DNA of 64,000 nucleotides, from positions 1 to 64,000 of the forward strand of contig NZ_JAFBIO010000005.1 in NCBI RefSeq assembly GCF_021531255.1. The letters run 5' to 3'. Numbering within the stretch: the stretch's first letter is position 1; each line of letters opens with the position of its first letter. The translations under genes were made by a program, and so were the position numbers. Below are positions 1-64,000 of this stretch, one piece after another. The notes under the pieces are model-generated. The model was not told the origin of the DNA. It made no database searches and saw nothing but the letters and a program-made list of their open reading frames with translations. The stretch is from Allofournierella massiliensis (GTDB lineage: Bacteria > Bacillota > Clostridia > Oscillospirales > Ruminococcaceae).

Positions 1-1340
1 GGATCCGGAAAAGAGGGCTGGGGGGACTGGTGGGAAAGCTCGGCCAGGGATTCCAGCCCCGGGGCAAGAGTGCTCCGGGCGTCGCCCCAGATGTCGGTGA
101 GGGTCTTTTCCTCCAGACTCAGGTTCACCTCCATATAGTCCTCGCCGGCCCGACTGCGGGCCGCGGCAAAGGTCTCCTCATAGGGCGGGGGCGTGGAGGC
201 GGCCTCCGGTTCCGCCTCCTCCACCGGATCGCCCCGGTAATTGATGCCCTTGCGGGCCAGGCGCTCGTCCATCCATTCCCGGCCCAGGGTGTACAGGGTG
301 GCAAATACCGGCACACCCAGGATCATGCCGGGTACCCCGGCCACCCGGCCGCCCGCCAGAATAGCCACCAGCACCCAGAAGGTTTTCAGGCCGGTGGCAT
401 CCCCCAGGATGAGGGGGGAGAGGATCTTGCTGTCCGCCTGCTGCAGCACCAGCAGGATCACCGCAAACACAAGGGCCTTGAAGGGGTTCAGCACCAGCAG
501 GATCAGGCAGCAGAAGATGCCCGCCGCCAGGGGGCCCAGTACCGGCACAATATTGCCCAGCCCCACCACCAGGCTCATCAGAGAGGCATAGGGGATGCCC
601 GCCAGGGAGGAGATGAGCAGGCAGAAAAACCAGATTACCATGCTTTCCAGGATCTTGCCGCCGATAAAGCCCCGCAGCATCCGGGCAGCGGTGCCGCAGA
701 CATGGAAGATCCGCCGGGCCAGGGCAGGAGGGCAGAGGGCCCACACCGTCTTTTTGCACTGGCGGAACAGGGTGTTTTTGCTGAACAGCAGATAGACAGC
801 CAGGATCAGGCCGGTGAAGAAGTCCACCAGTTCCCCGGCCAAGCTGCGGCCGTAGCTGAGGAGCAGGGGCAGGTTATCCAGCGCCCACTCCAGGGCCCGG
901 TCCATAAAACTCACATAGGTGCCCATGAAATCCAGAATGGGGGAGGCGTCAAAACCATAGTTGGCCTGGGCCCAGCCCAGCAGTTCCTGCAGCTGGGAAA
1001 AATAAAAGGGGACACTGGCCACCAAGGCGGCCAGGCTCTTGAAAAGCCGGGGCAGCCCCAGCCCCAGCATGGCCCCGCATACGATCAGAAAGAAAAGAAA
1101 GGCCAGCCATACCGCCGCCCGGTGGGAAAGGCGCCGGGCCTCCAGCCAGCGGGCCAGCGGGTCGATCAGATAAGCCAGGGCCAGCCCGATGAGGATGGGG
1201 TGAAATACATCTCCCACCCTGCCCAGCAGCCGGAAGCAGAGATCCAGATGGGAGAGGGCCACAAAGAAGAATACGCCCCAGAGCACCACCAGCAGTTTGG
1301 AGGCGGTATGCCCTCGTATGACCCAAAAACGCCGCTTCAC
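1..1340 (-). CDS. AI-2E family permease (PF01594), 3' end cut off by window edge
   Basis: The reading frame on the minus strand starts at a GTG at 1340, with an AAGGAGG ribosome site about 11 bases upstream, and runs off the left edge after 446 codons. The product has about eight hydrophobic segments. It carries the usual family features: a basic amphipathic stretch after the second segment, a long helical insert, and the late pattern of a glutamine-rich helix followed by G-V-P-G-M-I-L-G-V-P. A charged, acidic cytoplasmic tail follows (from about residue 375) and is incomplete here. Members of this family export autoinducer-2, antiport Na+/H+ or serve in sporulation, so the substrate cannot be read from sequence. 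A second member of the family lies at 38829-39983. Family call is firm; function is open. Confidence 0.88.
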   Translation of the reverse strand, partial: MKRRFWVIRGHTASKLLVVLWGVFFFVALSHLDLCFRLLGRVGDVFHPILIGLALAYLIDPLARWLEARRLSHRAAVWLAFLFFLIVCGAMLGLGLPRLFKSLAALVASVPFYFSQLQELLGWAQANYGFDASPILDFMGTYVSFMDRALEWALDNLPLLLSYGRSLAGELVDFFTGLILAVYLLFSKNTLFRQCKKTVWALCPPALARRIFHVCGTAARMLRGFIGGKILESMVIWFFCLLISSLAGIPYASLMSLVVGLGNIVPVLGPLAAGIFCCLILLVLNPFKALVFAVILLVLQQADSKILSPLILGDATGLKTFWVLVAILAGGRVAGVPGMILGVPVFATLYTLGREWMDERLARKGINYRGDPVEEAEPEAASTPPPYEETFAAARSRAGEDYMEVNLSLEEKTLTDIWGDARSTLAPGLESLAELSHQSPQPSFPD

Positions 1341-1421
1341 GGGGACGCCCCCCTCCTTTCTGCCCGGGCCGGGTTCCTCCGTTTCGGCGGGCCCCGGCGG
1401 GATGCGACAAATTCTGATACC

Positions 1422-1450
1422 ATTATATCAGAAGGGGAGGGCAGATGGCA
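1422..1450 (-). promoter_or_regulatory. Possible sigma-A promoter of the AI-2E family gene
   Basis: On the minus strand a perfect TATAAT (complement of 1422-1427) sits 17 bases after a weak -35 box TGCCAT (complement of 1445-1450), some 80 bases before the GTG start at 1340. Only the -10 box is convincing. Confidence 0.35.
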
Positions 1451-1546
1451 GGGGGAAAAGAGGCCGGGCCGGAAAAAATTCACCCGGGCCCAAAAAAGAG
1501 GCACCCCGGCCGGAGGGAAAAAGGCGCCGGGGATGCCCGGTTTCGA

Positions 1547-1575
1547 TTGACGGGGAAAAACGGGCAGAGTATACT
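1547..1575 (+). promoter_or_regulatory. Sigma-A promoter of the nitroreductase gene
   Basis: TTGACG (1547-1552), a 17-base spacer and TATACT (1570-1575) precede the nitroreductase start codon by 60 bases. Confidence 0.6.
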
Positions 1576-1635
1576 TAATTTGAAACAAAACCACGCCGCT
1601 TTTCGGCGTTTCTCTCAAAAACAGGAGGAAGAAAG

Positions 1636-2163
1636 ATGGATAACGCTGTTTTGCAGAATATGCGCCAGCGCCGCAGCTGCCGCGCCTACCAGGATCGTCA
1701 GATCAGCCTGGAAGAGATGGAGACCGTGATCGAGGCCGGGGCCTGGGCGCCCAGCGGTATGGGCCGCCAGCCGGTACTGTTTGTGGCCGTGCAGGACAAG
1801 GCCACCCGGGATACCCTCAGCCGCCTGAACGCCCATTTCCTGGGCAAGCCGGATATGGATCCCTTCTATGGCGCCCCCACCGTGGTGGTGGTGCTGGTAA
1901 AGGCCGATATTCCCACCGCGGTGGAGGATGGCAGCCTGGCCATGGGCAATATGATGAACGCGGCCGCCAGCCTGGGGCTGGGCAGCTGCTGGATCCACCG
2001 GGCCCGGGAAGTGTTTGAGAGCGAAGAGGGCAAGCGCCTGCTGGCCAGTTGGGGCCTGGAAGGCGAGTACAGAGGGATCGGGCACTGCATTCTGGGCTAT
2101 CCGGCAGAGCAGCCGGCAGAAGGCGCCCTCCGCAAGGACGGGCGGCTGCTGGAAGTATTGTAA
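1636..2163 (+). CDS. Nitroreductase family FMN-dependent oxidoreductase
   Basis: 175 residues, the normal length for a short nitroreductase-fold protein. The N-terminal R-R-S-C-R-A-Y and the A-P-S-G-M-G-R-Q-P segment are the usual FMN-phosphate-binding elements. The central G-x-x-x-N-M-M-N-A-A-A-S-L-G-L-G-S-C-W-I segment matches the dimer-interface helix, and a family-typical A-E-Q-P follows the G-Y-P near the C-terminus. Such enzymes use NAD(P)H to reduce nitro groups, quinones, flavins or enones in the cytoplasm; the native substrate is unknown. The ATG at 1636 follows a strong GGAGGAAG site. A promoter lies upstream and a terminator-like hairpin downstream, so it is probably transcribed alone. 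Confidence 0.93.
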   Translation: MDNAVLQNMRQRRSCRAYQDRQISLEEMETVIEAGAWAPSGMGRQPVLFVAVQDKATRDTLSRLNAHFLGKPDMDPFYGAPTVVVVLVKADIPTAVEDGSLAMGNMMNAAASLGLGSCWIHRAREVFESEEGKRLLASWGLEGEYRGIGHCILGYPAEQPAEGALRKDGRLLEVL

Positions 2164-2172
2164 GTGAGCCCC

Positions 2173-2213
2173 GGCCGCAGCCGCTGCAAAAGGGCGGCCG
2201 CGGCCTTTGCTTT
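2173..2213 (+). terminator. Intrinsic terminator after the nitroreductase gene
   Basis: A GC-rich stem pairs 2173-2184 with 2194-2205 (12 positions, one mismatch), followed by TTTGCTTT. It separates the nitroreductase gene from the large gene at 2260. Confidence 0.6.
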
Positions 2214-2259
2214 CAAGGGAAGATGACCGCCGGCCTTGGCCGGGACAGGGAGGAAAGAG

Positions 2260-5200
2260 ATGACTCATAAGCAGCAGATTCACGCGTTGTACCAGCAGAT
2301 CGCCCAGGCCCTGGCGGACCGGGGCTTTCTGCGCCAGGCGGGCCTTTCCAAGGGCGCGCTGGAAACCGCCCTGCGCCGGGAAGAGTGGGAAAAGGCTCTT
2401 TCCGGCCTGTGGCCCCTTGCCGGCCGGGCCGATTGCGCCGCCATCCTGGAACTCTGCCGCCCCGCCATGGAGCGGCTGGCCCCGGAGCCGGAGTGCGGCT
2501 GGATGGAGGGCGCCTACCACCTGGTGCGCTATACCATGTTCGGCCAGAAGGAATATATGCACCCCCTGGAAAAAAGCCGGCCGGCCCTGTATTTTTACCT
2601 GAAGGTGCTCCAGTTCTTCCTGGACGCCGAGCGCCAGCAGCAGCCCTTCGACCCCATGGTGGATCTTGAATTCCTGAAGGATGACGAGGCGCTCCGGTAC
2701 CCCAACGGCCGGGCCTACCTGCGCTTCAAGGCCGCCTGGCGGAGCCAGTATATCTATGAGATGCTCCGCCTGGGCGAGCTGGTTACCCCCTTCCGCACCC
2801 TGGAGCATATCGCCGGGGTGCACTATGTGGCGGTGGCGGTGGCCCGGGGAATGCTGGCCGCGGGCCTGCCCCTGGACCTGGCCCTCACCAGCGGTTCCAG
2901 CGCAGGGCATGATCTGGGCAAATTCGGCTGCCGGCCCGGCGAGCGGGTGCCCTACCTGCACTATTACTATACCGACCAGTGGTTCCACCAGCTGAATCTG
3001 GATGAGTTCGGCCATATTGCCGCCAACCATTCCACCTGGGACCTGGAGCTGGAAAACCTCTCGGCCGAGAACCTCTGCCTGATCTATGCGGATTTCCGGG
3101 TCAAGCAGGAGCGGGATGAGAATGGCCGGGAGATCGCACGCATCTATTCCCTGCGAGATTCTTTCGATGTCATCCTCTCCAAACTGGACAATGTGGACGA
3201 CGCCAAGCTGCGCCGATATAAATTTGTCTATTCCCGCCTGGAAGACTTCGAGGGGTATATGCGCGCGCTGGGGGTGGATGTGGATCTGACCGGCCAGCCC
3301 CAGAAGCCTGCGGTGCTGCCGGATATTGCCCTGCGCAGTGCCGAGGACACCCTCAAGAGCCTGGCCTATATGGGCATCGACCACAACATCCGGGTCATGC
3401 ATACCCTTTCCACCGAGCGGCAGTTCGGCAACCTGCTGGAAGCCGCCCGCAGTGAGAAGAACTGGAAGCATATCCGGGCCTATCTGACGGTTTTCCAGGA
3501 GTATTCCACCTATCTGAGCTTTGCCCAGAAAAAGCAGACCCTGGGCTTTTTGTACGAGCTGCTCATGCACCGGGAGGGCGATATCCGCCGGTACGCCGCG
3601 GTGCTGGTGGGCCAGGTGATCGCCGAATACGATGCTGGCTACCGCAAGGAGCACCCTGCCCACACCCGGGACCGGGATGAGGTGGACGCAGTGGCCCTGT
3701 GGAACCAGACCCTGGACGTGATCACCCAGCCTGACCACAAGCTCACCGCCCGGCACAAGAGCTGGCTGGGCTATACCCTCAAGATCGTGGTGGCCTCCCT
3801 CTTTGGCCGCGCGGGCGAGGCGGACGCAAAAATCTTCTATAAGGAACTGCTCAAGAGGTACGAAGCCTGGCAGGAAGATGAGGATACCGCCTTTGCCCTG
3901 CTGGATGCTTTGTATGACCTGCCCATGGAACTGGCCGAGGAGGAAGACTTAAAGCGGCTGGTACACTTTGCCAGCGGCTATTTCGGGGATTCCCGCCTCC
4001 GGCTGCGGATTGCGGCGGCCCGGTATTTTAAGATCCTCACCGCCGCCCTGCCCAAGGACCACCCGGCCCTGGAAGGGGTGGAGGAGCTGGCCCGGCAGAT
4101 GCCGGTGGAAAACGACATCACCACCCTGTTTTTGCAGTACCGCATCCTGAACAACCTGGGCTGCGATACCGCCGGGCAGCAGGAGATCCTTTACGGCACC
4201 GATGTGGTGAGTGAGATCTTCCTGGATAACCTGAAGACTTCCACCCCCTGGATCCTGAAAGCGGTGAACATCAAGCTGCTGGTGGATCAGGTGGATCACG
4301 GCCGGCTGGACCATCTGCTCCATATCGCCACCCATCTCTCCAACCTGGTAAAGGTAAGCGAGCATGTGGTGGTGCGCATGGATGCGGGCGAGGCCCTGCT
4401 GCGGCTGGTGGGGCGGCTCAGCCCGGATCAGCGCAACGAGATCGCGGTGGAACTGGTCAAGGGCCTGGAAGTGGGGGAATACGAGTTCTCCAAATACATC
4501 CCCGGCTGCCTGGGCCGGTTTGCCCTCTGGCTGCCCTCCGAGCAGCTGGATGAATTGATCATGAGCCTCCATTCTTACCTGGCCAGCGCCAACGAGCGGA
4601 TCGCCAGCGTGGCCCTGGAAACCATCGGCATCATGCTGAGCTATTACGAAGAGTATGGCGGCCGCTTTATGGAGCAGGGGGAACAGGGCCTTCACCGTCA
4701 GGAGGGGCTTTTGGGCATCCTGCTGGGCGGCATGGCCAACTACCGGGAAGAGGTGCGCCAGGAGGCCATGTGGGCCCTGGCCCGGTTCTTCGAGTCGGAT
4801 GTGCCCAGCGATCGGCTCAAGGGCTGGGTGCTGAGCCTGGCCTATAAAAAGATCCTCTTCCTGATGGAGGAGAACAAGGCCGGGGAGCTGAACGTCTATT
4901 ACCGGGCGGCGCTGCTCAGCCATCTCTGCCGCTTCTTGTCGGTGTACAGCATCGACCGGGGCCGCCTGCAGACCCAGGAGTACCGCCGGGTGGCCTTCTT
5001 CCCCGGCACCTTCGACCCCTTCACCCTCTCCCACAAGGGCATTGTGCGCCTGATTCGGGATCTGGGGTATGAGGTGTATCTGGCGGTGGATGAATTCTCC
5101 TGGTCCAAGAATACCCAGCCCCATCTGGTGCGCCGGCAGATCGTGAATATGTCGGTGGCGGATGAGTTCCATGTCCACCTCTTCCCGGACAACATCCCGG

Positions 5201-7089
5201 TGAACATCGCCAACCCCGGCGATCTGAACCGGCTGCGCCGGATCTTTGAGGGCCGGCCCCTTTACCTGGTGGCCGGAGGCGACGTGGTGCGGGGGGCTTC
5301 GGCCTATCGGGATCCGCCCTCCCCGGGCAGCGTCCATTCCCTGAACCACATCCTTTTCAGCCGCATCGAGCCCTCCCGCCGGGCCGAGGAGGAAAAGAGC
5401 TGGGGCTGCATCGAGGGGGAGATCATCCGCCTGCAGCTGCCTCCGGATCTGGAGGATATCAGCTCCACCCGCATCCGGGAAAATATCGACCTGAACCGGG
5501 ATATCTCCAACCTGATCGACCCGGTGGTGCAGGAATACATCTATTCCGATGGCCGCTATCTGCGGGAAAACAAATTCAAGATGGTGCTGGATAAGCGCAC
5601 CCTTTATAAGGAATTGGTCAGCCGCCCGGCCGAGGGGCTGCTGCGCCAGCTGGGGGATACGGTGCTCCACAAGCACCCCTATGCCCGGGATGTGCTCACC
5701 TCCATCGCCGTCACCGGGGATATGGTACTGGTGCTGCGCCATGCGGACAGCGGCCTGCCTGCCGGCTTTGCCCGTCTGCGGGTGGTGGAAAGCGAGGATC
5801 TGCTGGAGGCCCTGGGCTCTGTGTCCCTGGCCGAGCAGGTCCGGCAGGAAAGCGCTTGCGGCCGCCTGCTTTTGCTGAGCGGGCTGTATGTGGCCCGTCA
5901 GTCCGGCCTGCCCGACCCGGAGCAGTGGATCCTGGCCCAGGCCCTGGCGGAGGGCCTGGCCCGGGGCTGCAACTTCGCCGCCTTCATTCCCCATCTGGCC
6001 CTCACCGTGGGGGTGCGCCGGGCTCTGGAACGGCAGGGCTTTGTGCCGGCTGAATCCTCTACCGCCGAGGAGCCGGTGGCTCTGGTGGATATGCATCAGC
6101 CTCTGGTGTTGCTGCAGAACCTGGAAACCACCTTTAAGGCACCCTTCTCCTCCAGCCCCCGGCTGCTGCGGGCCATTCAGGAGGCCCACAGCCGGCTGCA
6201 GCTGGCCATGACCGGGCTCTACCCCGGCCAGTTGGTGCTGAGCCTGCCCTCCAGCCTGCTGCTGGAAGAGATGGTCACCAAGATGACCGCCCAGAACGGC
6301 GTGCCCCGCCAGCCCACCCAGCCCCGTCAGCTGGGGCCCCTCATGTGCGTGCCCTTCGGCAAGCTGATGCGGGGGCGGGTGGTGCCCAATACCGTCACCA
6401 AGACCCTTCACACCGATAAAGTCTATAACTCCACCCTGGAACAGGACGCCATTGAGCCCTTCCCCGGCTATACCAGCCTGGAAAGCCAGATCCGGGTCAT
6501 CAAGAGCTTCGGCCGCCCGGTGGTGCTGCTGGACGATATCCTGCACCGGCCCGGCCGCCTGCAGGCGGTGCTGCCCCTCTTCCGGAAGGAAGGGGTGGAG
6601 GTGAAGGGGGTCCTGCTGGGGGTTCTCTCGGCCCATGGCCGGGATCTGGTGGCGTCCACCGGCCTGCCAGTAGATGCGGTCTACTCCCTGCCCAGCCTTC
6701 GCCGCTGGTTTGTGGAATCCACCCTGTACCCCTTCATCGGCGGCGATACGGTGCGCAGAAGCACCCGCCAGGTGGCTGGCCTGATGCCCTCGGTAAACTT
6801 CATCCTGCCCTATGCGGTGCCCCGGATGAAGGGATGCAGCCAGAAGGCCCTGTTTGAATTCTCCGAATGCTGCCTTTCCAATGCCCGGGAGATTTTCCTG
6901 GTGCTGGAGTCGGAATACCGCCGCCAGTTCGGCCGGAACCTGACTCTCAGCCGCCTGAACGAGGCGGTCATCCTGCCCCTCTGCCCGGATAAGGGCAGCT
7001 GCCTGGCCTATGACCCCAACCTCTCTCCCTCGGTGTATCTGGAAAACGACCTGCATATGCTCCGCCGTGCCCGGCGCATCCTGGGCTGA
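2260..7089 (+). CDS. 1609-residue multidomain protein: HD, helical repeats, nucleotidyltransferase, GNAT-like and phosphoribosyltransferase-like regions
   Basis: Start chosen at the ATG at 2260 behind GGAGGAAAGAG; an earlier in-frame start at 2236 has no ribosome site. Order of parts: an HD-type region (about residues 150-340, with H183 and the pair H217-D218 in G-H-D-L-G-K-F); an all-helical HEAT-like region (about 370-900); a nucleotidyltransferase domain of the NadD/PPAT superfamily (about 910-1085) opening with P-G-T-F-D-P-F-T-L-S-H-K-G and closing with I-S-S-T-R-I-R; a GNAT-like region (about 1110-1260); and a C-terminal region (about 1330-1540) whose V-V-L-L-D-D-I-L-H-R-P-G-R-L resembles the PRPP loop of phosphoribosyltransferases. 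The canonical (H/T)-x-G-H reads T-L-S-H here. No signal peptide or membrane segment. It is 16 bases from the dehydrogenase-like gene at 7106. Annotated relatives are usually called only cytidyltransferase-related. HD, nucleotidyltransferase and PRTase calls rest on motifs; GNAT and HEAT calls are weaker. Confidence 0.8.
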   Translation: MTHKQQIHALYQQIAQALADRGFLRQAGLSKGALETALRREEWEKALSGLWPLAGRADCAAILELCRPAMERLAPEPECGWMEGAYHLVRYTMFGQKEYMHPLEKSRPALYFYLKVLQFFLDAERQQQPFDPMVDLEFLKDDEALRYPNGRAYLRFKAAWRSQYIYEMLRLGELVTPFRTLEHIAGVHYVAVAVARGMLAAGLPLDLALTSGSSAGHDLGKFGCRPGERVPYLHYYYTDQWFHQLNLDEFGHIAANHSTWDLELENLSAENLCLIYADFRVKQERDENGREIARIYSLRDSFDVILSKLDNVDDAKLRRYKFVYSRLEDFEGYMRALGVDVDLTGQPQKPAVLPDIALRSAEDTLKSLAYMGIDHNIRVMHTLSTERQFGNLLEAARSEKNWKHIRAYLTVFQEYSTYLSFAQKKQTLGFLYELLMHREGDIRRYAAVLVGQVIAEYDAGYRKEHPAHTRDRDEVDAVALWNQTLDVITQPDHKLTARHKSWLGYTLKIVVASLFGRAGEADAKIFYKELLKRYEAWQEDEDTAFALLDALYDLPMELAEEEDLKRLVHFASGYFGDSRLRLRIAAARYFKILTAALPKDHPALEGVEELARQMPVENDITTLFLQYRILNNLGCDTAGQQEILYGTDVVSEIFLDNLKTSTPWILKAVNIKLLVDQVDHGRLDHLLHIATHLSNLVKVSEHVVVRMDAGEALLRLVGRLSPDQRNEIAVELVKGLEVGEYEFSKYIPGCLGRFALWLPSEQLDELIMSLHSYLASANERIASVALETIGIMLSYYEEYGGRFMEQGEQGLHRQEGLLGILLGGMANYREEVRQEAMWALARFFESDVPSDRLKGWVLSLAYKKILFLMEENKAGELNVYYRAALLSHLCRFLSVYSIDRGRLQTQEYRRVAFFPGTFDPFTLSHKGIVRLIRDLGYEVYLAVDEFSWSKNTQPHLVRRQIVNMSVADEFHVHLFPDNIPVNIANPGDLNRLRRIFEGRPLYLVAGGDVVRGASAYRDPPSPGSVHSLNHILFSRIEPSRRAEEEKSWGCIEGEIIRLQLPPDLEDISSTRIRENIDLNRDISNLIDPVVQEYIYSDGRYLRENKFKMVLDKRTLYKELVSRPAEGLLRQLGDTVLHKHPYARDVLTSIAVTGDMVLVLRHADSGLPAGFARLRVVESEDLLEALGSVSLAEQVRQESACGRLLLLSGLYVARQSGLPDPEQWILAQALAEGLARGCNFAAFIPHLALTVGVRRALERQGFVPAESSTAEEPVALVDMHQPLVLLQNLETTFKAPFSSSPRLLRAIQEAHSRLQLAMTGLYPGQLVLSLPSSLLLEEMVTKMTAQNGVPRQPTQPRQLGPLMCVPFGKLMRGRVVPNTVTKTLHTDKVYNSTLEQDAIEPFPGYTSLESQIRVIKSFGRPVVLLDDILHRPGRLQAVLPLFRKEGVEVKGVLLGVLSAHGRDLVASTGLPVDAVYSLPSLRRWFVESTLYPFIGGDTVRRSTRQVAGLMPSVNFILPYAVPRMKGCSQKALFEFSECCLSNAREIFLVLESEYRRQFGRNLTLSRLNEAVILPLCPDKGSCLAYDPNLSPSVYLENDLHMLRRARRILG

Positions 7090-7105
7090 CGAGAAAGGAA
7101 CTGCC

Positions 7106-8353
7106 ATGTACTATTATCTTGTGGAGGGCGCGGTCTGCTGCTCTTTCACCCAATACCGGGATCTGGAGCCGCTGTCCCAGCCCCAAAAGCCGGAAGTATA
7201 TCTTTTTGAGGGGGATCCCCGGCGCTGCCGGGCCAGCTTTGCCCTCACCCAGCCGGGCCTGCTCACGGCGGGGCCGGAGAGCGTGGCCTGGCTGGACCGG
7301 AATTCCTGCCCCGAACCCGCCCAGCTGGACGAGCCGGTGCGGGAGGCCTTCCGTCAGGGAGGTCTGCGGGCGGTGAACCGGCTTTGCCCCGACTGGAAAA
7401 AGCTGCTCCGCCCTTCTTATAAAACCGGGAAAAAGCGGCTGAATCTGCTGGCCATGGGGGATGTGGGGGGCACCCTGCTCACCGGCCTGCGGCTGCTGGG
7501 CAGCGACGTGATCGAGAGCATCGGCATCTGTGATCTGAATGAAAAGGCCGCCGCCCGCTGGGAGTTTGAGGCCAACCAGATTGCCTATCCCTGGGAGTAT
7601 GACGCCCTGCCCCCGGTGGAGATCATCTCCCCGGAGGAGTTCTTCCGGTGCGACGCGGCGGTGTTCATCGCCAGCCGCAGCATCCCCCCGGTAGGTAGCC
7701 AGGTGCAGGATGTGCGGATGGCCCAGTTCGAGGCCAACCGGAAGATTGTGGCCGGCTATGCTCACCAGGCCCGGCGGGAGGGCTTCGGGGGGCTGTTCTG
7801 CCAGGTGAGTGATCCGGTGGACCCCCTGGCCCGAGTGATGTTTGAGGAGAGCAACCGGGATGAAGAGGGCCGGTGGGACGGCAAGGGCTTGCGCCCCGAG
7901 CAGATCCAGGGCTTCGGCCTGGGAGTGATGAATGCCAGGGCGGCCTACTATGCCAAAAAGGAGGAGAAGTTTGCCTCCTTCCTCACCCAGGGCCGTGCCT
8001 TCGGCCCCCACGGGGAGGATCTGGTCATTGCCAACTCGCTGGAAGCCTACGACCCGGCCCTCAGCGATGAGCTGACCCAAAAGGCGGTGCGGGCCAACCT
8101 GGAAATGCGGGCCCTGGGCTATAAGCCCTATGTGGCGCCGGCTTTTTCCTCGGGGGCTCTCAGCCTGCTGCTCACCCTAAGGGGACAGTGGCATTACGGT
8201 TCGGTCTTTTTGGGCGGGGTATATATGGGGTGCAAAAACCGTTATACTCCTCTCGGGCTGGAAACCGAGCTGGCGCCTCTGCCCGCGCCCCTTCTGGCCC
8301 GCATCCGGAAGGCGGCGGATCATCTGGCTTCCCTGGCCCAGCCCCTGGAATGA
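7106..8353 (+). CDS. Lactate/malate dehydrogenase-like NAD-binding protein
   Basis: 415 residues from the ATG at 7106 (GAGAAAGGAA ribosome site). About 105 N-terminal residues match nothing I recognise. From about residue 112 comes a Rossmann start, L-L-A-M-G-D-V-G-G-T-L-L-T-G, followed 20 residues later by the acidic strand end I-C-D-L-N-E-K, as in lactate/malate dehydrogenases. The order later in the chain (substrate-domain helices, then a C-terminal strand pair ending with G-G-V-Y-M-G-C-K) is also consistent, but I cannot place the canonical catalytic Arg/His pair with certainty. It lies between the 1609-residue protein and a flavodoxin-fold protein with small gaps, so the three are probably one operon. 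An NAD-binding role is likely; the reaction is unknown and it need not be a hydroxyacid dehydrogenase. Confidence 0.75.
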   Translation: MYYYLVEGAVCCSFTQYRDLEPLSQPQKPEVYLFEGDPRRCRASFALTQPGLLTAGPESVAWLDRNSCPEPAQLDEPVREAFRQGGLRAVNRLCPDWKKLLRPSYKTGKKRLNLLAMGDVGGTLLTGLRLLGSDVIESIGICDLNEKAAARWEFEANQIAYPWEYDALPPVEIISPEEFFRCDAAVFIASRSIPPVGSQVQDVRMAQFEANRKIVAGYAHQARREGFGGLFCQVSDPVDPLARVMFEESNRDEEGRWDGKGLRPEQIQGFGLGVMNARAAYYAKKEEKFASFLTQGRAFGPHGEDLVIANSLEAYDPALSDELTQKAVRANLEMRALGYKPYVAPAFSSGALSLLLTLRGQWHYGSVFLGGVYMGCKNRYTPLGLETELAPLPAPLLARIRKAADHLASLAQPLE

Positions 8354-8404
8354 TCCTGATTTTAAGCGCCCTTTGGGGCGAAACAGAAAAGAAGTGCTGA
8401 CAAA

Positions 8405-9487
8405 ATGGATTCTCTTCTCACGGTATGGGTGCCCGGCAGGGCGCCGCAAGTTCCTTCCGGGCGGCTGGGCCGGGTGCTGGAAAAAGCCCTGGACGGCCTG
8501 CCCTTCCGCCTGGCGGATACCGAAACCCTCTGCCGGCAAAAAGGGCCGGGGCCGGTGCTCTTTTGCCTTCCCCTGGATGCCAACGGCCTGAACCCGGACT
8601 ATTTTTCCCTGCTGGCGGCCCTGCGGGGCGGTGCCTGCCCGCTGGAAGGCTGGGTGGGCGGCCTGGTGGTGGACGGCGAGGGAGAACTCTACACCAAGGC
8701 CGTGGCCCGGGAGCTGGTGCTGGCCGCCAACCGGGCGGGCTGCGCCTTTGTGGGCCGGCCCCTGGTGGAAGCCACCGGTTCCCTGGAAAATTTCCGGGTC
8801 CGGGCGGGGCTGCTGGGCGCGGGGCTGGAAGATGCCTACCGGGAGGAAGTGAAGGATCTGGCCGGCCGGCTGCTGGCCTTCCGGCCCCTTGAGCCGGCCC
8901 GGCCGCCCCGGCTGCTGGTGATTCATGCCTCCAACCGCTCCACCAGCAATACCCTGGCCCTCTGGCAGCAGGTCCGGCAGGGACTGGAAGAGGAGTGCGA
9001 GATCCAGGAAATCGGCCTGCGCAACGGCACGCTGGAAGACTGCGCCGGCTGCCCCTATAAGACCTGCCTGCACTTCGGCGAACAGGGCAGCTGTTTTTAC
9101 GGCGGGGTCATGGTTCGTCAGGTCTACCCGGCAGTGAGTGAGGCCGACGCCATTCTGCTGCTCTGCCCCAATTACAACGACGCGGTGTCGGCCAACCTCA
9201 CCGCCTTCATCAACCGGCTCACAGCCCTGTTCCGCACCCGGCGTTTTTACGACAAGGCTCTGTTTGCCCTGGTGGTGTCGGGCTATTCGGGCAGCGATCT
9301 GGTGGCCCAGCAGCTCATTTCGGCTCTCAACATGAACAAATCCTTCTTTCTGCCGCCCCATTTCTGCCTGATGGAAACCGCCAATGACGCAGGGGCGGCC
9401 CTGCGTCTGCCCGGCATCGAAACAAGGACGGCGGCCTTTGCCCGGAATATCCGGCAGGCCCTGGGGCTGGATGGAAAAAAAGCCTGA
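8405..9487 (+). CDS. Flavodoxin-fold NAD(P)H-dependent FMN reductase-like protein with extra N-terminal domain
   Basis: 360 residues. Residues about 1-165 are unrecognised. From about residue 168 a flavodoxin-like fold begins (L-L-V-I-H-A-S-N-R-S-T-S-N-T), matching the FMN-phosphate loop of NADPH-dependent FMN reductases. It is followed by a cysteine cluster D-C-A-G-C-P-Y-K-T-C and the L-C-P-N-Y-N-D-A-V-S-A-N-L strand and loop. It probably moves electrons through FMN in the cytoplasm. The gene is third in the apparent operon starting at 2260. The 51-base gap before it contains a small perfect hairpin (8367-8380, CGCCC/GGGCG) with no T-run, so it is probably not a terminator. Start at the ATG at 8405 is plausible though its ribosome site is weak. 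Confidence 0.75.
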   Translation: MDSLLTVWVPGRAPQVPSGRLGRVLEKALDGLPFRLADTETLCRQKGPGPVLFCLPLDANGLNPDYFSLLAALRGGACPLEGWVGGLVVDGEGELYTKAVARELVLAANRAGCAFVGRPLVEATGSLENFRVRAGLLGAGLEDAYREEVKDLAGRLLAFRPLEPARPPRLLVIHASNRSTSNTLALWQQVRQGLEEECEIQEIGLRNGTLEDCAGCPYKTCLHFGEQGSCFYGGVMVRQVYPAVSEADAILLLCPNYNDAVSANLTAFINRLTALFRTRRFYDKALFALVVSGYSGSDLVAQQLISALNMNKSFFLPPHFCLMETANDAGAALRLPGIETRTAAFARNIRQALGLDGKKA

Positions 9488-9621
9488 CCGGCCGCCCGAA
9501 GGGCAAAAGAGAGCGGCCCGGCATGTTTGGAATCTGTCCGCCTGAGCCGTACGGCATGCAAAGAGAAATGACGCTTTTTTGTAAAAAATAGAGAAAAAAA
9601 GAAGGAAAAAGAGCCCTTCTA

Positions 9622-9650
9622 TTTACATATTATAAGAAATTCGTTATAGT
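9622..9650 (+). promoter_or_regulatory. Possible promoter of the two-component system
   Basis: TTTACA (9622-9627), 17-base spacer, TATAGT (9645-9650). The start codon at 9666 is so close that the ribosome site GAAGGA (9651-9656) would fall at or before the expected transcription start, so the true promoter may lie further upstream in the A-rich stretch 9567-9620. Confidence 0.4.
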
Positions 9651-9665
9651 GAAGGAAGAAAACGG

Positions 9666-11009
9666 ATGGCTGTACATGAGAAAAAAGCCCCCTCGTTGCC
9701 GCCTGTGGGGAAAAGGCTGCCGGCGGGCGGCGCCAAGGAATGCCGTCAGATTCTCCTGACCGGTCTGGTGGTTATTCTGTTCAGCGAGCTGTATTTCAGC
9801 TTTGCCCTCAAGACCTTCCGGATCAGTCTGGCGGTGGCGGTGTTCCCGGTGCTGCTGGTGACTCTCGCCCGGGAAAGTAATCCGTTTATCACCGGCCTGT
9901 GCACTTCGGCGCTGGTGGGGGCCTTTCGGTTCGGCCTTTCCCTCTTGCAGGGGATGAGCCCGGCTGAGGCTTTTGCCGAAAATATCTATGGTGCCATGTT
10001 CTATACCTGGTATGGCCTGTTCTTCATGCTGCTGGTCAAAAAGAAGAGCGTGGTGCCCACCGTGCGGCTGATGGCCGTGGTGCTGTTCTGCGATTTCGGG
10101 GCCAACCTGGTGGAGGTGGGCTTTGAGACCGGCCTGCGCTATGATACCCAGGAATATACCTTTTACATCCTGCTTTTGCTGGTGGCCTGCTTCCGCACCC
10201 TCTGTGCCGGCACCCTGCTGGCCCTGTACTGGAGCTATTTCAGCTTGCTGAGCCAGGCCGGCCACGAGGAACGGTATCAGAAGTTATTTATGATGAAGAC
10301 CGGCCTCAAGACCGAGATCTATTTCATGCACCGCAGTTCCGAGCAGATCGAGGGGATCGTGCGCAATGCCTACCGGCTGTACGAGGATCTTTCCGGCATG
10401 GAGGTGCCGCCCGAGACCCAGAAGCTGGCCTTGCAGATCGCCTGCGATGTCCACGATATCAAAAAGGATTACATCCGCATCACCCAGGGTATTGAAAGCC
10501 AGATCGGCGAGAGCGCCGAAGAGGGTGCCATGAGTTTTTCCAGCCTGCTGCGGATCCTGCGGGAATCCACCTACCGGCTGAAGGATGTGGATGAGGAGCG
10601 GATCCGGCTGGATTTCCGCTGTCGGCAGGACTTTACCACCCACCACCACTACGCGCTTATGAGCGTGTTGTATAATCTTGTCACCAACTCGGTAGAGGCC
10701 ATCCAGTCGGCCGGCGGCCGGGGAGAGGTGCGCATTGAGGAGGAAAAGCAGGGGGATAAATACCTCATCACAGTCATCGACAACGGGCCCGGCATCCCGC
10801 CGGAACTGATGCGCTCGGTGTTCAAGATGGGCTTTTCCACAAAATATAACGAAAAAACAGGGAATATGAGCCGGGGCATGGGCCTGCCGGGGGTGAAGCT
10901 CTCGGTAGAAGAACAGCTGGGCGGCAGCCTGCTGGTGAGCAGCGAGCCGGGCCGACAGACCGCCTTTTATCTGGAGATACCGGCCGGGAAACTGGAGAGT
11001 GAGACATGA
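9666..11009 (+). CDS. Membrane sensor histidine kinase, GlnK (YcbA)-like
   Basis: 447 residues. The N-terminal half holds about five or six hydrophobic segments (residues 25-200). It is followed by a dimerisation region with a candidate phospho-acceptor H263 in D-V-H-D-I-K-K-D-Y, and a GHKL ATPase domain: N-box L-V-T-N-S-V-E-A-I (about 337-345), G1 D-N-G-P-G-I-P and G2 G-M-G-L-P-G-V-K. Its stop overlaps the start of the response regulator by four bases, a typical kinase-regulator pair. The partner carries a YcbB-type output domain and the next gene is glutamate dehydrogenase, so I infer a nitrogen or glutamine signal as for the Bacillus GlnK/GlnL pair. The ligand is not visible from sequence. 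Confidence 0.88.
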   Translation: MAVHEKKAPSLPPVGKRLPAGGAKECRQILLTGLVVILFSELYFSFALKTFRISLAVAVFPVLLVTLARESNPFITGLCTSALVGAFRFGLSLLQGMSPAEAFAENIYGAMFYTWYGLFFMLLVKKKSVVPTVRLMAVVLFCDFGANLVEVGFETGLRYDTQEYTFYILLLLVACFRTLCAGTLLALYWSYFSLLSQAGHEERYQKLFMMKTGLKTEIYFMHRSSEQIEGIVRNAYRLYEDLSGMEVPPETQKLALQIACDVHDIKKDYIRITQGIESQIGESAEEGAMSFSSLLRILRESTYRLKDVDEERIRLDFRCRQDFTTHHHYALMSVLYNLVTNSVEAIQSAGGRGEVRIEEEKQGDKYLITVIDNGPGIPPELMRSVFKMGFSTKYNEKTGNMSRGMGLPGVKLSVEEQLGGSLLVSSEPGRQTAFYLEIPAGKLESET

Positions 11010-11851
11010 GAATTTACATTATAGAAGACGACCCCTCGGTGATCCAGGTCCTGCGCAGGATCGTGGAAGAGCAGGGACTGGGGGAGGTATGCGGGGATAC
11101 CGTCAGCGCCATGCCGCCCCTGGAGCAGATCCTGGCCGCCAAGCCGGATCTGATCCTGGTGGACTTTTTGATGCCCCAGCGGGACGGCATAGAGGTGGTG
11201 AGCCGACTGCGGCAGATGGGCTGCACCGCCAAATGCATCATGCTCAGTCAGATCTCTTCCAAGGAGATGATCGCCAAGGCTTACCGGGCCGGCATTGATT
11301 TCTTCATCTCCAAGCCCATCAATGTGATCGAGGTGCAGGCGGTGATCTCCAATGCGGCCAAGCAGCTGCAGAACGAGAAAACTCTGGAAAGCATCCGCAG
11401 CATCTTTCAGCAGCAGCCCGGCACCGCCGGCCCTGCCGCCCCGGTGGTCACCCTGGATACCCGGATGAAGCGGGTACAGAACGCCCTGGCCCAGATGGGT
11501 ATGTCGGGGGAGAAGGGCTGCGCCGATATCCTGCGCCTGTGCCGCTATCTTTTGGAAAACCAGCTGGATGTGAGCCAGATGAGCGTGGGCCAGCTGTGCG
11601 AGAGCCTCAGCGATAACCCCAAAAATATGGAGCAGCGGGTGCGCCGGGCCATTGCGGTGGGCATGGCCAACCTGGCGCACCTGGGGATTGAGGATTTCAT
11701 GAACGATACCTTTGCCCAGTATTCCTCCACCCTTTTCAATTTTGAGGAACTGCGGGCTGAGATGGATTACATACGGGGCCGGCGGGCTGCCGGCGGAAAG
11801 ATCAGCCTGAAAAAATTCCTGGATGGGCTGGTACTGATCGCTCAGGAGTGA
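11006..11851 (+). CDS. Response regulator with YcbB-type output domain, GlnL-like
   Basis: 281 residues. The receiver domain (1-120) has the acidic pocket E7/D8/D9, phosphorylation site D53 in L-I-L-V-D-F-L-M-P and a late I-S-K-P-I lysine. A linker of about 40 residues leads to a C-terminal helical domain (about 155-281) resembling the YcbB domain of the Bacillus regulator GlnL rather than a LytTR, OmpR or NarL domain. The start overlaps the kinase gene (ATGA), so translation is coupled. Located 266 bases before gdhA, whose leader holds inverted and direct repeats that could be its target. Regulator identity is firm; the GlnL-like assignment is from overall pattern and context. Confidence 0.87.
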   Translation: MRIYIIEDDPSVIQVLRRIVEEQGLGEVCGDTVSAMPPLEQILAAKPDLILVDFLMPQRDGIEVVSRLRQMGCTAKCIMLSQISSKEMIAKAYRAGIDFFISKPINVIEVQAVISNAAKQLQNEKTLESIRSIFQQQPGTAGPAAPVVTLDTRMKRVQNALAQMGMSGEKGCADILRLCRYLLENQLDVSQMSVGQLCESLSDNPKNMEQRVRRAIAVGMANLAHLGIEDFMNDTFAQYSSTLFNFEELRAEMDYIRGRRAAGGKISLKKFLDGLVLIAQE

Positions 11852-11881
11852 GCACAAAACAGGTACACGTTCAGACAGTCA

Positions 11882-11942
11882 AGCGGTAAAAGTGCTGAAT
11901 ATGGAAAGGAGGAAATTGTCAAAGTGCTGAAAGTTTACCGCT
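11882..11942 (+). promoter_or_regulatory. Nested inverted and direct repeats upstream of gdhA
   Basis: AGCGGTAAA (11882-11890) and TTTACCGCT (11934-11942) form a perfect 9-bp inverted repeat. Just inside lie two identical 11-bp direct repeats AAAGTGCTGAA at 11889-11899 and 11921-11931, 32 bases apart start to start. The block lies between the response regulator and glutamate dehydrogenase genes. It may be an operator for the GlnL-like regulator or an RNA hairpin in the gdhA leader. Downstream at about 12024-12049 an ACCGCC/GGCGGT stem may form a second hairpin. No convincing promoter is visible for gdhA. Confidence 0.45.
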
Positions 11943-12117
11943 GCTGCCTGAAAAAATTATCACAAACGTATTATTCTGTAGAATTCTGACGCCGAAGAGC
12001 TACCGTACTAAAAGAAAGCAAAACCGCCGGAAATATTTCAATAAGGGCGGTCTCGTCTTTCGTTTACGGTGTTTGGAATGAAAGTGCAGACAAAAAAGCT
12101 TTCAGGAGGAAAAGGAA

Positions 12118-13470
12118 ATGAACGCATACATTGAACGTGTGTTGGAAGCCACCAAGAAAAAGAACGCTTCCGAGCCCGAATTCCTGCAGACTGTGGAAGA
12201 GGTCTTCTCTTCTCTGGAGCCTGTGATCAACGCTCACCCCGAGTACGAAAAGGCCAGCCTGCTGGAGCGGATCGTGGAGCCTGAGCGCACCGTTGAGTTC
12301 CGCGTCACCTGGATGGACGACAACGGCCAGTATCATGTGAACCGCGGCTATCGTGTGCAGTACAATGCCGCCCTGGGCCCCTACAAGGGCGGTCTGCGCT
12401 TCGACCCCTCCGTCAACCTGTCCATCATCAAGTTCCTGGGCTTTGAGCAGACCTTCAAGGACGCTCTGACCGGCCTGCCCATCGGCGGCGCCAAGGGCGG
12501 CAGCGACTTTGATCCCCGCGGCCGCAGCGATGCTGAGGTCATGCGTTTCTGCCAGGCCTTTATGACCGAGCTGTATCGCCACATCGGCCAGGATATCGAC
12601 TGCCCCGCCGGTGACCTGGGCTGCGGCGGCCGTGAGATCGGCTACCTGTACGGCCAGTATCGCCGCCTGGTGGGCGCTGCCGAGTTCGGCGCTGTCAGCG
12701 GCAAGGCTGTCTGCACCGGCGGTTCCATCCTGCGTCCCGAGGCTACCGGCTACGGCGCTGTGTACTACCTGCGCGAAGTGCTGCGCCATGACGGCGAAGA
12801 GCTGGCCGGCAAGCGCATCGCCATTTCCGGCTACGGCAACGTGGGCTGGGGCATCATCAAGAAGGCCAACGAGCTGGGCGCCAAGGTCACCTACTTCGCC
12901 GGCCCCGACGGCTACATCCATGATCCCGACGGCGTTTCCACCGAGGAGAAGCTCAACTTCATCCTGGAGATGCGCGCCAAGGATCCCATGCACTGCGAGC
13001 CCTACGCCAAGAAGTTCGGCTGCGAGTTCGTGCCCGGCCAGAAGTGCTGGGGCGTCAAGGACGTGGACATCTATATGCCCGCTGCCACCCAGAACGACGT
13101 CAACCTGGAATGGGCCAAGAAGATCGTGGATTCCGGCGTGAAGTACTACATCGAAGTGGCCAACATGCCCACCACCAACGACGCTCTGGAGCTGCTGCGC
13201 AGCCAGAAGCATATGGTCGTGGCTCCCTCCAAGGCTGTCAACGCCGGCGGCGTGTCCGTGTCCGAGCTGGAGATGGCCCAGAACGCCGAGCGCCTGTACT
13301 GGACCGCTGAGGAAGTGGACCAGAAGCTCACCGGCATCATGAAGAACATCTATGATTCTTCTGTGGAAGTGGCCGAGCGCTATGGCCTGGGCTATGACCT
13401 GGTGGCCGGCGCCAACCTGGTAGGCTTCCAGCGGGTGGCCGATGCCATGATGGCTCAGGGCATCTTCTAA
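12118..13470 (+). CDS. gdhA: NADP-type glutamate dehydrogenase
   Basis: 450 residues, the standard size for hexameric family I GDH. It makes glutamate from 2-oxoglutarate, ammonia and NAD(P)H. Visible signatures: the G-G-L-R-F-D-P substrate segment, K-F-L-G-F-E-Q-x-F-K-D-A-L-T-G-L-P-I-G-G-A-K-G-G with the catalytic lysine region, the P-A-G-D-L-G-C-G-G-R-E segment, and the Rossmann G-Y-G-N-V-G-W-G. AGGAGG lies just before the ATG. Codon choice is more uniform (GGC, CTG, AAG, GAG) than in the neighbours, as expected of a very highly expressed gene. It follows the GlnK/GlnL-like pair and is closed by a strong terminator. NADP preference is inferred from family length and is not proved. Confidence 0.96.
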   Translation: MNAYIERVLEATKKKNASEPEFLQTVEEVFSSLEPVINAHPEYEKASLLERIVEPERTVEFRVTWMDDNGQYHVNRGYRVQYNAALGPYKGGLRFDPSVNLSIIKFLGFEQTFKDALTGLPIGGAKGGSDFDPRGRSDAEVMRFCQAFMTELYRHIGQDIDCPAGDLGCGGREIGYLYGQYRRLVGAAEFGAVSGKAVCTGGSILRPEATGYGAVYYLREVLRHDGEELAGKRIAISGYGNVGWGIIKKANELGAKVTYFAGPDGYIHDPDGVSTEEKLNFILEMRAKDPMHCEPYAKKFGCEFVPGQKCWGVKDVDIYMPAATQNDVNLEWAKKIVDSGVKYYIEVANMPTTNDALELLRSQKHMVVAPSKAVNAGGVSVSELEMAQNAERLYWTAEEVDQKLTGIMKNIYDSSVEVAERYGLGYDLVAGANLVGFQRVADAMMAQGIF

Positions 13471-13510
13471 TCCGGCTCCATACCGGCATTTCTCTTCATT
13501 TGTACTTGCG

Positions 13511-13557
13511 GGGCGCGGTGGTCTGCCCTCAAAGACCGCCGCGCCTTTTTGTATTTT
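13511..13557 (+). terminator. Strong intrinsic terminator after gdhA
   Basis: A 13-bp stem (GGCGCGGTGGTCT with AGACCGCCGCGCC, one G-U pair) is followed by TTTTTGTATTTTT. Confidence 0.92.
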
Positions 13558-13869
13558 TCAGCAAAGGCAGGATCTCTTTTGGTTCGGTTCAACCCTTGAT
13601 CGGTAAGCAGTTCCGGTGGTTCTGCCTTCTCTTGTATCCTGACAAAGAGGGAATTTGAAGCTTTTTGAGGAAGCTTTTTCCCGCGGGGCGGATTTTGAAG
13701 CCCCCAAATGGAAGGTTACAAAACAAATACAAAAAGCGAATGGAATAAAATGAACGGGATTCGCGCAAAAACCTTTTGTATCGTGGTTTTGCTTTTCGGG
13801 GCCTTTCGGGCAAAAAAGCTTAAAAGACGAAAAACGATGCTTTTTGAAAGTTTTAACTTTGCCGAGAAA
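13558..13869. other. Intergenic stretch with no recognisable gene
   Basis: About 310 bases between the gdhA terminator and the TAXI promoter. It is more AT-rich than the surroundings, with a short direct repeat GAAGCTTTTT (near 13658 and 13670). Reading frames here have no ribosome sites and no recognisable protein features. It might be long upstream regulatory DNA for the transporter. Confidence 0.5.
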
Positions 13870-13898
13870 TTGACAGCCTGCTGAAAAGACGGTATAAT
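13870..13898 (+). promoter_or_regulatory. Consensus sigma-A promoter of the TAXI-TRAP operon
   Basis: TTGACA (13870-13875), exactly 17 bases, TATAAT (13893-13898): a perfect match to consensus, 88 bases before the start codon. Confidence 0.88.
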
Positions 13899-13985
13899 CT
13901 AGTTGCACATGGGGCGATGATTCGTATCTTTTCCTTTACGGATTCAGGCTCTCCATGAAATAATCAAACAAGGGGGACTACACAC

Positions 13986-15014
13986 ATGAAAAAGACCTTA
14001 GCGATCGTGTTGGCTCTGGCCATGGCGCTTGCGCTGGTTGCTTGCGGCGGTTCTACTTCCAGCTCCGCGGCTGCTTCCGGGGCTACCTCCGGTGCTGCCA
14101 GCACTCCTGCCGCTTCCGGCGAGAAGACCGACATCACTCTGGCCACCGGTTCCACCAGCGCCAACTACTACGCCATCGGCGGCGTGATGAGCACTGTGCT
14201 GAACGACAAGCTCAGCCTGTCCACCATCAACGTTACCTCCACCGGCGCCTCCAAGGCCAATGTCCAGCTGCTGCAGGACGGCGAGGCGAATATGTGCATC
14301 GTGCAGAATGACGTGGCTTCCTACGCCTACACCGGCACCGACCTGTTCGAGGCCGAGGGCTCCTACACCGATTGGAGTGCCCTGTGCGCCATGTACGACG
14401 AGACCGTGCAGATCTTCACCCTGAACCCCGAGATCAAGACCTTCACCGACCTGAAGGGCAAGACCGTTTCCGTGGGCGCTGCCGGTTCCGGCGACAACTT
14501 CGCGGCTGGTCAGATCTTTGCCGAGTTCGGCATGACCTTTGACGATGTGAACGCGGTTTACCAGTCCTACAGCGACTCCGCTGAGGGCATGAAGGACGGC
14601 AAGATCGACGCTGCCTTCTGCGTGTCCGGCGCTCCCACCACCGCTCTGGTTGACCTGGCTGCTACTGCCGGCAAGCCCCTGAACATCATCACCATCGAGC
14701 CCGAGCACATCCAGGGCCTGATGGATAAGTACTCCTTCTACACCGAGACCACCATTCCTGCCGGTACTTACGACGGCCTGGATACCGATGTGACCACCGT
14801 GTCCATCCGTGCCATGCTGGCCTGCCGCAACGACGTCTCCGAGGACGTGGTTTACGAGCTGATGACCGCCATGTTCGACAACCTGGACGACCTGAAGGCC
14901 GGCCATGCCAAGTTTGAGAGCCTGTCTCTCGAGTCTGCTACCGAGGGCGTCAGCCTGCCGTATCATCCCGGCGCCGTCAAGTTCTTCGAGGAGAACGGCA
15001 TCACCGTCGAGTGA
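13986..15014 (+). CDS. TAXI family TRAP transporter solute-binding lipoprotein
   Basis: 342 residues. A lysine start, hydrophobic core and lipobox L-V-A-C put the lipidated cysteine at residue 20. A Ser/Ala-rich linker (21-45) then leads into the TAXI domain: D-I-T-L-A-T-G-S-T-S-A-N-Y-Y near the start of the mature domain, then the V-S-V-G-A-A-G-S-G-D-N hinge motif. It captures a solute outside the membrane for the fused permease at 15643. TAXI ligands known for the family include glutamate/glutamine and other small carboxylates. Placement beside gdhA and a GlnK/GlnL-like system makes glutamate a reasonable but untested guess. Consensus promoter and codon bias suggest high expression. Confidence 0.94.
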   Translation: MKKTLAIVLALAMALALVACGGSTSSSAAASGATSGAASTPAASGEKTDITLATGSTSANYYAIGGVMSTVLNDKLSLSTINVTSTGASKANVQLLQDGEANMCIVQNDVASYAYTGTDLFEAEGSYTDWSALCAMYDETVQIFTLNPEIKTFTDLKGKTVSVGAAGSGDNFAAGQIFAEFGMTFDDVNAVYQSYSDSAEGMKDGKIDAAFCVSGAPTTALVDLAATAGKPLNIITIEPEHIQGLMDKYSFYTETTIPAGTYDGLDTDVTTVSIRAMLACRNDVSEDVVYELMTAMFDNLDDLKAGHAKFESLSLESATEGVSLPYHPGAVKFFEENGITVE

Positions 15015-15041
15015 TGAATCTCCAAACGCGAACCAGGTTTT

Positions 15042-15530
15042 GTGAATAAGTACAAGCTTAGGGTAGCTGCGGCTGCAATAGTCTGTCTGGCTATTGCAGC
15101 CGTTTTTGTGTTTGGCCGGCCCAAAGGCTATCTCGTTCTGAGCAACGGCAACACAGGCGAGGAATATGCCAGGTATCGGCTGGACCAAGGCGAAACGTTT
15201 TCCATTACGTTCATCCATTCGGTGAACAAAAGCCCGGTTACCGATTGCTATGATGTGGCCGAAGACGGCGGCATCTGGCTTCGGCGGACGATCTACTATG
15301 ATTTTGGGGCCGGTGTGCCCTTTGATCTGAATGAGGGAGAAAGTCTGGAATATGCCGAGGATGGAGCCATGGTGATCACAGGGATCGATCGGGAGATCCC
15401 GGATTTTCTGATCTTTGTGGGCACCGTATCGGATCACACCCTCCGCATCGGGGGAGAAGAGATCAGTTTGAGAGATTTGTGCGGACGAAGTGCCAAGGTC
15501 CGCATCCGGTATGAAGAGCGCTGGATTTAG
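15042..15530 (+). CDS. DUF1850 protein, TAXI-TRAP accessory
   Basis: 162 residues from a GTG at 15042 with a poor ribosome site (only AGG at -7). One N-terminal membrane segment (residues about 7-26) precedes a beta-rich exported domain with the family pattern F-S-I-T-F-I-H-S-V-N-K-S-P-V and a following acidic Y-D-V-A. DUF1850 proteins are repeatedly found between TAXI-TRAP binding protein and permease genes, exactly the arrangement here, so it probably assists that transporter at the membrane outer face. The mechanism is not known. Confidence 0.88.
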   Translation: MNKYKLRVAAAAIVCLAIAAVFVFGRPKGYLVLSNGNTGEEYARYRLDQGETFSITFIHSVNKSPVTDCYDVAEDGGIWLRRTIYYDFGAGVPFDLNEGESLEYAEDGAMVITGIDREIPDFLIFVGTVSDHTLRIGGEEISLRDLCGRSAKVRIRYEERWI

Positions 15531-15642
15531 AAGCGGCGCCATTCAAAACGGCTTTGAAGGAAAAGCCAGGAGGGCGGCTATAGCGGCCCTGCGGCCCGCC
15601 CTTTTACGGCAGATAAAAATTAGCGAATAGGGAGGTATCTTA

Positions 15643-17592
15643 GTGTCAGATCTGGAGAAGAAATCCGTCGACACCGCGCCTGAAGTCGAAGAACAGAACG
15701 TTCAGGCCGATGTGGACGAGATTATGAAAAAATACGACCGTGAATCCAACGTTCGTATTTGGGAAGGCGTCCCCAAGCAGATCGTCCACTACACCCTGGC
15801 GGCATTCAGCCTGTTCTTGATGTGGATGAATCTGTTTGCCAACTGGAGCGAGACGGTCCGCCGTCCTCTGTTCCTGGGCATCGTGATTCTGTTCGTCTTT
15901 ATCGTGTTCCCCATGCGCAAGGGCGGCGTGCAGAAGGTCAACAGCATTCCCATCTATGATATCATCCTGGCAGTAGCCGGGGCGGGTTCTTATTTCTACT
16001 TTGTAATCAACGAGCAGGACCTGATGATGCGGGCCACCCGTATCACCCAGCTGGAAATCGTTTTGGGCGTGATCGGCGCATTGGTTCTGTTCGAATGCTG
16101 CCGGCGCGTGGTGGGTCTGCCCATCCTCTGCGTGGCTACCTGCTTTATCATCTACGCTTTCAGCACCGGCAAGACCCTGAAGCGCGTGGTGTATGACCTG
16201 TTCTATACCACCACCGGTATCATCGGCACTCCCATCGGTGTCTGCTCCACCTACATTGCGCTGTTCATCATCTTCGGCGCTTTCCTGGAAGCCACCGGTA
16301 TCAGCAACTTCTTCATTTCCTGCGCCAACGCGGTTTGCGGCTTTGCCTCCGGCGGCCCTGCCAAGGTGGCTGTTATCTCCAGCGCTCTGTGCGGCATGGT
16401 TTCCGGTTCTTCCGTGGGCAACACCGTTACCACCGGTTCCGTCACCATCCCCATGATGAAGCGTACCGGCTATCCGCCTGAATTCGCAGGCGCGGTAGAA
16501 GCGGCATCCTCCACCGGCGGCCAGATCATGCCCCCCATCATGGGCGCGGCAGCCTTCCTGATGGCCGAAATGGTGGGCGTACCCTATTCCGACATCATCG
16601 TCCGGGCCATCCTGCCCGCCATCCTCTACTTTGCCGGCATCTTCCTGCAGGTGCACCTGCGGGCAAAGCGCCTGGGCCTGAAGGGTATCCCCCGCGAGGA
16701 GCTGCCCAAGTGGAAAAACCTCTGGCCCAAACTCTACCTGCTCATTCCTCTGGTCGCTCTGGTTGCCATGATCATGAGCGGCCGCACCATGGCTCGTTCT
16801 GCCATCATCGCCACCGGCCTGTGCATCGTGGTGAGCCTGTTCAATAAAGAGCAGCGCATGACCATCAACGGCTTCTTCAACGCTCTGGAAGCCGGCGCCC
16901 GCAACTGCCTGTCCATCGGCATCGCCTGCGGCGTGGCCGGTATCATCGCCGGTGTGGTTACCATGACCGGTCTGGGCCAGGTATTCATCTCCGCCATTGT
17001 GGGCGTGGCCAACGGCCAGCTCATCATCGCCCTGTTCCTCACCATGATCACCTGCATCATCCTGGGCATGGGCGTTCCCACCACGGCCAACTACATCATC
17101 ATGGCCACCACCTGCGCTCCCATCCTGGTTACCGGTATGGGCATGGATGCCATCGCTGCCAACATGTTCGTGTTCTACTTCGGCATCGTGGCGGACATCA
17201 CTCCTCCCGTGGCTCTGGCTGCCTATGCGGGCTCTGCCATTGCCAAGGCCAACCCCATGAAGACGGCTTTCCAGGCAACCCGTCTGGCTATTGCGGCCTT
17301 CCTGATCCCCTACATCTTTGCTCTGAACCCGGCAATGCTCTTCATCGATACCACGGTCATCGAGGTTATCCAGGTGATCATCACCAGCTCGATCGGTATG
17401 GCAGGTGTCGCTGCCGGCATCGAGGGCTATCTGATGGGCAACATGAATCCCTTCGAGCGTGTTATGTCCATTGTGGGCGGTCTGATGATGCTCTATCCGG
17501 GCACCGTGACCGACCTGATCGGCGCCGCCCTCATCGTTCTGGTGGGTGTGTTCCAGATCATGCGGCATAAGCGCGAAGGCGCCGCTGCTTGA
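15643..17592 (+). CDS. TAXI-TRAP transporter fused DctQ/DctM-type permease
   Basis: 649 residues with a hydrophilic 45-residue N-terminus and about 17 hydrophobic segments: a short four-segment DctQ-like part (about 50-170) fused to the large DctM-like part. Typical loops are present: A-S-G-G-P-A-K-V-A-V-I-S-S-A-L-C-G-M-V-S-G-S-S-V-G-N-T-V and, later, G-M-G-V-P-T-T-A-N-Y-I. It drives ion-coupled import of the solute held by the lipoprotein at 13986. The GTG start at 15643 follows GGGAGGT. The 112-base gap before it holds a GGGCGG/CCGCCC stem (about 15573-15602) that may tune the ratio of binding protein to permease. Confidence 0.95.
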   Translation: MSDLEKKSVDTAPEVEEQNVQADVDEIMKKYDRESNVRIWEGVPKQIVHYTLAAFSLFLMWMNLFANWSETVRRPLFLGIVILFVFIVFPMRKGGVQKVNSIPIYDIILAVAGAGSYFYFVINEQDLMMRATRITQLEIVLGVIGALVLFECCRRVVGLPILCVATCFIIYAFSTGKTLKRVVYDLFYTTTGIIGTPIGVCSTYIALFIIFGAFLEATGISNFFISCANAVCGFASGGPAKVAVISSALCGMVSGSSVGNTVTTGSVTIPMMKRTGYPPEFAGAVEAASSTGGQIMPPIMGAAAFLMAEMVGVPYSDIIVRAILPAILYFAGIFLQVHLRAKRLGLKGIPREELPKWKNLWPKLYLLIPLVALVAMIMSGRTMARSAIIATGLCIVVSLFNKEQRMTINGFFNALEAGARNCLSIGIACGVAGIIAGVVTMTGLGQVFISAIVGVANGQLIIALFLTMITCIILGMGVPTTANYIIMATTCAPILVTGMGMDAIAANMFVFYFGIVADITPPVALAAYAGSAIAKANPMKTAFQATRLAIAAFLIPYIFALNPAMLFIDTTVIEVIQVIITSSIGMAGVAAGIEGYLMGNMNPFERVMSIVGGLMMLYPGTVTDLIGAALIVLVGVFQIMRHKREGAAA

Positions 17593-17616
17593 TTTTAAGC
17601 ATTGGCCTTATTGCAG

Positions 17617-17655
17617 TAAAAAAGCGCGTCCGGGTATTCCCGGGCGCGCTTTTTG
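17617..17655 (+). terminator. Intrinsic terminator of the TAXI-TRAP operon
   Basis: An 11-bp stem (GCGCGTCCGGG with CCCGGGCGCGC, loop TATT) flanked by A-run and TTTTT. Confidence 0.9.
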
Positions 17656-17792
17656 CGCCGAAAGAACCGCTTTGCCTATGGGAAGCTTTGGGAAAATATG
17701 ATATACTGAAAAAAATGAAAAGCCGCTGCCCGAGTGCCCGGAAGCCAAAGCCCGGCGCCCCCTGCCCCGGCTGAAAAAGGGAGGAGTTCAAA

Positions 17793-18815
17793 GTGAAAAC
17801 AGTAAGACTGGGGCGCACCGGCCTGGTTGTCAGCAAAAACGGATTCGGGTGCCTTCCCATTCAGCGCATCAGCGATCAGGAGGCTGCGGCCCTCCTGCAG
17901 CGGGCCTATGGCAGTGGAGTGAATTTTTATGATACCGCCCGCATGTACACCGACAGCGAAAACAAGCTGGGGCTGGCGCTGAGCCATGTGCGGGATAAGA
18001 TCATTATTGCCACCAAGACCGAGGCTGTCACGCCGGAGCATTTCTGGGCAGACCTGGAAGAGAGCCTGCGCCGGCTGAAAACCGATTATGTGGATATCTA
18101 CCAGTTCCACAACCCTTCCTTCTGCCCCAAGCCGGGGGACGGCAGCGGGGTGTACGAGGCCATGCTGGAGGCAAAGCGGCAGGGCAAGGTGCGCCATATC
18201 GGCATCACCAACCACCGCCTGGCAGTGGCCAAGCAAGCCATTGAGAGCGGCCTGTACGAGACCCTGCAGTTCCCCTTCAACTACCTGGCCACCGATCAGG
18301 ATATGGAACTGGTGCGGCTGTGTAAGGAAAAGGATATGGGCTTCATTGCCATGAAGGGAATGAGCGGCGGACTTTTGAACGAGGCCCGGCTTTCCATTGC
18401 CTGGATGGATCAGTTTGAAAATGTGGAGCCCATCTGGGGCATTCAGCGCCCGGAGGAACTGGAAGAGTTCCTGGCCTGCATGGAAGAACCCGTGGCCATG
18501 ACCGAGGAGATCCGGGGCCGGATCGAGCGGGACCGTGCCCAGCTTTCCGGCGATTTCTGCCGTGGCTGCGGTTACTGCATGCCCTGCCCGGCAGGTATCC
18601 CCATCAACAATGCGGCCCGTATGAGCCTTCTGATCCGCCGCAGCCCGGCTGCCCCCTATTTCACTCAGGAGTGGCAGGAGAAAATGGCCCGTATCGACCA
18701 GTGCATCCACTGCAACCATTGTGTAAGCAAGTGCCCCTATGGCCTGAATACGCCGGATCTGCTGGCCCGCAACTATCAGGATTACAAAGAAGTGCTGGCC
18801 GGCAAGCCCCTTTGA
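17793..18815 (+). CDS. Aldo/keto reductase with C-terminal two-cluster ferredoxin domain
   Basis: 340 residues from a GTG at 17793 behind GGGAGGAG. The N-terminal TIM barrel carries the aldo/keto reductase tetrad positions: the D and Y of Y-D-T-A-R-M-Y, K in I-A-T-K-T-E, and H in Y-Q-F-H-N-P-S. Cysteine sets near the C-terminus (C-R-G-C-G-Y-C-M-P-C-P and C-I-H-C-N-H-C-V-S-K-C-P) should bind two 4Fe-4S clusters. This architecture is common in anaerobes; the substrate is unknown and the clusters suggest ferredoxin-linked rather than purely NADPH-linked chemistry. A TATACT box at 17702-17707 could be the -10 of its promoter. Confidence 0.93.
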   Translation: MKTVRLGRTGLVVSKNGFGCLPIQRISDQEAAALLQRAYGSGVNFYDTARMYTDSENKLGLALSHVRDKIIIATKTEAVTPEHFWADLEESLRRLKTDYVDIYQFHNPSFCPKPGDGSGVYEAMLEAKRQGKVRHIGITNHRLAVAKQAIESGLYETLQFPFNYLATDQDMELVRLCKEKDMGFIAMKGMSGGLLNEARLSIAWMDQFENVEPIWGIQRPEELEEFLACMEEPVAMTEEIRGRIERDRAQLSGDFCRGCGYCMPCPAGIPINNAARMSLLIRRSPAAPYFTQEWQEKMARIDQCIHCNHCVSKCPYGLNTPDLLARNYQDYKEVLAGKPL

Positions 18816-18829
18816 TTTTTGCATACGAT

Positions 18830-18880
18830 AAAAAGCGGCAGGGCCGCCCGGAGTTCCGGGCGGCCCTGCCGCTTTGCCCT
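18830..18880. terminator. Bidirectional terminator between the aldo/keto reductase and Hsp20 genes
   Basis: A near-perfect 21-bp inverted repeat (18832-18852 with 18855-18875). The T-run is better on the minus strand (five T, complement of 18830-18834), so it serves the convergent hsp20 gene at least as well as the reductase. Confidence 0.8.
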
Positions 18881-18950
18881 GCGAAAGGCATCAGAAAGGA
18901 GCACAATTGAGGAGCATATTGCTGTTCGCCCCTTTCGGGGCGAGAAGGCA

Positions 18951-19391
18951 TTATTCGATTTCCAGCCGGCGGGAAGTGGGTGCTGCGGGCTCCTTCTTGG
19001 GCAGTTCCAGGGTCAGCACGCCATTTTCGTACTTGGCATGGATCTGATCCGCCTTGATGGCGGAGATATCAAAGCTCCGGCTAAAGCCGCCGTAGCTGCG
19101 CTCACAGCGGACGTAACGGCCCTCTTCATCCTTTTCCTGGGATTCGTTCCGGCGCTGGGCCTGAATGGTGAGGGTGTCGCCGTCCACCTCGATCTGGATA
19201 TCCTCTTTCTTGATACCGGGCAGATCAGCTTCCAGCAGATAGTGGTCACCCTTATCCTGGATATCCGTACGGATGGCCGTGAAGGCGCTGTCCCGGAAGA
19301 ATCCGCTGGCGAAGTTTTCCATATCCCGGAAGGGGTTGGTGGCTTCCAGATTTACACGGCGGTCAAAAGGCATCAGATTAAAAACAGACAT
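18951..19391 (-). CDS. Hsp20/alpha-crystallin small heat-shock protein
   Basis: 146 residues, typical size. The N-terminal segment M-S-V-F-N-L-M-P-F-D-R-R and an N-P-F-R-D-M-E stretch precede the alpha-crystallin domain (about 40-135), with D-L-P-G-I-K-K-E-D-I-Q-I in the middle and the closing G-V-L-T-L-E-L-P-K. A C-terminal charged tail follows. It is an ATP-independent holdase that forms oligomers in the cytoplasm. AGGAGG precedes the ATG at 19391. A perfect CIRCE element lies about 190 bases upstream, so HrcA control is likely, with an unusually long leader. Confidence 0.95.
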   Translation of the reverse strand: MSVFNLMPFDRRVNLEATNPFRDMENFASGFFRDSAFTAIRTDIQDKGDHYLLEADLPGIKKEDIQIEVDGDTLTIQAQRRNESQEKDEEGRYVRCERSYGGFSRSFDISAIKADQIHAKYENGVLTLELPKKEPAAPTSRRLEIE

Positions 19392-19579
19392 GGTACATAC
19401 CTCCTGTTATAGATAAATGGTTTTGCCTCGGCTCTGCCGGCTTCTCTGCCCCTGAAAGGGCGGATGCGGGAGCGCGGAAGGCTTTGCTTTGTCTCGGGGT
19501 TCTTTTCCCTTTTGACGCTTTTATTCTACCCGAGAAGTTTGATCTTTTTATTGCATTCCTGTGAACAAAATGTAAATTA

Positions 19580-19606
19580 TTAGCACTCAATTAAATAGAG
19601 TGCTAA
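19580..19606 (-). promoter_or_regulatory. CIRCE element (HrcA operator) of the hsp20 gene
   Basis: TTAGCACTC (19580-19588), nine bases, GAGTGCTAA (19598-19606): an exact copy of the CIRCE consensus. It is palindromic, so either strand could be controlled. It is upstream of hsp20 (minus) and 75 bases before the promoter of the threonine ammonia-lyase gene (plus). Confidence 0.93.
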
Positions 19607-19680
19607 TTTTCTCAAGAACCCAACAAAAGACTGATAAAAAATCGAATCTGCGTTTAAAAATAAGGCGCTTTTGCTTTGGA

Positions 19681-19709
19681 TTGACAGCCGGACGGGGAAA
19701 GTATATCAT
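19681..19709 (+). promoter_or_regulatory. Sigma-A promoter of the threonine ammonia-lyase gene
   Basis: TTGACA (19681-19686), 17 bases, TATCAT (19704-19709). Its position rules out the in-frame start at 19671 and favours the ATG at 19785. Confidence 0.75.
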
Positions 19710-19784
19710 GAAATCATACAGAATTTTCGGGGGCGCGGCTTTTGGAGCATGCCTGCCGAAAAACAGAGAAAGGGTGTTTTGATA

Positions 19785-20747
19785 ATGATTGAGCTTTCCG
19801 ATGTGCGGCAGGCCCAGGAGCGGATCACGCCGTACATTCTCCGCACGCCGCTGCTGCGCCAGCCGGCGCTGGATCCCATTCTGGGATGCCAGGTATATCT
19901 CAAGCATGAGGGACTTCAGTTTACCGGGTCTTTCAAGCTGCGGGGAGCCACCAATGCGCTGCTGAGCCTTACCGAGGAAGAGCGGAGCCGGGGCGTTGTG
20001 GCAGCCTCCTCGGGCAACCATGCCCAGGGGGTGGCCTGTGCGGCCCAGCGGTTGGGGGTGGACGCGGTGATCGTAATGCCCACCAATGTGAACCCGGTCA
20101 AGCTGGAGGGCTGCAAGGCTTTCGGCGCCCGCACCATGCTGGTGGGCACCCTGAGCAGCGAGCGGGAAGCCGCTGCGGCTCACCTGGTGGAAACCGAGGG
20201 CCGGGTATTCATCCATCCCTTTGACAATGCGCAGGTATCGGCTGGCCAGGGCACCATCGGCCTGGAGGTGCTGGAAGATGAGCCGGAGATGGACGCGGTG
20301 GTGGTGCCCATCGGCGGCGGTGGCCTGATTTCCGGCATTGCCACGGCGGTAAAGGGACTTTCTGACCATTGTGAGATGGTGGGTGTAGAGCCGGCAGGCG
20401 CGCCCCGGTATGCCAAAAGCCTGGAAGCGGGGCACCCGGTCCAGCTGGATCATGTGGATACCATTGCCGACGGTACCCGCACCGACCACGGGGTGGAGCG
20501 CAACTTTGAGGTGATCCGCCAGCGGGTGGACCGGCTGGCTCAGGCCGAGGACGAGTGGATCAAAAAGGCCGTGAAGCTTCTGGTTTCCAAAGCCAAGATC
20601 GTAGCCGAGCCCTCCAGTGTGATGGGGGTGGCTGCTGTCCTGGGCGGCGGGCTGAAATTCCGGCCGGATCAGAAGGTTTGCTTTGTGCTGAGCGGCGGCA
20701 ACAATGATCTGGGCCTGCTGGCCCGTTGGCTGCAGGAAGAGGATTGA
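19785..20747 (+). CDS. Threonine ammonia-lyase (PLP-dependent, catabolic length)
   Basis: 320 residues. It deaminates L-threonine (often also serine) to 2-oxobutyrate and ammonia. The PLP lysine lies in F-T-G-S-F-K-L-R-G-A, the substrate loop is S-S-G-N-H-A-Q-G, and the phosphate-binding tetraglycine is P-I-G-G-G-G-L-I-S-G. It lacks the C-terminal regulatory ACT-like domains of biosynthetic IlvA, so the catabolic TdcB-like form is more likely. The ATG at 19785 is supported by AGAAAGGG and the promoter at 19681; an alternative ATG at 19749 is less likely. Serine dehydratase or a serine/threonine racemase of the same fold cannot be fully excluded. Confidence 0.93.
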   Translation: MIELSDVRQAQERITPYILRTPLLRQPALDPILGCQVYLKHEGLQFTGSFKLRGATNALLSLTEEERSRGVVAASSGNHAQGVACAAQRLGVDAVIVMPTNVNPVKLEGCKAFGARTMLVGTLSSEREAAAAHLVETEGRVFIHPFDNAQVSAGQGTIGLEVLEDEPEMDAVVVPIGGGGLISGIATAVKGLSDHCEMVGVEPAGAPRYAKSLEAGHPVQLDHVDTIADGTRTDHGVERNFEVIRQRVDRLAQAEDEWIKKAVKLLVSKAKIVAEPSSVMGVAAVLGGGLKFRPDQKVCFVLSGGNNDLGLLARWLQEED

Positions 20748-20756
20748 CCTGAACAG

Positions 20757-20803
20757 AAAAAAGCCCCTGCCTGCCGGGATTTCCGGCAAGGCAGGGGCTT
20801 TTT
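20757..20803. terminator. Bidirectional terminator between threonine ammonia-lyase and FprA genes
   Basis: An A-run, a long GC-rich inverted repeat (AGCCCCTGCCT...AGGCAGGGGCT) and TTTTT. It suits both convergent genes. Confidence 0.9.
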
Positions 20804-20820
20804 GTGATGTAAGGGGAGGA

Positions 20821-22020
20821 TTACAGCCCGGCCAGGATCTCCTTGACCAGGGCCTCCATCTGTTCGCCGGCACTCTCCTGCAGGGCGCTGCGGATGGTCA
20901 GGCCGCTTTCCAGCAGGGTGACATTCTTCAGCCCCTCCAGGGCAGAGCGCATCATCCGGCCCGAAGCAGGGGCCCAGCTGCCATTTTCGATCAGGGCTAC
21001 CCGGCGATTCTGAACCGCCAGGGCCTTCATGTCGTTGAGCAGAGCCTCCACAGGGGGATAGAGCCCGCCGTTATAGGTGGGAGAGGCAATCACCAGGGTG
21101 GAAGCACGCCAGATCTCGCCCATAATGGTGCTGAGGTGTGTGGTGGAAAGATCATATACGGCCAGGTCCTTCACACCGGCCTCGCCCAGCCGGCAGGCCA
21201 GAGCGTTGGCGGCGTTGGCAGTGTTGCCGTACATGGAGCCGTAGCAGATCACCACGCCCTGGGTTTCGGGCTGGCAGCGGCTCCACAGGTCATACTTGTG
21301 CAGGATGTATTCCAGATCCTGCCGCCATACCGGACCATGGAGAGGGGCGATCATGGAAATCTGCAGGCTGGCAGCCTTTTTCAGGACGGCCTGTACCGGG
21401 CCGCCGTACTTGCCTACGATGTTGGCATAATAGCGGCGGGCGTCGTCCAGCCAATCCCGGTCGAAGTTTACTTCGTCGGCAAAGATATGGCCGTTCAGGG
21501 CGCCGAAGGTGCCGAAAGCGTCAGCCGAGAAAAGGGTCTGGGTGGCCATGTCGTAGGTCATCAGCACCTCGGGCCAATGGACCATGGGGGCCGCAATAAA
21601 GGAAAGGGTGTGGTTGCCGGTGGCGAGGATATCCCCCTCCTTCACGGTTTCAAAGCGGCTGCTCAGATCCAGGGGGAAGAACTGCTTGAGCATGGTGCCG
21701 GCCTGGGCGCTGCCCAGCAGCTTCATCTCCGGGTAGAGCTGAGCCATCCGGGCGATGCAGGCGGCATGGTCCGGCTCCATATGCTGGATGATCAGGTAAT
21801 CCAGGGGCCGGCCTTCCAGCAAATGCTCCACATTGGCCTCAAAGGTGCGGCCCACCGTCTCGTCGGCGCTGTCCAGCAGAACGGTCTTTTCATCCAGGAT
21901 CAGGTAAGAGTTGTAGGAAACACCCCGGGGAATGGGGAACAGGTTTTCGAATTTTTCCAGACGCCGGTCATCGGCGCCCACCCAGTAGATATCCTGGGCC
22001 AGTTTGCGGGTGCAATGCAT
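20821..22020 (-). CDS. FprA-type flavodiiron protein (A-type flavoprotein)
   Basis: 399 residues, the normal core size. The N-terminal metallo-beta-lactamase-like domain binds the di-iron centre: H80-x-E82-x-D84-H85, then H and D further on in A-P-M-V-H-W-P-E and L-F-S-A-D-A-F-G. The C-terminal flavodoxin domain (from about 255) begins V-V-I-C-Y-G-S-M-Y-G-N-T and binds FMN. These soluble proteins reduce oxygen to water, or NO to N2O, protecting anaerobes. No rubredoxin domain is fused, so an outside electron donor is needed. It lies 36 bases after aroD on the same strand, possibly co-transcribed. Confidence 0.96.
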   Translation of the reverse strand: MHCTRKLAQDIYWVGADDRRLEKFENLFPIPRGVSYNSYLILDEKTVLLDSADETVGRTFEANVEHLLEGRPLDYLIIQHMEPDHAACIARMAQLYPEMKLLGSAQAGTMLKQFFPLDLSSRFETVKEGDILATGNHTLSFIAAPMVHWPEVLMTYDMATQTLFSADAFGTFGALNGHIFADEVNFDRDWLDDARRYYANIVGKYGGPVQAVLKKAASLQISMIAPLHGPVWRQDLEYILHKYDLWSRCQPETQGVVICYGSMYGNTANAANALACRLGEAGVKDLAVYDLSTTHLSTIMGEIWRASTLVIASPTYNGGLYPPVEALLNDMKALAVQNRRVALIENGSWAPASGRMMRSALEGLKNVTLLESGLTIRSALQESAGEQMEALVKEILAGL

Positions 22021-22056
22021 AAAAACCTCCTTGTTACGAGAGAAAAAACAATGAGC

Positions 22057-22827
22057 TTACAAGCTTTGATGCAGGGCTTCCAGAATTTCATCCAGCCTGC
22101 CGGCAGGGAACTGCCCGGGGGCAGAGGCCTGGCGGGCGCAGCCAAAGGTCAGCGCGCTGCCGAAAACCTCGCCGCTCAGCCGGCTGATGCCGCCCAGTGC
22201 CCCCATGCTCATGGTGATCACCGGGGCCGCTCCCTGGCGGTTGGCCTTCAGGGTAGCGCCCAGAAGGCCCAATACGTCCTCTTGGCTGTGGGGCATCACA
22301 GCGACCTTGGGAAGATCGGCACCCAGGCGTTTGGCCAGAAGAAGGCGGCGGAGAATCTCCTCCTCGGGGGGCGTTTTTTCAAAGTCATGGCTGGATACCA
22401 CCACGATCCGCCCCAGTTGGTGCATCTGATCAATGAGCGCCTTCAGCTCCTCTTCGGGGGCGCTGAAAAGCTCCAGATCCAGAAGATCAGCATGGCCGGA
22501 TCGGGCTGCGGCCAAGTTCAGTTCCCGGTAAAGGGGGAAATCCATCCCGGCATTGCCGCCCTCGGATTTGGTGCGGCAGGTGAAGAGAAGGGGCTTGTCC
22601 CCTAAGACCTGCCGAAGCGCCTCCAGCGCCTCCAGCACGGCGGCGGAGTCCTGACAGCCTTCAAAGCAGTCTACCCGCCATTCGGCCAGGTCGGCGGGAA
22701 GCTGGCAGAGTTCCCGGGCGTCCTGCAGCAATTCCGGCAAGTTCCGGCTCACCAGAGGCACACAAATCTTGGGGCGGCCCTGCCCCAGGCAGAGGCCCCG
22801 CACGGTACAAACACAAGAGGCGGACAC
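22057..22827 (-). CDS. aroD: Type I 3-dehydroquinate dehydratase
   Basis: 256 residues from a GTG at 22827, supported by AAAGGGGGA eight bases upstream and by alignment of T-V-R-G-L-C-L-G-Q-G-R-P-K-I-C-V-P with the usual family start. It performs the third shikimate step through a Schiff base. Visible signatures: E-W-R-V-D-C-F-E near residue 45-52, F-T-C-R-T-K-S-E-G-G, the catalytic His in V-V-S-S-H-D-F, and K in P-K-V-A-V-M-P. The frame continues open far upstream, but that part is the antisense of the CCA-adding enzyme gene. Other aromatic-pathway genes in the window are at 47217 (DAHP synthase), not adjacent. Confidence 0.95.
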   Translation of the reverse strand: MSASCVCTVRGLCLGQGRPKICVPLVSRNLPELLQDARELCQLPADLAEWRVDCFEGCQDSAAVLEALEALRQVLGDKPLLFTCRTKSEGGNAGMDFPLYRELNLAAARSGHADLLDLELFSAPEEELKALIDQMHQLGRIVVVSSHDFEKTPPEEEILRRLLLAKRLGADLPKVAVMPHSQEDVLGLLGATLKANRQGAAPVITMSMGALGGISRLSGEVFGSALTFGCARQASAPGQFPAGRLDEILEALHQSL

Positions 22828-22891
22828 GGGAAAAATCCCCCTTTTTGAAATGGTTGATTTCCGGCCGCCCACCGGGGCCGGAACCAAAGCT

Positions 22892-22921
22892 ATTATAGCA
22901 CAGCCTTTGCCGGCAGGTAAA
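22892..22921 (-). promoter_or_regulatory. Sigma-A promoter of aroD
   Basis: On the minus strand TTTACC (complement of 22916-22921), 18 bases, TATAAT (complement of 22892-22897), 65 bases before the GTG start. It is back to back with the cca promoter. Confidence 0.7.
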
Positions 22922-22962
22922 GCGAGGAAGCGACGAAAAACCCGCAGAAAGGGCGGAGAATT

Positions 22963-22991
22963 TTGACAGGGAGCGGGGGAAATGGTACCAT
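22963..22991 (+). promoter_or_regulatory. Sigma-A promoter of the cca gene
   Basis: TTGACA (22963-22968), 17 bases, TACCAT (22986-22991), 40 bases before the start codon at 23032. Confidence 0.65.
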
Positions 22992-23031
22992 CAGGACAAA
23001 GGCCCCCACAAGGGCGGAAAGGGGAAAGAGG

Positions 23032-24405
23032 ATGGAAATCAGACAGAGAGAGGTGTCTTTTCCCCGGCCGGTACTGTTTTTGATGGAGCGGCTGGCAGCC
23101 GGCGGCCATGAGGGCTGGGCGGTAGGCGGCTGCGTGCGGGACAGTCTGCTGGGCCGGGTGCCCCATGACTGGGACCTTTGCACAGATGCCTTGCCGGATC
23201 AGATGCGGGAATGTTTTGCGGGGCTGTCGGTGATCGAGACCGGCCTGGCCCACGGTACCCTGACCGTATTGGTGGATCGGGTGCCCTATGAGGTGACCAC
23301 CTATCGGGTGGATGGCGCCTATACCGACCACCGCCGGCCGGACGGGGTGCGTTTTGTGGGCCGGCTGGAAGAGGATCTGGCCCGGCGGGATTTTACCATC
23401 AACGCCATGGCGGCCCGCCCGGGCCGGCTGGAAGACCCTTTCGGGGGCCGGCAGGATCTGGCGGCCGGCCGGGTCCGCTGTGTGGGAGAGGCAAAGCTGC
23501 GGTTTGAGGAGGACGGGCTGCGGATCCTGCGGGCCATGCGGTTTGCCGCCAGCCTGAACTTTGAGGTGGAAGAGGCTACCGCCGCCGCCATGGAACAGAC
23601 TGCCCCGCTCCTGGAATATATCAGCCGGGAACGGGTTTTTGCGGAGCTTTGCCGGCTGCTCACCGGGCCGGGGGCGGCCCCGGTGCTGGAAAGATTCCCG
23701 GACCTGCTGCAGTGGGTTCTGCCCGAGATAGGGCCCTGCCGCGGGTTTGCCACCTTCCACCCCACCCACTGCCGGGACGTGTGGGGCCATACCCTGGAAG
23801 CGTTGGGAAAATCGGAACCGGACCTGGCGGTGCGCTGGGCCCTGCTGCTTCACGACCTGGCAAAACCGGGCTGCTTTGTCCGGGATGAGGAGGGCGTGGG
23901 GCACTGCCCCGGCCATGGTGAGCTGGGGGCCCTTCAGGCCGGGCAGATTCTGGACCGGCTGCGGGCACCCCACAAGCTGCGGGACCAGGTGGTATTCCTG
24001 GTGCGCTATCATGACGCAAGCCTGCCGTTGACCGAAAAGGGGATCCGGGCCTGGCTCCGGAAGGCGGGGGAGGAGAACCTGCGCCGCCTGCTGGAAGTCA
24101 AGCGCTGCGATCTGGCGGCCCATCGCCCTCTGGAACCGATCCGCCGGGCCCGGGAGGACTGCGGCCGGTTTGAAGCCTTGTTGGAGCAGGTGCTGGCCCA
24201 GCCCCCGCTGTGGAACATGAAAGATCTGGCCATCTCCGGCCGGGAACTGATGGAGCTGGGCATGAAGCCGGGGCCGGACATGGGCCGGCTGCTGCAGGAG
24301 CTGTTTGATCAGGTGGAGGAAGGGACGCTGCCCAATGAGGGGCAGGCGCTTCGCCGGGCGGCAGCCGACCGCCTGAACAAAAAGAAAAACCCGGATGCCC
24401 CCTGA
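23032..24405 (+). CDS. cca: CCA-adding tRNA nucleotidyltransferase with C-terminal HD-type region
   Basis: 457 residues. Class II poly(A)/CCA polymerase fold: G-G-C-V-R-D-S-L-L-G (residues about 27-36), then D-W-D-L-C-T-D carrying the metal carboxylates, and R-R-D-F-T-I-N-A-M-A. The neck D-L-A-A-G-R-V-R and R-I-L-R-A-M-R-F-A-A motifs follow. An HD-like stretch (W-G-H-T-L-E-A, L-L-H-D-L-A-K-P) is present at about 255-295, as in bacterial CCA/HD proteins. It adds or repairs the 3' CCA of tRNA. The start at 23032 follows GGGGAAAGAGG; upstream in-frame starts precede the promoter. It ends inside a terminator hairpin. Confidence 0.94.
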   Translation: MEIRQREVSFPRPVLFLMERLAAGGHEGWAVGGCVRDSLLGRVPHDWDLCTDALPDQMRECFAGLSVIETGLAHGTLTVLVDRVPYEVTTYRVDGAYTDHRRPDGVRFVGRLEEDLARRDFTINAMAARPGRLEDPFGGRQDLAAGRVRCVGEAKLRFEEDGLRILRAMRFAASLNFEVEEATAAAMEQTAPLLEYISRERVFAELCRLLTGPGAAPVLERFPDLLQWVLPEIGPCRGFATFHPTHCRDVWGHTLEALGKSEPDLAVRWALLLHDLAKPGCFVRDEEGVGHCPGHGELGALQAGQILDRLRAPHKLRDQVVFLVRYHDASLPLTEKGIRAWLRKAGEENLRRLLEVKRCDLAAHRPLEPIRRAREDCGRFEALLEQVLAQPPLWNMKDLAISGRELMELGMKPGPDMGRLLQELFDQVEEGTLPNEGQALRRAAADRLNKKKNPDAP

Positions 24406-24424
24406 AAAGGGGCCCGGGTTTTTA
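24386..24424 (+). terminator. Intrinsic terminator of cca
   Basis: An imperfect stem (AACCCGG...CCCGGGTT outside, CCCC...GGGG inside) overlapping the last codons of cca and ending in TTTTT. Confidence 0.75.
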
Positions 24425-24482
24425 AAAGATATGTTTTAAGATCCAGCGGCTTTCTTTGGAAAACGCTCTCCGCTCCCGCTTC

Positions 24483-24641
24483 TCAGGACTGGGGCGCGGC
24501 GGGGGGCTGTTCGCCGGCAGCCGTCCCGGCACAGGCGGCGGGACGGGGCAGGATGTACTCGGCGCCGCACTGGGGACAAGCGGAAGGCTCGGAATGACGC
24601 TCAAAGATAAAACCGCATTTTTGACATTGGAAAACCGTAAT
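24483..24641 (-). CDS. Small zinc-ribbon protein with an ATT start codon
   Basis: 52 residues. Two C-x-x-C knuckles (C-Q-K-C-G-F and C-P-Q-C-G-A-E-Y) spaced as in short zinc-ribbon/rubredoxin-like proteins occupy residues 6-26. A proline/alanine-rich tail follows. The frame opens directly after a TAG stop, and the only possible initiation codon before the first cysteine is ATT at 24641. It is placed six bases after a perfect AGGAGG, which argues that ATT really is used. ATT starts are rare (infC is the classic case) and usually mean low or initiation-factor-sensitive expression. The function is unknown; zinc or iron binding is inferred from the cysteines. Confidence 0.7.
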   Translation of the reverse strand: MTVFQCQKCGFIFERHSEPSACPQCGAEYILPRPAACAGTAAGEQPPAAPQS

Positions 24642-24794
24642 CTATGCCCTCCTTTTCCCTTACGGATGATGTTATTATCTTAGCACAAACGGGACGGGAA
24701 ATCTACATTTTTTTGCGGATAAAAGCATGAAAAAAACAAAAATATTTGCCGAAAAAACGATGAATAAGACGATTTTTGGCTTTTTTGGCGCGGA

Positions 24795-24823
24795 TTGACA
24801 AGCCCCCGCTGCCGTACTAAGAT
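24795..24823 (+). promoter_or_regulatory. Sigma-A promoter of the histidine phosphatase gene
   Basis: TTGACA (24795-24800), 17 bases, TAAGAT (24818-24823), 66 bases before the start codon. Confidence 0.65.
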
Positions 24824-24889
24824 AGGACGGGACAGGCCAAAGGGCGGGCCTGATTTCCCGGTGTTCCCTTCGCCCCAAGGAGAGAAAAA

Positions 24890-25522
24890 ATGGCTGTTTA
24901 TCTGGTTCGACACGGAGAAACCGATTGGAATATTGAAAAGCGTTTTCAGGGCCAGCGGGATATCCCGCTGAACGAGCGAGGGCTGGCCCAGGCCCGGGCC
25001 AGCGGGCAGGCGCTGAGCGGGCTGCGGTTCGGGGCGATCTTTGCCAGCCCCCTGCACCGGGCCTGCCGGACCGCCGAGATCATAGCCGGCTATACCGGCG
25101 GCGCGCCGGTGGTCACCGACCCGTTGCTCATCGAGCGGAGCTTCGGCGCCCTGGAAGGGATGACCTTGCCCCAAGGCCAGGCCTATCTGGCTGCCCACGG
25201 AGGTACCGGCGGGCAGGAAAGCAAGCTCTCGGCCGGCGGCCGGATGGCCCGTTTTCTGGAAAAGGCGGCCGTTCAATACCCGGATGAGGATATCCTGGTG
25301 GTGTCCCACGGCAGCATCATCTGCTGCACCCTCTCCTTGATCACCGGGGACAGGCTGGCCCTCAGCGGCTACGACATCCCCAACGGGGGCATCAACCGGC
25401 TGAGAAGGCAGGGAGATGGCTGGAAGGTGGAACTGTACGGCCTGGCCCCCCAGGACTTCCGGCCCGACCTGCCGGATATGCCCTTCCCGGCGGTACGCCA
25501 GCCGGAAGAAAACCTGGTGTAA
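24890..25522 (+). CDS. Histidine phosphatase family protein (phosphoglycerate-mutase-like)
   Basis: 210 residues. The phosphohistidine motif is L-V-R-H-G-E-T-D-W-N at residues 5-14; the second catalytic region contains S-P-L-H-R-A-C-R-T-A-E and the late V-V-S-H-G. The family includes cofactor-dependent phosphoglycerate mutases, fructose-2,6-bisphosphatases, alpha-ribazole phosphatases and broad phosphatases. Length and the lack of the mutase-specific insert favour a phosphatase, but the substrate cannot be told. GGAGAGAAAA precedes the ATG. No operon partner follows; a 538-base non-coding stretch comes next. Confidence 0.9.
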   Translation: MAVYLVRHGETDWNIEKRFQGQRDIPLNERGLAQARASGQALSGLRFGAIFASPLHRACRTAEIIAGYTGGAPVVTDPLLIERSFGALEGMTLPQGQAYLAAHGGTGGQESKLSAGGRMARFLEKAAVQYPDEDILVVSHGSIICCTLSLITGDRLALSGYDIPNGGINRLRRQGDGWKVELYGLAPQDFRPDLPDMPFPAVRQPEENLV

Positions 25523-25594
25523 AGGCCCGGAGCGCACAAAAGAAAAAGAAATGTGACCGGGGTGTAAGGAAAAAGAAAAATTCGGAAAATCTCA

Positions 25595-25622
25595 TTGACT
25601 TTTTTGAAAAAATCATTATCCT
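25595..25622 (+). promoter_or_regulatory. Promoter of the structured leader upstream of speD
   Basis: TTGACT (25595-25600), 16 bases, TATCCT (25617-25622). The nearest start codon is 440 bases downstream, so it drives a long untranslated RNA. Confidence 0.6.
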
Positions 25623-25628
25623 TTTATT

Positions 25629-26025
25629 TAAGGAAAGAAAACGGGAGTTAACAACGAGTCTTTCCCTGCAAATGTTTTGACCACTGCCTTTTGGGGCAGT
25701 CAAGGCCATACGGACAGCCGGGTCAAAAGCCGATCGGCAACTTGGTTTGCCTTATTGATTGAGTTAAAAGCTCAAATTTTATAAGTTGGTTCCTTTATAA
25801 CCAGTGTGCGCCCCACACAAAACTTGTGAAACGGTCAATAAGAGTAGTAAAAGTAAATCGTTTGCTATATAGACTCGAACCTGTCCATTCCCTTTTTCTT
25901 ATGCCGCGCGTCCCCGGTTTCCCGCCCTGATTCTGCCCGGCGGGGTCCTGATTCCTGACGTAGCAATACGAAAAACGCAAGCGCATGTGAGGCCAGCCGC
26001 CCCTCATGCGCTTTTTCTTTTGCTC
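25629..26025 (+). ncRNA. Candidate structured RNA or long regulatory leader upstream of the polyamine operon
   Basis: There is no coding frame between the promoter at 25595 and speD at 26061, but many exact complementary segments are present. AAGGAA (25630-25635) pairs with TTCCTT (25790-25795). TTTTGACC (25675-25682) pairs with GGTCAAAA (25721-25728), with ACTGCC/GGCAGT (25683-25688, 25695-25700) inside. GCCGATCGGC is at 25729-25738, and CAACTT (25738-25743) pairs with AAGTTG (25783-25788) around a TTGAG/CTCAA hairpin. Further small hairpins are GTGTG/CACAC (about 25804-25818) and CCCGCC/GGCGGG (about 25921-25944). A strong terminator closes it 41 bases before speD. It does not match the lysine, SAM, ykkC, 6S, tmRNA or RNase P signatures I can recall. 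It could be a riboswitch-type attenuator or a free-standing RNA. Confidence 0.5.
25979..26020 (+). terminator. Intrinsic terminator just upstream of speD
   Basis: Stem AAGCGCATG..GAGG with CCTCATGCGCTT (two-base bulge on the left arm), then TTTTTCTTT. It could be the expression platform of the speD leader or the end of a separate RNA. Confidence 0.85.
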
Positions 26026-26060
26026 TGGGGGCTTTACCAAACAGGATAGGGGATACTGCC

Positions 26061-26816
26061 ATGGAAAAACTGAAACTCTACGGCTTCAACAACCTGACCA
26101 AGGCGCTCAGCTTCAACATCTATGATGTATGCTACGCCAAGACCCCCCGGGAGCAGCGGGATTATATTGCCTATATTGATGAGCAGTACAATTCCGACCG
26201 TCTCACCGATATCCTCACCCACGTTACCGAGATGATCGGCGCCCGGGTGCTGAACATCTCCAAGCAGGATTACGACCCCCAGGGCGCCAGCGTCACCCTG
26301 CTGGTAGCCGAGGACAGCATGGTGCCGGTGGGGGATACGGTGGTGGCCCATCTGGATAAAAGCCATGTGACGGTGCACACCTACCCGGAATATCACCCGG
26401 ATACCTGCCTGGCCACCTTCCGGGTGGATATCGATGTGGCCACCTGCGGGGCCATCACCCCCCTTTCCACTCTGGATTACCTGATCGGCAGCTTTGACAG
26501 CGATATCATCACCATGGATTATCGGGTGCGGGGCTTTACCCGGGATGTGACCGGCCGCAAGCTGTTTACCGACCACCGCATCACCTCCATCCAGGATTAT
26601 ATCGACGACGCCACCCTGCGCCGGTACGACAGTGTGGATATCAATGTGTATGAGGCCAACCTCTTCCACACCAAAATGCTTATTAAGGAGATCGATCTGC
26701 AGAACTACCTGTTCAAGACCGACGTGTACGAGCTGCCCCCGGCCGAGCGGCTGGCCATCACCGACTCGCTGCGGCGGGAAATGATCGAGATCTTCAGCGG
26801 GAGGAATATCTATTGA
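26061..26816 (+). CDS. speD: S-adenosylmethionine decarboxylase proenzyme, E. coli-type
   Basis: 251 residues. The self-cleavage site that creates the pyruvoyl group is the Lys-Ser of [12 protein letters not shown] (Ser at about 100). The [15 protein letters not shown] segment of the alpha chain follows. It yields decarboxylated SAM, the aminopropyl donor for SpeE. First gene of a five- or six-gene polyamine operon: its stop overlaps the next start (TTGA). ATG at 26061 with GGATAGGGGAT upstream, a weak site. Expression is probably set by the terminator-ended leader at 25629-26025. Confidence 0.96.
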
Positions 26817-28279
26817 GCCTTTTGTTTGATCCGGGCAGCCGGCAGGCTGCAGCGCCCCTGTACGAGGCGCTGGAGGAATTCAAAGAGGCCCGCATCGTGC
26901 CCTTCGATGTGCCCGGCCACAAGCGGGGCCGGGGCAACCCGGAGCTCACCGCTTTCCTGGGCCAGAAGTGCATGGATGTGGACGTGAACAGCATGAAGTG
27001 CCTGGATAACCTGTGCCATCCGGTCTCGGTTATCAAGGAGGCCGAGGAGCTGGCGGCCGAGGCTTTTGGGGCGGCCCACGCCTACTTCATGGTGGGGGGC
27101 ACCACCAGCAGCGTCCAGGCCATGGTGCTCACCGCCTGCAAACCGGGGGATGAGATCATCCTGCCCCGCAACGTCCACCGCAGCGTCCTGAACGCGGTGA
27201 TGCTCTGCGGCGCGGTGCCGGTGTATGTGAACCCGGAGACCGACAAGGATCTGGGCATCTGCCTGGGCATGTGCCGGGAGGCAGTGGCGGCGGCCATTCA
27301 GGCTCACCCGGCGGCGGTGGCCGTTCTGGTGAACAACCCCACCTATTACGGCATCTGCAGCGACCTGCGCAGCATTGTCCAGCTGGCCCACCAAAAGGGG
27401 ATGCTGGTGCTGGCCGACGAGGCCCACGGCACCCACTTTTATTTTGATAAGAACCTGCCTCTCAGCGCCATGGCAGCGGGGGCGGACATGGCGGCCGTCA
27501 GCATGCACAAGAGCGGCGGCAGCCTGACCCAGAGCAGCCTTCTCCTCTCAGGCCCCGGGGTGAGCGAGGGCTATGTGCGCCAGATCATCAACCTGACCCA
27601 GACCACCAGCGGCAGCTATCTGCTCATGAGCAGCCTGGATCTGAGCCGGCGGAACCTGGCCCTGCACGGGGACGAGATCTTTGAAAAGGTGCGCAACCTG
27701 GCCCAGTACGGCCGGGATGAGATCAACAACATCGGCGGCTACTACGCCTACGGGCGGGAGCTGCGCAACGGGGACAGCGTCTACGATTTCGACGAGACCA
27801 AACTGCTGGTGAACACCCTCCCGGTGGGGCTGGCCGGCATCGAGGTCTATGACCTGCTGCGGGATGAATACGATATCCAGACCGAATTCGGCGATCTGGG
27901 CAATATCCTGGCCTATATCTCGGTGGGCGACCGGGTGCGGGATGTGGAACGGCTGGTGGGGGCACTGGCCGAGATCCGCCGCCGGTTCGGCCGGCCGGGC
28001 GCCAACCTGATGAAGAGCGAGTACATCGAGCCCATCGTGGTCTGCGGCCCCCAGAAGGCCTTCTACGGCGCCAAGGTGAGCCTGCCCCTCAAAGAGGCCC
28101 TGGGCAAGGTATGCACCGAGTATGTGATGTGCTATCCCCCCGGCATCCCCATCCTGGCGCCAGGCGAGCTGGTCACCCAGGAGATCATCGACTATATCCT
28201 GTACGCCAAGGCCAAGGGCTGCAGCATGACCGGCCCGGAGGATCTGGACATTGAACGGCTGAACGTGCTGAAGGAGTGA
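26813..28279 (+). CDS. Orn/Lys/Arg decarboxylase, short SpeA/YaaO-like (AAT fold)
   Basis: 488 residues, as in the Bacillus-type decarboxylases, lacking the long wing domain of enterobacterial enzymes. PLP site: [10 protein letters not shown] at about 229-238. Upstream are [10 protein letters not shown] (residues 25-34) and A-D-E-A-H-G-T-H-F. It makes agmatine, putrescine or cadaverine; substrate choice among arginine, ornithine and lysine is not readable. No agmatinase or N-carbamoylputrescine gene is in this cluster, so a direct diamine product would fit best. The TTG start overlaps the speD stop and is supported by GGGAGGA seven to eight bases upstream. Confidence 0.92.
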
Positions 28280-28290
28280 AGAAAGAGAAT

Positions 28291-29145
28291 ATGGAACTCT
28301 GGTTTACCGAGCATCACAGCAAGGGTGTGGATTTTTCCATCCGGGTGGACAAGCAGCTGCACACCGAGCAGAGCGAATTCCAGCGGATCGACGTGTTCGA
28401 GAGCAAGGAATTCGGCCGCTTTCTCACCCTGGACGGACTGATGATGCTCACCGAAAAGGATGAATTCATCTACCATGAGATGATCGTTCACCCGGCCATG
28501 GCGGTGCACCCCCATGTAAGGCGGGTGCTGCTCATCGGCGCAGGGGACGGGGGCGCGGTGCGGGAGCTCTGCCGCTACCCGGAGATCGAGCAGATCGACA
28601 TGGTGGAGATCGACGAGCGGGTGGTGGAGGTGAGTCGCCGTTTCCTGCCCAAGACCGCCTGCTGCCTGGTCGATGAGCGGCTGCACATCTTTTATGAGGA
28701 CGGCCTCAAGTTTGTGCGGGGCAAGGAGGACGCCTATGACCTGATCGTGGTGGATTCCACCGACCCCTTTGGCCCCGGCGAAGGGCTGTTCACCAAGGAA
28801 TTTTACGGCAACTGCTACAAGGCCCTGCATGAGGACGGCATCCTCATCAACCAGCACGAGAGCCCCTTCTATGAGGAGGATCGGCGGGCTATGCAGCGGG
28901 CTCACAAAAGGATCGTGGCCTGCTTCCCCATCGCCAAGGTGTACCAGGCCCACATTCCCACCTATCCCTCCGGGCACTGGCTGTTCGGCTTTGCCAGCAA
29001 GAAGTACCACCCGGTGCGGGATCTGAACGAAGAAGGCTGGAACCGGCGGGGCATTGAGACCCGCTATTACAATACGGACCTGCACAGGGGGGCCTTTTCC
29101 ATGCCCAACTATGTGCTCCAGGCCCTGAAAGCCCAGGAAGACTGA
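28291..29145 (+). CDS. speE: Polyamine aminopropyltransferase (spermidine synthase-like)
   Basis: 284 residues from the ATG at 28291. The start is chosen because M-E-L-W-F-T-E aligns with the usual family N-terminus and an AAGAAAGAG site precedes it; a GTG overlapping the previous stop at 28276 would add five residues. Signatures: G-A-G-D-G-G-A-V-R-E-L (decarboxy-SAM loop) and I-V-V-D-S-T-D-P-F-G-P-G-E (catalytic Asp region), then Y-P-S-G-H-W-L-F-G-F. It transfers an aminopropyl group to putrescine, cadaverine or agmatine. The C-Y-K-A-L-H-E-D-G-I-L-I-N-Q-H-E-S-P-F segment sits in the expected place. Confidence 0.94.
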   Translation: MELWFTEHHSKGVDFSIRVDKQLHTEQSEFQRIDVFESKEFGRFLTLDGLMMLTEKDEFIYHEMIVHPAMAVHPHVRRVLLIGAGDGGAVRELCRYPEIEQIDMVEIDERVVEVSRRFLPKTACCLVDERLHIFYEDGLKFVRGKEDAYDLIVVDSTDPFGPGEGLFTKEFYGNCYKALHEDGILINQHESPFYEEDRRAMQRAHKRIVACFPIAKVYQAHIPTYPSGHWLFGFASKKYHPVRDLNEEGWNRRGIETRYYNTDLHRGAFSMPNYVLQALKAQED

Positions 29146-29203
29146 CCGGCCAGACCGGCGAAAAAACGGCCCTGCGGGGCCCTGACAGAAAGGAAGAAAG
29201 AAG

Positions 29204-30463
29204 ATGGCAAGAGTACTCATCATCGGCTGCGGCGGCGTGGCCAGTGTCGCCATTCACAAGTGCTGCCAGTGCAGCCAGGTTTTTGAGGAGATCTGCATCG
29301 CCAGCCGCACCAAATCCAAGTGCGACGCCCTGGCCCAGCAGCTGAAGGACAAGACCGCCACCAAGATCACCACCGCCCAGGTGGATGCGGATGATCAGGC
29401 CCAGGTGGAGGCCCTCATCCGGGAATACAAGCCCGATCTGGTGATGAATATCGCCCTGCCCTACCAGGATCTGACCATCATGGAGGCCTGCCTGGCCTGC
29501 AAGGTCAACTATATGGATACCGCCAACTATGAGCCCGAGAATACCGACGACCCCGCCTGGCGGGCCGCCTATGAAAAGCGCTGCAAGGAGCAGGGCTTCT
29601 CGGCCTACTTCGATTACAGCTACCAGTGGGCCTACGGGGAAAAATTCCGTCAGGCCGGCATCACCGCCCTGCTGGGTTCCGGCTTTGACCCGGGCGTTAC
29701 CCAGGCCTACTGCGCCTATGCCCTCAAGCACCAGTTCGATGAGATCGACGAGATCGATATCCTGGACTGCAACGGCGGCGACCACGGCTATCCCTTTGCC
29801 ACCAACTTTAACCCCGAGATCAACCTGCGGGAGGTATCGGCTCCCGGTTCCTACTGGGAGAACGGCCATTGGGTGGAAGTGCCCCCCATGTCCATCAAGC
29901 GGGAATACGATTTCAAGGGTGTGGGCAAAAAGGATATGTACCTGCTGCACCATGAGGAGATCGAGAGCCTGGCCAAGAACATCCCCGGCGTCAAGCGGAT
30001 CCGTTTCTTCATGACCTTCGGCCAGAGCTACCTGACCCACATGAAGTGTCTGGAAAATGTGGGGATGCTTTCCACCACCCCCATCCGGTTTGAGGGCAAG
30101 GAGATCGTGCCCATCCAGTTCCTGAAAGCCCTCCTGCCCGACCCGGCCAGCCTGGGCCCCCGCACCAAGGGCAAGACCAACATCGGCTGCATCTTCCGGG
30201 GCAAAAAGGACGGCAAGGAGAAAACCTACTACCTGTACAACATCTGCGACCACCAGGAGTGCTATAAAGAGGTGGGCAGCCAGGCCATCAGCTACACCAC
30301 CGGCGTGCCCGCCATGTGCGGCGCCCTCATGCTGCTCACCGGCAAGTGGACGGAGCCCGGCGTCTACACCGTGGAGGAGTTCGATCCCGATCCCTATATG
30401 GATGCCCTGAACCAGTGGGGCCTGCCCTGGCAGGAGGATTTTGCCCCTGCCCTGGTGGAGTGA
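29204..30463 (+). CDS. Carboxynorspermidine/carboxyspermidine dehydrogenase (saccharopine dehydrogenase family)
   Basis: 419 residues. An N-terminal Rossmann domain begins R-V-L-I-I-G-C-G-G-V-A; the conserved N-I-A-L-P-Y-Q-D and the D-T-A-N-Y-E-P segments follow, then the G-F-D-P-G-V-T-Q-A-Y of the CASDH group. It condenses a diamine with aspartate semialdehyde, reducing the imine with NADPH to give carboxy(nor)spermidine. The product is decarboxylated by the next gene, three bases away. GAAAGGAAGAAAGAAG precedes the ATG. The 58-base gap after speE is the largest in the operon and contains a weak GGCC-rich hairpin but no T-run. Confidence 0.94.
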   Translation: MARVLIIGCGGVASVAIHKCCQCSQVFEEICIASRTKSKCDALAQQLKDKTATKITTAQVDADDQAQVEALIREYKPDLVMNIALPYQDLTIMEACLACKVNYMDTANYEPENTDDPAWRAAYEKRCKEQGFSAYFDYSYQWAYGEKFRQAGITALLGSGFDPGVTQAYCAYALKHQFDEIDEIDILDCNGGDHGYPFATNFNPEINLREVSAPGSYWENGHWVEVPPMSIKREYDFKGVGKKDMYLLHHEEIESLAKNIPGVKRIRFFMTFGQSYLTHMKCLENVGMLSTTPIRFEGKEIVPIQFLKALLPDPASLGPRTKGKTNIGCIFRGKKDGKEKTYYLYNICDHQECYKEVGSQAISYTTGVPAMCGALMLLTGKWTEPGVYTVEEFDPDPYMDALNQWGLPWQEDFAPALVE

Positions 30464-30466
30464 GCC

Positions 30467-31621
30467 ATGGAGAAGCGTGACCTGCCCACCCCTTGCTATC
30501 TCATCGACGAGGCGGCCCTGCGCCGCAACGGGGAGATCCTGAAAGGGCTGCAGCAGCGCACCGGCTGCCGGGTGCTGCTGGCCCAGAAGTGCTTTTCCTG
30601 CTTCGGGTTTTACCCTCTTCTGTCGGAATATCTGGCCGGCACCGAGGCCAGCGGCCTGTACGAGGCCCGGCTGGGCGCCGAGGAGATGCCCGGCAAGGAG
30701 GTGCACGTCTTTGAGGCGGCCTACCGGCCGGACGAGTTTGAGGAGATCACCCGGTACGCCGGCCATATCCTCTTCAACAGCATCGGCCAGCTGGCCCGCT
30801 TTGGCCCTGCGGCCAAGGCGGCGGGCTGCCAGGTGGGGCTGCGGCTCAACCCGGAATGCTCCACCCAGGAGGGCCATGCCATCTATGATCCCTGCGCCCC
30901 CGGCAGCCGGCTGGGGGTGCGCCGGGCCGAGTGGGATGCGGCCATGACCCCGGAACTCCTGGGGCTGCTGGACGGGCTCCACTTCCATACCCTCTGCGAG
31001 CAGGACAGCGATGCTTTGGAGATGACCCTCCAGGCGGCAGAGGAAAAGTTCGGGGAATTCTTCGGGCAGATGAAGTGGCTGAACCTGGGCGGCGGCCATC
31101 ACATCACCCGGCCCGGGTATGATCTGCCCCGGCTGGAGCGCTGCATCCGCCATCTCACCGACCGGTACGGCCTGCTGGTGTATCTGGAACCGGGGGAGGC
31201 GGTGGCCCTCAACGGGGGCAGCCTGCTCACCCGGGTGCTGGATGTGCTGCCCCGGCTGACCGGGAAAGAACCGGTGCGGCTGATCCTGGATGCCAGTGCC
31301 GCCTGCCATATGCCGGACGTGCTGGAAATGCCCTACCGCCCGCCCCTGGCCGGCAGCGGCCAGCCGGGCGAAAAGGCAGTGACCTGCCGGCTGGGCGGGC
31401 CCACCTGCCTGGCAGGGGACGTGATCGGGGAATACAGCTTTGATTCCTGCCCCCAGATCGGGGACCTTCTGGAATTTGAGGATATGGCCATTTATACCAT
31501 GGTCAAGACCAATACCTTCAACGGCATGCCCCTGCCCGCCATTGCGGTGCGGAAAGAAAACGGGGACTGCCAGGTGGTCAGGACCTTCGGCTATGAGGAT
31601 TTCAAGAGCCGGCTGGGTTAA
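30467..31621 (+). CDS. nspC: Carboxynorspermidine/carboxyspermidine decarboxylase
   Basis: 384 residues, alanine-racemase-fold PLP enzyme. The N-terminal P-T-P-C-Y-L-I-D-E and the L-A-Q-K-C-F-S lysine segment bind PLP; H-F-H-T-L-C-E and L-N-L-G-G-G-H-H-I-T follow, with E-P-G-E-A-V near residue 241 and a late C-L-A-G-D-V-I-G-E. It decarboxylates carboxyspermidine (or carboxynorspermidine) to the triamine, completing the SAM-independent route begun by the upstream dehydrogenase. The start ATG lies three bases after the dehydrogenase stop. Gene symbol follows the Vibrio enzyme; the natural triamine may be spermidine rather than norspermidine. Confidence 0.94.
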   Translation: MEKRDLPTPCYLIDEAALRRNGEILKGLQQRTGCRVLLAQKCFSCFGFYPLLSEYLAGTEASGLYEARLGAEEMPGKEVHVFEAAYRPDEFEEITRYAGHILFNSIGQLARFGPAAKAAGCQVGLRLNPECSTQEGHAIYDPCAPGSRLGVRRAEWDAAMTPELLGLLDGLHFHTLCEQDSDALEMTLQAAEEKFGEFFGQMKWLNLGGGHHITRPGYDLPRLERCIRHLTDRYGLLVYLEPGEAVALNGGSLLTRVLDVLPRLTGKEPVRLILDASAACHMPDVLEMPYRPPLAGSGQPGEKAVTCRLGGPTCLAGDVIGEYSFDSCPQIGDLLEFEDMAIYTMVKTNTFNGMPLPAIAVRKENGDCQVVRTFGYEDFKSRLG

Positions 31622-31641
31622 GGCCGGGGAAAAGAGCAGGT

Positions 31642-32256
31642 ATGAAGATTCTGGGCATCTCAGGCAGTCCCCGGCAGGGCGGCAATACCGAAACCCTGGT
31701 CAGGGCCGTGCTGGAAGGTGCGGCGGCCCGGGGCTGTGATACGGAACTGGTGAGCCTGGGCGGGCTGCAGATCGGGGAATGCCTGGGCTGCAACCAATGT
31801 GCCGACACCTTCCGGTGCGTATTGCGGGACGATATGCAGCGCCTCTATCAAAAACTGGAGGAAGCCGACGGCCTGGTGCTGGGCTCGCCCACCTATTTTT
31901 ATCAGGTCACCGGGCTGACCAAGCTTTTTCTGGACAGGCTCTATGCCTACGAAGCCTTTGACGAGAAGGACCGGTCAGTCTGGCTTTCCCCCAATGAGGT
32001 GTTCGGGCTGAAATACGCCGTTACGGTGGCCGTCTGCGAGCAGCGGGATGAGGCGGATATGGGGTACACCTCCATTGCCATGGACCGCACCCTTCAGGCA
32101 GTGGGCTACCGGGTGGTGGACAGTGTCAAGGCCCTGCGGTTTTTTGCCCGGGGCGAAGCCCGGAAGGACGAGGAGCAGCTGGAAAAGGCCCGGCGAGCGG
32201 GCAATCGCCTGGCCGACACCCTGCTATTGGCGCAGAAGGTCCGGCAGAGCCGGTGA
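31642..32256 (+). CDS. Flavodoxin-fold NAD(P)H oxidoreductase, possibly an iron-sulfur flavoprotein
   Basis: 204 residues. I-S-G-S-P-R-Q-G-G-N-T-E-T opens the FMN site. The segment C-L-G-C-N-Q-C-A-D-T-F-R-C has the compact C-x2-C-x2-C-x5-C spacing of archaeal and clostridial iron-sulfur flavoproteins, so a 4Fe-4S cluster is plausible. G-S-P-T-Y-F-Y-Q-V-T follows as the second FMN loop. Located 20 bases after nspC with its own weak site, it is likely the tail of the polyamine operon, though a link to polyamines is not apparent. Terminator at 32296. Confidence 0.87.
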   Translation: MKILGISGSPRQGGNTETLVRAVLEGAAARGCDTELVSLGGLQIGECLGCNQCADTFRCVLRDDMQRLYQKLEEADGLVLGSPTYFYQVTGLTKLFLDRLYAYEAFDEKDRSVWLSPNEVFGLKYAVTVAVCEQRDEADMGYTSIAMDRTLQAVGYRVVDSVKALRFFARGEARKDEEQLEKARRAGNRLADTLLLAQKVRQSR

Positions 32257-32295
32257 GATTTCTCCGGGAAGAGAAAACCGAATAGAGAAACCAAA

Positions 32296-32330
32296 AAATC
32301 GGCGCAGTCTGCACTGCGCCGATTTCCTTT
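32296..32330. terminator. Bidirectional terminator after the polyamine operon
   Basis: Perfect 12-bp inverted repeat AAATCGGCGCAG / CTGCGCCGATTT with a six-base loop, A-run before and a T-rich tail after. It serves both the plus operon and the minus-strand membrane gene at 32358. Confidence 0.85.
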
Positions 32331-32357
32331 ATACCCGGGGTGGGGCCGGGCTGTTTT

Positions 32358-32672
32358 TTACAATTGCCGGTCAAAATAGAGGGTTGCCGCCAGCTCGATC
32401 ATATTCCGCAGCCCGATGTACAGCAAAGCAAAAATCTTCACCCGCTGCAGGGTAAAGGTGGTCTGGCTGTCCAGAAACAAGGGCGCAAAGAGAATCAGAA
32501 GCAGCAGAATCGTATGGGAGAGATTGGCGGTGTCGCTGGACTTCAATTGGATCCACTGCCAGCGCTCATCGTTCCGGTACTGCGCTTGCTTTTTGCTTTT
32601 TAAGAAAAACAGGCCCAGCGTTGCGGCCAATGCCACAATGAGAAGAAACAAGAGAATAGACTGTTCAATCAT
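32358..32672 (-). CDS. Small membrane protein paired with an XRE-type regulator
   Basis: 104 residues from the ATG at 32672 (GGAGG nine bases upstream), overlapping the regulator stop by eight bases. One N-terminal hydrophobic segment (about 5-22), a basic loop (K-S-K-K-Q-A-Q-Y-R-N-D), then two more hydrophobic segments (about 50-65 and 76-95). It resembles the small membrane proteins that commonly sit behind HTH regulators in Firmicutes, of no known function. Translation is coupled to the regulator gene. Confidence 0.72.
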   Translation of the reverse strand: MIEQSILLFLLIVALAATLGLFFLKSKKQAQYRNDERWQWIQLKSSDTANLSHTILLLLILFAPLFLDSQTTFTLQRVKIFALLYIGLRNMIELAATLYFDRQL

Positions 32673-32877
32673 CCGACGAAACCTCCCTATGCTCAAAAAC
32701 ATCGTTGATGGAAACCCCAAAGGTCTCCGCAATCCGGAAAGCCAGCTCCAAAGAGGGGGTATATTTGTATTTTTCTATGGATATGGTGGCCTGCCGGGAA
32801 ATCCCCACCCGGTCGGCCAGATCTGCCTGTGTCCAGTTCCGTTTAGCCCGCAGCACTTTGATCCGGTTCCATATCAA
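32665..32877 (-). CDS. Small XRE/Cro-CI family HTH regulator
   Basis: 70 residues, essentially one helix-turn-helix domain: W-T-Q-A-D-L-A-D-R-V-G-I-S-R-Q-A-T-I-S-I-E forms the DNA-reading helices. Start is a TTG at 32877 behind AGGGGGG; an ATG two bases downstream is out of frame. A TTGACA (complement of 32924-32929) is upstream but lacks a clear -10 at the right distance. It probably regulates its own two-gene operon. Confidence 0.9.
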   Translation of the reverse strand: MIWNRIKVLRAKRNWTQADLADRVGISRQATISIEKYKYTPSLELAFRIAETFGVSINDVFEHREVSSDD

Positions 32878-33013
32878 AGGTATCCCCCCTTCCTGCTATA
32901 AATGCAATCTGCTGGTTACATTTTGTCAAGAACCAAAAACAATTTTGGGCGAGTTTTGGCTTTTCCCAATAAGGCGCAAAGGCAAAAGCAAGCCCTGCAA
33001 GATTGCCCAAAAC

Positions 33014-33047
33014 AAAAAAGCGCGCGGGAATATCCCACGCGCTTTTT
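33014..33047 (-). terminator. Terminator of the TauE/SafE permease gene
   Basis: AAAAGCGCG-C-GGGA / TCCC-A-CGCGCTTTT hairpin with A-run and T-run on both sides, just downstream of the permease stop at 33060. Confidence 0.85.
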
Positions 33048-33059
33048 GCTGTGCATAAC

Positions 33060-33827
33060 TCAGAGCCAGCGCTCTGCCAGGGTCTTGACCACATAGGCCA
33101 GAACCACCCCGATGGCCACAAACCGCACAAAGCCGGGCCCTTTTTTCAGGGCCAGCCCGGCCCCCACATAGCCCCCGGCAATATTGGAAAGGGCACAGGG
33201 AATGGCGATCTGCCAGACAATATCCCCGTTGAAGAGATAGATGCAGAAGGCCGTCAGGGTGCTGCCCATCAGCACCAACCGGGTGTTGGCGCTGGCGGCC
33301 CGGATGTCGTATTTGAGGAAATGGGAGAGCAGCAGCATGCTCACCGTGGCCCCCGCAGGCCCCACAATGCTGTCATACAGGCCGATGGTCAGCCCGCAGC
33401 CCAGCAGAAGAGCCCGGTTGCGCCCCTGGCTCAGGTCGCAGCGCAGGGCCGTGTGGTTCCAGACATTCTTCACCAGAATGGAGAACACGGCGGCAGCTGG
33501 CAGCAGCACCAGCAGCATGGTGCGGATCTGCCCTTCTGTGAGCAGATACACCACCCGGGTGCCGGCCAATCCGCCCACGGCCGCCCCCAGGGCCCCCAGC
33601 AAAGCGGGGCGCCAATCCAGATAGCCCCCCTTGGCGTAGCGCCAGGCGGTGGCGGCGCATCCGGAAAGGTATTGGAATTTGTTGCAGCCGTACACGCTGC
33701 GCACCGGCAGCCCGGTCATCAGATACAGCGGCATGCAGATCAGCCCGCCGCCTCCGGCAATGGCATCCACCAGGCCGGCCGCAAACAGGCCGGGGCAAAG
33801 CCACCACAGCAGGGAAAGATAGTCCAT
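33060..33827 (-). CDS. TauE/SafE family (sulfite exporter-like) permease
   Basis: 255 residues with about eight hydrophobic segments. Family marks: G-L-V-D-A-I-A-G-G-G-G-L-I near the N-terminus and its pseudo-repeat G-P-A-G-A-T-V-S-M near the middle, plus C-N-K-F-Q-Y-L-S-G after segment two. Members move sulfite, sulfoacetate, taurine-derived anions or other small organic anions out of or into the cell. No neighbouring sulfur-metabolism gene gives the substrate. Start ATG at 33827 with AAAAAGGAGTG upstream. Terminator immediately downstream, so it is monocistronic. Confidence 0.92.
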   Translation of the reverse strand: MDYLSLLWWLCPGLFAAGLVDAIAGGGGLICMPLYLMTGLPVRSVYGCNKFQYLSGCAATAWRYAKGGYLDWRPALLGALGAAVGGLAGTRVVYLLTEGQIRTMLLVLLPAAAVFSILVKNVWNHTALRCDLSQGRNRALLLGCGLTIGLYDSIVGPAGATVSMLLLSHFLKYDIRAASANTRLVLMGSTLTAFCIYLFNGDIVWQIAIPCALSNIAGGYVGAGLALKKGPGFVRFVAIGVVLAYVVKTLAERWL

Positions 33828-33896
33828 ACCGGCGCACTCCTTTTTCGGGGCAGAAACCCGTTTTTTCCATTATACGGTGCCCGGCGGCAAAAGGTC

Positions 33897-33937
33897 AATA
33901 AAAGAAGGAGCCCTGCCGCTGATTGAAAAGCGGCAGG
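33897..33937 (-). terminator. Intrinsic terminator of the cation:proton antiporter gene
   Basis: Perfect 9-bp stem (33912-33920 with 33929-33937), read on the minus strand as CCTGCCGCT...AGCGGCAGG and followed by CTCCTTCTTTTATT. Confidence 0.75.
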
Positions 33938-33973
33938 ACTCCCGGCTGCAGAAAGCCTCTGCAGGGGCAATAT

Positions 33974-35284
33974 TCAGCTCTTTTTATGGGGCAGAGAGAA
34001 CCGGGTGAAGATATCCAGGGCGTGGCGGCGGTGGCGGGGTTCCTTTTCCACCAGCTGGGCAGCAATGGCGTCCAGTTCGCCGGGCATCTGGATACGGTCC
34101 ACCAGTCTGCTGGCTTCCAGGGAAGCGGTACTGTCCTCGCCGCGGAAGGCAATTTTGAGCAGAATGGGGGTGGCTACCGTGCAGGCGACCACCATGATGA
34201 TGATGGGGCCAAACAGCTCTTCCTGAATCATGCCGGAGGCCATGCCCTTGTTGGCTACGATCAGGGCCACCTCACCACGGCAGACCATGCCAAGGCCGGT
34301 CTGTACGCTCTGACGGGTGGAAAACCCGCAGATCTTGGCGCCCAGGCCGCAGCCGATCAGCTTGGAAAGGATACCCACGATCACCAGCATGACCGTGAAC
34401 AGGGCCAGCTTGGGGGTCAGAGCGGGCAGGGTGACTTCCAGGCCGATGCCGGCAAAGAAGATGGGGGTCAGCAGCAGGTAGGAGAGGGGAGAGAAACGGC
34501 TCTCGATATAGCCGGCCCGGGGGGTAGCGCCCACGATCAGGCCCGCCGAGAAGGCGCCGATGATGTCGGCCACGCCAAACCAGGTCTCGGCCGCCCAGGC
34601 CAGGAACAGGCAGAGTACAAAGGCCAGAAGGGGGAACCGCTGCAGATCCTCCGATACCTTGTCATTGTACCAGAGCATGAAGCGGTAATAGGCCACACCG
34701 ATGACGATATCAAAGACAAAGAAGAGAACGATCTTGGCCAGCACCCAGAGCAGGTTGGAGCCCTCGCCCCCAAGACTGCTCACAACGGTCAGGCAGATCA
34801 GGCCCAGCACGTCGTCGATGAGGGCAGCGGCCAGGATGGTGTTGCCCACCTTGGTGGAAAGCTGTCCCATCTCTTTCAGGGTTTCCACCGTGATGCTCAC
34901 ACTGGTGGCGGTGAGCACGGTGCCCATAAAGATGTAGTGGATGGTTTCGGCACCCGGCTGGAACACAAACAGAAGACCGGCACCCATAAACAGAGGCACC
35001 AGCACGCCGCACAGGGCCACCATAAAGCCGGTGGGGCCGGTGCTTCGCAGATCTTTCAGGCTGGTGCCCATGCCGGCGGTGAACATGATCACGATCACGC
35101 CCAGCTCGGACAGCTGACTCAAAAACTCGCTGGGCTGGATAATGCCCAGAACCGCGGGACCAAAAATCAGGCCAGCCAGCAGGCTTCCCACCACCTGAGG
35201 CAGCTGCAGCCGGCCGGTGGCCATGCTGAGCAGCTTGGTGCTGAGCAGGATCACCGCCAGCGAAAACAGATAGGTATAAGACAT
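33974..35284 (-). CDS. Cation:proton antiporter, CPA2 family (Na+/H+ or K+/H+)
   Basis: 436 residues with about 12-13 hydrophobic segments and a short hydrophilic tail (about 395-436) lacking RCK/TrkA-N domains. Family features: L-P-Q-V-V-G-S-L-L-A-G-L-I-F-G-P near the start, the T-A-T-S-V-S-I-T segment, and A-A-L-I-D-D-V-L-G-L with the paired aspartates of the ion site. Likely role is pH and sodium or potassium homeostasis at the membrane. The start ATG at 35284 follows AAAGAAGG. A TATACT box (complement of 35317-35322) may be its -10. Confidence 0.93.
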   Translation of the reverse strand: MSYTYLFSLAVILLSTKLLSMATGRLQLPQVVGSLLAGLIFGPAVLGIIQPSEFLSQLSELGVIVIMFTAGMGTSLKDLRSTGPTGFMVALCGVLVPLFMGAGLLFVFQPGAETIHYIFMGTVLTATSVSITVETLKEMGQLSTKVGNTILAAALIDDVLGLICLTVVSSLGGEGSNLLWVLAKIVLFFVFDIVIGVAYYRFMLWYNDKVSEDLQRFPLLAFVLCLFLAWAAETWFGVADIIGAFSAGLIVGATPRAGYIESRFSPLSYLLLTPIFFAGIGLEVTLPALTPKLALFTVMLVIVGILSKLIGCGLGAKICGFSTRQSVQTGLGMVCRGEVALIVANKGMASGMIQEELFGPIIIMVVACTVATPILLKIAFRGEDSTASLEASRLVDRIQMPGELDAIAAQLVEKEPRHRRHALDIFTRFSLPHKKS

Positions 35285-35539
35285 AAGCGTAGCTTCCTTC
35301 TTTTAAAGCAACCCATAGTATAGGTTTACTTTATGAACAAAGCGTGAACAAATACGCTGCAAAATATGTCAGAATGACTTTCCCTGTTTTGAATAGAAAA
35401 ACAGCTGTGACGGAATGAGTTTTGTATATATGCTATAAATATGTCCTTTCATGAAGGGTAAAAGCTGTGCAGGTTGCCTATGCGATAACAAAAAAGAACG
35501 GGGTTTTCTATTAAGAAACAAGGCACCGAGCAATGGCAC
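35285..35539. other. AT-rich intergenic region upstream of the antiporter
   Basis: About 250 bases without a gene between the antiporter start and the terminator of the HD-domain gene, both on the minus strand. It holds a minus-strand TATACT (complement of 35317-35322), a repeated TTCAC/TTCAT pattern, and an AT-rich patch around 35430-35455 (TATATATGCTATAAATATG) that could open easily. Probably promoter and regulatory DNA for the antiporter. Confidence 0.4.
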
Positions 35540-35568
35540 AAAAAAAGCGCCCTCCGCAGGGAGGGCGC
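35540..35568 (-). terminator. Intrinsic terminator of the HD-domain gene
   Basis: Perfect inverted repeat GCGCCCTCC CTGC GGAGGGCGC on the minus strand followed by seven T. Confidence 0.92.
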
Positions 35569-35589
35569 AAGAGTCCGGCAGGGAAAAAG

Positions 35590-36255
35590 TTACAGCACCG
35601 TCTGGCCGTTCACATTCAGCTTGAAGGTCAGCCCGAAAAAGGCGGCAGCCTTGCGGCAGAGCAGCATCCGCTGCATGAAGATCTCGAAATAATCCATGAT
35701 GGCGCAGATCTCGGTGTTGATGGTGAGGAAGCTGGTGAGGGTTTTGTTATGGGTATCCAGTTCCAGGTGGCTTTCCTCCACCGCGTAGTTCACCCGGTCG
35801 TGGATATCAAAGGTGGCGATATCCCGGTTGCGCACCCGGCTGCGGCGCACATCGGTCTTGTCCGCCAGGATCAGGGCCGCCGCAATGGCGTTTACCGGGA
35901 AAGCGGTGCTCTCGTCATGGTTGCCGATGGCCGTTACCACCAGGGCTACGTCCTGGGCAGGCATGCCCATCTTGTCCAGCAGGCGGAAAGCCATGCAGGC
36001 GCCGCTCTGGGCATGGTCGATGCGGTTGACCACATTGCCGATATCGTGCATATAGCCGGCGATCCGGGCCAGCTCGGCCTCATGTTCGGAATACCCCAGC
36101 TGGGTCAGAAGGTAGCTGGCGAACTGGGCCACCTTGCCCACATGGGTGAAGGAATGTTCGGTAAAGCCCAGGGCGATGAGGGTGGCATCTGCCTGGCGGA
36201 TATAGGTGCGGATCTCCTCCGACTGAGTCACATCCTGAAAAGTGACGGAAGACAT
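35590..36255 (-). CDS. HD-domain phosphohydrolase
   Basis: 221 residues from the ATG at 36255 (AAAGGA six bases upstream; earlier in-frame starts lie beyond the promoter). Metal ligands H...HD...H...D are visible: H-S-F-T-H-V-G-K, A-G-Y-M-H-D-I-G-N, G-N-H-D-E and L-A-D-K-T-D. Members hydrolyse nucleotides, cyclic dinucleotides or other phosphates; the substrate is unknown. The C-terminal about 60 residues form a beta-rich extension (S-F-L-T-I-N-T-E-I-C-A-I...) not seen in minimal HD proteins. Single-gene unit between a good promoter and a good terminator. Confidence 0.9.
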   Translation of the reverse strand: MSSVTFQDVTQSEEIRTYIRQADATLIALGFTEHSFTHVGKVAQFASYLLTQLGYSEHEAELARIAGYMHDIGNVVNRIDHAQSGACMAFRLLDKMGMPAQDVALVVTAIGNHDESTAFPVNAIAAALILADKTDVRRSRVRNRDIATFDIHDRVNYAVEESHLELDTHNKTLTSFLTINTEICAIMDYFEIFMQRMLLCRKAAAFFGLTFKLNVNGQTVL

Positions 36256-36321
36256 GGCGGTTCCTTTCCGGTACGGGGCCAAACGCCCGTACCCTGTTCT
36301 GATTTGGCGAAAACTGTCTAT

Positions 36322-36351
36322 ATTATACTCAATCCGGGGCGGCCGGCGCAA
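36322..36351 (-). promoter_or_regulatory. Sigma-A promoter of the HD-domain gene
   Basis: On the minus strand TTGCGC (complement of 36346-36351), 18 bases, TATAAT (complement of 36322-36327), 66 bases before the start. Confidence 0.6.
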
Positions 36352-36505
36352 TCGGCAACGCTCTTTTTACCCAGGATTTACAGGGAAGATACGGCATTCT
36401 CCCAAAGCCGGCCCTGTACCCTCGGGGCTTGCCAAAAAAGGGGCGGCATTGTAAGCTAAACAGTACAGATATTTTGGTGAATCCAAGCAAGGAAGGGGAA
36501 AAGCC

Positions 36506-36991
36506 ATGACCGACCAGGAACTGATGGGTCTTGCCCTGCAGGAGGCGGAAAAGGCCGCCGCCCTGGGAGAAGTGCCGGTGGGGGCAGTGGTGGCCAAGGA
36601 CGGCCAGCCGGTGGCCCTGGCCCACAACCTGAGGGAAAGCGGCAAAAATGCCACCTATCATGCCGAGCTGCTGGCCATCCAGCAGGCTTGCCAGGTGCTG
36701 GGGGGCTGGCGGCTGTGGCAGTGCGAATTGTTTGTGACCCTGGAACCCTGCCCCATGTGCAGCGGGGCCATCATCAACAGCCGGATCCGGCGGGTGGTAT
36801 ATGGGGCGGCGGACCCCAAGGCAGGGTGCTGCGGCTCCCTCACCGATCTTTTCGCCCTGCCTTTTAACCATCACCCGGTCATAGAGAGCGGGCTGCGGGC
36901 CGAGGAAGCCTCGGCCTTGCTGCAGGAATTTTTTGCCCGGCTGCGTCAAAAGCGGCTGGATCAGAAGCGAAAGAAGGAGGAAACAAGATGA
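36506..36991 (+). CDS. tadA: tRNA adenosine(34) deaminase
   Basis: 161 residues. Zinc-dependent deaminase motifs: H52-A-E54 in T-Y-H-A-E-L-L-A-I and P-C82-P-M-C85-S-G-A. V-P-V-G-A-V-V near residue 24-30 and the late G-C-C-G-S-L-T-D-L-F are typical of TadA rather than guanine or cytosine deaminases. It makes inosine at the wobble position of tRNA-Arg(ACG) and is usually essential. The C-terminus is strongly basic (K-R-L-D-Q-K-R-K-K-E-E), as expected for tRNA contact. The stop overlaps the next start (ATGA). Confidence 0.95.
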   Translation: MTDQELMGLALQEAEKAAALGEVPVGAVVAKDGQPVALAHNLRESGKNATYHAELLAIQQACQVLGGWRLWQCELFVTLEPCPMCSGAIINSRIRRVVYGAADPKAGCCGSLTDLFALPFNHHPVIESGLRAEEASALLQEFFARLRQKRLDQKRKKEETR

Positions 36992-37716
36992 GAGAGCGGA
37001 CGGTGCTGATCACGGGAGGTTCCCGGGGGATCGGCGCGGCGTCGGTGCGGGCCTTTGCGGGGGCCGGGTACCGGGTGGCCTTCAGCTACCACAGCCACGA
37101 GGCGGCGGCCCGGGCCCTGGAAGAGGAGCTGGGCGGCCGGGCAAGGGCCTTCCGGGCGGATGTGGCCGACCCGGCCCAGGTGCGCCGGCTGTTTGAGGAA
37201 TGCCGGTCGGCTTTCAGCCCGGCCGAGATCCTCATCTGCAGCGCCGGCATTGCCCAGCAAAAGCTGTTCACCGACCTGACCGACCAGGATTGGCAACGGA
37301 TGCTGGATGTGGACCTGAGCGGGGCCTTTTACTGCTGCCGCCAGGCATTGCCGGATATGATCCGGGCCCGGTGGGGCCGCATCCTGCTGGTGAGCAGCAT
37401 GTGGGGCCAGACCGGCGGCAGCTGCGAGGTGCATTATTCCGCCGCCAAGGCGGGGCTGATCGGGCTGGGAAAGGCCCTGGCCAAGGAGGAGGGCCCCAGC
37501 GGGGTCACCGTGAACATCCTGGCCCCCGGCGTGGTGGATACGGATATGATGGCCGGTTTTTCCCCGGAGGATAAGCAGGCCCTGGCCGAGGAGACCCCGG
37601 TGGGCCGGCTGGGCAGCCCGGAGGAAATGGCCCGTACCCTGCTGTTCCTGGCAGGGGAAGAGAGCGGCTATATCACCGGCCAGGTGCTGGGCCAGAACGG
37701 CGGCCTGGTGATTTGA
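36988..37716 (+). CDS. SDR oxidoreductase, FabG-like
   Basis: 242 residues. Classical short-chain dehydrogenase: cofactor motif T-G-G-S-R-G-I-G, structural C-S-A-G-I (in place of N-N-A-G), and catalytic S...Y-S-A-A-K with S in L-L-V-S-S-M-W-G. It ends in the typical G-Y-I-T-G-Q-V-L-G-Q-N-G-G pattern of 3-oxoacyl-ACP reductases. No fatty-acid synthesis gene is adjacent, so a FabG role is unproved; it may act on another ketone. Translationally coupled to tadA. Confidence 0.88.
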   Translation: MRERTVLITGGSRGIGAASVRAFAGAGYRVAFSYHSHEAAARALEEELGGRARAFRADVADPAQVRRLFEECRSAFSPAEILICSAGIAQQKLFTDLTDQDWQRMLDVDLSGAFYCCRQALPDMIRARWGRILLVSSMWGQTGGSCEVHYSAAKAGLIGLGKALAKEEGPSGVTVNILAPGVVDTDMMAGFSPEDKQALAEETPVGRLGSPEEMARTLLFLAGEESGYITGQVLGQNGGLVI

Positions 37717-37790
37717 GCCGGGCGGCCCAAAACAGGCACATCCCCCTTTTCTCCCTCATACAATGTGAGGGAAGGAGAGGGGATATTTTT

Positions 37791-38816
37791 ATGACGGTTT
37801 TTGAGACCGGGATCGACGTATCCCGTTATCAGGGCCAGATCAACTGGCCCCAGGTGGCCGCTGCGGGTAAGCAGTTTGCCATTGTGCGGGTGGGCTCCAG
37901 CAACAACAACGGGGTGTATGTGGATCCCTATTTTTTGCAGAATGTGGAGGGTGCCCACAGCGTCGGCATGAAGGTGGGGGCCTATTACTTCACCTATGCC
38001 CAAACGGAGGAACAGGTGATCCGGGAGCTTCAGACCTATCTGGCGGCACTGGAAGGGCTCAGGCTGGAATATCCGGTGTTTGTGGATGTGGAATCCAACA
38101 CCCTTACCGGCCTGGGCAAGGATACCCTCACCGGTCTGGTGAAGTTCGCCATGGATATCCTGTACCAGCGGGGATGGTATGCGGGCTATTATAGCTACAC
38201 CAATTTTGCCAATACTTATCTGGACACCTCCCGCCTGAGCGCCTATCCCTTCTGGGTGGCAGATTACCGGGGCTATGTGGGCTACAAGGGCAGCTATGAT
38301 ATGTGGCAGTATTCCTCCACCGGCAGGGTGAACGGCATCACCGGAGCGGTAGACCTGAACTACAGCTACAAGAACTTCCTGCCCATCATCAAGGCCGGCG
38401 GCTTCAACGGGTTCGGCAATCAGGGCCCGGCCATGCAGCCCATCAGCGGCAAGACCCTGGAGGTTTTCAACGCCCGCTGCGAATACTTCTACACGGCCAA
38501 TCTGAACGACATCGTGGGCTACCTGCCTTTGGGCGAATATCCGGCCCTTTCCATCAGCGAAAACGAGTACCAGGGCTATATCTGGGTCACTTTCCGCTAT
38601 GGCAACGAGGAATACTGGACCGTGCTGCTCTCTGACCGGAACCGGCTGGTGGATACCCCGGATGCGGAATGTGAGGAGCAGCTGGAACAGGCCCTGCAGG
38701 ATCTGGAGCAGGCCAACGCCAAGATCATTAAGGCAGCCGAGCTGGCCCGTCAGGCGGCGGACCTGGCTGGCCAGGCCTCCGAACTGGCCGATCAGGCGGT
38801 GGATACCCTTTTGTAA
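37791..38816 (+). CDS. Glycoside hydrolase family 25 (lysozyme) with C-terminal helical tail
   Basis: 341 residues from the ATG at 37791. The GH25 barrel begins immediately (G-I-D-V-S-R-Y-Q-G-Q-I-N-W) with acid residues in V-F-V-D-V-E-S-N and the late A-V-D-L-N-Y-S motif. A beta-rich segment (about 215-290) looks like an SH3-type wall-binding domain, followed by an alanine/glutamate-rich helical coiled-coil tail (about 292-341). There is no signal peptide, as in phage endolysins, yet no phage gene is nearby. It may be a domesticated endolysin, or be released by lysis or an unusual route. The ribosome site GGAGAGGGGAT is good. The next gene, an AI-2E-type permease, starts 12 bases later. Confidence 0.9.
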   Translation: MTVFETGIDVSRYQGQINWPQVAAAGKQFAIVRVGSSNNNGVYVDPYFLQNVEGAHSVGMKVGAYYFTYAQTEEQVIRELQTYLAALEGLRLEYPVFVDVESNTLTGLGKDTLTGLVKFAMDILYQRGWYAGYYSYTNFANTYLDTSRLSAYPFWVADYRGYVGYKGSYDMWQYSSTGRVNGITGAVDLNYSYKNFLPIIKAGGFNGFGNQGPAMQPISGKTLEVFNARCEYFYTANLNDIVGYLPLGEYPALSISENEYQGYIWVTFRYGNEEYWTVLLSDRNRLVDTPDAECEEQLEQALQDLEQANAKIIKAAELARQAADLAGQASELADQAVDTLL

Positions 38817-38828
38817 AGGAGAACGAGT

Positions 38829-39983
38829 ATGGAAAAACAACCGCGGCCCTGGTATCAGGTCCTGGCAAGAACGGCGGTATTCTGCGTGCTGCTCAACTGG
38901 GCCCTGCAGAATCCGGCCCTGGCAGGCCGGTGGCTGGCTGCGGTGCAGAGGCTGGCGGCCCCCTTTGCGGTGGGGGCCGCCCTTGCCTTTGTGATCAATG
39001 TGCCCCTGTGCTGCATTGAGGCAAGGATGGACGGCCTGCCCCCCAGGCTGCGCCGTCCCATGGCCCTGACCTTTCTGGGGCTGTTTCTCATCATCCTGCT
39101 TTCGGCGGTGGTGGGGGTGCTGGCGCCCCAGCTGCGCCTTACCATCCTTTCCCTGCAGGAAAATCTCCCCCAAATGTGGGACAGGTTCTGGCAGTGGGCC
39201 GAAGTCCAGCGCCGGCACTGGCCCTTTTTGGGGGAACTGCTCTCCCTGCGGGAAGACCAGGCCCTTTGGGAAGCGGTGCGCCGGCAGATCGAGGGGCAGA
39301 GCCGGAGCCTTTTGAACACCACGGTGGATGCGGCTGCCGGAGCCCTCAGCGCCCTGGCAAATCTGGGGATCGGGGCCGTGCTGGCCATTTATATTCTGGC
39401 CCAGAAGGAATCCCTCTGCCATAAATGTAAGATGGTGCTGCTGGCCTGGCTGCCCCGGCCGGCGGCCCGACGGATCTGGGAGACCGGAAAGCTGGCCGCC
39501 CAGACCTTTGCGGCCTTTTTGTCCGGCCAGTGTCTGGAAGCCTGCATCCTGGGCGGGATGTTTGCGGTCACCCTCTGGGTCTGCCATATGCCCTACGCCC
39601 TCTTTATCAGCCTGCTCATCGCCGTCAGCGCCCTGGTGCCCATCGTGGGTTCGGTGTTCGGCTGCCTGGCGGGGGCCCTGCTCATTGCCTGCGAGGACCC
39701 GGTGCAGGCGGCCTGGTTCGTGGTGCTCTTTCTGGCCCTGCAGCAGATCGAGGGCAACCTGATCTATCCCCGGGTGGTGGGGGGCAAGGTGGGGCTGCCC
39801 AGCCTGTGGGTGCTGGCGGCGGTGACGGTGGGCGGCAAACTGTTCGGGGTGCCGGGCATGATCATCATGATCCCCTTATGCGCGGTGGCTTACACCCTGG
39901 CTTCGGGCGCCACCCTGCAGAAGCTGCGGCAGAAGCAGCAGGAAGAACAGGACCCTTTTCGCCCGCCCACCCGGCGCCGTTAA
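38829..39983 (+). CDS. AI-2E family permease (PF01594)
   Basis: 384 residues with about eight hydrophobic segments, a long amphipathic stretch after segment three (about 105-160) and the family pattern ending G-V-P-G-M-I-I-M-I-P. It lines up with the cut-off gene at 1-1340 in general order but not closely in sequence, so the two are distant paralogues. A basic tail (about 360-384) is cytoplasmic. Role: export of a small signal or lipid-linked molecule, or Na+/H+ antiport; not decidable. AAAGGAGAACGAGT precedes the ATG, 12 bases after the GH25 stop, so the two genes are co-transcribed. Confidence 0.9.
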   Translation: MEKQPRPWYQVLARTAVFCVLLNWALQNPALAGRWLAAVQRLAAPFAVGAALAFVINVPLCCIEARMDGLPPRLRRPMALTFLGLFLIILLSAVVGVLAPQLRLTILSLQENLPQMWDRFWQWAEVQRRHWPFLGELLSLREDQALWEAVRRQIEGQSRSLLNTTVDAAAGALSALANLGIGAVLAIYILAQKESLCHKCKMVLLAWLPRPAARRIWETGKLAAQTFAAFLSGQCLEACILGGMFAVTLWVCHMPYALFISLLIAVSALVPIVGSVFGCLAGALLIACEDPVQAAWFVVLFLALQQIEGNLIYPRVVGGKVGLPSLWVLAAVTVGGKLFGVPGMIIMIPLCAVAYTLASGATLQKLRQKQQEEQDPFRPPTRRR

Positions 39984-39990
39984 GGGGTGA

Positions 39991-40019
39991 TTTACTTTTC
40001 TAAATCCATTGATTATAAT
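39991..40019 (+). promoter_or_regulatory. Sigma-A promoter of the LysR-type regulator
   Basis: TTTACT (39991-39996), 17 bases, TATAAT (40014-40019). The leader contains an imperfect hairpin (GAAGCC 40043-40048 with GGCTTC 40075-40080). Confidence 0.65.
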
Positions 40020-40128
40020 TATATTATAAAAAAGTCATAAGAGAAGCCGCCCTGCCCTTTTTGGGGGCCAGGCAGGCTTCCAGGGAAAGTCGGTCCCCTC
40101 TTCCGGGGCCGGGAAAGGGCAGAAAACA

Positions 40129-41112
40129 ATGACCGTCGTCAACAAAAACCCGGAATATTTTCTGACCATTGCCAGCGAGCGCAGCGTCTCCAAGGCGGCC
40201 GAAAAGCTGTATGTATCCCAGTCCTATCTCAGCCAGCATATTGCCAAGCTGGAACAGCAGCTTTCGGTAAAGCTGTTTAACCGGAACAAGAACCCCATCG
40301 AGATCACCGAGGCGGGGCGGATCTATGCCAGCTATCTGGAAAGCTGCAACCAGCTGTACCAGAAGCTCATCGCCGATTTCGACAGCCTGAACCAGAACCG
40401 GGAACAGACCCTTCACATGGGCTTTTCCAACTGGCGGGCCAGCACGCTGCTGCCGGATATCCTGCCTATTTTTGTGGAGCAGTACCCCAATGTGAAGGTG
40501 ATCCTGCATGAGCACCCCATCAGCGAGATGTATGGGCTGATCAACAGCAACCAGGTGGATTTTGTCATCATGAACACCACCCTGAACACCCCCGATAATG
40601 TGACCGCGGAGACCATCATCTACGAAAAGATCCTTCTGGTGGGCAACCGGAAGAACCCCATGACCCAGCGCCTTCTGGAAGACCAAGCCGCCGACCGGCC
40701 GCTGGACCTCCACCTGCTGGAAAACGAGCGCTTTATCCTGCTGGGGCCCGACCTCACCTTGGCCAAGCGGGTGAACAATTACCTGGATAAAAATCAGGTG
40801 GTGCTGCGCCACCAGATTCTCACCACCAATACCTCCACCAGCCTGAACCTGACGGCGGAAAATATGGGCTTTTCCTTCTTGAACGAGACCGGCATGGGCC
40901 GGGTGCCCAAGCGGGAGGATCTGGTGTTCTTTGACCTGAAAAGCACCGACCTGCTTCAGCCTTTGTGTGTGGTGTACAAGAAAAATACCTATCTTTCGCC
41001 GGCAGCCCGGGCCTTCATCAACATTACCATCGAGCATTACAATAAGGTGCAGCAAGCCCAGCGTTTGGCAGGCGAGGGGGAAAACACCCGATCCGAAGAG
41101 CAAGAAACATAA
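40129..41112 (+). CDS. LysR family transcriptional regulator
   Basis: 327 residues. The N-terminal winged helix-turn-helix (1-62) includes S-V-S-K-A-A-E-K-L-Y-V-S-Q-S-Y-L-S-Q-H-I-A-K-L-E. The co-inducer domain (about 90-300) has the usual two-lobe pattern. It most likely controls the fumarylacetoacetase-like gene just downstream on the same strand. A 20-base palindrome three bases past its stop codon fits a LysR-type box. GGGAAAGGG lies before the ATG. The inducer is unknown, presumably a carboxylate handled by the downstream enzymes. Confidence 0.93.
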   Translation: MTVVNKNPEYFLTIASERSVSKAAEKLYVSQSYLSQHIAKLEQQLSVKLFNRNKNPIEITEAGRIYASYLESCNQLYQKLIADFDSLNQNREQTLHMGFSNWRASTLLPDILPIFVEQYPNVKVILHEHPISEMYGLINSNQVDFVIMNTTLNTPDNVTAETIIYEKILLVGNRKNPMTQRLLEDQAADRPLDLHLLENERFILLGPDLTLAKRVNNYLDKNQVVLRHQILTTNTSTSLNLTAENMGFSFLNETGMGRVPKREDLVFFDLKSTDLLQPLCVVYKKNTYLSPAARAFINITIEHYNKVQQAQRLAGEGENTRSEEQET

Positions 41113-41114
41113 CT

Positions 41115-41134
41115 GAATACTTATAATAGCATTC
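41115..41134 (+). promoter_or_regulatory. LysR-type operator palindrome
   Basis: GAATACTTATAATAGCATTC is an imperfect palindrome (eight of ten positions pair) containing a T-N11-A core, placed 12 bases upstream of the -35 box at 41147, where activators of this family bind. Confidence 0.5.
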
Positions 41135-41146
41135 CCGATAAAGACT

Positions 41147-41175
41147 TTGACACTTTATAAACAGGGTGTTATGAT
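41147..41175 (+). promoter_or_regulatory. Sigma-A promoter of the fumarylacetoacetase-like gene
   Basis: TTGACA (41147-41152), 17 bases, TATGAT (41170-41175), 83 bases before the start codon. Confidence 0.75.
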
Positions 41176-41258
41176 AGGACCAGACCAAGGAAGAGAGGGG
41201 CTTTTCCCGATCTCTGGGATCGAAAGTATAAGTTTTTATTGATGAAAGGAATGCAGCT

Positions 41259-42188
41259 ATGAGACTTGCCACTTTGAAGGTCGGCGGTCAGGAGACCGCC
41301 GCGGTGATTACCGCCAAGGGCGCCGTACTGGTAAGCACCGTCAATGAAGTGAAGGGTACCGATTACGCCACCGACATGATGTCCCTGATCAAGAAGGGCC
41401 AGATCCCGGTGATGAACGAGTGGTACCGGGCGGGCGGCAAGGCTGAGCTGGAAGAGATGAAGACCATCCCCGCCGCAGAAATGGTGTACGGGCCCCTGTA
41501 CCGCAACCCGGCCCGCATTTTCGGCATCGGCCTGAACTATGCCGACCATGCCGGCGATATCGGTTCCGCCGCCCCCAAGGGTTTCCCCGGCAGCTTCTTC
41601 AAGCAGGCCGACACCCTGATCGGCCCCGGCGATGACATCCATCTGCCCCGCCTGAAAGAGGCTCAGAAGACCACCGCCGAGGCGGAGCTGGGCATCATCC
41701 TGGGCCAGGATTGCCGGGATGTATCCGAGGAGGATTGGGAGAAGGTTGTGGTGGGCTACACCACCATCCTGGATATGACCGAGGAATCCATCCTGAAGGG
41801 CAACGATTACCTGGACGGCAACCCCCGGTACCTCACCATCGTCAAGAACTTCCCCACCTTCTTCAGCTTCGGGCCCCAGCTGGTCACCCCGGACGAGATG
41901 CCCAAGGACCTGATGAGCGTAGAGGTGCAGAGTGTGCGCAACGGCGAGGTGTACGCCAAGAACACCATCAGCAACATGACCCACAAGCCCTCCCGGCTGG
42001 TCAGCCTGCACAGCAGCATCCAGGGCTGGATCGCCGGCGACGTGCTTTCCACCGGTACTCCCCGTGCCTTTGAGATCAAGGAAGGGGATGTGGCCGAGTG
42101 CCGCATCTGCGGCCCCGACGGCTTCGAGATGGCCCCGCTGACCAACCCGGTGCTGGACCTGAAAAAGCACCCGGAGATCAAGGCCTGA
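41259..42188 (+). CDS. Fumarylacetoacetate hydrolase family protein
   Basis: 309 residues. The FAH C-domain (about 85-305) shows I-G-L-N-Y-A-D-H and the metal-binding E-A-E-L-G-I-I-L-G segment, with a late S-T-G-T-P family end. Members cleave or decarboxylate acylpyruvates, oxaloacetate, 2-hydroxyhepta-dienedioates and sugar-acid diketo compounds using Mg2+/Mn2+. Context (LysR regulator upstream, SDR oxidoreductase downstream) suggests a small catabolic route for a keto or sugar acid. AAAGGAATGCAGCT precedes the ATG. The first 80 residues form the usual small N-terminal domain. Confidence 0.92.
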   Translation: MRLATLKVGGQETAAVITAKGAVLVSTVNEVKGTDYATDMMSLIKKGQIPVMNEWYRAGGKAELEEMKTIPAAEMVYGPLYRNPARIFGIGLNYADHAGDIGSAAPKGFPGSFFKQADTLIGPGDDIHLPRLKEAQKTTAEAELGIILGQDCRDVSEEDWEKVVVGYTTILDMTEESILKGNDYLDGNPRYLTIVKNFPTFFSFGPQLVTPDEMPKDLMSVEVQSVRNGEVYAKNTISNMTHKPSRLVSLHSSIQGWIAGDVLSTGTPRAFEIKEGDVAECRICGPDGFEMAPLTNPVLDLKKHPEIKA

Positions 42189-42196
42189 GGCCCTTT

Positions 42197-42247
42197 ATCA
42201 CAGTTCGTTGCAAAGCGCGGCGGAGTTTCCGCCGCCCTTTGTGATAT
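42197..42247 (+). other. Intercistronic hairpin between the FAH-like and SDR genes
   Basis: A perfect 7-bp stem CGGCGGA-GTT-TCCGCCG is extended outward by AAAG/CTTT and TATCAC/GTGATA with a 10-base bulge on the left. There is no T-run, so it is more likely an mRNA processing or stability element than a terminator. Confidence 0.5.
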
Positions 42248-42272
42248 ACAGACTGACACAGGAGGAAAGAAA

Positions 42273-43067
42273 ATGGATTTAGGCCTGAAAGACAAAGTCG
42301 TGATCTGCATGTCCTCTGCCGCCGGCATCGGCAAGGGCATCGCCAAGGAGATGGCCCGCGAGGGCGCCAAGGTGGTCATCTGCACCGCCGAGGCTTTTAA
42401 GGAAGACCTGGAGAACGCCCAGGCAGAGATCGAGAAAGAGACCGGCAACCGGCCCTATACTTTTATCTATGATGTGAAGGATTCCGCCAGCATCACCAAG
42501 ATGATCAATGATGTGGCCGAGCAGCTGGGCGGCGTGTACGCCCTGGTGAACCACTGCCCCGGCCCCAAGGCGGCTACCTTTGAGAACCTGACCGAGGAAG
42601 ACTGGGCCGACGGTTATGAGAAGTGCCTGCACAGCTATGTGCATGCCATCCGCGCCGCCCTGCCCTACATGAAGGCTGCCGGCGAGGGCCGCATCCTCAA
42701 CAGCACCTCCTCCTCCATCAAGCAGGCTCTGGACAACCTGATCCTGTCCAACACCTTCCGCATGGGCGTGGTGGGCATGAGCAAGACCCTGGCCCGCGAA
42801 GTGGGCCAGTACGGCATCCTGGTGAACACCATGGGCCCCGGCCGTATCTACACCGACCGCATCAAGTATCTGAACAAGATCCGCGGCGAGAAGATGGGCA
42901 TCACCGAGGAAGAGTACACCGCCCGCGACTGCGTGTCCTTCCCCCAGAAGCGCTACCAGACGGTGGAAGAGTACGGCCGCATGGCCACCTTCCTGTGCAG
43001 CCCGGCCAACAGCGCCGTGTCCGGCCAGTACCTGCTGGTGGATGGCGCCATGACCACTGCTTATTGA
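42273..43067 (+). CDS. SDR family oxidoreductase lacking the canonical catalytic tyrosine
   Basis: 264 residues. The N-terminal cofactor site is S-S-A-A-G-I-G-K-G-I (first glycine replaced). Where classical SDRs have S...Y-x-x-x-K, this protein reads N-S-T-S-S-S-I-K-Q-A-L-D-N-L-I-L-S-N-T-F-R, with no Tyr in place, like the FabG-resembling subgroup whose members carry P-N-L-V-L-S-N. Activity may thus be altered or use other residues. AGGAGG precedes the ATG. It is co-transcribed with the FAH-like gene and closed by a strong terminator at 43102. Confidence 0.9.
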   Translation: MDLGLKDKVVICMSSAAGIGKGIAKEMAREGAKVVICTAEAFKEDLENAQAEIEKETGNRPYTFIYDVKDSASITKMINDVAEQLGGVYALVNHCPGPKAATFENLTEEDWADGYEKCLHSYVHAIRAALPYMKAAGEGRILNSTSSSIKQALDNLILSNTFRMGVVGMSKTLAREVGQYGILVNTMGPGRIYTDRIKYLNKIRGEKMGITEEEYTARDCVSFPQKRYQTVEEYGRMATFLCSPANSAVSGQYLLVDGAMTTAY

Positions 43068-43101
43068 TGATCTGGCCTTTTTGGGCCGGCTTTTACAAGA
43101 C

Positions 43102-43141
43102 AAAAAAGAGCGGAAACTCTGCGGGTTTCCGCTCTTTTTTG
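43102..43141 (+). terminator. Strong intrinsic terminator after the FAH-SDR operon
   Basis: AAAAAAGAGCGGAAAC with GTTTCCGCTCTTTTTT around a seven-base loop. Confidence 0.94.
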
Positions 43142-43199
43142 TCGTACAGGGCAAATTGACGGTTTTCTTTGTATAAATGCCGAAAAAGGGCCGGGAGCC

Positions 43200-43228
43200 T
43201 TGCAAACAGGTGGGGAGAATGCTATCCT
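43200..43228 (+). promoter_or_regulatory. Sigma-A promoter of the DUF1292 gene
   Basis: TTGCAA (43200-43205), 17 bases, TATCCT (43223-43228), 33 bases before the start codon. Confidence 0.6.
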
Positions 43229-43261
43229 CATCTGTAAAATATCTGCCAAAGGAGCGATAAA

Positions 43262-43547
43262 ATGGAAGAGGAGCTGGAGCAAGGCGCCGATATCATCGTG
43301 CTGAAGGACGAAGAGGGCCGGGATGTCCGCTTCGAGTTTCTGGATCTGCTGGAATATGACGGCGAGGAATATGTGATCCTGATGCAGGAGGATGACGACA
43401 GCGGAGAGGTGGTCATCCTGCGGCTGGAAGGGGAAGACGAGGAAGGGGGAGGACTACGTCGCTGTGGAAGACGCGGAAACCCTGGACCAGGTATATGAGC
43501 TCTTCCGGAAAAAGCACCGGGATGATTACCATTTTATCGATGAATAA
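43262..43547 (+). pseudogene. DUF1292 family gene interrupted by a frameshift in a GGGGG run
   Basis: The first frame starts at the ATG at 43262 (AAAGGAGCG upstream) and encodes the acidic DUF1292 start D-I-I-V-L-K-D-E-E-G, then F-L-D-L-L-E-Y-D-G-E-E-Y-V-I-L. At the five-G run 43445-43449 the family pattern leaves this frame (which ends at 43498 in a non-family tail) and continues in the +1 frame: E-D-Y-V-A-V-E-D-A-E-T-L-D-Q-V-Y-E-L-F, stopping at 43547. Removing one G would join them into a normal 94-residue protein. This is a sequencing error, phase variation, a recent mutation or, less likely, programmed frameshifting. DUF1292 proteins are small, acidic and of unknown function. Confidence 0.8.
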
Positions 43548-43626
43548 ATTCCGTTTGTACGCTTGAAGAGCGTCCGGAGAGGCCAAGGCAGTCTCCGGGC
43601 GCTTTGTTTTTTCAGGAGGTGAGACC

Positions 43627-45345
43627 ATGCCCTGCGAATTCCGATTTTTGATCACGGCGCCGCACCCGGCTCTGCTGCCCCAGGTGGCCAGGGCCCTGCA
43701 GGCGTATACCGACCAGGATTTCCAGGCTAGATATCCCCGCCTTTGGGCTGTTTATGACAGATTGATGCGGTACAGCAAAGAGAAATCCCCCCGGGAGGAT
43801 CGGAAGATCCTGCGCTTTTTCCGGGTGGCCGGCGGCCTGGTGAACTGGCTGCTGGGCCTTTTTCTGCTGCTGCCCACCACCCTGGCGCTGGGAGAATGCT
43901 TCTTTTTGTTTCTGGTGGGGGCGATCGCTTTTCTGGCGGGCAATATGGCCCTGTGGAAATTTGCCCGGCGGCTGCTGGGGATCCTGAGCCTGGCGGCGTG
44001 CGCTCTTTGCCTGTTTGGGGCGGTGAGCAGTCCGGAGCAGCTGGGCCGGCTGGGCGTTTTGAGTGTGGTGGAGCTGATCGTGGGCCTGCGGGCCCTTCTG
44101 TTCCGCCGGCAAAAGGAGGACCGGTTTGAGCGGTCGGCCCGGCTTTTGCTGGAACAGCTGAGCAAAAATCCGGAGCAGAGCGCGGAGGTCCGGGTGGACG
44201 GGGAGGGGCTGTGGCTGCCGCCCCAAGCCGAGGGGGAAGAACCTCGGCAGCTGCCGTTCGGGCAGATCCGCTGCCTGGTGCGCGCGCCGGAACTCTATAT
44301 GATCGTCTGGCGGGATCAGGTGATGCTTCTGCCCAAAAAGAGCCTGGTACAGGGCGACCCGGCCCAGCTGGAAGAACTGCTGGCGGCTCAGCCCGGCTGC
44401 CTGAAAATCTGGATCTCACCCAAGAAAAGGAGCCGCCCGCCGGGCGGCTCCTTTCTGTTTTGCAAAAGCATATGTGGGGGGATGGCCTGTCACGACTGGG
44501 CAGGCAAAAAGGATTCAGGGTTCCAGTTTGGGGGCAAGATAGCCCTCGGCGCAATAGATGGCGCCCACCGGATTGTTGGCCAGAGCCCGGTCCTTGACCA
44601 CCAGGGTGGTGACCAGGGCATCGGAAAATTTGGCGAAGAGGGCGTCATGCCCCACGCAAAGCCCCAGGGAGATATTCAGCTGGGTGTGCTGGCTGTTCAG
44701 CAGCATGGCCTGGGCCACCGGGTTGCACATGGCCTCGAAGGAGCGTTCCGGTCGTACCCGGTACTGGCCGGGAATGCCCGCCTCGCTCTTGTCGATACCG
44801 CCGGTCTTGCAGATCACCGAGACTACCTCGAACCCGTGCCGGCGAAGCAGGCTGTCCACAATTTTGGCCTCTTTCCGAAGGCCATAGCAGAAGGCCATGC
44901 CCAGCCGGGTATAGCCCAGCTTCTTGGCAAACTCGATGGTTTCCCGCAGGCGGGGCCATTCCCCATAGCCTTCCGCCTCCACAATGCAGCTCTGGATATA
45001 AAAATCCTGGTAGGCCGGCTGGCTGTAAACCGCAAAGGCCTTTTGCATCTGGTCGGCCTGGCGCATGGGGCAGTTGGCGGGCATTTTGGAATGATCCTGC
45101 TGATAACAGGCGTGAATGGCACACTGAGCACAGCTGTACATGGGGAATACCTCCTTCGGAATATGGCCGGCAGGGAAAGGGGATACCTCTGCCCCGCATC
45201 GGTGCGTTCTTGTTATCTCCAGTATAGCAAGCCGGGGGCGGCGGGGCAACGGATGCCCGGGTTTAAAGGGAAAAAACGCGAAAAAATACAGAACGGTAAA
45301 TTTTTTTTGAACGCCCTTGACAGAAACCGGGTGCTGCCCGTATAA
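43627..45345 (+). CDS. YcxB-like membrane protein; reading frame lacks a stop at its expected end
   Basis: Residues about 1-265 form a coherent protein: a cytoplasmic N-terminus, two or three hydrophobic segments (about 72-90, 93-108 and 118-135) and a YcxB-like C-terminal domain (from about 165) ending V-M-L-L-P-K-K-S-L-V near 239. The natural end should be near 44425, where a perfect bidirectional terminator hairpin begins. Instead the frame stays open through the hairpin and for another 300 codons, which are only the antisense of the DUF1847 gene. If transcription ends at the hairpin, the mRNA has no stop codon. Either a base is wrong near the end or this is a genuine non-stop gene. The coding value of everything past 44425 is very doubtful. 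Start ATG at 43627 behind AGGAGGTG. Confidence 0.6.
   Translation: MPCEFRFLITAPHPALLPQVARALQAYTDQDFQARYPRLWAVYDRLMRYSKEKSPREDRKILRFFRVAGGLVNWLLGLFLLLPTTLALGECFFLFLVGAIAFLAGNMALWKFARRLLGILSLAACALCLFGAVSSPEQLGRLGVLSVVELIVGLRALLFRRQKEDRFERSARLLLEQLSKNPEQSAEVRVDGEGLWLPPQAEGEEPRQLPFGQIRCLVRAPELYMIVWRDQVMLLPKKSLVQGDPAQLEELLAAQPGCLKIWISPKKRSRPPGGSFLFCKSICGGMACHDWAGKKDSGFQFGGKIALGAIDGAHRIVGQSPVLDHQGGDQGIGKFGEEGVMPHAKPQGDIQLGVLAVQQHGLGHRVAHGLEGAFRSYPVLAGNARLALVDTAGLADHRDYLEPVPAKQAVHNFGLFPKAIAEGHAQPGIAQLLGKLDGFPQAGPFPIAFRLHNAALDIKILVGRLAVNRKGLLHLVGLAHGAVGGHFGMILLITGVNGTLSTAVHGEYLLRNMAGRERGYLCPASVRSCYLQYSKPGAAGQRMPGFKGKKREKIQNGKFFLNALDRNRVLPV
44426..44460. terminator. Bidirectional terminator between the YcxB-like and DUF1847 genes
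   Basis: A near-perfect palindrome AAAGGAGCCGCCCG-C-CGGGCGGCTCCTTT; plus-strand tail CTGTTTT, minus-strand tail TTTTCTT. Confidence 0.85.
44515..45141 (-). CDS. DUF1847 cysteine-rich protein
   Basis: 208 residues from the ATG at 45141 (GAAGGAGG eight bases upstream). The start M-Y-S-C-A-Q-C-A-I-H-A-C begins a cysteine cluster that continues with N-C-P-M-R, resembling a metal or Fe-S site. The rest includes R-L-G-M-A-F-C-Y-G-L, C-K-T-G-G-I-D-K, M-C-N-P-V-A-Q-A and L-G-L-C-V-G-H-D, conserved marks of DUF1847. The function is unknown; the cysteines suggest a redox or metal-binding role in anaerobes. It is convergent with the YcxB-like gene. Confidence 0.9.
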   Translation of the reverse strand: MYSCAQCAIHACYQQDHSKMPANCPMRQADQMQKAFAVYSQPAYQDFYIQSCIVEAEGYGEWPRLRETIEFAKKLGYTRLGMAFCYGLRKEAKIVDSLLRRHGFEVVSVICKTGGIDKSEAGIPGQYRVRPERSFEAMCNPVAQAMLLNSQHTQLNISLGLCVGHDALFAKFSDALVTTLVVKDRALANNPVGAIYCAEGYLAPKLEP

Positions 45346-45346
45346 T
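45317..45346 (+). promoter_or_regulatory. Sigma-A promoter of the CNNM/CorC leader transcript
   Basis: TTGACA (45317-45322), 18 bases, TATAAT (45341-45346). Transcription would start near 45353, giving a leader of about 270 bases before the gene at 45627. Confidence 0.85.
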
Positions 45347-45401
45347 CTGAAATTGAATTGAGCGTTAATATTTTGTAAAGGAGCGAAAAGGAACTACTTT
45401 T

Positions 45402-45566
45402 ATGGAAGACGACAGCGATAGTAACAATCCTTGCCATCATCCGTCCATTTCTATCCGTGTAAATAGGGCATGCCTGCGTTCTGCTCAAAGTACGGCGGGC
45501 GTGCTTTTTTGCGCCTGTTTTTGGGTACGCTCCAGTCCGCCGGGCCGGGCGCTGACGCCGCCCTGA
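45402..45566 (+). CDS. Leader ORF with an acidic N-terminus upstream of the CNNM/CorC gene
   Basis: ATG at 45402 lies eight bases after AAAAGGAA, a good ribosome site, within the leader of the transcript from 45317. The first codons read M-E-D-D-S-D-S-N-N-P, strikingly acidic and then proline-containing; the frame continues to 45566 (54 residues), running through a terminator hairpin at 45468-45510. Acidic or proline-rich nascent starts destabilise ribosomes when Mg2+ is low, as established for the E. coli mgtL leader, and the gene downstream belongs to a Mg2+-transport-linked family. A regulatory peptide is therefore more likely than a functional protein. Inference only; no homologue is recalled. 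Confidence 0.6.
   Translation: MEDDSDSNNPCHHPSISIRVNRACLRSAQSTAGVLFCACFWVRSSPPGRALTPP
45468..45510 (+). terminator. Attenuator hairpin inside the leader ORF of the CNNM/CorC gene
   Basis: GCATGCCTGC (45468-45477) pairs with GCGGGCGTGC (45495-45504) in ten pairs including three G-U, directly followed by six T. It lies between the promoter and the gene, so readthrough must be regulated for the gene to be expressed. Confidence 0.75.
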
Positions 45567-45626
45567 TGCCGCGCCGGGAAACAAAAAGAAAGAAACATAC
45601 CTACTTACAGGAAGGATTTTAGATTT

Positions 45627-46874
45627 ATGGGTACGAATGCAAGTTATATATTGGTTCTGGCGGCGCTGGTCATGATGTCCGCCTATTTCTCCGCTACCGA
45701 GACCGCTTTTTCTACTGCCAACCAGATCCGGCTGAAGAATATGGCCGATGACGGCAACCGCCGGGCCCGTCTGGCTCTGCGCATGCTGGAAAACTACGAT
45801 ACTCTGCTTTCCACCATCCTCATCGGCAACAACATCGTGAACATCGCCTCGGCCAGCCTGGCCACCGTGATCTTTGTGCAGTATTTCGGCGACGCGGGCG
45901 TGTCCCTGTCCACTGCTGTCATGACCATTGTGGTGCTGATCTTCGGCGAAATCTCCCCCAAAAGCCTGGCCAAGGAAGCTCCGGAAAGCTTCTCCCTCTT
46001 CTCGGCTCCCATCCTGCGGGCCTGCAGCATCATCCTCACCCCCTTCAACTTCTTGTTTGCCCAGTGGAAAAAGCTGCTCTCCAAGATGTTCCGGGTGAGC
46101 GGCGACCGGGGCATCACCGAGGAAGAGCTGATCACCATGGTGGGTCAGGCTGCCCAGGAGGGCGGCATCGACGCCCGTGAGGAAGAGCTGATCTGCAGCG
46201 CCATTGAGTTTGATGACCTGGAAGTGACCGACATCCTCACCCCGCGGGTGGACATCGTGGCCATCAGCGCCGAGGACACCGCCGAGCATATCCGCGAGGT
46301 CTTCCAGGAGAGCGCCTATACCCGTCTGCCCGTGTATAAGGACAGCGTGGACAATATCATTGGCGTGATCCATCTGAAGGACTTTTATAAGATCGGCAAG
46401 GCCGGCAGCGTTTCCGAAATTATGAAGCCGGTCCTGTTTACCGCCCAGACCACCAAGATTTCCAGCCTGCTCAAGCGGCTGCAGAACGCCAAGAGCCATC
46501 TGGCCGTGGTGGTGGATGAGTACGGCGGTACCCTGGGTATCGTGACCCTGGAAGATATTCTGGAAGAGCTGGTGGGCGAGATCTGGGACGAGCACGACGA
46601 GGTGGTCAAGGAATTCGAGACCGTTTCCGAAAACGAATACCGGATCCTGGGCAGCGCCAGCCTGGAAAAAACCTTCCGCCTGCTGGAAGTAAAGATGGAG
46701 GCCGAGCAGGCCACCGTCAGCGGCTGGGTGAGCGATATGCTGGGCCGCATCCCCGAAAAGGGCGATACCTTTACCTGCGAAAACCTGAAGGTGACCGTGC
46801 TGAAGGTGAGCCTGCACCGGGCGGTGGAGGTCAAGGTGAATATCCTGCCCCCCGAGGAAGAAACCGAAGAATGA
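45627..46874 (+). CDS. CNNM/CorC (hemolysin-like) family transporter, DUF21-CBS-CBS-CorC_HlyC
   Basis: 415 residues. The DUF21 membrane domain (about 1-170, four hydrophobic segments) shows S-A-Y-F-S-A-T-E-T-A-F and G-N-N-I-V-N-I. A CBS pair follows (about 195-320, with V-T-D-I-L-T-P-R-V-D and V-V-D-E-Y-G-G-T-L-G-I-V), then the CorC_HlyC domain (about 335-415). Relatives move or sense Mg2+ (Staphylococcus MpfA, Bacillus YhdP, archaeal and animal CNNM). CBS domains probably bind ATP. Start ATG at 45627 with CAGGAAGGA upstream. Expressed from a leader with an acidic uORF and an intrinsic terminator; a strong terminator follows. Confidence 0.94.
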   Translation: MGTNASYILVLAALVMMSAYFSATETAFSTANQIRLKNMADDGNRRARLALRMLENYDTLLSTILIGNNIVNIASASLATVIFVQYFGDAGVSLSTAVMTIVVLIFGEISPKSLAKEAPESFSLFSAPILRACSIILTPFNFLFAQWKKLLSKMFRVSGDRGITEEELITMVGQAAQEGGIDAREEELICSAIEFDDLEVTDILTPRVDIVAISAEDTAEHIREVFQESAYTRLPVYKDSVDNIIGVIHLKDFYKIGKAGSVSEIMKPVLFTAQTTKISSLLKRLQNAKSHLAVVVDEYGGTLGIVTLEDILEELVGEIWDEHDEVVKEFETVSENEYRILGSASLEKTFRLLEVKMEAEQATVSGWVSDMLGRIPEKGDTFTCENLKVTVLKVSLHRAVEVKVNILPPEEETEE

Positions 46875-46899
46875 TCCGGCGCCTTCGGGCGCGCAAAGG

Positions 46900-46929
46900 G
46901 CCGGCCCCCATGGGGGGCCGGCTTTTTTT
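46900..46929 (+). terminator. Intrinsic terminator of the CNNM/CorC gene
   Basis: GCCGGCCCC-CATGG-GGGGCCGGC followed by seven T. Confidence 0.93.
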
Positions 46930-46948
46930 GCGCCGCCGGAAAAAATAC

Positions 46949-46977
46949 TTGACTTCGCCCCTTTAAAGCGTTAAAAT
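46949..46977 (+). promoter_or_regulatory. Sigma-A promoter of the DAHP synthase attenuator unit
   Basis: TTGACT (46949-46954), 17 bases, TAAAAT (46972-46977), about 40 bases before the leader peptide start. Confidence 0.75.
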
Positions 46978-47017
46978 TCAGATAACCTGAATGCTTCCGG
47001 ATGGGAGGAAACTTTCC

Positions 47018-47110
47018 ATGTACTTTACCGGCGTTGAGTACCGCGGCTATCTGGGCTTTTGCTATTATTATGGCAAGGGCCTGTTTCGCCGCGTTCTGCT
47101 ACGTCTCTGA
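47018..47110 (+). CDS. Tyr/Phe-rich leader peptide of the DAHP synthase gene
   Basis: 30 residues with a GGGAGG ribosome site nine bases upstream. Six tyrosines (positions 2, 8, 11, 16, 17 and 18, the last three in a row as F-C-Y-Y-Y) and three phenylalanines make 30% aromatic residues. It is followed by a strong terminator 36 bases past its stop and then by the first enzyme of aromatic amino acid synthesis. This is the layout of a classical transcription attenuator: when charged tRNA-Tyr (or tRNA-Phe) is short, the ribosome stalls in the tyrosine run and the terminator does not form. The peptide itself should have no other function. Confidence 0.85.
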   Translation: MYFTGVEYRGYLGFCYYYGKGLFRRVLLRL

Positions 47111-47145
47111 GTAAAACGGGAAAGCCAACCGAAGCTTGTCCGTAC

Positions 47146-47178
47146 CGGGGGCCCGCACACGCGGGCCCCCGTTTTTTT
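47146..47178 (+). terminator. Attenuator terminator upstream of the DAHP synthase gene
   Basis: Perfect 11-bp stem CGGGGGCCCGC / GCGGGCCCCCG with an ACAC loop and seven T, between the leader peptide and the enzyme gene. Confidence 0.93.
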
Positions 47179-47216
47179 GTCCCCGAACCGAATCTGACAG
47201 AAAAGAGGAAACTGAC

Positions 47217-48230
47217 ATGATCATTATCCTGAAACAGAACGCTCCCCGGGCCCAGATCGATGCCTTTTGTGAAGAACTGCGGGGGATGGGTTTTTCCATC
47301 AATGACAGCCAGGGCGCCGAGACCCATATCCTGGGCCTGATCGGTGATACCAAATCCATTGCGGAAAGCTGGGTGCTGGCCAATCCCCTGGTGGAGACCT
47401 GCCGCCGGGTCAGCGAGCCCTACAAAAAGGCAAACCGGAAATTCCACCCGGATGACACGGTGGTGCAGGTAGGCGATGTAAAGATCGGCGGTGGGAACTT
47501 TGCGGTGATGAGCGGTCCCTGCAGCGTGGAAAGCGAGGCTCAGATCGTGGAGGTAGCCCGTCGGGTGCAGAAGGCGGGGGCCAGCCTGCTGCGGGGCGGC
47601 GCCTTCAAGCCCCGCACCTCCCCCTACAGCTTCCAGGGGCTGCGGGCCGAAGGGCTGGAGCTGATGCGCCATGCCCGGGCAGCCACCGGCCAGCCCATCG
47701 TCACCGAGCTGATGAACACCGAGCACCTGCCTCTGTTTGAGGATGTGGATATGATCCAGATCGGGGCGCGCAATATGCAGAACTTTGAGCTGCTCAAGGC
47801 GGTGGGCCGACAGAAAAAGCCGGTGCTTCTCAAGCGGGGGCTCAGCGCCACCCTGGAGGAATTCGTCATGAGCGCCGAATACATCATGGCCGAGGGCAAC
47901 GAGCAGGTGGTGCTCTGCGAGCGGGGTATCCGCACCTTTGAAAAGAGCATGCGCAACACCCTGGATATTTCGGCGGTGCCCATGCTGAAAAAGATGACCC
48001 ACCTGCCGGTGATCATTGATCCCAGCCATGCGGCGGGCCTTTCCTGGATGGTGGAACCCCTGGCCAAGGCGGCGGTGGCTGTGGGGGCCGACGGACTGAT
48101 GATCGAGGTGCACGACAACCCGGCCAAGGCCCTGAGCGACGGCGCCCAGAGTCTGGACCCGGACCAGTTCGACGCCCTGATGGCTCAACTGCGGCCCGAG
48201 CTGGAATTCTTCGGCAAGACCCTGAACTGA
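47217..48230 (+). CDS. aroF: 3-deoxy-7-phosphoheptulonate (DAHP) synthase, class I-beta with N-terminal regulatory domain
   Basis: 337 residues from the ATG at 47217 (AGAGGAAA upstream), almost exactly the length of the Thermotoga enzyme. Residues 1-70 form the ferredoxin-like regulatory domain that binds Tyr or Phe. The barrel follows: M-S-G-P-C-S-V-E-S, L-R-G-G-A-F-K-P-R-T-S-P-Y-S-F-Q-G, K-R-G-L-S-A-T-L-E-E and D-P-S-H-A-A-G, with metal ligands Cys, His, Glu and Asp in place. It condenses PEP and erythrose-4-phosphate. Controlled at two levels: feedback on the protein and the Tyr/Phe leader attenuator upstream. The gene symbol is a convention; aroG or aroA are also used for this class. Confidence 0.95.
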   Translation: MIIILKQNAPRAQIDAFCEELRGMGFSINDSQGAETHILGLIGDTKSIAESWVLANPLVETCRRVSEPYKKANRKFHPDDTVVQVGDVKIGGGNFAVMSGPCSVESEAQIVEVARRVQKAGASLLRGGAFKPRTSPYSFQGLRAEGLELMRHARAATGQPIVTELMNTEHLPLFEDVDMIQIGARNMQNFELLKAVGRQKKPVLLKRGLSATLEEFVMSAEYIMAEGNEQVVLCERGIRTFEKSMRNTLDISAVPMLKKMTHLPVIIDPSHAAGLSWMVEPLAKAAVAVGADGLMIEVHDNPAKALSDGAQSLDPDQFDALMAQLRPELEFFGKTLN

Positions 48231-48318
48231 GGGCGGGTTGTTTTTTGGCCCGGCGGCGTTTATACTAAGGGATGTTCCCGTAAGGGAGCCAGGATTTAAA
48301 AATCAGGAGGCCAACGCC

Positions 48319-48723
48319 ATGAAAGCACATATCGCCCTTCAGCCCACACTCCTCTGCTGCCAGCTCAGCCAGGAACAGCTCAATACCCTGGCGGCCATCT
48401 CCCGGGCTCTCCGGTTTGAGATGCGCCGGGTGGACAGAGCCCAGGCCGGCCGCACGGTGGGCGCGCTCTGCGGCGCGCCGGGTTCTTCCAAGGGCGCGGT
48501 ACCGGTGCCCCCCACCATGACCCAGGAGCCGGTGCTGGTGCTGTACCAGTTTACCGAGGCCGGGCTGGACGCCTTGCTGGCCGCCATGAAGAGCGGTGGG
48601 GTGAATATCCCCCTGAAGGCGGCGGTGACCCCCACCAATCGGGATTGGCCCCTCTGCCAGCTGGCCGCCGAGCTGGAAAAGGAGCACGCTGCGGTGCAGG
48701 CAGCCCGCCCTGCCGGAGAATAA
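48319..48723 (+). CDS. DUF3783 domain protein
   Basis: 134 residues from the ATG at 48319 (AGGAGG upstream). The C-terminal half (about 70-118) carries the DUF3783 pattern V-L-V-L-Y-Q-F-T-E-A-G-L-D-A-L-L-A-A-M-K-S-G-G-V and I-P-L-K-A-A-V-T-P-T-N-R-D-W, found in small Clostridia proteins of unknown function. The N-terminal part is a helix-rich stretch with three cysteines. It follows DAHP synthase by 88 bases with no terminator in between, and precedes apbE by three bases, so one transcript is possible, but no functional link is apparent. Confidence 0.82.
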   Translation: MKAHIALQPTLLCCQLSQEQLNTLAAISRALRFEMRRVDRAQAGRTVGALCGAPGSSKGAVPVPPTMTQEPVLVLYQFTEAGLDALLAAMKSGGVNIPLKAAVTPTNRDWPLCQLAAELEKEHAAVQAARPAGE

Positions 48724-48726
48724 GCC

Positions 48727-49815
48727 ATGAGCGGGAGCAAGCAGAAGTGGATCGCCCTGCTGCTGGCCCTGGGGCTGGCAGCTCTGGGGGGCCTCAGCCT
48801 CTGGAACGAACGGCGCAATGCCCCCCAGCCGGATGAGGCCATGGAGGGCTGGCAGGAATATACCGTTTACTGGTTCGATGTGTTCGATACCGTGACCCGG
48901 GTGGTGGGCTATGCCCCCAGCCAGGAGGAGTGGACCCGTCAGATGGATGCCCTCCATGAAGATCTGGTGGCCTACCATCAGCTGTTTGATATCTACAATT
49001 CCTATGAGGGCGTCACCAGCCTGAAGGATGTGAACGAGCAGGCCGGTTCCGGGCCGGTGCAGGTGGATGAGCGCACCTTTGAGATGCTGAGCCTGGCCAA
49101 GGAGATGTACACGGTCACAAACGGCAAGCTGGACGTGGCCATGGGGGATGTGCTGAGCCTGTGGCACGATTATCGGGAGGAAGGACTGGCCAACCCGGAC
49201 AGCGCCCAGCTGCCGCCCCAGGAAGAACTGGAGGAAGCGGCTGCTCATGGCAGCATCCAGGACCTGATCCTGGATGAAGAAGCCTGTACGGTCCAGTTCG
49301 CCGACCCCCAGATGCAGCTGGATGTGGGCAGCGTGGGCAAGGGCTATGCGGTGGAACAGGCGGCCCGGGCTGCCGAGGCCCGGGGGGCCACCAGTCTCTT
49401 TATCAGTGTGGGCGGCAACCTGCGGGCCATCGGGCACAGGGCCGACGGAAGAGATTGGATCGGCGGGGTGCAGGACCCCTGGAACCTGGAGGATACCCTC
49501 TGCAGCGTGAATGTGCAGAACGGAGAAAGCCTGGTGACCAGCGGGGATTACCTGCGGTATTATACGGTGGACGGCAAGCGCTATTGCCATCTTGTGGACC
49601 CGGACACCCTCTATCCTGCCGAACGGTTCAGCGGCGTAAGTGTGCTGTGTACCGACAGCGGCCTGGCTGACTGCCTTTCCACCGGGCTGTTCTGCATGAG
49701 CCTGGAAGAAGGCCAGGCCCTGGTGAAAAGCCTGGAAGGGGTGGAAGCCTGCTGGCAGCTCACCGATGGCAGCGTGGTTTATTCCCAGGGCTTTGAGAGC
49801 CGGCTGGTATCTTAA
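48727..49815 (+). CDS. apbE: FAD:protein FMN transferase (ApbE family)
   Basis: 362 residues. An N-terminal membrane anchor or signal (about 7-23) without lipobox cysteine precedes an ApbE fold: F-D-T-V-T-R near 54-59, D-V-A-M-G-D-V-L-S-L-W, D-V-G-S-V-G-K-G-Y-A-V-E, S-V-G-G-N-L-R-A-I-G and the late H-L-V-D-P-D-T-L-Y-P. It attaches FMN from FAD to Ser/Thr of exported or membrane proteins such as Rnf/Nqr subunits or extracellular flavin reductases, none of which is in this window. The start ATG follows the DUF3783 stop by three bases. Terminator follows at 49828. Confidence 0.94.
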   Translation: MSGSKQKWIALLLALGLAALGGLSLWNERRNAPQPDEAMEGWQEYTVYWFDVFDTVTRVVGYAPSQEEWTRQMDALHEDLVAYHQLFDIYNSYEGVTSLKDVNEQAGSGPVQVDERTFEMLSLAKEMYTVTNGKLDVAMGDVLSLWHDYREEGLANPDSAQLPPQEELEEAAAHGSIQDLILDEEACTVQFADPQMQLDVGSVGKGYAVEQAARAAEARGATSLFISVGGNLRAIGHRADGRDWIGGVQDPWNLEDTLCSVNVQNGESLVTSGDYLRYYTVDGKRYCHLVDPDTLYPAERFSGVSVLCTDSGLADCLSTGLFCMSLEEGQALVKSLEGVEACWQLTDGSVVYSQGFESRLVS

Positions 49816-49827
49816 AATTCATGAGCC

Positions 49828-49866
49828 AAAAGCGCTCCCCAAACGAAAAAGGGGGAGCGCTTTTTT
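49828..49866 (+). terminator. Intrinsic terminator after apbE
   Basis: AAAAGCGCTCCCC with GGGGAGCGCTTTT around an 11-base loop, then further T. Confidence 0.9.
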
Positions 49867-49894
49867 GTTTTTGCGCCGGAGGGGCAGCCGCATC

Positions 49895-49923
49895 TTGACA
49901 GAACAACTCTAATCCATTAGACT
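49895..49923 (+). promoter_or_regulatory. Promoter of the BlaI/M56 operon
   Basis: TTGACA (49895-49900), 17 bases, TAGACT (49918-49923). The first operator overlaps the spacer and the -10 box, giving direct steric repression. Confidence 0.75.
49907..49922 (+). promoter_or_regulatory. BlaI/MecI-type operator 1
   Basis: CTCTAATCCATTAGAC, a near-perfect dyad (CTCTAAT-N2-ATTAGA) over the promoter spacer and -10 box. Confidence 0.75.
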
Positions 49924-49936
49924 GAAAATAGAAGAA

Positions 49937-49952
49937 CTCTAATGGATTAGAG
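49937..49952 (+). promoter_or_regulatory. BlaI/MecI-type operator 2
   Basis: CTCTAATGGATTAGAG, a perfect dyad except for the central two bases, about 30 bases after operator 1 and just before the ribosome site. Two copies are usual for BlaI-type autoregulation. Confidence 0.78.
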
Positions 49953-49964
49953 AGGAGGTGCAGG

Positions 49965-50339
49965 ATGGAGATCCCCAAGGTGTTTGAAAGCGAGTATCGT
50001 TTCTGCCTGATTTTGTGGGAGAACGAGCCCATCAAAAGCAGCGAGCTGGTAAAGCTTTGCCAGCAGAAACTGGGCTGGAAACCCACCACTACCTATACGG
50101 TGCTGCGGCGGCTGGGCGAGCGGGGTGTTTTGAAAAATGAGAACACGGTGGTCCGCTCGCTGGTAAGCAAGGATCAGGTGCAGACCGCCCAGATTGACGA
50201 AATGGTGGAAAAGACCTTCGAAGGCTCTCTGCCGGCTTTTGTGGCGGCATTTACCCGAAGCCGCAGCCTGTCTCCGGCGCAGCTGGACGAGGTCCAGGCC
50301 ATGATCGACCGGTTCAGAAAGGGGGAGAACCATGACTGA
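49965..50339 (+). CDS. BlaI/MecI/CopY family repressor
   Basis: 124 residues: a winged helix (about 1-75, with I-K-S-S-E-L-V-K-L-C-Q-Q-K-L-G-W-K-P-T-T as the recognition part) and a C-terminal dimer helix pair. The family represses beta-lactamase, copper or other envelope-stress genes until cleaved or inactivated. AGGAGG lies nine bases before the ATG. Its own promoter carries two matching operators, so autoregulation is clear. The stop overlaps the M56 gene start. No beta-lactamase or PBP is next to it, but a D-Ala-D-Ala carboxypeptidase lies 4 kb away. Confidence 0.93.
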   Translation: MEIPKVFESEYRFCLILWENEPIKSSELVKLCQQKLGWKPTTTYTVLRRLGERGVLKNENTVVRSLVSKDQVQTAQIDEMVEKTFEGSLPAFVAAFTRSRSLSPAQLDEVQAMIDRFRKGENHD

Positions 50340-51375
50340 ACTGTTCTTGGAGCTGGTGAACCGGAGCGTGGAAGCAAGCTGGCTGGTATTGGCTGTGCTG
50401 GTGCTGCGGCTGGTGCTGCGCCGTGCCCCCAAATGGACGGCGGTGCTGCTTTGGGCGCTGGTAGGTCTGCGGCTGACCCTTCCCTTTACGGTGGAAAGCG
50501 CCCTGAGTCTTCTGCCCAGCAGCCACACCGTGCAGCAGGATATCCTGTTCAGCTCTCAGCCGGCAGTGTACAGCGGTGTGGGGCTGGTGGACAGGGCCGT
50601 GAATCCGGTCCTGCAAAGCGCCTTCACCCCGGACCCCGCTGCCTCCGCAAATCCGCTGCAGCTGGTAGTGCCGGTTCTGGCGCTGGTTTGGGCGGTGGGC
50701 GTGGCGGTACTGGCGGCCTATACTGCCTTCAGCTGGCTGGGGCTGCGCCGCCGTCTGGCCCAGGCCGTCCTCTTGCGGGATAACATCTACCAGAGCGAGC
50801 GGGTGGTTTCCCCCTTTGTGTTCGGCCTGGCCCGGCCTGGTATCTATCTCCCCTTTTCCCTGGATTCGGGCACTATGGAGCATGTGATCGCCCACGAGCA
50901 GGCGCACATTGCCCGCCGGGACCATTGGTGGAAGCCCCTGGGTTTTGCCATTACCGCTGTGCCTGCCCTCACAAACGAGAGCGCCGATGCCTTTATAGCC
51001 GATACACTGGCCAGTTTTACCCTGAACAGGGATGGCAGCTTTTCTTATACCCTGCCTGGGCCCATCCCCGAGGCGGAAGATGGAAAGACCCGGATCGCTG
51101 TCCGGCTGAATGCCTCCTTCTCCACCGGGGCGGGCAGTGATTCCGTGCAGTCGCTGGAATACGGGCCGCAGGAATTGGCGGGGAAAGAGACCGTAACCGG
51201 CAGGCTGGAACTGGAGCGGGGCGAACTGGCAGGGGTCGCTTTTACCGTTTCCTTTGAAACGGAACTGGGGCCAGACGCCCGCCGGCAGTATGCGGGCAGG
51301 GGCATCGAGCTGGTTCCGCCCTTCCGGTACGGCCAGCCGGCGGGGTACGCCGAGCCGACGGTGGGCGGTATATAA
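50332..51375 (+). CDS. M56 (BlaR1/MecR1-like) membrane protein, apparently internally deleted
   Basis: 347 residues. The first part is a normal BlaR1-type N-terminus: three hydrophobic segments (about 14-30, 35-55 and 105-130) and the zinc motif H-E-Q-A-H at about 187-191, followed by R-R-D-H-W-W-K-P. The usual continuation, a fourth membrane segment and the C-D-E stretch with the third zinc ligand, is absent. After L-G-F-A-I-T-A-V-P the chain passes straight into a hydrophilic beta-rich C-terminus. The reading frame is unbroken, so an in-frame deletion or fusion is likely and proteolysis is doubtful. Its stop is followed by about 120 bases of unassigned sequence before a terminator. Signal transfer to the BlaI-type partner is uncertain. 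Confidence 0.75.
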   Translation: MTELFLELVNRSVEASWLVLAVLVLRLVLRRAPKWTAVLLWALVGLRLTLPFTVESALSLLPSSHTVQQDILFSSQPAVYSGVGLVDRAVNPVLQSAFTPDPAASANPLQLVVPVLALVWAVGVAVLAAYTAFSWLGLRRRLAQAVLLRDNIYQSERVVSPFVFGLARPGIYLPFSLDSGTMEHVIAHEQAHIARRDHWWKPLGFAITAVPALTNESADAFIADTLASFTLNRDGSFSYTLPGPIPEAEDGKTRIAVRLNASFSTGAGSDSVQSLEYGPQELAGKETVTGRLELERGELAGVAFTVSFETELGPDARRQYAGRGIELVPPFRYGQPAGYAEPTVGGI

Positions 51376-51496
51376 ACAGGGAGAATGACCGATCTGCTGT
51401 ACACCTTTATACGGAGCCAGGACGGAACTGGAAACCATGGCCAAAAATAATCTGCTTTCCCCGGCTTGAAGCAGACCGGCTCGAAATGCGAAAAAT

Positions 51497-51530
51497 AAAA
51501 GCAGCGCTCCGGCAGGAGCGCTGCTTTTTT
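51497..51530. terminator. Bidirectional terminator between the M56 and MATE genes
   Basis: AAAAGCAGCGCTCC-GGCA-GGAGCGCTGCTTTTTT; the hairpin ends three bases before the MATE stop codon. Confidence 0.92.
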
Positions 51531-51533
51531 CTG

Positions 51534-52934
51534 TCAGCGTTTGGGTTCCACGGTCACCTTGCGGCTGAATAAGCGCTTGGGCGGCAGCCCGGCCAGGGTA
51601 CGGCGCACATGACTGCGGATAAAGAAGAAGCAGATTACATGGACAATGAGCACCAGGGTCCAGCTTACCGGGTAGGAAAGATACAGCACCATGGGGCTCC
51701 GGTATGCCTTGAATACGGTGGCCACCCAGCCCAGCCGAAGCCCGCATACGCCCACCATGGAGACCAGGGCCGGGGCGATGGAGTGCCCCATGCCCCGCAT
51801 GCTGCCCACCATTACGTCCATCATGCCGCAGATGAAGTAGATCAGGCAGATGTATTTCATCCGCACCAGGCCGGCCGCGATCACCGCCGGGTCGGAAGAA
51901 TAGATGCTCAGCAGCCAGGGCCCGGCCAGATAGGCGGAAACGCCCAGCACCAGGCCGGTGGTCAGCACCAGGCCCTGGCATTCCAGCAATACCTTGTCTA
52001 CCCGGTCGGGTTTGCCGGCGCCGATGTTCTGGCCGGTAAAGGTGAGGCAGGTCTGGTAGAAGGCGTTCATGGCGGCGTACACAAAGCCCTCAATGTTGGA
52101 AGAAGCCGCGTTGCCCGCCATGATGGTGGAACCGAAGCTGTTCACCGAGGACTGAATCACCACGTTGGATACCGAGAACACGATACCCTGCAGCCCGGCA
52201 GGCAAGCCGATCTTGAGAATCAGATAGAACTTGAATTTGTCGATTTTCAGCTTTTTCAGGTCCAGCTTGAGGCTGTCGGTTTCCCGCAGCATGCAGCGCA
52301 CCACCAGAGCGGCCGAGATGGCCTGGCTGACGGCGGTGGCAATGCCCACACCTGCCACCCCCAGGTGGCAGCGGATGACCAGGAACAGGTTGAGAATCAC
52401 GTTCACGATGCCGGCCAGCAAAAGGAAATACAGGGGCCTTTGGGTATCGCCCTTGGCCCGCAGCAGAGCGCTGCCGAAGTTATATACCATCAGGGCCGGC
52501 ATGCCCAGAAAATAGATCCGCAGATAGAGAGACGCCAGGGGCAGCACGTTTTCCGGGCAGGCCATCCACCGCAAAAAGAGAGGGGCTCCCGCCACGCCCA
52601 CGATCAGCAGCAGAACGCCGCTGAGCAGGGACACCGTCATGGCGGTATGCACGGTCACCGAAAGGTCTTTATCCTCCCGGGCGCCGTAATACCGGGCGGC
52701 CACCACGTTCACGCCCACCGAAATGCCCACAAACAGGTTGATGAGCAGGGTAATCAGGCTGGTATTGCTGCCCACGGCGGCCAGGGCGTCGCTGCCCGCC
52801 CAGCGGCCCACCACCACCACGTCGGCGGCATTGAAGAGCAGCTGCAGGATGCTGGAAAGTATGAGGGGGATGGAAAAAACCAGCAGCTTGGACAGAAGCG
52901 GGCCGTTCACCATATCGATCTTATGTTGTTTCAC
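51534..52934 (-). CDS. MATE family multidrug/toxin efflux transporter
   Basis: 466 residues from a GTG at 52934 (AAAGGAG five bases upstream); further in-frame TTG/GTG codons up to 52964 lack a site. Twelve hydrophobic segments in two similar halves. The N-terminal half shows L-F-N-A-A-D-V-V-V-V-G-R-W and the V-G-S-N-T-S-L-I loop, typical of the NorM/DinF-like DinF branch. Drives Na+- or H+-coupled export of cationic compounds. It lies 54 bases downstream of a LysR-type regulator on the same strand, which probably controls it. Codon use is ordinary for the window. Confidence 0.94.
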   Translation of the reverse strand: MKQHKIDMVNGPLLSKLLVFSIPLILSSILQLLFNAADVVVVGRWAGSDALAAVGSNTSLITLLINLFVGISVGVNVVAARYYGAREDKDLSVTVHTAMTVSLLSGVLLLIVGVAGAPLFLRWMACPENVLPLASLYLRIYFLGMPALMVYNFGSALLRAKGDTQRPLYFLLLAGIVNVILNLFLVIRCHLGVAGVGIATAVSQAISAALVVRCMLRETDSLKLDLKKLKIDKFKFYLILKIGLPAGLQGIVFSVSNVVIQSSVNSFGSTIMAGNAASSNIEGFVYAAMNAFYQTCLTFTGQNIGAGKPDRVDKVLLECQGLVLTTGLVLGVSAYLAGPWLLSIYSSDPAVIAAGLVRMKYICLIYFICGMMDVMVGSMRGMGHSIAPALVSMVGVCGLRLGWVATVFKAYRSPMVLYLSYPVSWTLVLIVHVICFFFIRSHVRRTLAGLPPKRLFSRKVTVEPKR

Positions 52935-52988
52935 GATAACTCCTTTCTTTTTTCTTATCACCAAAACGCAATGCGGAAAAACAGAGGG

Positions 52989-53960
52989 TCAGGGCAGGGG
53001 GAGCCGCGGTTCCTGCCCGTTCAAATGGGATACCTCCCGGGCCAGCATCTCTTCCAGCGCCGCAAGGAAGGCCGGGCAGGAGACGCCCGACCGGCGGATA
53101 AGGTCCACCCGCAGGGAGGTTTCCAGCCCCCGGATGGGGAAGACATACAGCCGGCATTCCGGCGGGCAGTTCAGGTTGTGGGCCGACACCCGGGGCAGGA
53201 TCATCCGGGGGGTGATGCCCGCCGCGGGAAAAAGGGCGCACAGTTCCAGCTGGTTGGAAAAATCGTTGATGTTCAGCATGTTGGAAATGAAAACCCCCGT
53301 CCGCAGGCAGTGCTGGCGGATCAGGTCGGCGGTGGTGCTGGGCTCGCCCCGTTCCACAAAGGGGATGTCCTGAAAATCCCGCAGGTCGGCCCCGCCGCTC
53401 AGGGCCTCCAGCCGGTCGGGCCAGCTCCCGCCAAACCGCTGTTCCAGCAGGGCGGCGGGCAGCATCAGATAGAGCTTTTCCAGCCCCAAAGGCTGGACGT
53501 GAAAGCTTTCCTCCAGCCGGGTGTTCAGCCCCAGGAACAGATCCAGCTCTCCCTCCCGCAGCATCTTTTCCATTTCCCGGGTCTCCCGGTTTACCACAAA
53601 CAGCTTTACATGGGGGAATCGGGCGTGAAAGGCAGGGAATACCCGGGGCAGCAGCACCGAAGCCCGGCCGCTGTTGATGCCCAGACGCACCTCGCCCCGC
53701 AGCCCGGCATTGTACTGCCCCAGCCGGGTGTTCAGCTCCTCTTCCAGGGCCTGCATCTGCAAAAGGGAAGCCCGGAGCGTCTGGCCGGCAGGGGTCAGCT
53801 GCAGGCGGGGCCTGCGCTCAAACAGGCGCACCCCAACCCGCTCTTCCAGCCGGCGGATATGGTCGCTCAGGCACTGCTGGGTCACAAAAGCACGGCGGGC
53901 CGCGCCGGAAAAGCTCATCTCCTCGCAGACCAGCAAAAACATCTCGTAGCCGGTATTCAT
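52989..53960 (-). CDS. LysR family transcriptional regulator next to MATE
   Basis: 323 residues. N-terminal winged helix (1-60): M-S-F-S-G-A-A-R-R-A-F-V-T-Q-Q-C-L-S-D-H-I-R-R-L-E. Effector-binding domain from about residue 90 with G-I-N-S-G-R-A-S-V-L and the F-V-E-R-G-E segment. GAGGAGG precedes the ATG at 53960. It is read in the same direction as the MATE gene, which follows it, so it may act on its own operon. It is divergent from the carboxypeptidase gene at 54203. The signal is unknown. Confidence 0.93.
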   Translation of the reverse strand: MNTGYEMFLLVCEEMSFSGAARRAFVTQQCLSDHIRRLEERVGVRLFERRPRLQLTPAGQTLRASLLQMQALEEELNTRLGQYNAGLRGEVRLGINSGRASVLLPRVFPAFHARFPHVKLFVVNRETREMEKMLREGELDLFLGLNTRLEESFHVQPLGLEKLYLMLPAALLEQRFGGSWPDRLEALSGGADLRDFQDIPFVERGEPSTTADLIRQHCLRTGVFISNMLNINDFSNQLELCALFPAAGITPRMILPRVSAHNLNCPPECRLYVFPIRGLETSLRVDLIRRSGVSCPAFLAALEEMLAREVSHLNGQEPRLPLP

Positions 53961-54202
53961 GGGGCGGCCTCCTCTTCGGAAAAGGGCATGCGGCGTCTAT
54001 TTCCCTTTCTTTTCTTCTTTTTTACAAAAGAGCTCTGCCTACTATACACCAAAGAAAAGACCTTTACAAGCACCCCCAAAGCCTGCCAAAAGGCCGAAAT
54101 CGGCAAATTGTAAGAAAAACGTAAGAAAAAGCGTGGAATCCCTCAAAGCATCCGCCGCCCCCTTCTGGTAGCATGATGGTAAGGAAAGGGGAGAAAACGA
54201 AG

Positions 54203-55342
54203 ATGGGAACCATCTGGTTCAGGGCCTCGCTGGCCCTGTTGGGGGTGGGCGCCTTCTGGCTGGCTATCCTGCTGCAGCGCCGGCCCCATGGCAGCCGGAG
54301 AAAAGAGAGGAAAAGCCGCCCGCAAAAGGCAAAGGCTCGGCCTGCCCGACAGCCTGTCCGGCAGCCTGCCCGGGTGCACCGGAGCAGAAAAAGGAAAAGC
54401 CTTTTGTGGCGGGGCGTATTGCTGCTCTGCCTGATATGGGCCCTGAGCCAGGCCGGCCGGGAGCTGGGCCGGCTCTGGGGCGGGGAAAGAGAGACCCTGC
54501 CCGGTGAGGGACTGGCCCAGGGCGGGGCGCTGGCGGCGGAGAGCGCCGGCGGGCCGGATTTTGCCTCCCTGGGGCTGGAAGCCCCCATTCTCTACCTGGA
54601 AAGGGAAGGGGAGGTACTGTACGAGAAAAACGCCGACCGGCCCACTGCCCCCGCCAGCACCACCAAGCTGCTCACGGCCCTGACCGTGCTGGATTGGCTG
54701 GACCCGAAAACCACCATCACGGTGGGCCCGGAGGCGGAATGGCCGGAACCGGATGCCTCCCGGGCCTGGCTGGCCCAGGGGGACCGGATGAGCCTGCGCC
54801 AGGCCCTGATCGCCCTGCTGCTGCCCTCGGGCAATGACGCGGCCTGGACCCTGGCCGTGGCGGGCGGCCGGGCTATAGCGGGCCAGGAACTGACCGAGGA
54901 GCAGGCGGCCCAAAAGTTTGTGGAGGAGATGAACCGGAAGGCAGAGCAGCTGGGCGCGGAGGATTCCCACTTTGTCCGGCCGGACGGCTATGATGCCGAG
55001 GGCCAGTATACCACCGCCCGGGACCTGGCCCGGATCGGCCGCCATGCTCTGGAAAACGAGACCCTGGCCGAGATCCTGGGGATGGGGGAGAGCACCGAGA
55101 CCTGGGCAAGCGGCCGGCAGGTCACCTATCAGAACTCAAATCTTCTCCTCAGGCCGGAAAGCCCCTGGTACGATTCCCGGGCCATCGGACTGAAGACCGG
55201 CAGCACCGACCAGGCCGGCTGCTGCCTGGTGAGCGCCCTGCGCTTGGGGCAGGATGTATGCCTCTGCGTGGTGATGGGAGACAGTGAGGAGGGCCGCTGG
55301 CGGGATACCGCCGCCCTCTTTGACCGGCTGGGGGAAGGCTGA
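54203..55342 (+). CDS. Serine-type D-Ala-D-Ala carboxypeptidase (S11), with basic N-terminal extension
   Basis: 379 residues. Active-site triads of S11 enzymes: S152-T-T-K155 in A-P-A-S-T-T-K-L-L-T, S-G-N in L-P-S-G-N-D-A-A-W, and K-T-G in G-L-K-T-G-S-T-D. Before the catalytic domain come a first hydrophobic segment (about 9-22), a highly basic stretch (about 25-70) and a second hydrophobic segment (about 73-90), so the enzyme may be held by two anchors with a basic loop. It trims D-Ala from peptidoglycan stem peptides. Start ATG at 54203 behind GGGGAG. There is no C-terminal amphipathic anchor. Confidence 0.92.
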   Translation: MGTIWFRASLALLGVGAFWLAILLQRRPHGSRRKERKSRPQKAKARPARQPVRQPARVHRSRKRKSLLWRGVLLLCLIWALSQAGRELGRLWGGERETLPGEGLAQGGALAAESAGGPDFASLGLEAPILYLEREGEVLYEKNADRPTAPASTTKLLTALTVLDWLDPKTTITVGPEAEWPEPDASRAWLAQGDRMSLRQALIALLLPSGNDAAWTLAVAGGRAIAGQELTEEQAAQKFVEEMNRKAEQLGAEDSHFVRPDGYDAEGQYTTARDLARIGRHALENETLAEILGMGESTETWASGRQVTYQNSNLLLRPESPWYDSRAIGLKTGSTDQAGCCLVSALRLGQDVCLCVVMGDSEEGRWRDTAALFDRLGEG

Positions 55343-55392
55343 AAAGCCGGCCCTCGGCCTGCTTTTGCCCCTCGCTTTTAATAAGGAAAGAC

Positions 55393-55424
55393 AAGGCCCT
55401 TCCGGTTGCCCCGGGAGGGCCTTT
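55393..55424 (+). terminator. Terminator after the carboxypeptidase gene, overlapping the ruvC promoter
   Basis: AAGGCCCT (55393-55400) with AGGGCCTT (55416-55423) and partial inner pairing; short T-tail TTTAT. Its right arm lies inside the ruvC promoter spacer. Confidence 0.6.
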
Positions 55425-55434
55425 ATGCTATAAT
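55406..55434 (+). promoter_or_regulatory. Sigma-A promoter of ruvCAB
   Basis: TTGCCC (55406-55411), 17 bases, TATAAT (55429-55434), 73 bases before the ruvC start. Confidence 0.6.
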
Positions 55435-55507
55435 AATACGGTTACTATGGATATTTCTGCGCTGTGGGCGGGCAGGCCCTGCCCCGGCGCTTTGCAGCGA
55501 GGCGGAT

Positions 55508-56005
55508 ATGAGAGTTTTGGGCATCGACCCCGGTTATGCCATTGTGGGCTGGGGCGTGGTGGACTACCAGGGCAACCGGTTTTCCCCGGTGGGGTTCGGG
55601 GCGGTCACCACAGCGGCCGGGGTGGATTTTGAAAAGCGGTTGGAACAGGTGTATCAGGGGGTGAAGGAGGTCTTTGAGACCTACCGGCCCGAGGCTCTTT
55701 CCATCGAAAAACTCTTTTATCAGCACAACCAGACCACCGTCATCGGGGTGGCCGAGGCCAGAGGAGTCATCCTGCTGGCGGCTGCCCAGGCGGGGGTGCC
55801 CATCTTTGAATATACCCCCATGCAGGTCAAGCAGTCGGTGAGCGGCTACGGCATGGCGGTGAAAAAGCAGGTGCAGGAGATGACCCGCATCCTGCTGCAT
55901 CTGCCCACCGTGCCCAAGCCCGACGACACCGCCGATGCCCTGGCCATGGCCATCACCCATTGCCACTGCGCCCGCAGCCGGCTGCAGAACTACCCGATCC
56001 GATAA
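55508..56005 (+). CDS. ruvC: Holliday junction resolvase RuvC
   Basis: 165 residues from the ATG at 55508 (GAGGCGG upstream). The catalytic carboxylates are visible: D in V-L-G-I-D-P-G, E in S-I-E-K-L-F, and the D-D of K-P-D-D-T-A-D-A-L-A. It cuts Holliday junctions symmetrically as a dimer. First gene of the ruvC-ruvA-ruvB operon with gaps of 12 and 3 bases, a compact and complete set. Confidence 0.96.
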   Translation: MRVLGIDPGYAIVGWGVVDYQGNRFSPVGFGAVTTAAGVDFEKRLEQVYQGVKEVFETYRPEALSIEKLFYQHNQTTVIGVAEARGVILLAAAQAGVPIFEYTPMQVKQSVSGYGMAVKKQVQEMTRILLHLPTVPKPDDTADALAMAITHCHCARSRLQNYPIR

Positions 56006-56017
56006 GGAGGAGCCCCC

Positions 56018-56623
56018 ATGATCTATTGCCTCAGCGGAAAAATCCTGAAAAAGAACCCGGACAGCGCCGTAATCTCCTGCGGCGGGGTGGGGTATTGGGT
56101 GCAGATCCCCTCTTCGGCTTCGGGCGCCCTGCCCCCGGTGGGGGGCGAGGCCACCCTTTACACCGTCCTGTCGGTGAGTGAAAACGACATCTCCCTCTAC
56201 GGCTTTGCCAGCGAGGAGCAGCAGGCCTGCTTTAAGATGCTCACCGGGGTATCCGGGGTGGGGCCCAAGGCCGGGCTGGCCATCCTGAGTGTGCTCACCC
56301 CGGACCGGATCGCCCTGGCTATCTCCTCCGGCGACCACAAGGCCTTCACCGCCGCCAACGGGGTGGGGCCCAAGCTGGCCCAGCGCATCACACTGGAACT
56401 GAAGGACAAGGTGGGCAAGGGCCTGGCGGGCAGCGCCGAGCTGGGCCAGGTGAGCGCCGCGGCCCAGAGCGCCGGCGGTGTGGCCCAGGCCATCGGGGCA
56501 CTGGTGAGCCTGGGATATTCCCAGAGCGAGGCCGCCCAGGCGGTGGCCCGGCTGGATGCCTCCCTGCCGGTGGAAGAACTGATCCGCCTGGCACTGCGGG
56601 GCATCGCACAAGGAAAGAGGTAA
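56018..56623 (+). CDS. ruvA: Holliday junction DNA-binding protein RuvA
   Basis: 201 residues. The N-terminal OB fold, two helix-hairpin-helix repeats (L-T-G-V-S-G-V-G-P-K-A-G-L and A-N-G-V-G-P-K-L-A-Q-R) and the small C-terminal helical domain that meets RuvB (from about 145) are all present. AAGGAGGA precedes the ATG. It holds the four-way junction for the RuvB motor. Confidence 0.96.
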   Translation: MIYCLSGKILKKNPDSAVISCGGVGYWVQIPSSASGALPPVGGEATLYTVLSVSENDISLYGFASEEQQACFKMLTGVSGVGPKAGLAILSVLTPDRIALAISSGDHKAFTAANGVGPKLAQRITLELKDKVGKGLAGSAELGQVSAAAQSAGGVAQAIGALVSLGYSQSEAAQAVARLDASLPVEELIRLALRGIAQGKR

Positions 56624-56626
56624 ACT

Positions 56627-57679
56627 GTGGAAGAATATGGATTTGAGACCGGCCGCCTGGTAAGCCCCGAGGCGGAACCGGCAGATACGGAAGAAAACAG
56701 CCTTCGCCCCCGCACCCTGGAAGAATATGTGGGGCAGGAGAAGGTCAAGGAAAACCTGCGGATCTATCTGGAAGCCGCCAAGCGCCGGGGCGAGGCCATG
56801 GATCACATCCTGCTTTACGGCCCTCCGGGCCTGGGCAAGACCACCCTGGCCGGCATCGTGGCCCAGGAGATGGGGGTGCAGATCCGGGTGACCAGCGGCC
56901 CCGCCATTGAAAAGCCGGGGGATCTGGCTGCCCTGCTCACCAACCTGCAGGAGGGGGATATCCTTTTTATCGACGAGATCCATCGGCTCTCCCGCCAGGT
57001 GGAGGAGGTGCTCTACCCGGCCCTGGAGGATTTTGCCCTGGATATCATGATCGGCAAGGGCCCCTCGGCCCAGAGCATCCGGATCAACCTGCCCCGGTTC
57101 ACCCTGATCGGGGCCACCACCCGGGCCGGCCAGATGACCAACCCTCTGCGGGACCGGTTCGGGGTGCTGCTCAAGCTGGAACTGTACAGCCCCGACGAGC
57201 TGGCCCGGATCATCCGGCGCAGCGCGGGCATCCTGGCCCAGCCCTGCACCCCCGAGGGCGCCTATGAGCTGGCCAAATGCAGCCGGGGTACCCCCCGTGT
57301 GGCCAACCGGCTGCTCAAGCGGGTGCGGGACTTTGCCCAGGTGCTGGGGGACGGCACCATCGACGAAAAGACCGCCCAGGTGGCCCTCAAGCGGATGGAC
57401 ATTGACGGGCTGGGGCTGGACGAGATGGACCGGAGCGTGCTGCGGGCCATCATCGAGCTGTACGGGGGCGGCCCGGTGGGGCTGGATACCCTGGCCGCCG
57501 CCCTGGGCGAGGAGGCCGTCACCCTGGAGGATGTGTGCGAGCCCTATCTGATGCAGATGGGCTTCCTTACCCGCACCCCCCGGGGCCGGTGCGTCACCCG
57601 GCTGGCCTACCGGCATCTGGGCATGACGCCCCCCGAAGAGGCAAGCCGGGAGGATGACGGCCAGCAGAGCTTTCTGTAA
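56627..57679 (+). CDS. ruvB: Holliday junction branch-migration ATPase RuvB
   Basis: 350 residues from a GTG at 56627 (AAGGAAAGAGG upstream). AAA+ motifs: Walker [10 protein letters not shown], Walker [11 protein letters not shown], sensor I A-T-T-R-A-G and the [12 protein letters not shown] sensor II stretch. The winged-helix C-terminus (about 265-340) is complete and ends with a short acidic tail. Last gene of ruvCAB. Confidence 0.96.
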
Positions 57680-57769
57680 GCCTGCAAGGGACCAAAAGAT
57701 TCAGGATCGGCAAAGCGCCCCGGCCATGGGCTCAAGGGCGCCGGAAAATAAAAATTCACATTTTGACAC

Positions 57770-57797
57770 TTGTTTTTAAAGCCGGGCCGCATACAAT
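57770..57797 (+). promoter_or_regulatory. Possible promoter of the glmM cluster
   Basis: TTGTTT (57770-57775), 16 bases, TACAAT (57792-57797). A TTGACA at 57763-57768 is also near but gives a 23-base spacer. Confidence 0.45.
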
Positions 57798-57853
57798 GAA
57801 ACCATACTGCCCTTCGGGGCAAAAGCGGCAGGGCGCAAGAAGGAGAGATCGTT

Positions 57854-59215
57854 ATGGGAAAACTGTTTGGTACCGACGGCATCCGCGGTGTGGCGGGGCA
57901 GGATCTGACCTGTGAGCTGGCCATGAAACTGGGCCGGGCGGCTGCGGCCGTCCTCACCGAAAAAACCGGCCACAAGCCCCGGATCCTCATCGGCAAGGAT
58001 ACCCGGATCTCCGGCGACATGCTGGAATGCGCCCTGGCTGCCGGCCTGACCAGCGTGGGGGCGGATGTGGAGCTGCTGGGCGTGGTGCCCACCCCCGCCG
58101 TGGCCCATCTGGTGCAGAAGTACGGGGCCGACGCGGGCGCGGTGATTTCGGCCAGCCATAACCCCATGGAATTCAACGGCATCAAGATCTTCCGGGGAGA
58201 CGGCTTCAAGCTGCCGGATGAGGTGGAAAATCTCATCGAGGCCCATATGCAGGCCGAAAACCCCGACCAGGAGCTGGCCGTGGGCAGCGGCGTGGGCCGG
58301 GTGATCTACCGCCAGGGCGCCGTGGAAGACTATGTGGAATATCTCTATGAACACATCGGGGCCGACCTTACCGGCCTGCGGGTGCTTTTTGACTGCGCCA
58401 ACGGCGCCTCGGCCCAGGTGGCCAAAAAGCTTTTCCCCCGGCTGGGCTGCCAGTGCGATTTTGTGGGGGCCGAGCCGGACGGCGTGAACATCAACCGGGA
58501 CTGCGGCTCCACCCATCTGGATAAGCTGGAAAAACTGGTGGTAGAGGGCGGCTATGACTGCGGCATCGCCTTTGACGGAGACGCCGACCGGTGCCTGGCC
58601 TGCGACGAAAAGGGCAATGAGATGGACGGCGACAAGATCATCGCCCTGCTGGCCTGCGATATGCAGCAGCGGGGCCGGCTGGATCAGGATACCGCCGTGG
58701 TCACCGTCATGTCCAACCTGGGCTTCATGAAGTATATGGAGGCCATGGGGGTCAAGACCGCCCGCACCGCCGTGGGCGACCGGTATGTGCTGGAAGAGAT
58801 GCGGGCCAAGGGCTACGCCATCGGCGGCGAGCAGAGCGGCCATGTGATTCTTCTGCACCATTCCACCACCGGCGACGGTGAGCTCACCGCCGGCAAGGTG
58901 CTGGCCCTGCTGGCCCGCAAGAAGTGCAAGATGAGCCAGCTGAACAGCTGCTTTGACAAATTCCCCCAGGTGCTCATCAACGTGCGGGCCAACGCGGCCC
59001 AGAAATCGGCCTATAAAGAGGACGAATGGCTGATGGGCTTTATCGACAACGAACAGCAGAAGCTGATGGGCATGGGCCGGGTGCTGGTGCGGGTCTCGGG
59101 CACCGAGCCCCTCATCCGGGTCATGGTGGAAGGCCAGGACCAGCAGGCCATCGAGGCCAGCGCCCGGCGGATCGCCGGGATGATCGACAAGCGGATCATC
59201 CATCCCACCCTGTAA
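57854..59215 (+). CDS. glmM: Phosphoglucosamine mutase
   Basis: 453 residues. Opening L-F-G-T-D-G-I-R-G is the family mark. Phospho-serine loop I-S-A-S-H-N-P-M-E puts the active serine at residue 101; metal loop D-G-D-A-D-R-C; sugar loop G-G-E-Q-S-G-H. It converts glucosamine-6-phosphate to glucosamine-1-phosphate for peptidoglycan. AAGGAGAGATCGTT precedes the ATG. It heads a tight cluster of six plus-strand genes up to 63478. Confidence 0.96.
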   Translation: MGKLFGTDGIRGVAGQDLTCELAMKLGRAAAAVLTEKTGHKPRILIGKDTRISGDMLECALAAGLTSVGADVELLGVVPTPAVAHLVQKYGADAGAVISASHNPMEFNGIKIFRGDGFKLPDEVENLIEAHMQAENPDQELAVGSGVGRVIYRQGAVEDYVEYLYEHIGADLTGLRVLFDCANGASAQVAKKLFPRLGCQCDFVGAEPDGVNINRDCGSTHLDKLEKLVVEGGYDCGIAFDGDADRCLACDEKGNEMDGDKIIALLACDMQQRGRLDQDTAVVTVMSNLGFMKYMEAMGVKTARTAVGDRYVLEEMRAKGYAIGGEQSGHVILLHHSTTGDGELTAGKVLALLARKKCKMSQLNSCFDKFPQVLINVRANAAQKSAYKEDEWLMGFIDNEQQKLMGMGRVLVRVSGTEPLIRVMVEGQDQQAIEASARRIAGMIDKRIIHPTL

Positions 59216-59233
59216 TAGAGAAAAGGAAACGCC

Positions 59234-60100
59234 ATGCGAAGCGCAGATCAATGGAAGGATTATGAGCTCATCGACGCCACCGGCGGCAACCGGCTGGAGC
59301 GATGGGGCGAGACCATCCTGGTGCGGCCTGACCCCCAGGTGGTCTGGAAGAATGAGCCGGTCTCGCCCCTGTGGCGCCGGGCCGACGCGGTCTACCACCG
59401 TTCCAGCAAGGGGGGCGGCAGCTGGGAATACCGGCGCCCCCTGCCCCAGAAGTGGAAGATCGGCTATGGGGCCCTCAAGCTGGTGGTCAGCCCTACTGGC
59501 TTCAAGCACACCGGGGTGTTCCCCGAGCAGGCGGTCAACTGGGATTGGTATGCCCGCAAGATCGCTGCTGCCGGCCGCCCGGTGAAGATCCTGAACCTGT
59601 TCGGCTACACTGGCGGCGCCACCCTGGCCTGCGCCGCGGCGGGCGCCCAGGTCTGCCATGTGGATGCCTCCAAGGGCATTGTGGCCTGGGCAAGAGAGAA
59701 TGCCGCCGCCAGCGCCCTGGCCGATAAGCCCATCCGCTGGATCGTGGACGACTGCGCCAAGTTCGTGGCCCGGGAACAGCGCCGGGGCAGCCTGTACGAC
59801 GGCATCATCATGGACCCGCCCAGCTATGGCCGGGGCCCGGGGGGCGAGGTCTGGAAGCTGGAAGACAATATCTATGACCTGATCGCCCTCTGCGCGGGGG
59901 TGCTCAGCAAGCAGCCGCTTTTTGTGGCGGTGAACAGCTATACCACCGGCCTCAGCCCGGCGGTGATGGAATATATCCTGAAAACCACCCTCTGCGGCAG
60001 GTATGGCGGGCGCACCAGCTGCGACGAGATCGGGCTGCCGGTGAGCGCCACCGAGGGCGTGGTGCCCTGCGGGGCCACCGCCCTCTGGGAAGAAGAGTAA
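59234..60100 (+). CDS. Class I SAM-dependent methyltransferase, RlmI/RlmL-like
   Basis: 288 residues. The SAM-binding loop I-L-N-L-F-G-Y-T-G-G-A-T (about 117-128), V-D-A-S-K-G-I-V-A-W-A-R-E-N and catalytic M-D-P-P-S-Y-G-R-G (about 195-203) match the rRNA cytosine-5 methyltransferase relatives that lack a PUA domain. It probably methylates rRNA or tRNA; the exact target is unknown. Start ATG at 59234 is 18 bases after the glmM stop and follows AAAAGGAAAC. Confidence 0.92.
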   Translation: MRSADQWKDYELIDATGGNRLERWGETILVRPDPQVVWKNEPVSPLWRRADAVYHRSSKGGGSWEYRRPLPQKWKIGYGALKLVVSPTGFKHTGVFPEQAVNWDWYARKIAAAGRPVKILNLFGYTGGATLACAAAGAQVCHVDASKGIVAWARENAAASALADKPIRWIVDDCAKFVAREQRRGSLYDGIIMDPPSYGRGPGGEVWKLEDNIYDLIALCAGVLSKQPLFVAVNSYTTGLSPAVMEYILKTTLCGRYGGRTSCDEIGLPVSATEGVVPCGATALWEEE

Positions 60101-60116
60101 AAAAGGGAAGGCTTAA

Positions 60117-60971
60117 ATGGAAAACGAGAGGAACGATACCGCCATGATCCAGGCGGATCAGGTGCGGTTCCGGTACGACCCCCACAAGAAAAAATACGCA
60201 GTGGACGGCGCCAGCCTTCAGATCCGCAAGGGCGAATTCGTGGCGGTGCTGGGGGCCAACGGGTGCGGCAAATCCACCCTGGCCAAGCATTTCAACGCCA
60301 TCCTTCTGCCCGAGAGCGGCACCGTCACGGTGGAGGGCATTCCCACCACCCAGGAAGACAAGGTCTATGACATCCGCCAGAAGGTGGGCATGGTATTCCA
60401 GAACCCGGATAACCAGATCGTGGCCACCGTGGTGGAAGAGGACGTGGCTTTTGCCCTGGAAAACCTGGGCGTACCCCCTGCCGAGATCCGCAGCCGGGTG
60501 GATGAAGCCATGGAGATGACCGGCATTTACAAGCACCGGCTCAAGGGCCCCCACAAGCTGTCGGGCGGCCAGAAGCAGCGGGTGGCCATTGCCGGCGTGA
60601 TCGCCATGCGGCCGGACTGCCTGGTGCTGGATGAATCCACCGCCATGCTGGACCCCCGGGGCCGGGAGACGGTGATGAACACCATCCGCCGGCTCAACCG
60701 GGAATACGGCATCACGGTGGTGGCCATCACCCACTATATGGAAGAAGCCGCCCAGGCCGACCGGGTAGTGGTGATGAGCGGCGGTAAGATCGTGATGGAG
60801 GGCACCCCCAAAGAGGTGTTCAGCCAGACCGAGAAGGTGCGTGCCCTGCGGCTGGATGTGCCCCAGGCGGCGGAACTGCGGGATGAGCTGGTCAAGGCCG
60901 GCGTGCCCATGCCCGAGGGGATCATCGACGAAGAGGAATGCGCCCAGGCGCTGTATGAACTTTTGAAATAA
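60117..60971 (+). CDS. ecfA1: Energy-coupling factor transporter ATPase EcfA1
   Basis: 284 residues. ABC ATPase motifs: Walker A G-A-N-G-C-G-K-S-T, Q-loop F-Q-N-P-D-N-Q-I, signature L-S-G-G-Q-K-Q-R-V and Walker B C-L-V-L-D-E-S-T-A-M-L-D. The D-E-S (not D-E-P) after Walker B is typical of EcfA1. It pairs with EcfA2 and EcfT to power uptake of vitamins by separate S-components. No S-component gene lies here, so this is a shared group II ECF module. GGGAAGG lies before the ATG. Confidence 0.95.
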   Translation: MENERNDTAMIQADQVRFRYDPHKKKYAVDGASLQIRKGEFVAVLGANGCGKSTLAKHFNAILLPESGTVTVEGIPTTQEDKVYDIRQKVGMVFQNPDNQIVATVVEEDVAFALENLGVPPAEIRSRVDEAMEMTGIYKHRLKGPHKLSGGQKQRVAIAGVIAMRPDCLVLDESTAMLDPRGRETVMNTIRRLNREYGITVVAITHYMEEAAQADRVVVMSGGKIVMEGTPKEVFSQTEKVRALRLDVPQAAELRDELVKAGVPMPEGIIDEEECAQALYELLK

Positions 60972-61032
60972 CCAGAAGTCAGGAGGGCCACGGCCTGGGG
61001 GCCGGGCCCATCCGGAAAAACGAGGAAGCAAT

Positions 61033-61902
61033 ATGGCAGCAATCATCAAGGTGGAGCATCTCACCCATATCTACGGGGAGGGGATGCCCGACGCCACCAC
61101 CGCCCTGGAAGATGTGAGCTTCGAGGTGGAGAAGGGGGAATTCCTGGGTGTCATCGGTTCCACCGGCAGCGGGAAATCCACCCTTATCAGTCATTTCAAC
61201 GGGATTTTAAAGCCCACCCGGGGCAAGATCTATCTGGACGGCAAGGATATCTGGGCCGAACCGGATAAGATCCGGCAGGTGCGCTTTGCGGTGGGCATGG
61301 TGCAGCAGTACCCGGAATACCAGCTTTTTGAGGAGACGGTGGCCAAGGATATCGCCTTCGGCCCCCGGAACATGGGCCTGCCCGAGGAGGAGATCGGGGA
61401 AAGAGTCCGCCGTTCGGCCAAATTCTGCGGCCTGAGCGAGGATCTGCTGGAGCACAGCCCCTTTGAGCTCTCCGGCGGTCAGAAGCGCCGGGCCGCCATT
61501 GCGGGGGTCATGGCCATGAATCCCCGGGTGCTGGTGCTGGACGAGCCCGCCGCCGGGCTGGACCCGGAGGGCCGGGATACCATCCTTTCCCAGATCAAGC
61601 AGTATCACAAGGCCACCGGGGTCACGGTGCTGCTGGTGAGCCATTCCATGGAAGATATCGCCAAATATGCCGACCGGGTGCTGGTGATGGACCAGCACCG
61701 CATCGCCATGCTGGACGAGGTGGCCAAGGTGTTTGCCCGGGCGGATGAATTGCTGGAGCTGGGGCTCAGCGTGCCCCAGGTGACCAAGATCTTTCTGCGG
61801 CTGCGCCAGATGGGGCTGGAGATCCCCACCGACGTGTACACCGTGCCCTATGCGGTCAAGACCATTCAGGAGGCGCTGGCCGCCAAAAAGGAGGTGGGCT
61901 GA
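61033..61902 (+). CDS. ecfA2: Energy-coupling factor transporter ATPase EcfA2
   Basis: 289 residues. Walker A G-S-T-G-S-G-K-S-T, Q-loop V-Q-Q-Y-P-E-Y-Q-L-F, signature L-S-G-G-Q-K-R-R and Walker B V-L-V-L-D-E-P-A-A-G-L-D. The pair of related but different ATPases in tandem is diagnostic of ECF modules. It starts 61 bases after ecfA1. The last base of its stop codon is the first of the ecfT start (TGATG). Confidence 0.95.
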   Translation: MAAIIKVEHLTHIYGEGMPDATTALEDVSFEVEKGEFLGVIGSTGSGKSTLISHFNGILKPTRGKIYLDGKDIWAEPDKIRQVRFAVGMVQQYPEYQLFEETVAKDIAFGPRNMGLPEEEIGERVRRSAKFCGLSEDLLEHSPFELSGGQKRRAAIAGVMAMNPRVLVLDEPAAGLDPEGRDTILSQIKQYHKATGVTVLLVSHSMEDIAKYADRVLVMDQHRIAMLDEVAKVFARADELLELGLSVPQVTKIFLRLRQMGLEIPTDVYTVPYAVKTIQEALAAKKEVG

Positions 61903-62717
61903 TGCTGCGGGATATCACCATCGGGCAACATTTTCCCGGCAATTCGGTGGTCCACAGGCTGGACCCCCGTTTGAAATTGCTGCTCACCATGGCCTATATC
62001 ATTATTCTGTTTGTGGCCTCCAACCCTTTGGGGCTGGTCATCAACATCCTGGTGCTGGGGGTGCTGTACGGGCTGAGCAAGATCCCTCTCAAGCTCATCC
62101 TCAAAAGCCTCAAGCCCATCATGCCCATCGTGTTTTTCACCGCCCTGCTCAACCTGTTCTTTATCACCGGTACCAGCGAGCCTCTGGTGCAGCTGGGCTT
62201 TTTGAAGATCTACCCGGAAGGCGTGCGCTATGCGGTGCTCATGGCGGTGCGGGTAGTGGCCCTGATCGCGGGCACCAGCCTGCTCACCTACACCACCAGC
62301 CCCATCAGCCTCACCGATGCCATTGAGCAGCTGCTGCGGCCCCTGGCCAAGCTCCACTTCCCGGTGCATGAGCTGGCCATGATGATGACCATTGCCCTGC
62401 GGTTCATCCCCACCCTCATTGAGGAGACCGACAAGATCATGAACGCCCAGAAGGCCCGGGGCGCCATGCTGGATTCCGGCACCCTCAAGGAGAGGATGCA
62501 TGCTCTGGTGCCCATCCTCATCCCCCTGTTCATCTCGGCCTTCCGCCGGGCGGACGAACTGGCCATGGCCATGGAGTGCCGCTGCTACCACGGGGGCGAG
62601 GGGCGCACCCGCCTGAAACAGCTGCGCTATGGCCGGCTGGATCTGGCCGCTGCCCTGGTTTCGGCCCTCTACTTTGTGCTGGTGCTGGCCACCCGGCTGG
62701 TGGCAAAAGGGTTCTGA
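61902..62717 (+). CDS. ecfT: Energy-coupling factor transporter transmembrane protein EcfT
   Basis: 271 residues with about five to six hydrophobic segments and the two cytoplasmic coupling helices carrying the A-x-G/A-R-G signatures: Q-K-A-R-G-A-M around 185 and a second, less standard motif A-M-A-M-E-C-R-C-Y. The N-terminal H-R-L-D-P-R-L-K-L-L is characteristic of EcfT. It forms the scaffold binding both ATPases and the vitamin-specific S-component. Confidence 0.95.
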   Translation: MLRDITIGQHFPGNSVVHRLDPRLKLLLTMAYIIILFVASNPLGLVINILVLGVLYGLSKIPLKLILKSLKPIMPIVFFTALLNLFFITGTSEPLVQLGFLKIYPEGVRYAVLMAVRVVALIAGTSLLTYTTSPISLTDAIEQLLRPLAKLHFPVHELAMMMTIALRFIPTLIEETDKIMNAQKARGAMLDSGTLKERMHALVPILIPLFISAFRRADELAMAMECRCYHGGEGRTRLKQLRYGRLDLAAALVSALYFVLVLATRLVAKGF

Positions 62718-62719
62718 AG

Positions 62720-63478
62720 ATGAATGTGCTGCTCACACTCAGTTTTAAAGGCGCCGTCTACCACGGCTTTCAGGTGCAGAAAAACGGAGTCACGGTGGCC
62801 GGCGTGTTCCAGGATGCCCTGGAAGGGCTGCTGGGCTTTCGGCCGGATATCAAGGGCTGCGGCCGCACCGACGCCGGGGTCCATGCCCTGAAATATGCCC
62901 TGAGTTTCCGGTGCGAGGGGCTGAGCCTGCCCCTGGAAAAACTGCCCCTGGCCCTGAATTTCCGGCTGCCGCCGGATATTCGGGTACTCAAGGCCCAGCC
63001 GGTGCCGGAGGATTTCCATGCCCGGTATTCCGCCCACTGGAAAACCTATTGCTATCATATCTGGAACAGCCCGGTGGAAAGCCCTTTTGAGGCGGAATAT
63101 TCCCACCGGGTCTCTCCGCCTTTGGACCTTGCGGCCATGGAAGAAATGGCGGCCCGGCTGAAAGGCCGGCATGATTTTGCCCCCTTCTGTTCGGCGGGTT
63201 CCTCGGTGGCCGAAAAAGGGGATACCGTGCGTACCCTGCGGGAATGCCGGGTGGAAAAACAGGGCAGCCGGGTGCTGCTCACCTTCACGGCGGATGGCTA
63301 CCTCTATAACATGGTGCGGATCTTGTCCGGCACCCTGGTGGAGGCGGGCCTGGGCAAACGGAGCCCCGAGAGCGTGGAGGAGATCTTCCGCCGGGGGCAG
63401 CGCAGCCTGGCCGGCCCCACCCTGCCCGCCAAGGGGCTGTTCCTGGTGGATGTGGAATATCCCGGCCTTGTGCTCTGA
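62720..63478 (+). CDS. truA: tRNA pseudouridine(38-40) synthase
   Basis: 252 residues from the ATG at 62720, two bases after the ecfT stop; ribosome site weak, so coupling to ecfT is likely. Catalytic D51 lies in G-C-G-R-T-D-A-G-V-H-A. The family order G-F-Q-V-Q-K near 20-25, Y-x-Y-H-I-W in the middle and F-x-A-D-G-Y-L-Y-N-M-V-R-I is complete. It modifies positions 38-40 in the tRNA anticodon arm. The ecfA1-ecfA2-ecfT-truA order is a common Firmicutes arrangement. Confidence 0.95.
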   Translation: MNVLLTLSFKGAVYHGFQVQKNGVTVAGVFQDALEGLLGFRPDIKGCGRTDAGVHALKYALSFRCEGLSLPLEKLPLALNFRLPPDIRVLKAQPVPEDFHARYSAHWKTYCYHIWNSPVESPFEAEYSHRVSPPLDLAAMEEMAARLKGRHDFAPFCSAGSSVAEKGDTVRTLRECRVEKQGSRVLLTFTADGYLYNMVRILSGTLVEAGLGKRSPESVEEIFRRGQRSLAGPTLPAKGLFLVDVEYPGLVL

Positions 63479-63528
63479 CATGATTTATACACTTCTGTAT
63501 GCTACAATACCCGAAAGGAGGGGACAAA

Positions 63529-64000
63529 ATGGAAGATGAACGGCTGCCCGGCGCTCAGCCGCCGGAGGGCGGCGACAGCGCCCCGCCGGACGACAGCCGG
63601 TGGGAAGAGGGGGATTCCCTCAACTTTTTGTCCGCTCCCCCTGCCGGCAGGCCGGCGGGCGAAGATTCCCGGCCGGTTCCCCCGGCCCGGCAGGAGCCCC
63701 CTAAAAAAAGCCCTGCCGGCGGCACGGCCCATCCCCAGCCCGGGGCGGAAACAGCCGGGGAAGAGCCCCCCGGCCCCCTCAAGACCAACCGGGTCATCCG
63801 GCTGGCCCAGGTGCGCCGGCGGCGGAATGCCCGGCGGCTGCGGATCCTGGTAGGGCTGACCCTGGCCCTCACCCTGGCCCTGGCCTGGGCCCTGGGCGCG
63901 CTGGCTCTCTCCCTGGGGGCCCTGTCCGACCTGGCCGACACGGTCCGCATCGGCCTGACCCCCGGCGAGGGTTTCCCGGTCAAGACCAATATCTCCCCCA
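63529..64000 (+). CDS. Single-pass membrane protein, DUF5711-like start, cut off at window end
   Basis: 157 codons up to the window edge from the ATG at 63529 (GGAGG eight bases upstream). A very acidic, proline-rich cytoplasmic part (1-85) is followed by an arginine-rich stretch (R-R-R-R-N-A-R-R), one hydrophobic membrane segment (about 107-127) and the start of an outside domain (G-E-G-F-P-V-K-T-N-I-S-P). This layout resembles DUF5711 proteins, which have a beta-propeller-like outer domain, but too little is present to be sure. A TACAAT at 63502-63507 may be a -10 box. Confidence 0.65.
   Translation, partial: MEDERLPGAQPPEGGDSAPPDDSRWEEGDSLNFLSAPPAGRPAGEDSRPVPPARQEPPKKSPAGGTAHPQPGAETAGEEPPGPLKTNRVIRLAQVRRRRNARRLRILVGLTLALTLALAWALGALALSLGALSDLADTVRIGLTPGEGFPVKTNISP

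Follow-up and report, generated by a model that had tools for sequence, protein, structure and literature searches.

A conserved three-gene set of Clostridia centred on a five-domain protein with a NadD-like nucleotidyltransferase domain and linked to glutamate dehydrogenase

In GlnD and RelA/SpoT, a transferase and an opposed HD hydrolase share one chain. Opposed activities are also joined in one protein in the NadD-YqeK fusions, where they provide proofreading in NAD synthesis, as described in PMC9426524. The window studied here (the whole 64,000-nucleotide stretch of Allofournierella massiliensis contig NZ_JAFBIO010000005.1) includes three consecutive genes, designated A, B and C, separated by 16 bases (A-B) and 51 bases (B-C) in the ORF analysis (Table 1). 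The ORF calls, together with a GGAGG-type ribosome site ahead of gene A, bear out the lengths and coordinates given in an earlier reading of the sequence (the original prediction).

Table 1. Positions in the window of the three genes, the domains and motifs of gene A, and a neighbouring gene.
Feature	Coordinates	Strand	Description
Gene A	2260..7089	+	1609 aa, from start ATG to stop; five domains: HD - HEAT - NadD-like - GNAT fold - PRTase fold
Putative HD metal-dependent hydrolase region	2707..3279	+	residues ~150-340; invariant ligand-type residues
HEAT-repeat solenoid	3391..4968	+	residues ~378-903; similar to HEAT/ARM solenoids by Foldseek and VIA
NadD-like nucleotidyltransferase domain	4984..5574	+	residues ~909-1105; profile, fold and motifs
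TLSH motif of gene A	5023-5034	+	NadD-type T/HxGH position
ISSTRIR motif of gene A	5458-5478	+	NadD-type ISSTxIR position
GNAT-fold domain	5599..6096	+	residues ~1114-1279; apparently without acetyl-CoA pyrophosphate loop
Type I PRTase-fold domain	6229..6801	+	residues ~1324-1514; Foldseek
PRPP-like loop	6520-6561	+	within PRTase-fold domain of gene A
Gene B	7106..8353	+	415 aa, LDH/MDH-superfamily NAD-binding protein
Gene C	8405..9487	+	360 aa, FMN_red flavodoxin-type protein
NADP-type glutamate dehydrogenase	12118..13470	+	neighbour outside core; NF006929, 624.5 bits

Among 391 genomes drawn evenly from the class Clostridia, gene A was found in 32, of which 31 also have B and 30 have C; neither B nor C was found in the 359 genomes lacking A. 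Homologues of A amount to at least 544 tblastn-confirmed stretches, and the carrier genera include gut Oscillibacter, Flintibacter and Pseudoflavonifractor. Full-length conservation in many genomes excludes chance, and the co-occurrence shows that the three-gene set is real. The original prediction had staked the set on adjacency in other genomes, and the genes are neighbours elsewhere too: both B and C follow A in 55/64, 15/19 and 10/10 loci, counting only loci with enough downstream DNA and using tblastn rather than a codon-usage gene caller, which misread one locus (L037). At six loci (L072, L078, L091, L097, L100 and L174) that extend at least ~3 kb beyond A on the downstream side, neither B nor C lies near A; a further locus, L166, also has neither nearby, and its genome (G574) has a set elsewhere.

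Comparison with the sister species gave a dN/dS of 0.069 for gene A, indicating strong purifying selection. Its distribution is patchy, with absence from some near-relatives, and there are signs of horizontal transfer. A phage origin was rejected, as no match was obtained in the phages searched, and viral contigs gave 66 pattern matches, none of which was confirmed. The one 'plasmid' match is a 2.6-Mb Acetoanaerobium record, chromosome-like in size, and a plasmid origin was likewise rejected. An anti-phage defence system was dismissed on the PADLOC models, none of whose families matched A, B or C at E ≤0.1. NadD, CoaD and two LDHs are encoded separately in the genome; hence A and B are additional to these enzymes, and replacement of the housekeeping NadD or CoaD by A is ruled out.

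The NadD-type nucleotidyltransferase foreseen in gene A was recovered by profile and by fold. TIGR00482 matches residues 914-1100 (E 2.4e-6) with 27.7 bits, far under the curated NadD cut-off of 112.45. The profile of this segment retrieved solved NadD-type structures from the PDB (best E 9e-9), and the AF2 model aligned with NadD in VIA with Z 16.5 and rmsd 3.0 over 186 residues. Both nucleotide-binding motifs of NadD, T/HxGH and ISSTxIR, are present in degenerate form. Motifs were counted in 110 distinct homologues, mostly ~34-57% identical to gene A, after removal of 2 of 112 loci as duplicates. The reading of T-L-S-H in place of T-x-G-H was correct; across the family the motif is mostly [T/S]-L-[S/G]-H, with the last His in 110/110. 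The second motif is kept as I (107), S (109), S (109), T (94), I (109) and R (109), with x variable. Near what we take to be the site of the nicotinate-stacking Trp of NadD, the family has Tyr or Phe.

The HD region is assigned by motif only, from the putative metal ligands of the H...HD...D pattern; H183, H217, D218, K221, H234, H257 and D278 are kept in all 110 homologues. A Pfam search of gene A gave no HD family among the matches listed, and the best HD structure in a profile search had E 0.78. Comparison of the region by hhalign with five HD families, named by eye, gave 61% for dGTPase, 34% for HD-GYP, 29% for RNase Y, 1.6% for YqeK (represented by three sequences only) and 0.8% for RelA/SpoT. 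Fold searches with the N-terminal half, which covered the HD and HEAT parts jointly, returned no HD protein among the matches listed because HEAT solenoids filled the list. The helical repeats of the original prediction are this HEAT solenoid, located at residues 378-903 by Foldseek and VIA in an AF2 model with pLDDT 89.4 for residues 1-905. AlphaFold models and PDB searches confirm every domain of gene A but the HD region.

For the GNAT-like segment, the fold was borne out (Foldseek E 4.2e-6; VIA Z 14.7 to 2r7h). The [QR]xxGx[GA] acetyl-CoA loop was not seen in the 16 rows inspected of the GNAT stretch, and only 32/110 homologues have even a loose match when a longer segment is scanned at any position. 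The PRPP-loop-like region lies within a PRTase fold, matched by Foldseek to B. subtilis xanthine PRTase with E 6.3e-5 to 1.8e-4 and TM (target) ~0.46, and structure prediction of gene A thus gave both the nucleotidyltransferase and the PRTase folds. Compared with the pattern hhhhDDhhxxGxT, the loop keeps D1425 (110/110), D1426 (104/110) and the Gly (103/110) but is altered, having His/Asn and Arg at usually Thr-type sites; the last Thr is replaced by Arg (R1433) in 110/110. No useful score was obtained by hhalign between this domain and the eight PRTases of the genome, four of which were misframed or had the loop unseen.

Gene B was correctly recognised as LDH/MDH-like by profile: its best PDB match is the LDH family (E 1.5e-6), and hhalign with the genome's own LDHs gave 96.9% over 288 columns. 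Like L-lactate/malate dehydrogenases (PF00056/PF02866), it aligns over the whole LDH domain and keeps R204 and R278, presumably the two substrate arginines, and H302, presumably the active-site His. It differs from them in a ~105-aa N-terminal extension, in DPVD for NPVD (D236 for the substrate-loop Asn) and in having Met275 at the site of the catalytic Asp, so that the Asp-His catalytic pair is incomplete; Met275 and His302 are both invariant in an alignment of 11 sequences. Gene C is of the flavodoxin fold, as had been proposed, with a Pfam FMN_red match (E 1.7e-22; 80.1 bits against a gathering score of 24) at residues 169-325. Like FMN_red/iron-sulfur flavoproteins it has four invariant cysteines (Cys213, 216, 221 and 230; 10 sequences aligned), close to the presumed position of the Isf cluster motif, but it is unlike them in the spacing, CX2CX4CX8C, and in an extra N-terminal domain of ~165 aa.

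A link to glutamate, unforeseen by the original prediction, was newly seen here. Glutamate dehydrogenase (GDH) lies ≤10 kb from the set in 12 of 42 carriers, compared with 0.6 expected, and in 8 of 29 genera, upstream or downstream and on either strand. Two further carriers have glutamate-synthase-like genes between A and B, one of them together with AmtB. Other recurrent NADP- or glutamate-linked neighbours are Nfn-type subunits and FolD.

As the genes are neighbours elsewhere and the predicted folds are present, a nucleotide-, dinucleotide- or cofactor-handling enzyme set fits as a general idea. A tentative reading, with a probability of about 0.35, is that A both makes and cleaves an NAD-like dinucleotide, as a bifunctional synthetase/hydrolase whose redox partners are B and C. 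The three proteins would form a single enzyme assembly, in which the PRTase domain would convert PRPP and a base to a mononucleotide, or sense PRPP, and the NadD-like domain would form the dinucleotide from the mononucleotide and the adenylyl part of ATP. The HD domain would hydrolyse the product or wrong versions of it, and the HEAT solenoid would keep the domains, probably the partners too, together. B and C may perform or regulate a redox reaction, either on the product or involving NAD(P)H and flavin, and the whole system would serve glutamate/NADP(H) metabolism. The originally proposed order of phosphoribosyl transfer, adenylylation, hydrolysis and redox, like every catalytic step, substrate and direction and the complex itself, is what we infer; the folds (HD by motif), near-invariant active sites, co-occurrence, purifying selection and GDH link are observed.

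Counted for the synthetase/hydrolase reading were the folds, the near-invariant sites, the co-occurrence, the NadD-YqeK precedent and the NADP- and glutamate-linked neighbours. Counted against it were the NadD score below cut-off, Tyr/Phe at the presumed Trp site, the loss of the catalytic Asp and the Asn-to-Asp change in the substrate loop of B, the altered PRPP loop and the loci without B or C near A. More doubtful is the proposal that A makes and unmakes an undescribed nucleotide-linked cofactor or signal, a PRPP-derived mononucleotide being adenylylated and cleaved, that this compound is then consumed or reset by B and C, and that glutamate/NADP(H) metabolism in many Clostridia depends on a dinucleotide never isolated.

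The repeated association with GDH and glutamate synthase makes a regulatory role conceivable. In the main rival, a nitrogen-control device, A would work as GlnD or RelA/SpoT do, nucleotidylating and de-nucleotidylating a small signal or a protein such as GDH, the PRTase domain sensing PRPP or purine, the GNAT domain a metabolite, and B and C reporting redox. The GDH and glutamate-synthase-like neighbours, with AmtB in one genome, argue for it, as does a HEAT scaffold suited to protein binding, but 30 of the 42 carriers have no GDH near the set, B and C resemble metabolic enzymes, and the known substrates of NadD-type transferases are small molecules. Also in favour of this rival, canonical PII (>60 bits) was found in 5/35 A-positive and 21/45 A-negative genomes (Fisher p 0.0035), but this contrast ignores kinship, the A-negative genomes being nearly one per family and the A-positive ones clustered; hence fewer PII genes in A carriers are suggestive only. 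On balance we consider this device doubtful.

Somewhat less likely still is metabolite damage control, in which A would remove or re-make wrong NAD(P)-type dinucleotides while B and C act on damaged forms by reducing or oxidising them, the whole shielding NADP-dependent enzymes. The mycoplasma NadD-YqeK fusions cleave wrong NaAD analogues (PMC9426524), several neighbours (GDH, Nfn-type, FolD) are NADP-dependent, and the NadD-like domain of A is extra to the housekeeping NadD. However, YqeK was among the two lowest-scoring of the five HD families compared by hhalign, and less patchiness would be expected of a repair system, near-relatives living without A. A reading in which most of the catalytic function of A is lost and the protein serves B and C as a structural or regulatory scaffold is highly improbable: the missing acetyl-CoA loop in the rows inspected and the altered PRPP loop agree with it, but the HD and NadD active-site residues are nearly invariant in 110 sequences and the dN/dS of gene A is low.

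No description of the three-gene system was found in the open-access literature searched. Each domain is a known fold, but no described system was found that combines such a five-domain chain with two co-occurring partners; what is new is thus the system rather than its parts. About one in twelve sampled Clostridia have this strictly conserved 7-kb module, and no characterised relative of its main protein was found. If the module makes or controls a dinucleotide tied to glutamate metabolism, gut anaerobes would have a new cofactor or regulatory circuit in their amino-acid metabolism.

With GlnD and RelA/SpoT, A would share the opposed logic of transferase and HD hydrolase, and it has nitrogen-gene neighbours. 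However, its transferase is from another superfamily, and neither GlnD nor RelA families occur among the Pfam and NCBIfam matches of gene A up to E 1. A resembles NadD in fold and in motif types, and is unlike it in its score, in the mostly [TS]L[SG]H motif, in being embedded in a chain of 1609 aa and in being additional to the genome's own NadD. Like the NadD-YqeK fusions (NCBIfam NF005519; mycoplasma JCVISYN3A_0380, PMC9426524), A appears to be a single chain that combines an HD hydrolase with an adenylyltransferase of the NadD type. In contrast to these fusions, A scores 12.9 against the NF005519 cut-off of 315, its HD region is N-terminal (the order is reversed) with ~500 residues of HEAT repeats between, and it has extra GNAT and PRTase folds and two co-occurring partner genes.

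The three open reading frames A, B and C lie at the positions originally predicted, all on one strand and separated by 16 and 51 bases; the ATG of A at 2260 is preceded by a good ribosome site. The sister species shares the nitroreductase-family gene directly upstream of A. Similar genes were seen by eye near A in loci L070 and L164, with otherwise no general conservation.

Coordinates of the A-B-C set and flanking genes in the window
Feature	Position	Strand	Product
Upstream gene	1636-2163		nitroreductase family
A	2260-7089	+	1609 aa; HD, HEAT, NadD-like, GNAT and PRTase regions
B	7106-8353	+	415 aa; LDH/MDH superfamily
C	8405-9487	+	360 aa; FMN_red family
Downstream genes	9666-17592		histidine kinase, YcbB-type response regulator, NADP-glutamate dehydrogenase (GDH), TAXI-type binding protein, DUF1850, DctM transporter

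Sequence searches alone revealed little in A beyond a weakly matching NadD-like segment and a suggestion of a PRTase. A model of residues 895–1609, built from 33 sequences (window plus named contigs), had a mean pLDDT of 83.2 and matched NadD (Z 16.5), GNAT proteins (E 4.2e-6; Z 14.7) and xanthine PRTase (E 6.3e-5), so that the predicted nucleotidyltransferase and PRTase folds were both recovered. Fold searches with a model of residues 1–905 (28 input sequences; pLDDT 89.4) showed a HEAT/ARM solenoid at 378–903. No HD was seen in the match lists of these searches, and hence the HD assignment rests on the motif. The NadD-like, GNAT, PRTase and helical-repeat assignments are thus borne out by profile or model, and the HD region by motif only.

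Among 110 distinct homologues (two of 112 loci were left out as duplicates), the HD-region residues H183, H217, D218, K221, H234, H257 and D278, H925 of the T/HxGH motif, and D1425 and R1433 of the PRTase domain are invariant; D1426 is present in 104 and the ISSTxIR motif is nearly invariant. The PRTase loop Gly in the window's A lies one position later than in the family. No acetyl-CoA loop was found in the GNAT domain in the 16 rows inspected; thus, a structural or binding role of this domain is more likely.

B resembles LDH/MDH, as predicted, and the similarity spans the whole domain. Of the residues with set roles in LDH/MDH, the substrate arginines correspond to R204 and R278 of B, the active-site His to H302, and the Asp for NAD ribose to D143. 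However, the partner Asp of the active-site His is replaced by Met275, and the NPVD motif is DPVD. Assignment of C to FMN_red agrees with the flavodoxin fold expected, and four cysteines invariant in 10 sequences suggest a cluster like that of the iron-sulfur flavoproteins (Isf). No fold is assigned to residues 1–105 of B and 1–165 of C.

The three genes are also adjacent in other genomes, as predicted. At loci with at least 3.2 kb of downstream sequence, A is followed by B as well as C in 55/64 from the genome_contigs scan, 15/19 from further diverse genomes and 10/10 of the first set, window included. Among the misses, C is on the opposite strand (L058), B and C are upstream (L070) or 5.4–5.7 kb downstream behind other genes (L159, L160), B is present and C not (L084, L088, L112), or neither follows (L078, L091, L097, L100, L166, L174). 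L166 (genome G574) and L174 (G616) are second copies of A with no adjoining B or C; L055 has the order A-B-C-A. As judged by thresholds of E ≤1e-30 (A), 1e-20 (B) and 1e-40 (C), 32, 31 and 30 of 391 genomes of the class are positive, respectively. The B-positive and C-positive genomes are both subsets of the A-positive ones; the exceptions are G596 (neither B nor C; 84% complete) and G655 (no C; 82% complete).

In a set of 61 genomes, made up of that of the window and 60 relatives, full-length A was found only in the window's genus, in two genomes; in the order, 10/394 genomes have A over most of its length. The genome_contigs scan gave at least 544 confirmed stretches; the 80 retained come from Lachnospiraceae, Oscillospiraceae and Anaerovorax, and also from three MAGs that carry Chloroflexi or Anaerolineaceae labels. 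A separate search found A in Acetoanaerobium; a 2.6-Mb record of this genus (L027, NZ_CP154629.1) is classed as a plasmid and resembles a chromosome in size. The window's order is that of Oscillospiraceae; A at two order-mates' loci is identical to named Oscillibacter/Oscillospiraceae records. In the FastTree tree, the window's A nevertheless groups with Lachnospiraceae in a 15-row clade, and the three MAG loci (L098, L113, L116; all A-B-C) are nested in an Oscillospiraceae clade. Horizontal transfer of A is the simplest reading of these placements; for the MAG loci, contamination or mis-binned contigs may be responsible instead. Compared with the sister species, dN/dS is 0.069 (A), 0.166 (B) and 0.199 (C).

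Besides B and C, the commonest neighbour family of A occurs at no more than 13/112 loci, and glutamate-related genes recur near the set. GDH was found near A by tblastn at 14/110 distinct loci, with at least eight state changes on the tree. The set has GDH within 10 kb in 12/42 A-positive genomes (58 strong GDH copies) versus 0.59 expected (P 3e-13), and by genus in 8/29 versus 0.47 (P 1e-8), these figures assuming uniform gene placement and handling kinship to genus level only. L159 and L160, from two genomes of a single family, have three glutamate-synthase-like genes separating A from B (model-tested in one genome, where only the middle one matched a glutamate-synthase model, the rest judged by eye), with AmtB also in L160. 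Two loci have Nfn-type/gltA subunits flanking the set, three have FolD-like genes and one has FchA. The window's downstream gene order is partly common to Lachnospiraceae loci; in the Lachnospiraceae-type loci L038, L039, L041 and L042, A-B-C is likewise followed by homologues of the kinase and the regulator. Canonical PII matches are fewer in A carriers (5/35 versus 21/45 non-carriers, kinship not controlled). Together with the glutamate neighbours, this keeps a role in nitrogen control, though doubtful, close behind the reading preferred here, in which a dinucleotide would be both made and unmade by A.

Proofreading alone, as reported in NAD synthesis for NadD-YqeK (PMC9426524), is an improbable role for the set. 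We put the preferred reading, that A makes and unmakes a dinucleotide by catalytic steps that are all proposed, at about 35%; it is drawn from the analogy with NadD-YqeK, from the additional PRTase domain and from the two redox partners. A nucleotidyltransferase paired with an HD hydrolase within one chain has known precedents, and the nearest to A by parts is NadD-YqeK.

Follow-up and report, generated by a model that had tools for sequence, protein, structure and literature searches.

The window, by which we mean the whole 64,000-nucleotide stretch of Allofournierella massiliensis DNA analysed here, contains a gene for a CNNM/CorC-family membrane protein that is preceded by a short reading frame with an acidic start and an embedded terminator. 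Such a leader raises the question of whether its translation controls the gene and, if so, what signal it reads. The original prediction proposed that the progress of the ribosome through the leader decides whether the terminator forms, which would provide a Mg2+-responsive attenuator. We consider it probable, at roughly 0.6, that the locus is a ribosome-occlusion transcription attenuator that reads Mg2+ through the loss of ribosomes at the acidic start.

Organization of the leader locus

The features of the locus are listed in Table 1. The promoter, the ATG, the frame opening with MEDDSDSNNP and the ten-pair terminator inside this frame are all found as originally described, and the identity proposed for the downstream gene is borne out by its Pfam domains. 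Transcription probably starts near 45353, and no other promoter-like site was found ahead of the CNNM gene on the + strand of the scanned region (44500–47500). The exact ribosome site of the leader is uncertain because the AAAGGAG is 18 nt from the ATG and the AAGGA, at about 9 nt, is weaker. Codons 2–6 of the leader encode Glu, Asp, Asp, Ser and Asp. The terminator stem includes two G-U pairs and is directly followed by TTTTTT, and the hairpin has a folding energy of -21.3 kcal/mol. The covariance model R1 matches positions 45390–45515 with 63.4 bits, a match by construction since the window belongs to its training set. The closest solved relatives of the gene product are CBS-domain hemolysin/CorC and CNNM chains, and the protein is a probable divalent-cation exporter, with Mg2+ as the likely substrate.

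Table 1. Features of the leader locus in the window.
Feature	Position	Strand	Basis
Promoter TTGACA-18-TATAAT	45317..45346	+	12/12 consensus match
Candidate ribosome-binding sites of the leader	AAAGGAG 45377-45383; AAGGA 45388-45392	+	Read from the sequence
Leader reading frame MEDDSDSNNPCHHPSISIRVNRACLRSAQSTAGVLFCACF... / MEDDSDSNNPCHH..., 54 codons	45402..45566	+	ORF listing
Intrinsic terminator within the leader frame	45468..45510	+	Stem 45468-45477 / 45495-45504, T6 45505-45510
CNNM/CorC-family membrane protein, 415 aa	45627..46874	+	Pfam CNNM, CBS, CorC_HlyC

Other features of the window were also noted. A promoter-like site and a small frame rich in Tyr and Phe, MYFTGVEYRGYLGFCYYYGKGLFRRVLLRL (47019), are located at 46949–47230 (+), and an 11-pair terminator (47146–47171) separates this frame from a DAHP synthase gene; the arrangement looks like a classical Tyr/Phe attenuator. 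Positions 25678–25733 (+) match the streptococcal sRNA SpF59 in Rfam (RF02440) with 70.4 bits.

Recurrence of the leader upstream of CNNM genes

Compared with its counterpart in the other species of the genus, the leader shows 92% identity, and the counterpart frame in one genome (G001) has equal length and the same stop. The first 49 nt are identical between two species, compared with differences at 25% of the four-fold sites of the CNNM gene; by our own estimate about three synonymous changes are expected in this stretch, so its invariance is not significant alone and selection at the RNA level is not claimed. Between the same two species, the sole change in the ten-pair stem converts a U-G pair to U-A. 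A DNA similarity search with the leader returned nothing beyond this other species of the genus, and conservation was therefore sought upstream of CNNM genes.

The same arrangement reappears upstream of CNNM genes whose proteins share approximately 50–60% identity with that of the window. The leaders of these relatives include MQDDADGDAAPYHSITNV and MDDGDPGGCREDRDFEA (both given to the stop), MDSDSSNEETANNC..., MPDSEDGDTSPCHS... and MDSDDGDYPANTE..., each with a terminator inside or after the frame, and the carriers with names include Hungatella hathewayi and uncultured Roseburia and Lachnospiraceae. A second class of leader, found in Intestinimonas, Pseudoflavonifractor and their relatives, begins with MDEPPP or MDEPPL. 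The original prediction had named the conservation of the ATG, the acidic run and the hairpin in relatives as its check, and this holds widely.

A fixed rule (ribosome site, acidic start and a terminator 30–80 nt past the start codon) was applied to 149 non-redundant regions upstream of CNNM genes in Clostridia; many of the genomes in the analysis are metagenome-assembled. It is satisfied by 33 of these regions, compared with 1 of 1490 dinucleotide shuffles and none of 149 reverse complements, and by none of 16 more distant CNNM genes. Judged by these counts, the arrangement of acidic leader and terminator is not due to chance. Asp plus Glu make up 37% of residues 2–10 of the leaders and Pro 12%, and the corresponding values for the CNNM protein starts are 10% and 4%; the leaders were partly selected for an acidic start, for which the 1/1490 shuffles serve as the control. 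Acidic or acidic-Pro residues in the first codons, as in leaders of intrinsic ribosome destabilisation (IRD; mgtL type), are thus present. The leader starts were set with a simple rule, supplemented by manual picks where this rule missed; the hand-picked leaders do not affect the count of 33/149 and are included in the counts for 39 leaders given below.

Many CNNM genes of the same clade have no such leader. In Lactonifactor longoviformis, and likewise at the loci L006, L007, L042 and L062, the frame with its acidic start is present but no clear terminator is seen. L006, L007 and L062 are, with L065 and L075, Ruminococcus-type CNNM loci in which the leader combines an acidic start with a conserved DDxxxPY(R/H) motif and again shows no clear terminator; control in these loci may act at the level of translation instead. 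The Asp-Glu-Pro-Pro start is found at several places of the CNNM tree; its independent origin is not pressed, as L064, L108, L159 and L165 have no clear terminator. With respect to codon usage, Ser in codons 2–10 is encoded by AGT in about 60% of cases at leader and CNNM starts alike, compared with 9% across the CNNM genes. This shared bias may favour initiation, or perhaps hints that the leader was copied from the start of the gene.

The leader frame is open up to the terminator arm

To examine the relation of the frame to the hairpin, we used 39 leaders with less than 85% mutual identity, the selection of which demanded only eight open codons. The leader frame is free of stops up to the 5´ arm of the terminator in all 39 (605 codons); in the two remaining frames, 24 and 8 of the leaders are open that far. 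Past the arm, the stops per codon are 0.052 in the leader frame, 0.052 in frame +1 and 0.039 in frame +2, so that by this measure the leader frame decays like non-coding DNA. The distance from the start codon to the arm is 39–74 nt in 38 of the 39 leaders (median 57; one outlier at 128). The leader stops occur from about 12–13 nt ahead of the arm onward; many coincide with the arm and others lie well beyond it. Since none is earlier, a ribosome at any such stop, or on its way to it, would cover the arm.

A second set of 28 leaders, which lies outside the training set of the model, comprises P-type ATPase leaders and leaders from another CNNM subfamily and from other families of the class. Its leader frame reaches the arm in 28/28, and the other frames do so in 13/28 and 0/28, although this set is not wholly independent because it was found through nucleotide similarity to the first. 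The length and C-terminus of the leader peptides are not conserved across relatives. On these comparisons, what is preserved is that the ribosome gets as far as the 5´ arm, and not where the peptide ends. The locus thus has the anatomy of an occlusion attenuator, with a leader frame and ribosome site between the promoter and the structural gene and an intrinsic terminator that overlaps or directly follows the frame (39/39 and 28/28). The proposal that ribosome progress decides terminator formation is strongly supported by this rule.

Hairpin covariation and RNA folding

Across related leaders, compensatory changes affect 11 of the 13 pairs of the terminator hairpin, and all measures of covariation exceed those of all 500 shuffles and the slid controls. 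The main leader class has no conserved helix other than the terminator. Ahead of the arm, the RNA folds no differently from shuffled sequences (mean z -0.09). There is also no sign of an antiterminator: upstream RNA pairs with the 5´ arm a little less strongly than it does after shuffling (mean z +0.41). Folded as a single sequence, the whole leader of the window is no better than shuffles (z 0.36). No competing fold of the mgtL kind lies upstream of the arm, and the leader would therefore be IRD-like in action yet is not a homologue of mgtL.

No Rfam family, including M-box, yybP-ykoY and NiCo, matches the window leader or 14 relatives, and the original prediction was right to see no resemblance to the M-box or yybP-ykoY elements. 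The one Rfam match among the relatives, a cobalamin riboswitch, is on the other strand of L041 and is unrelated; matches to RsaD and mir-103 in the leader fall far below the gathering scores and were dismissed.

In the Asp-Glu-Pro-Pro leaders (L040, L054, L055, L060 and L119–L125), the AAGGAG ribosome site is able to pair with a CCTCC in the Pro codons, the two being separated by a conserved GGTGAGCC stretch. The predicted extra helix near the start of these leaders could hide the leader's own ribosome site, a possible additional control of leader translation.

Genes behind the leader and taxonomic range

To determine which genes follow the leader, R1 was searched against 245 genomes of the order, which gave 37 matches at E<=1e-4. 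Of these, 22 lie upstream of CNNM genes of the window type (partly training sequences), 7 upstream of P-type ATPases and 8 upstream of a second CNNM subfamily. The best solved-structure match of the ATPase behind the leader is the Listeria Ca2+-ATPase lmo0841. Further matches were found in 391 genomes of the class: 15 in total, of which 12 precede window-type CNNM genes, 1 precedes the second subfamily, 1 lies at a contig end and 1 is probably false. Among 249 genomes across the phylum, R1 matches the window itself and nothing else, and the element is therefore seen in this class only, at this sensitivity. No mgtE- or corA-type importer lies behind the R1 matches whose neighbours were examined. 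The P-ATPase and second-CNNM genes behind the same leader strengthen the link to cation export, and with it the cation-transport connection first proposed for the window.

The P-ATPase loci L200, L204, L205, L208, L209, L215 and L217, from several families of the order, have near-identical acidic leaders (MDDADSSDADRSN...) before Ca2+-type P-ATPase genes, with the stop codon at the 5´ arm of the terminator. Match L224 (2.5e-4) precedes a permease-like membrane gene. Weak matches with E>1e-4 near unrelated genes (L226, L228, L230, L231 and L232) and the match L249 at 7.6e-5 were taken as false, and matches to the model R2 (L257, L258) look like ordinary terminators.

A proposed model for cation-dependent attenuation and its alternatives

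Control of attenuation by translation is strongly supported by the comparisons above, and the model built on it is as follows. RNA polymerase would soon make the terminator after leaving the promoter and, left alone, would stop before the CNNM gene. A leader ribosome that starts at 45402 and reaches or passes the 5´ arm would leave the hairpin unable to fold, and the CNNM gene would be transcribed. The default would thus be OFF and translation would turn the gene ON, since ribosomes keep the hairpins of intrinsic terminators from forming (PMC5021804). Acidic residues that are adjacent or one apart early in the chain cause ribosome stalling or release (PMC11282234); mgtL and mgtQ exploit such residues, mgtL for Mg2+ control (PMC11282234, PMC8092293). 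The first ten codons of the leader are acidic, or Asp-Glu-Pro-Pro in other lineages, and would encode a nascent peptide of the type known to destabilise ribosomes under Mg2+ shortage. Since low Mg2+ promotes stalling or release on an acidic start, ribosomes would drop off ahead of the arm at low Mg2+ and the exporter would be OFF; at ample Mg2+, they would pass and the exporter would be ON. This polarity, which the original prediction had not specified and which we infer from the anatomy of the leader, would be sensible for an exporter and agrees with the induction of Salmonella corC and mgpA by high Mg2+ (PMC12421838).

One target class is of the Ca2+ type, and Mg2+ may therefore not be the sole signal. 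Ribosome-polymerase coupling is loose in Bacillus, so a pause of RNA polymerase may be needed. For the class as a whole, the odds slightly favour a widespread family of nascent-chain divalent-cation sensors in Clostridia, in which leader and terminator would use Mg2+-dependent ribosome survival to switch on, at high divalent cation, the exporters of Mg2+ (CNNM) and of Ca2+ (P-type ATPase). Such a sensor would mirror the control of the importer MgtA by mgtL.

The same occlusion attenuator could instead respond to Ca2+ or some other ion, to the overall capacity for translation, or to pH or osmotic stress, the acidic start merely making the leader a weak point for ribosomes. The frame-to-arm rule requires no particular signal, and the ATPases behind the leader are closest to a Ca2+-ATPase; however, the targets are cation exporters only and two types of destabilising motif share one place, which suggests a cation-linked property of the ribosome. 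We regard this alternative as unlikely, though as the likeliest of those considered here. A trp-type attenuator sensing charged tRNA-Asp, tRNA-Ser or tRNA-Pro would account for the runs of Asp and Ser codons near the leader start and for the preference there for AGT (60%, against 9% gene-wide). But this bias is equally present at the CNNM genes' own start, there is no antiterminator, another leader class has Glu-Pro-Pro instead, and the targets are CNNM and P-type ATPase genes rather than amino-acid genes. With two types of destabilising motif in one position, destabilisation by the nascent chain is a better fit than the sensing of starvation through particular codons, and the trp-type reading is very improbable.

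The leader might also encode a small functional protein, or its terminated transcript might serve as a regulatory RNA; the terminator would then be an ordinary transcript end that lets some polymerases through to the CNNM gene. The recurring acidic starts, several lineages of which share a DxAP(Y/C)H-like motif, are compatible with this reading. It is nevertheless improbable: the distance from start to arm is constrained, the length, C-terminus and post-arm frame are not conserved, and the stretch from the terminator to the CNNM gene shows no promoter of its own. RNA-based regulation is common for cation transporters, and a metal- or ligand-binding riboswitch with an incidental short frame might be considered on that ground; with no Rfam match, no conserved helix in the main class except the terminator and pre-arm RNA that folds like shuffles, it ranks just below the trp-type attenuator in likelihood. 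That a chance frame overlies an ordinary terminator would fit the unremarkable folding of the single leader (z 0.36), but is refuted by the conservation tests, namely the frame rule, the covariation, the R1 matches and the count under the fixed rule against shuffles, and is scarcely tenable.

The ribosome-occlusion attenuator with cation-dependent ribosome loss would have wider consequences. Ribosome destabilisation by acidic nascent chains is so far a regulatory sensor from a few enterobacterial leaders, and a Clostridia-wide attenuator with the opposite output would, if true, make it a general way of sensing divalent cations and explain the regulation of CNNM/CorC exporters in these Gram-positives. 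A leader held in common with Ca2+-type ATPases would also be an independent genomic argument for cation export by these CNNM proteins. The design is minimal, with one short frame and one hairpin, and is therefore directly testable in vitro.

Comparison with known systems

In pyrBI (pyrL), a translating ribosome blocks an intrinsic terminator hairpin, no antiterminator is needed, and UTP is sensed through the pausing of RNA polymerase. The window leader would share the occlusion and the dispensable antiterminator; in contrast to UTP and pausing, the variable would be the survival of the ribosome on an acidic chain. The leaders of mgtL/mgtA and mgtQ/mgtB in enterobacteria are similar in having a short frame with acidic start codons upstream of a Mg2+-linked transport gene, and ribosome loss on the leader is their switch, as proposed for the window leader (PMC11282234, PMC8092293). 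However, full translation of mgtL exposes a Rho-dependent terminator, so that ribosome loss turns the importer ON, and mgtQ acts on translation, whereas the window leader has an intrinsic terminator at or inside the frame, no alternative fold was seen, and ribosome loss should turn the exporter OFF.

The CorC-domain efflux genes mgpA (yoaE), with its leader yoaL, and corC, with a destabilising N-terminus, are induced by high Mg2+ in Salmonella/E. coli, and translating the leader, or the gene's own start, raises expression (PMC12421838). In contrast to the window leader, yoaL overlaps the mgpA upstream region and affects mgpA translation; no terminator or attenuation is described, and the mechanism is said to be unclear (PMC12421838). 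The antibiotic-responsive attenuators of Gram-positives, bmrB-bmrCD (PMC4191407) and mef/mel (PMC4335068), are reported to have a leader frame and an intrinsic terminator upstream of an efflux gene, with an antibiotic acting on the leader ribosome as the signal, whereas in the window leader the advancing ribosome should by itself prevent termination, and the analysis detected no antiterminator. Searches of the open-access literature found no description of this leader, only the enterobacterial precedents and other attenuators. Ribosome-mediated attenuation is already known as a type of mechanism, as is ribosome destabilisation as a type of sensor; what appears to be new is the way in which the two are combined, together with the polarity, the targets and the taxa.
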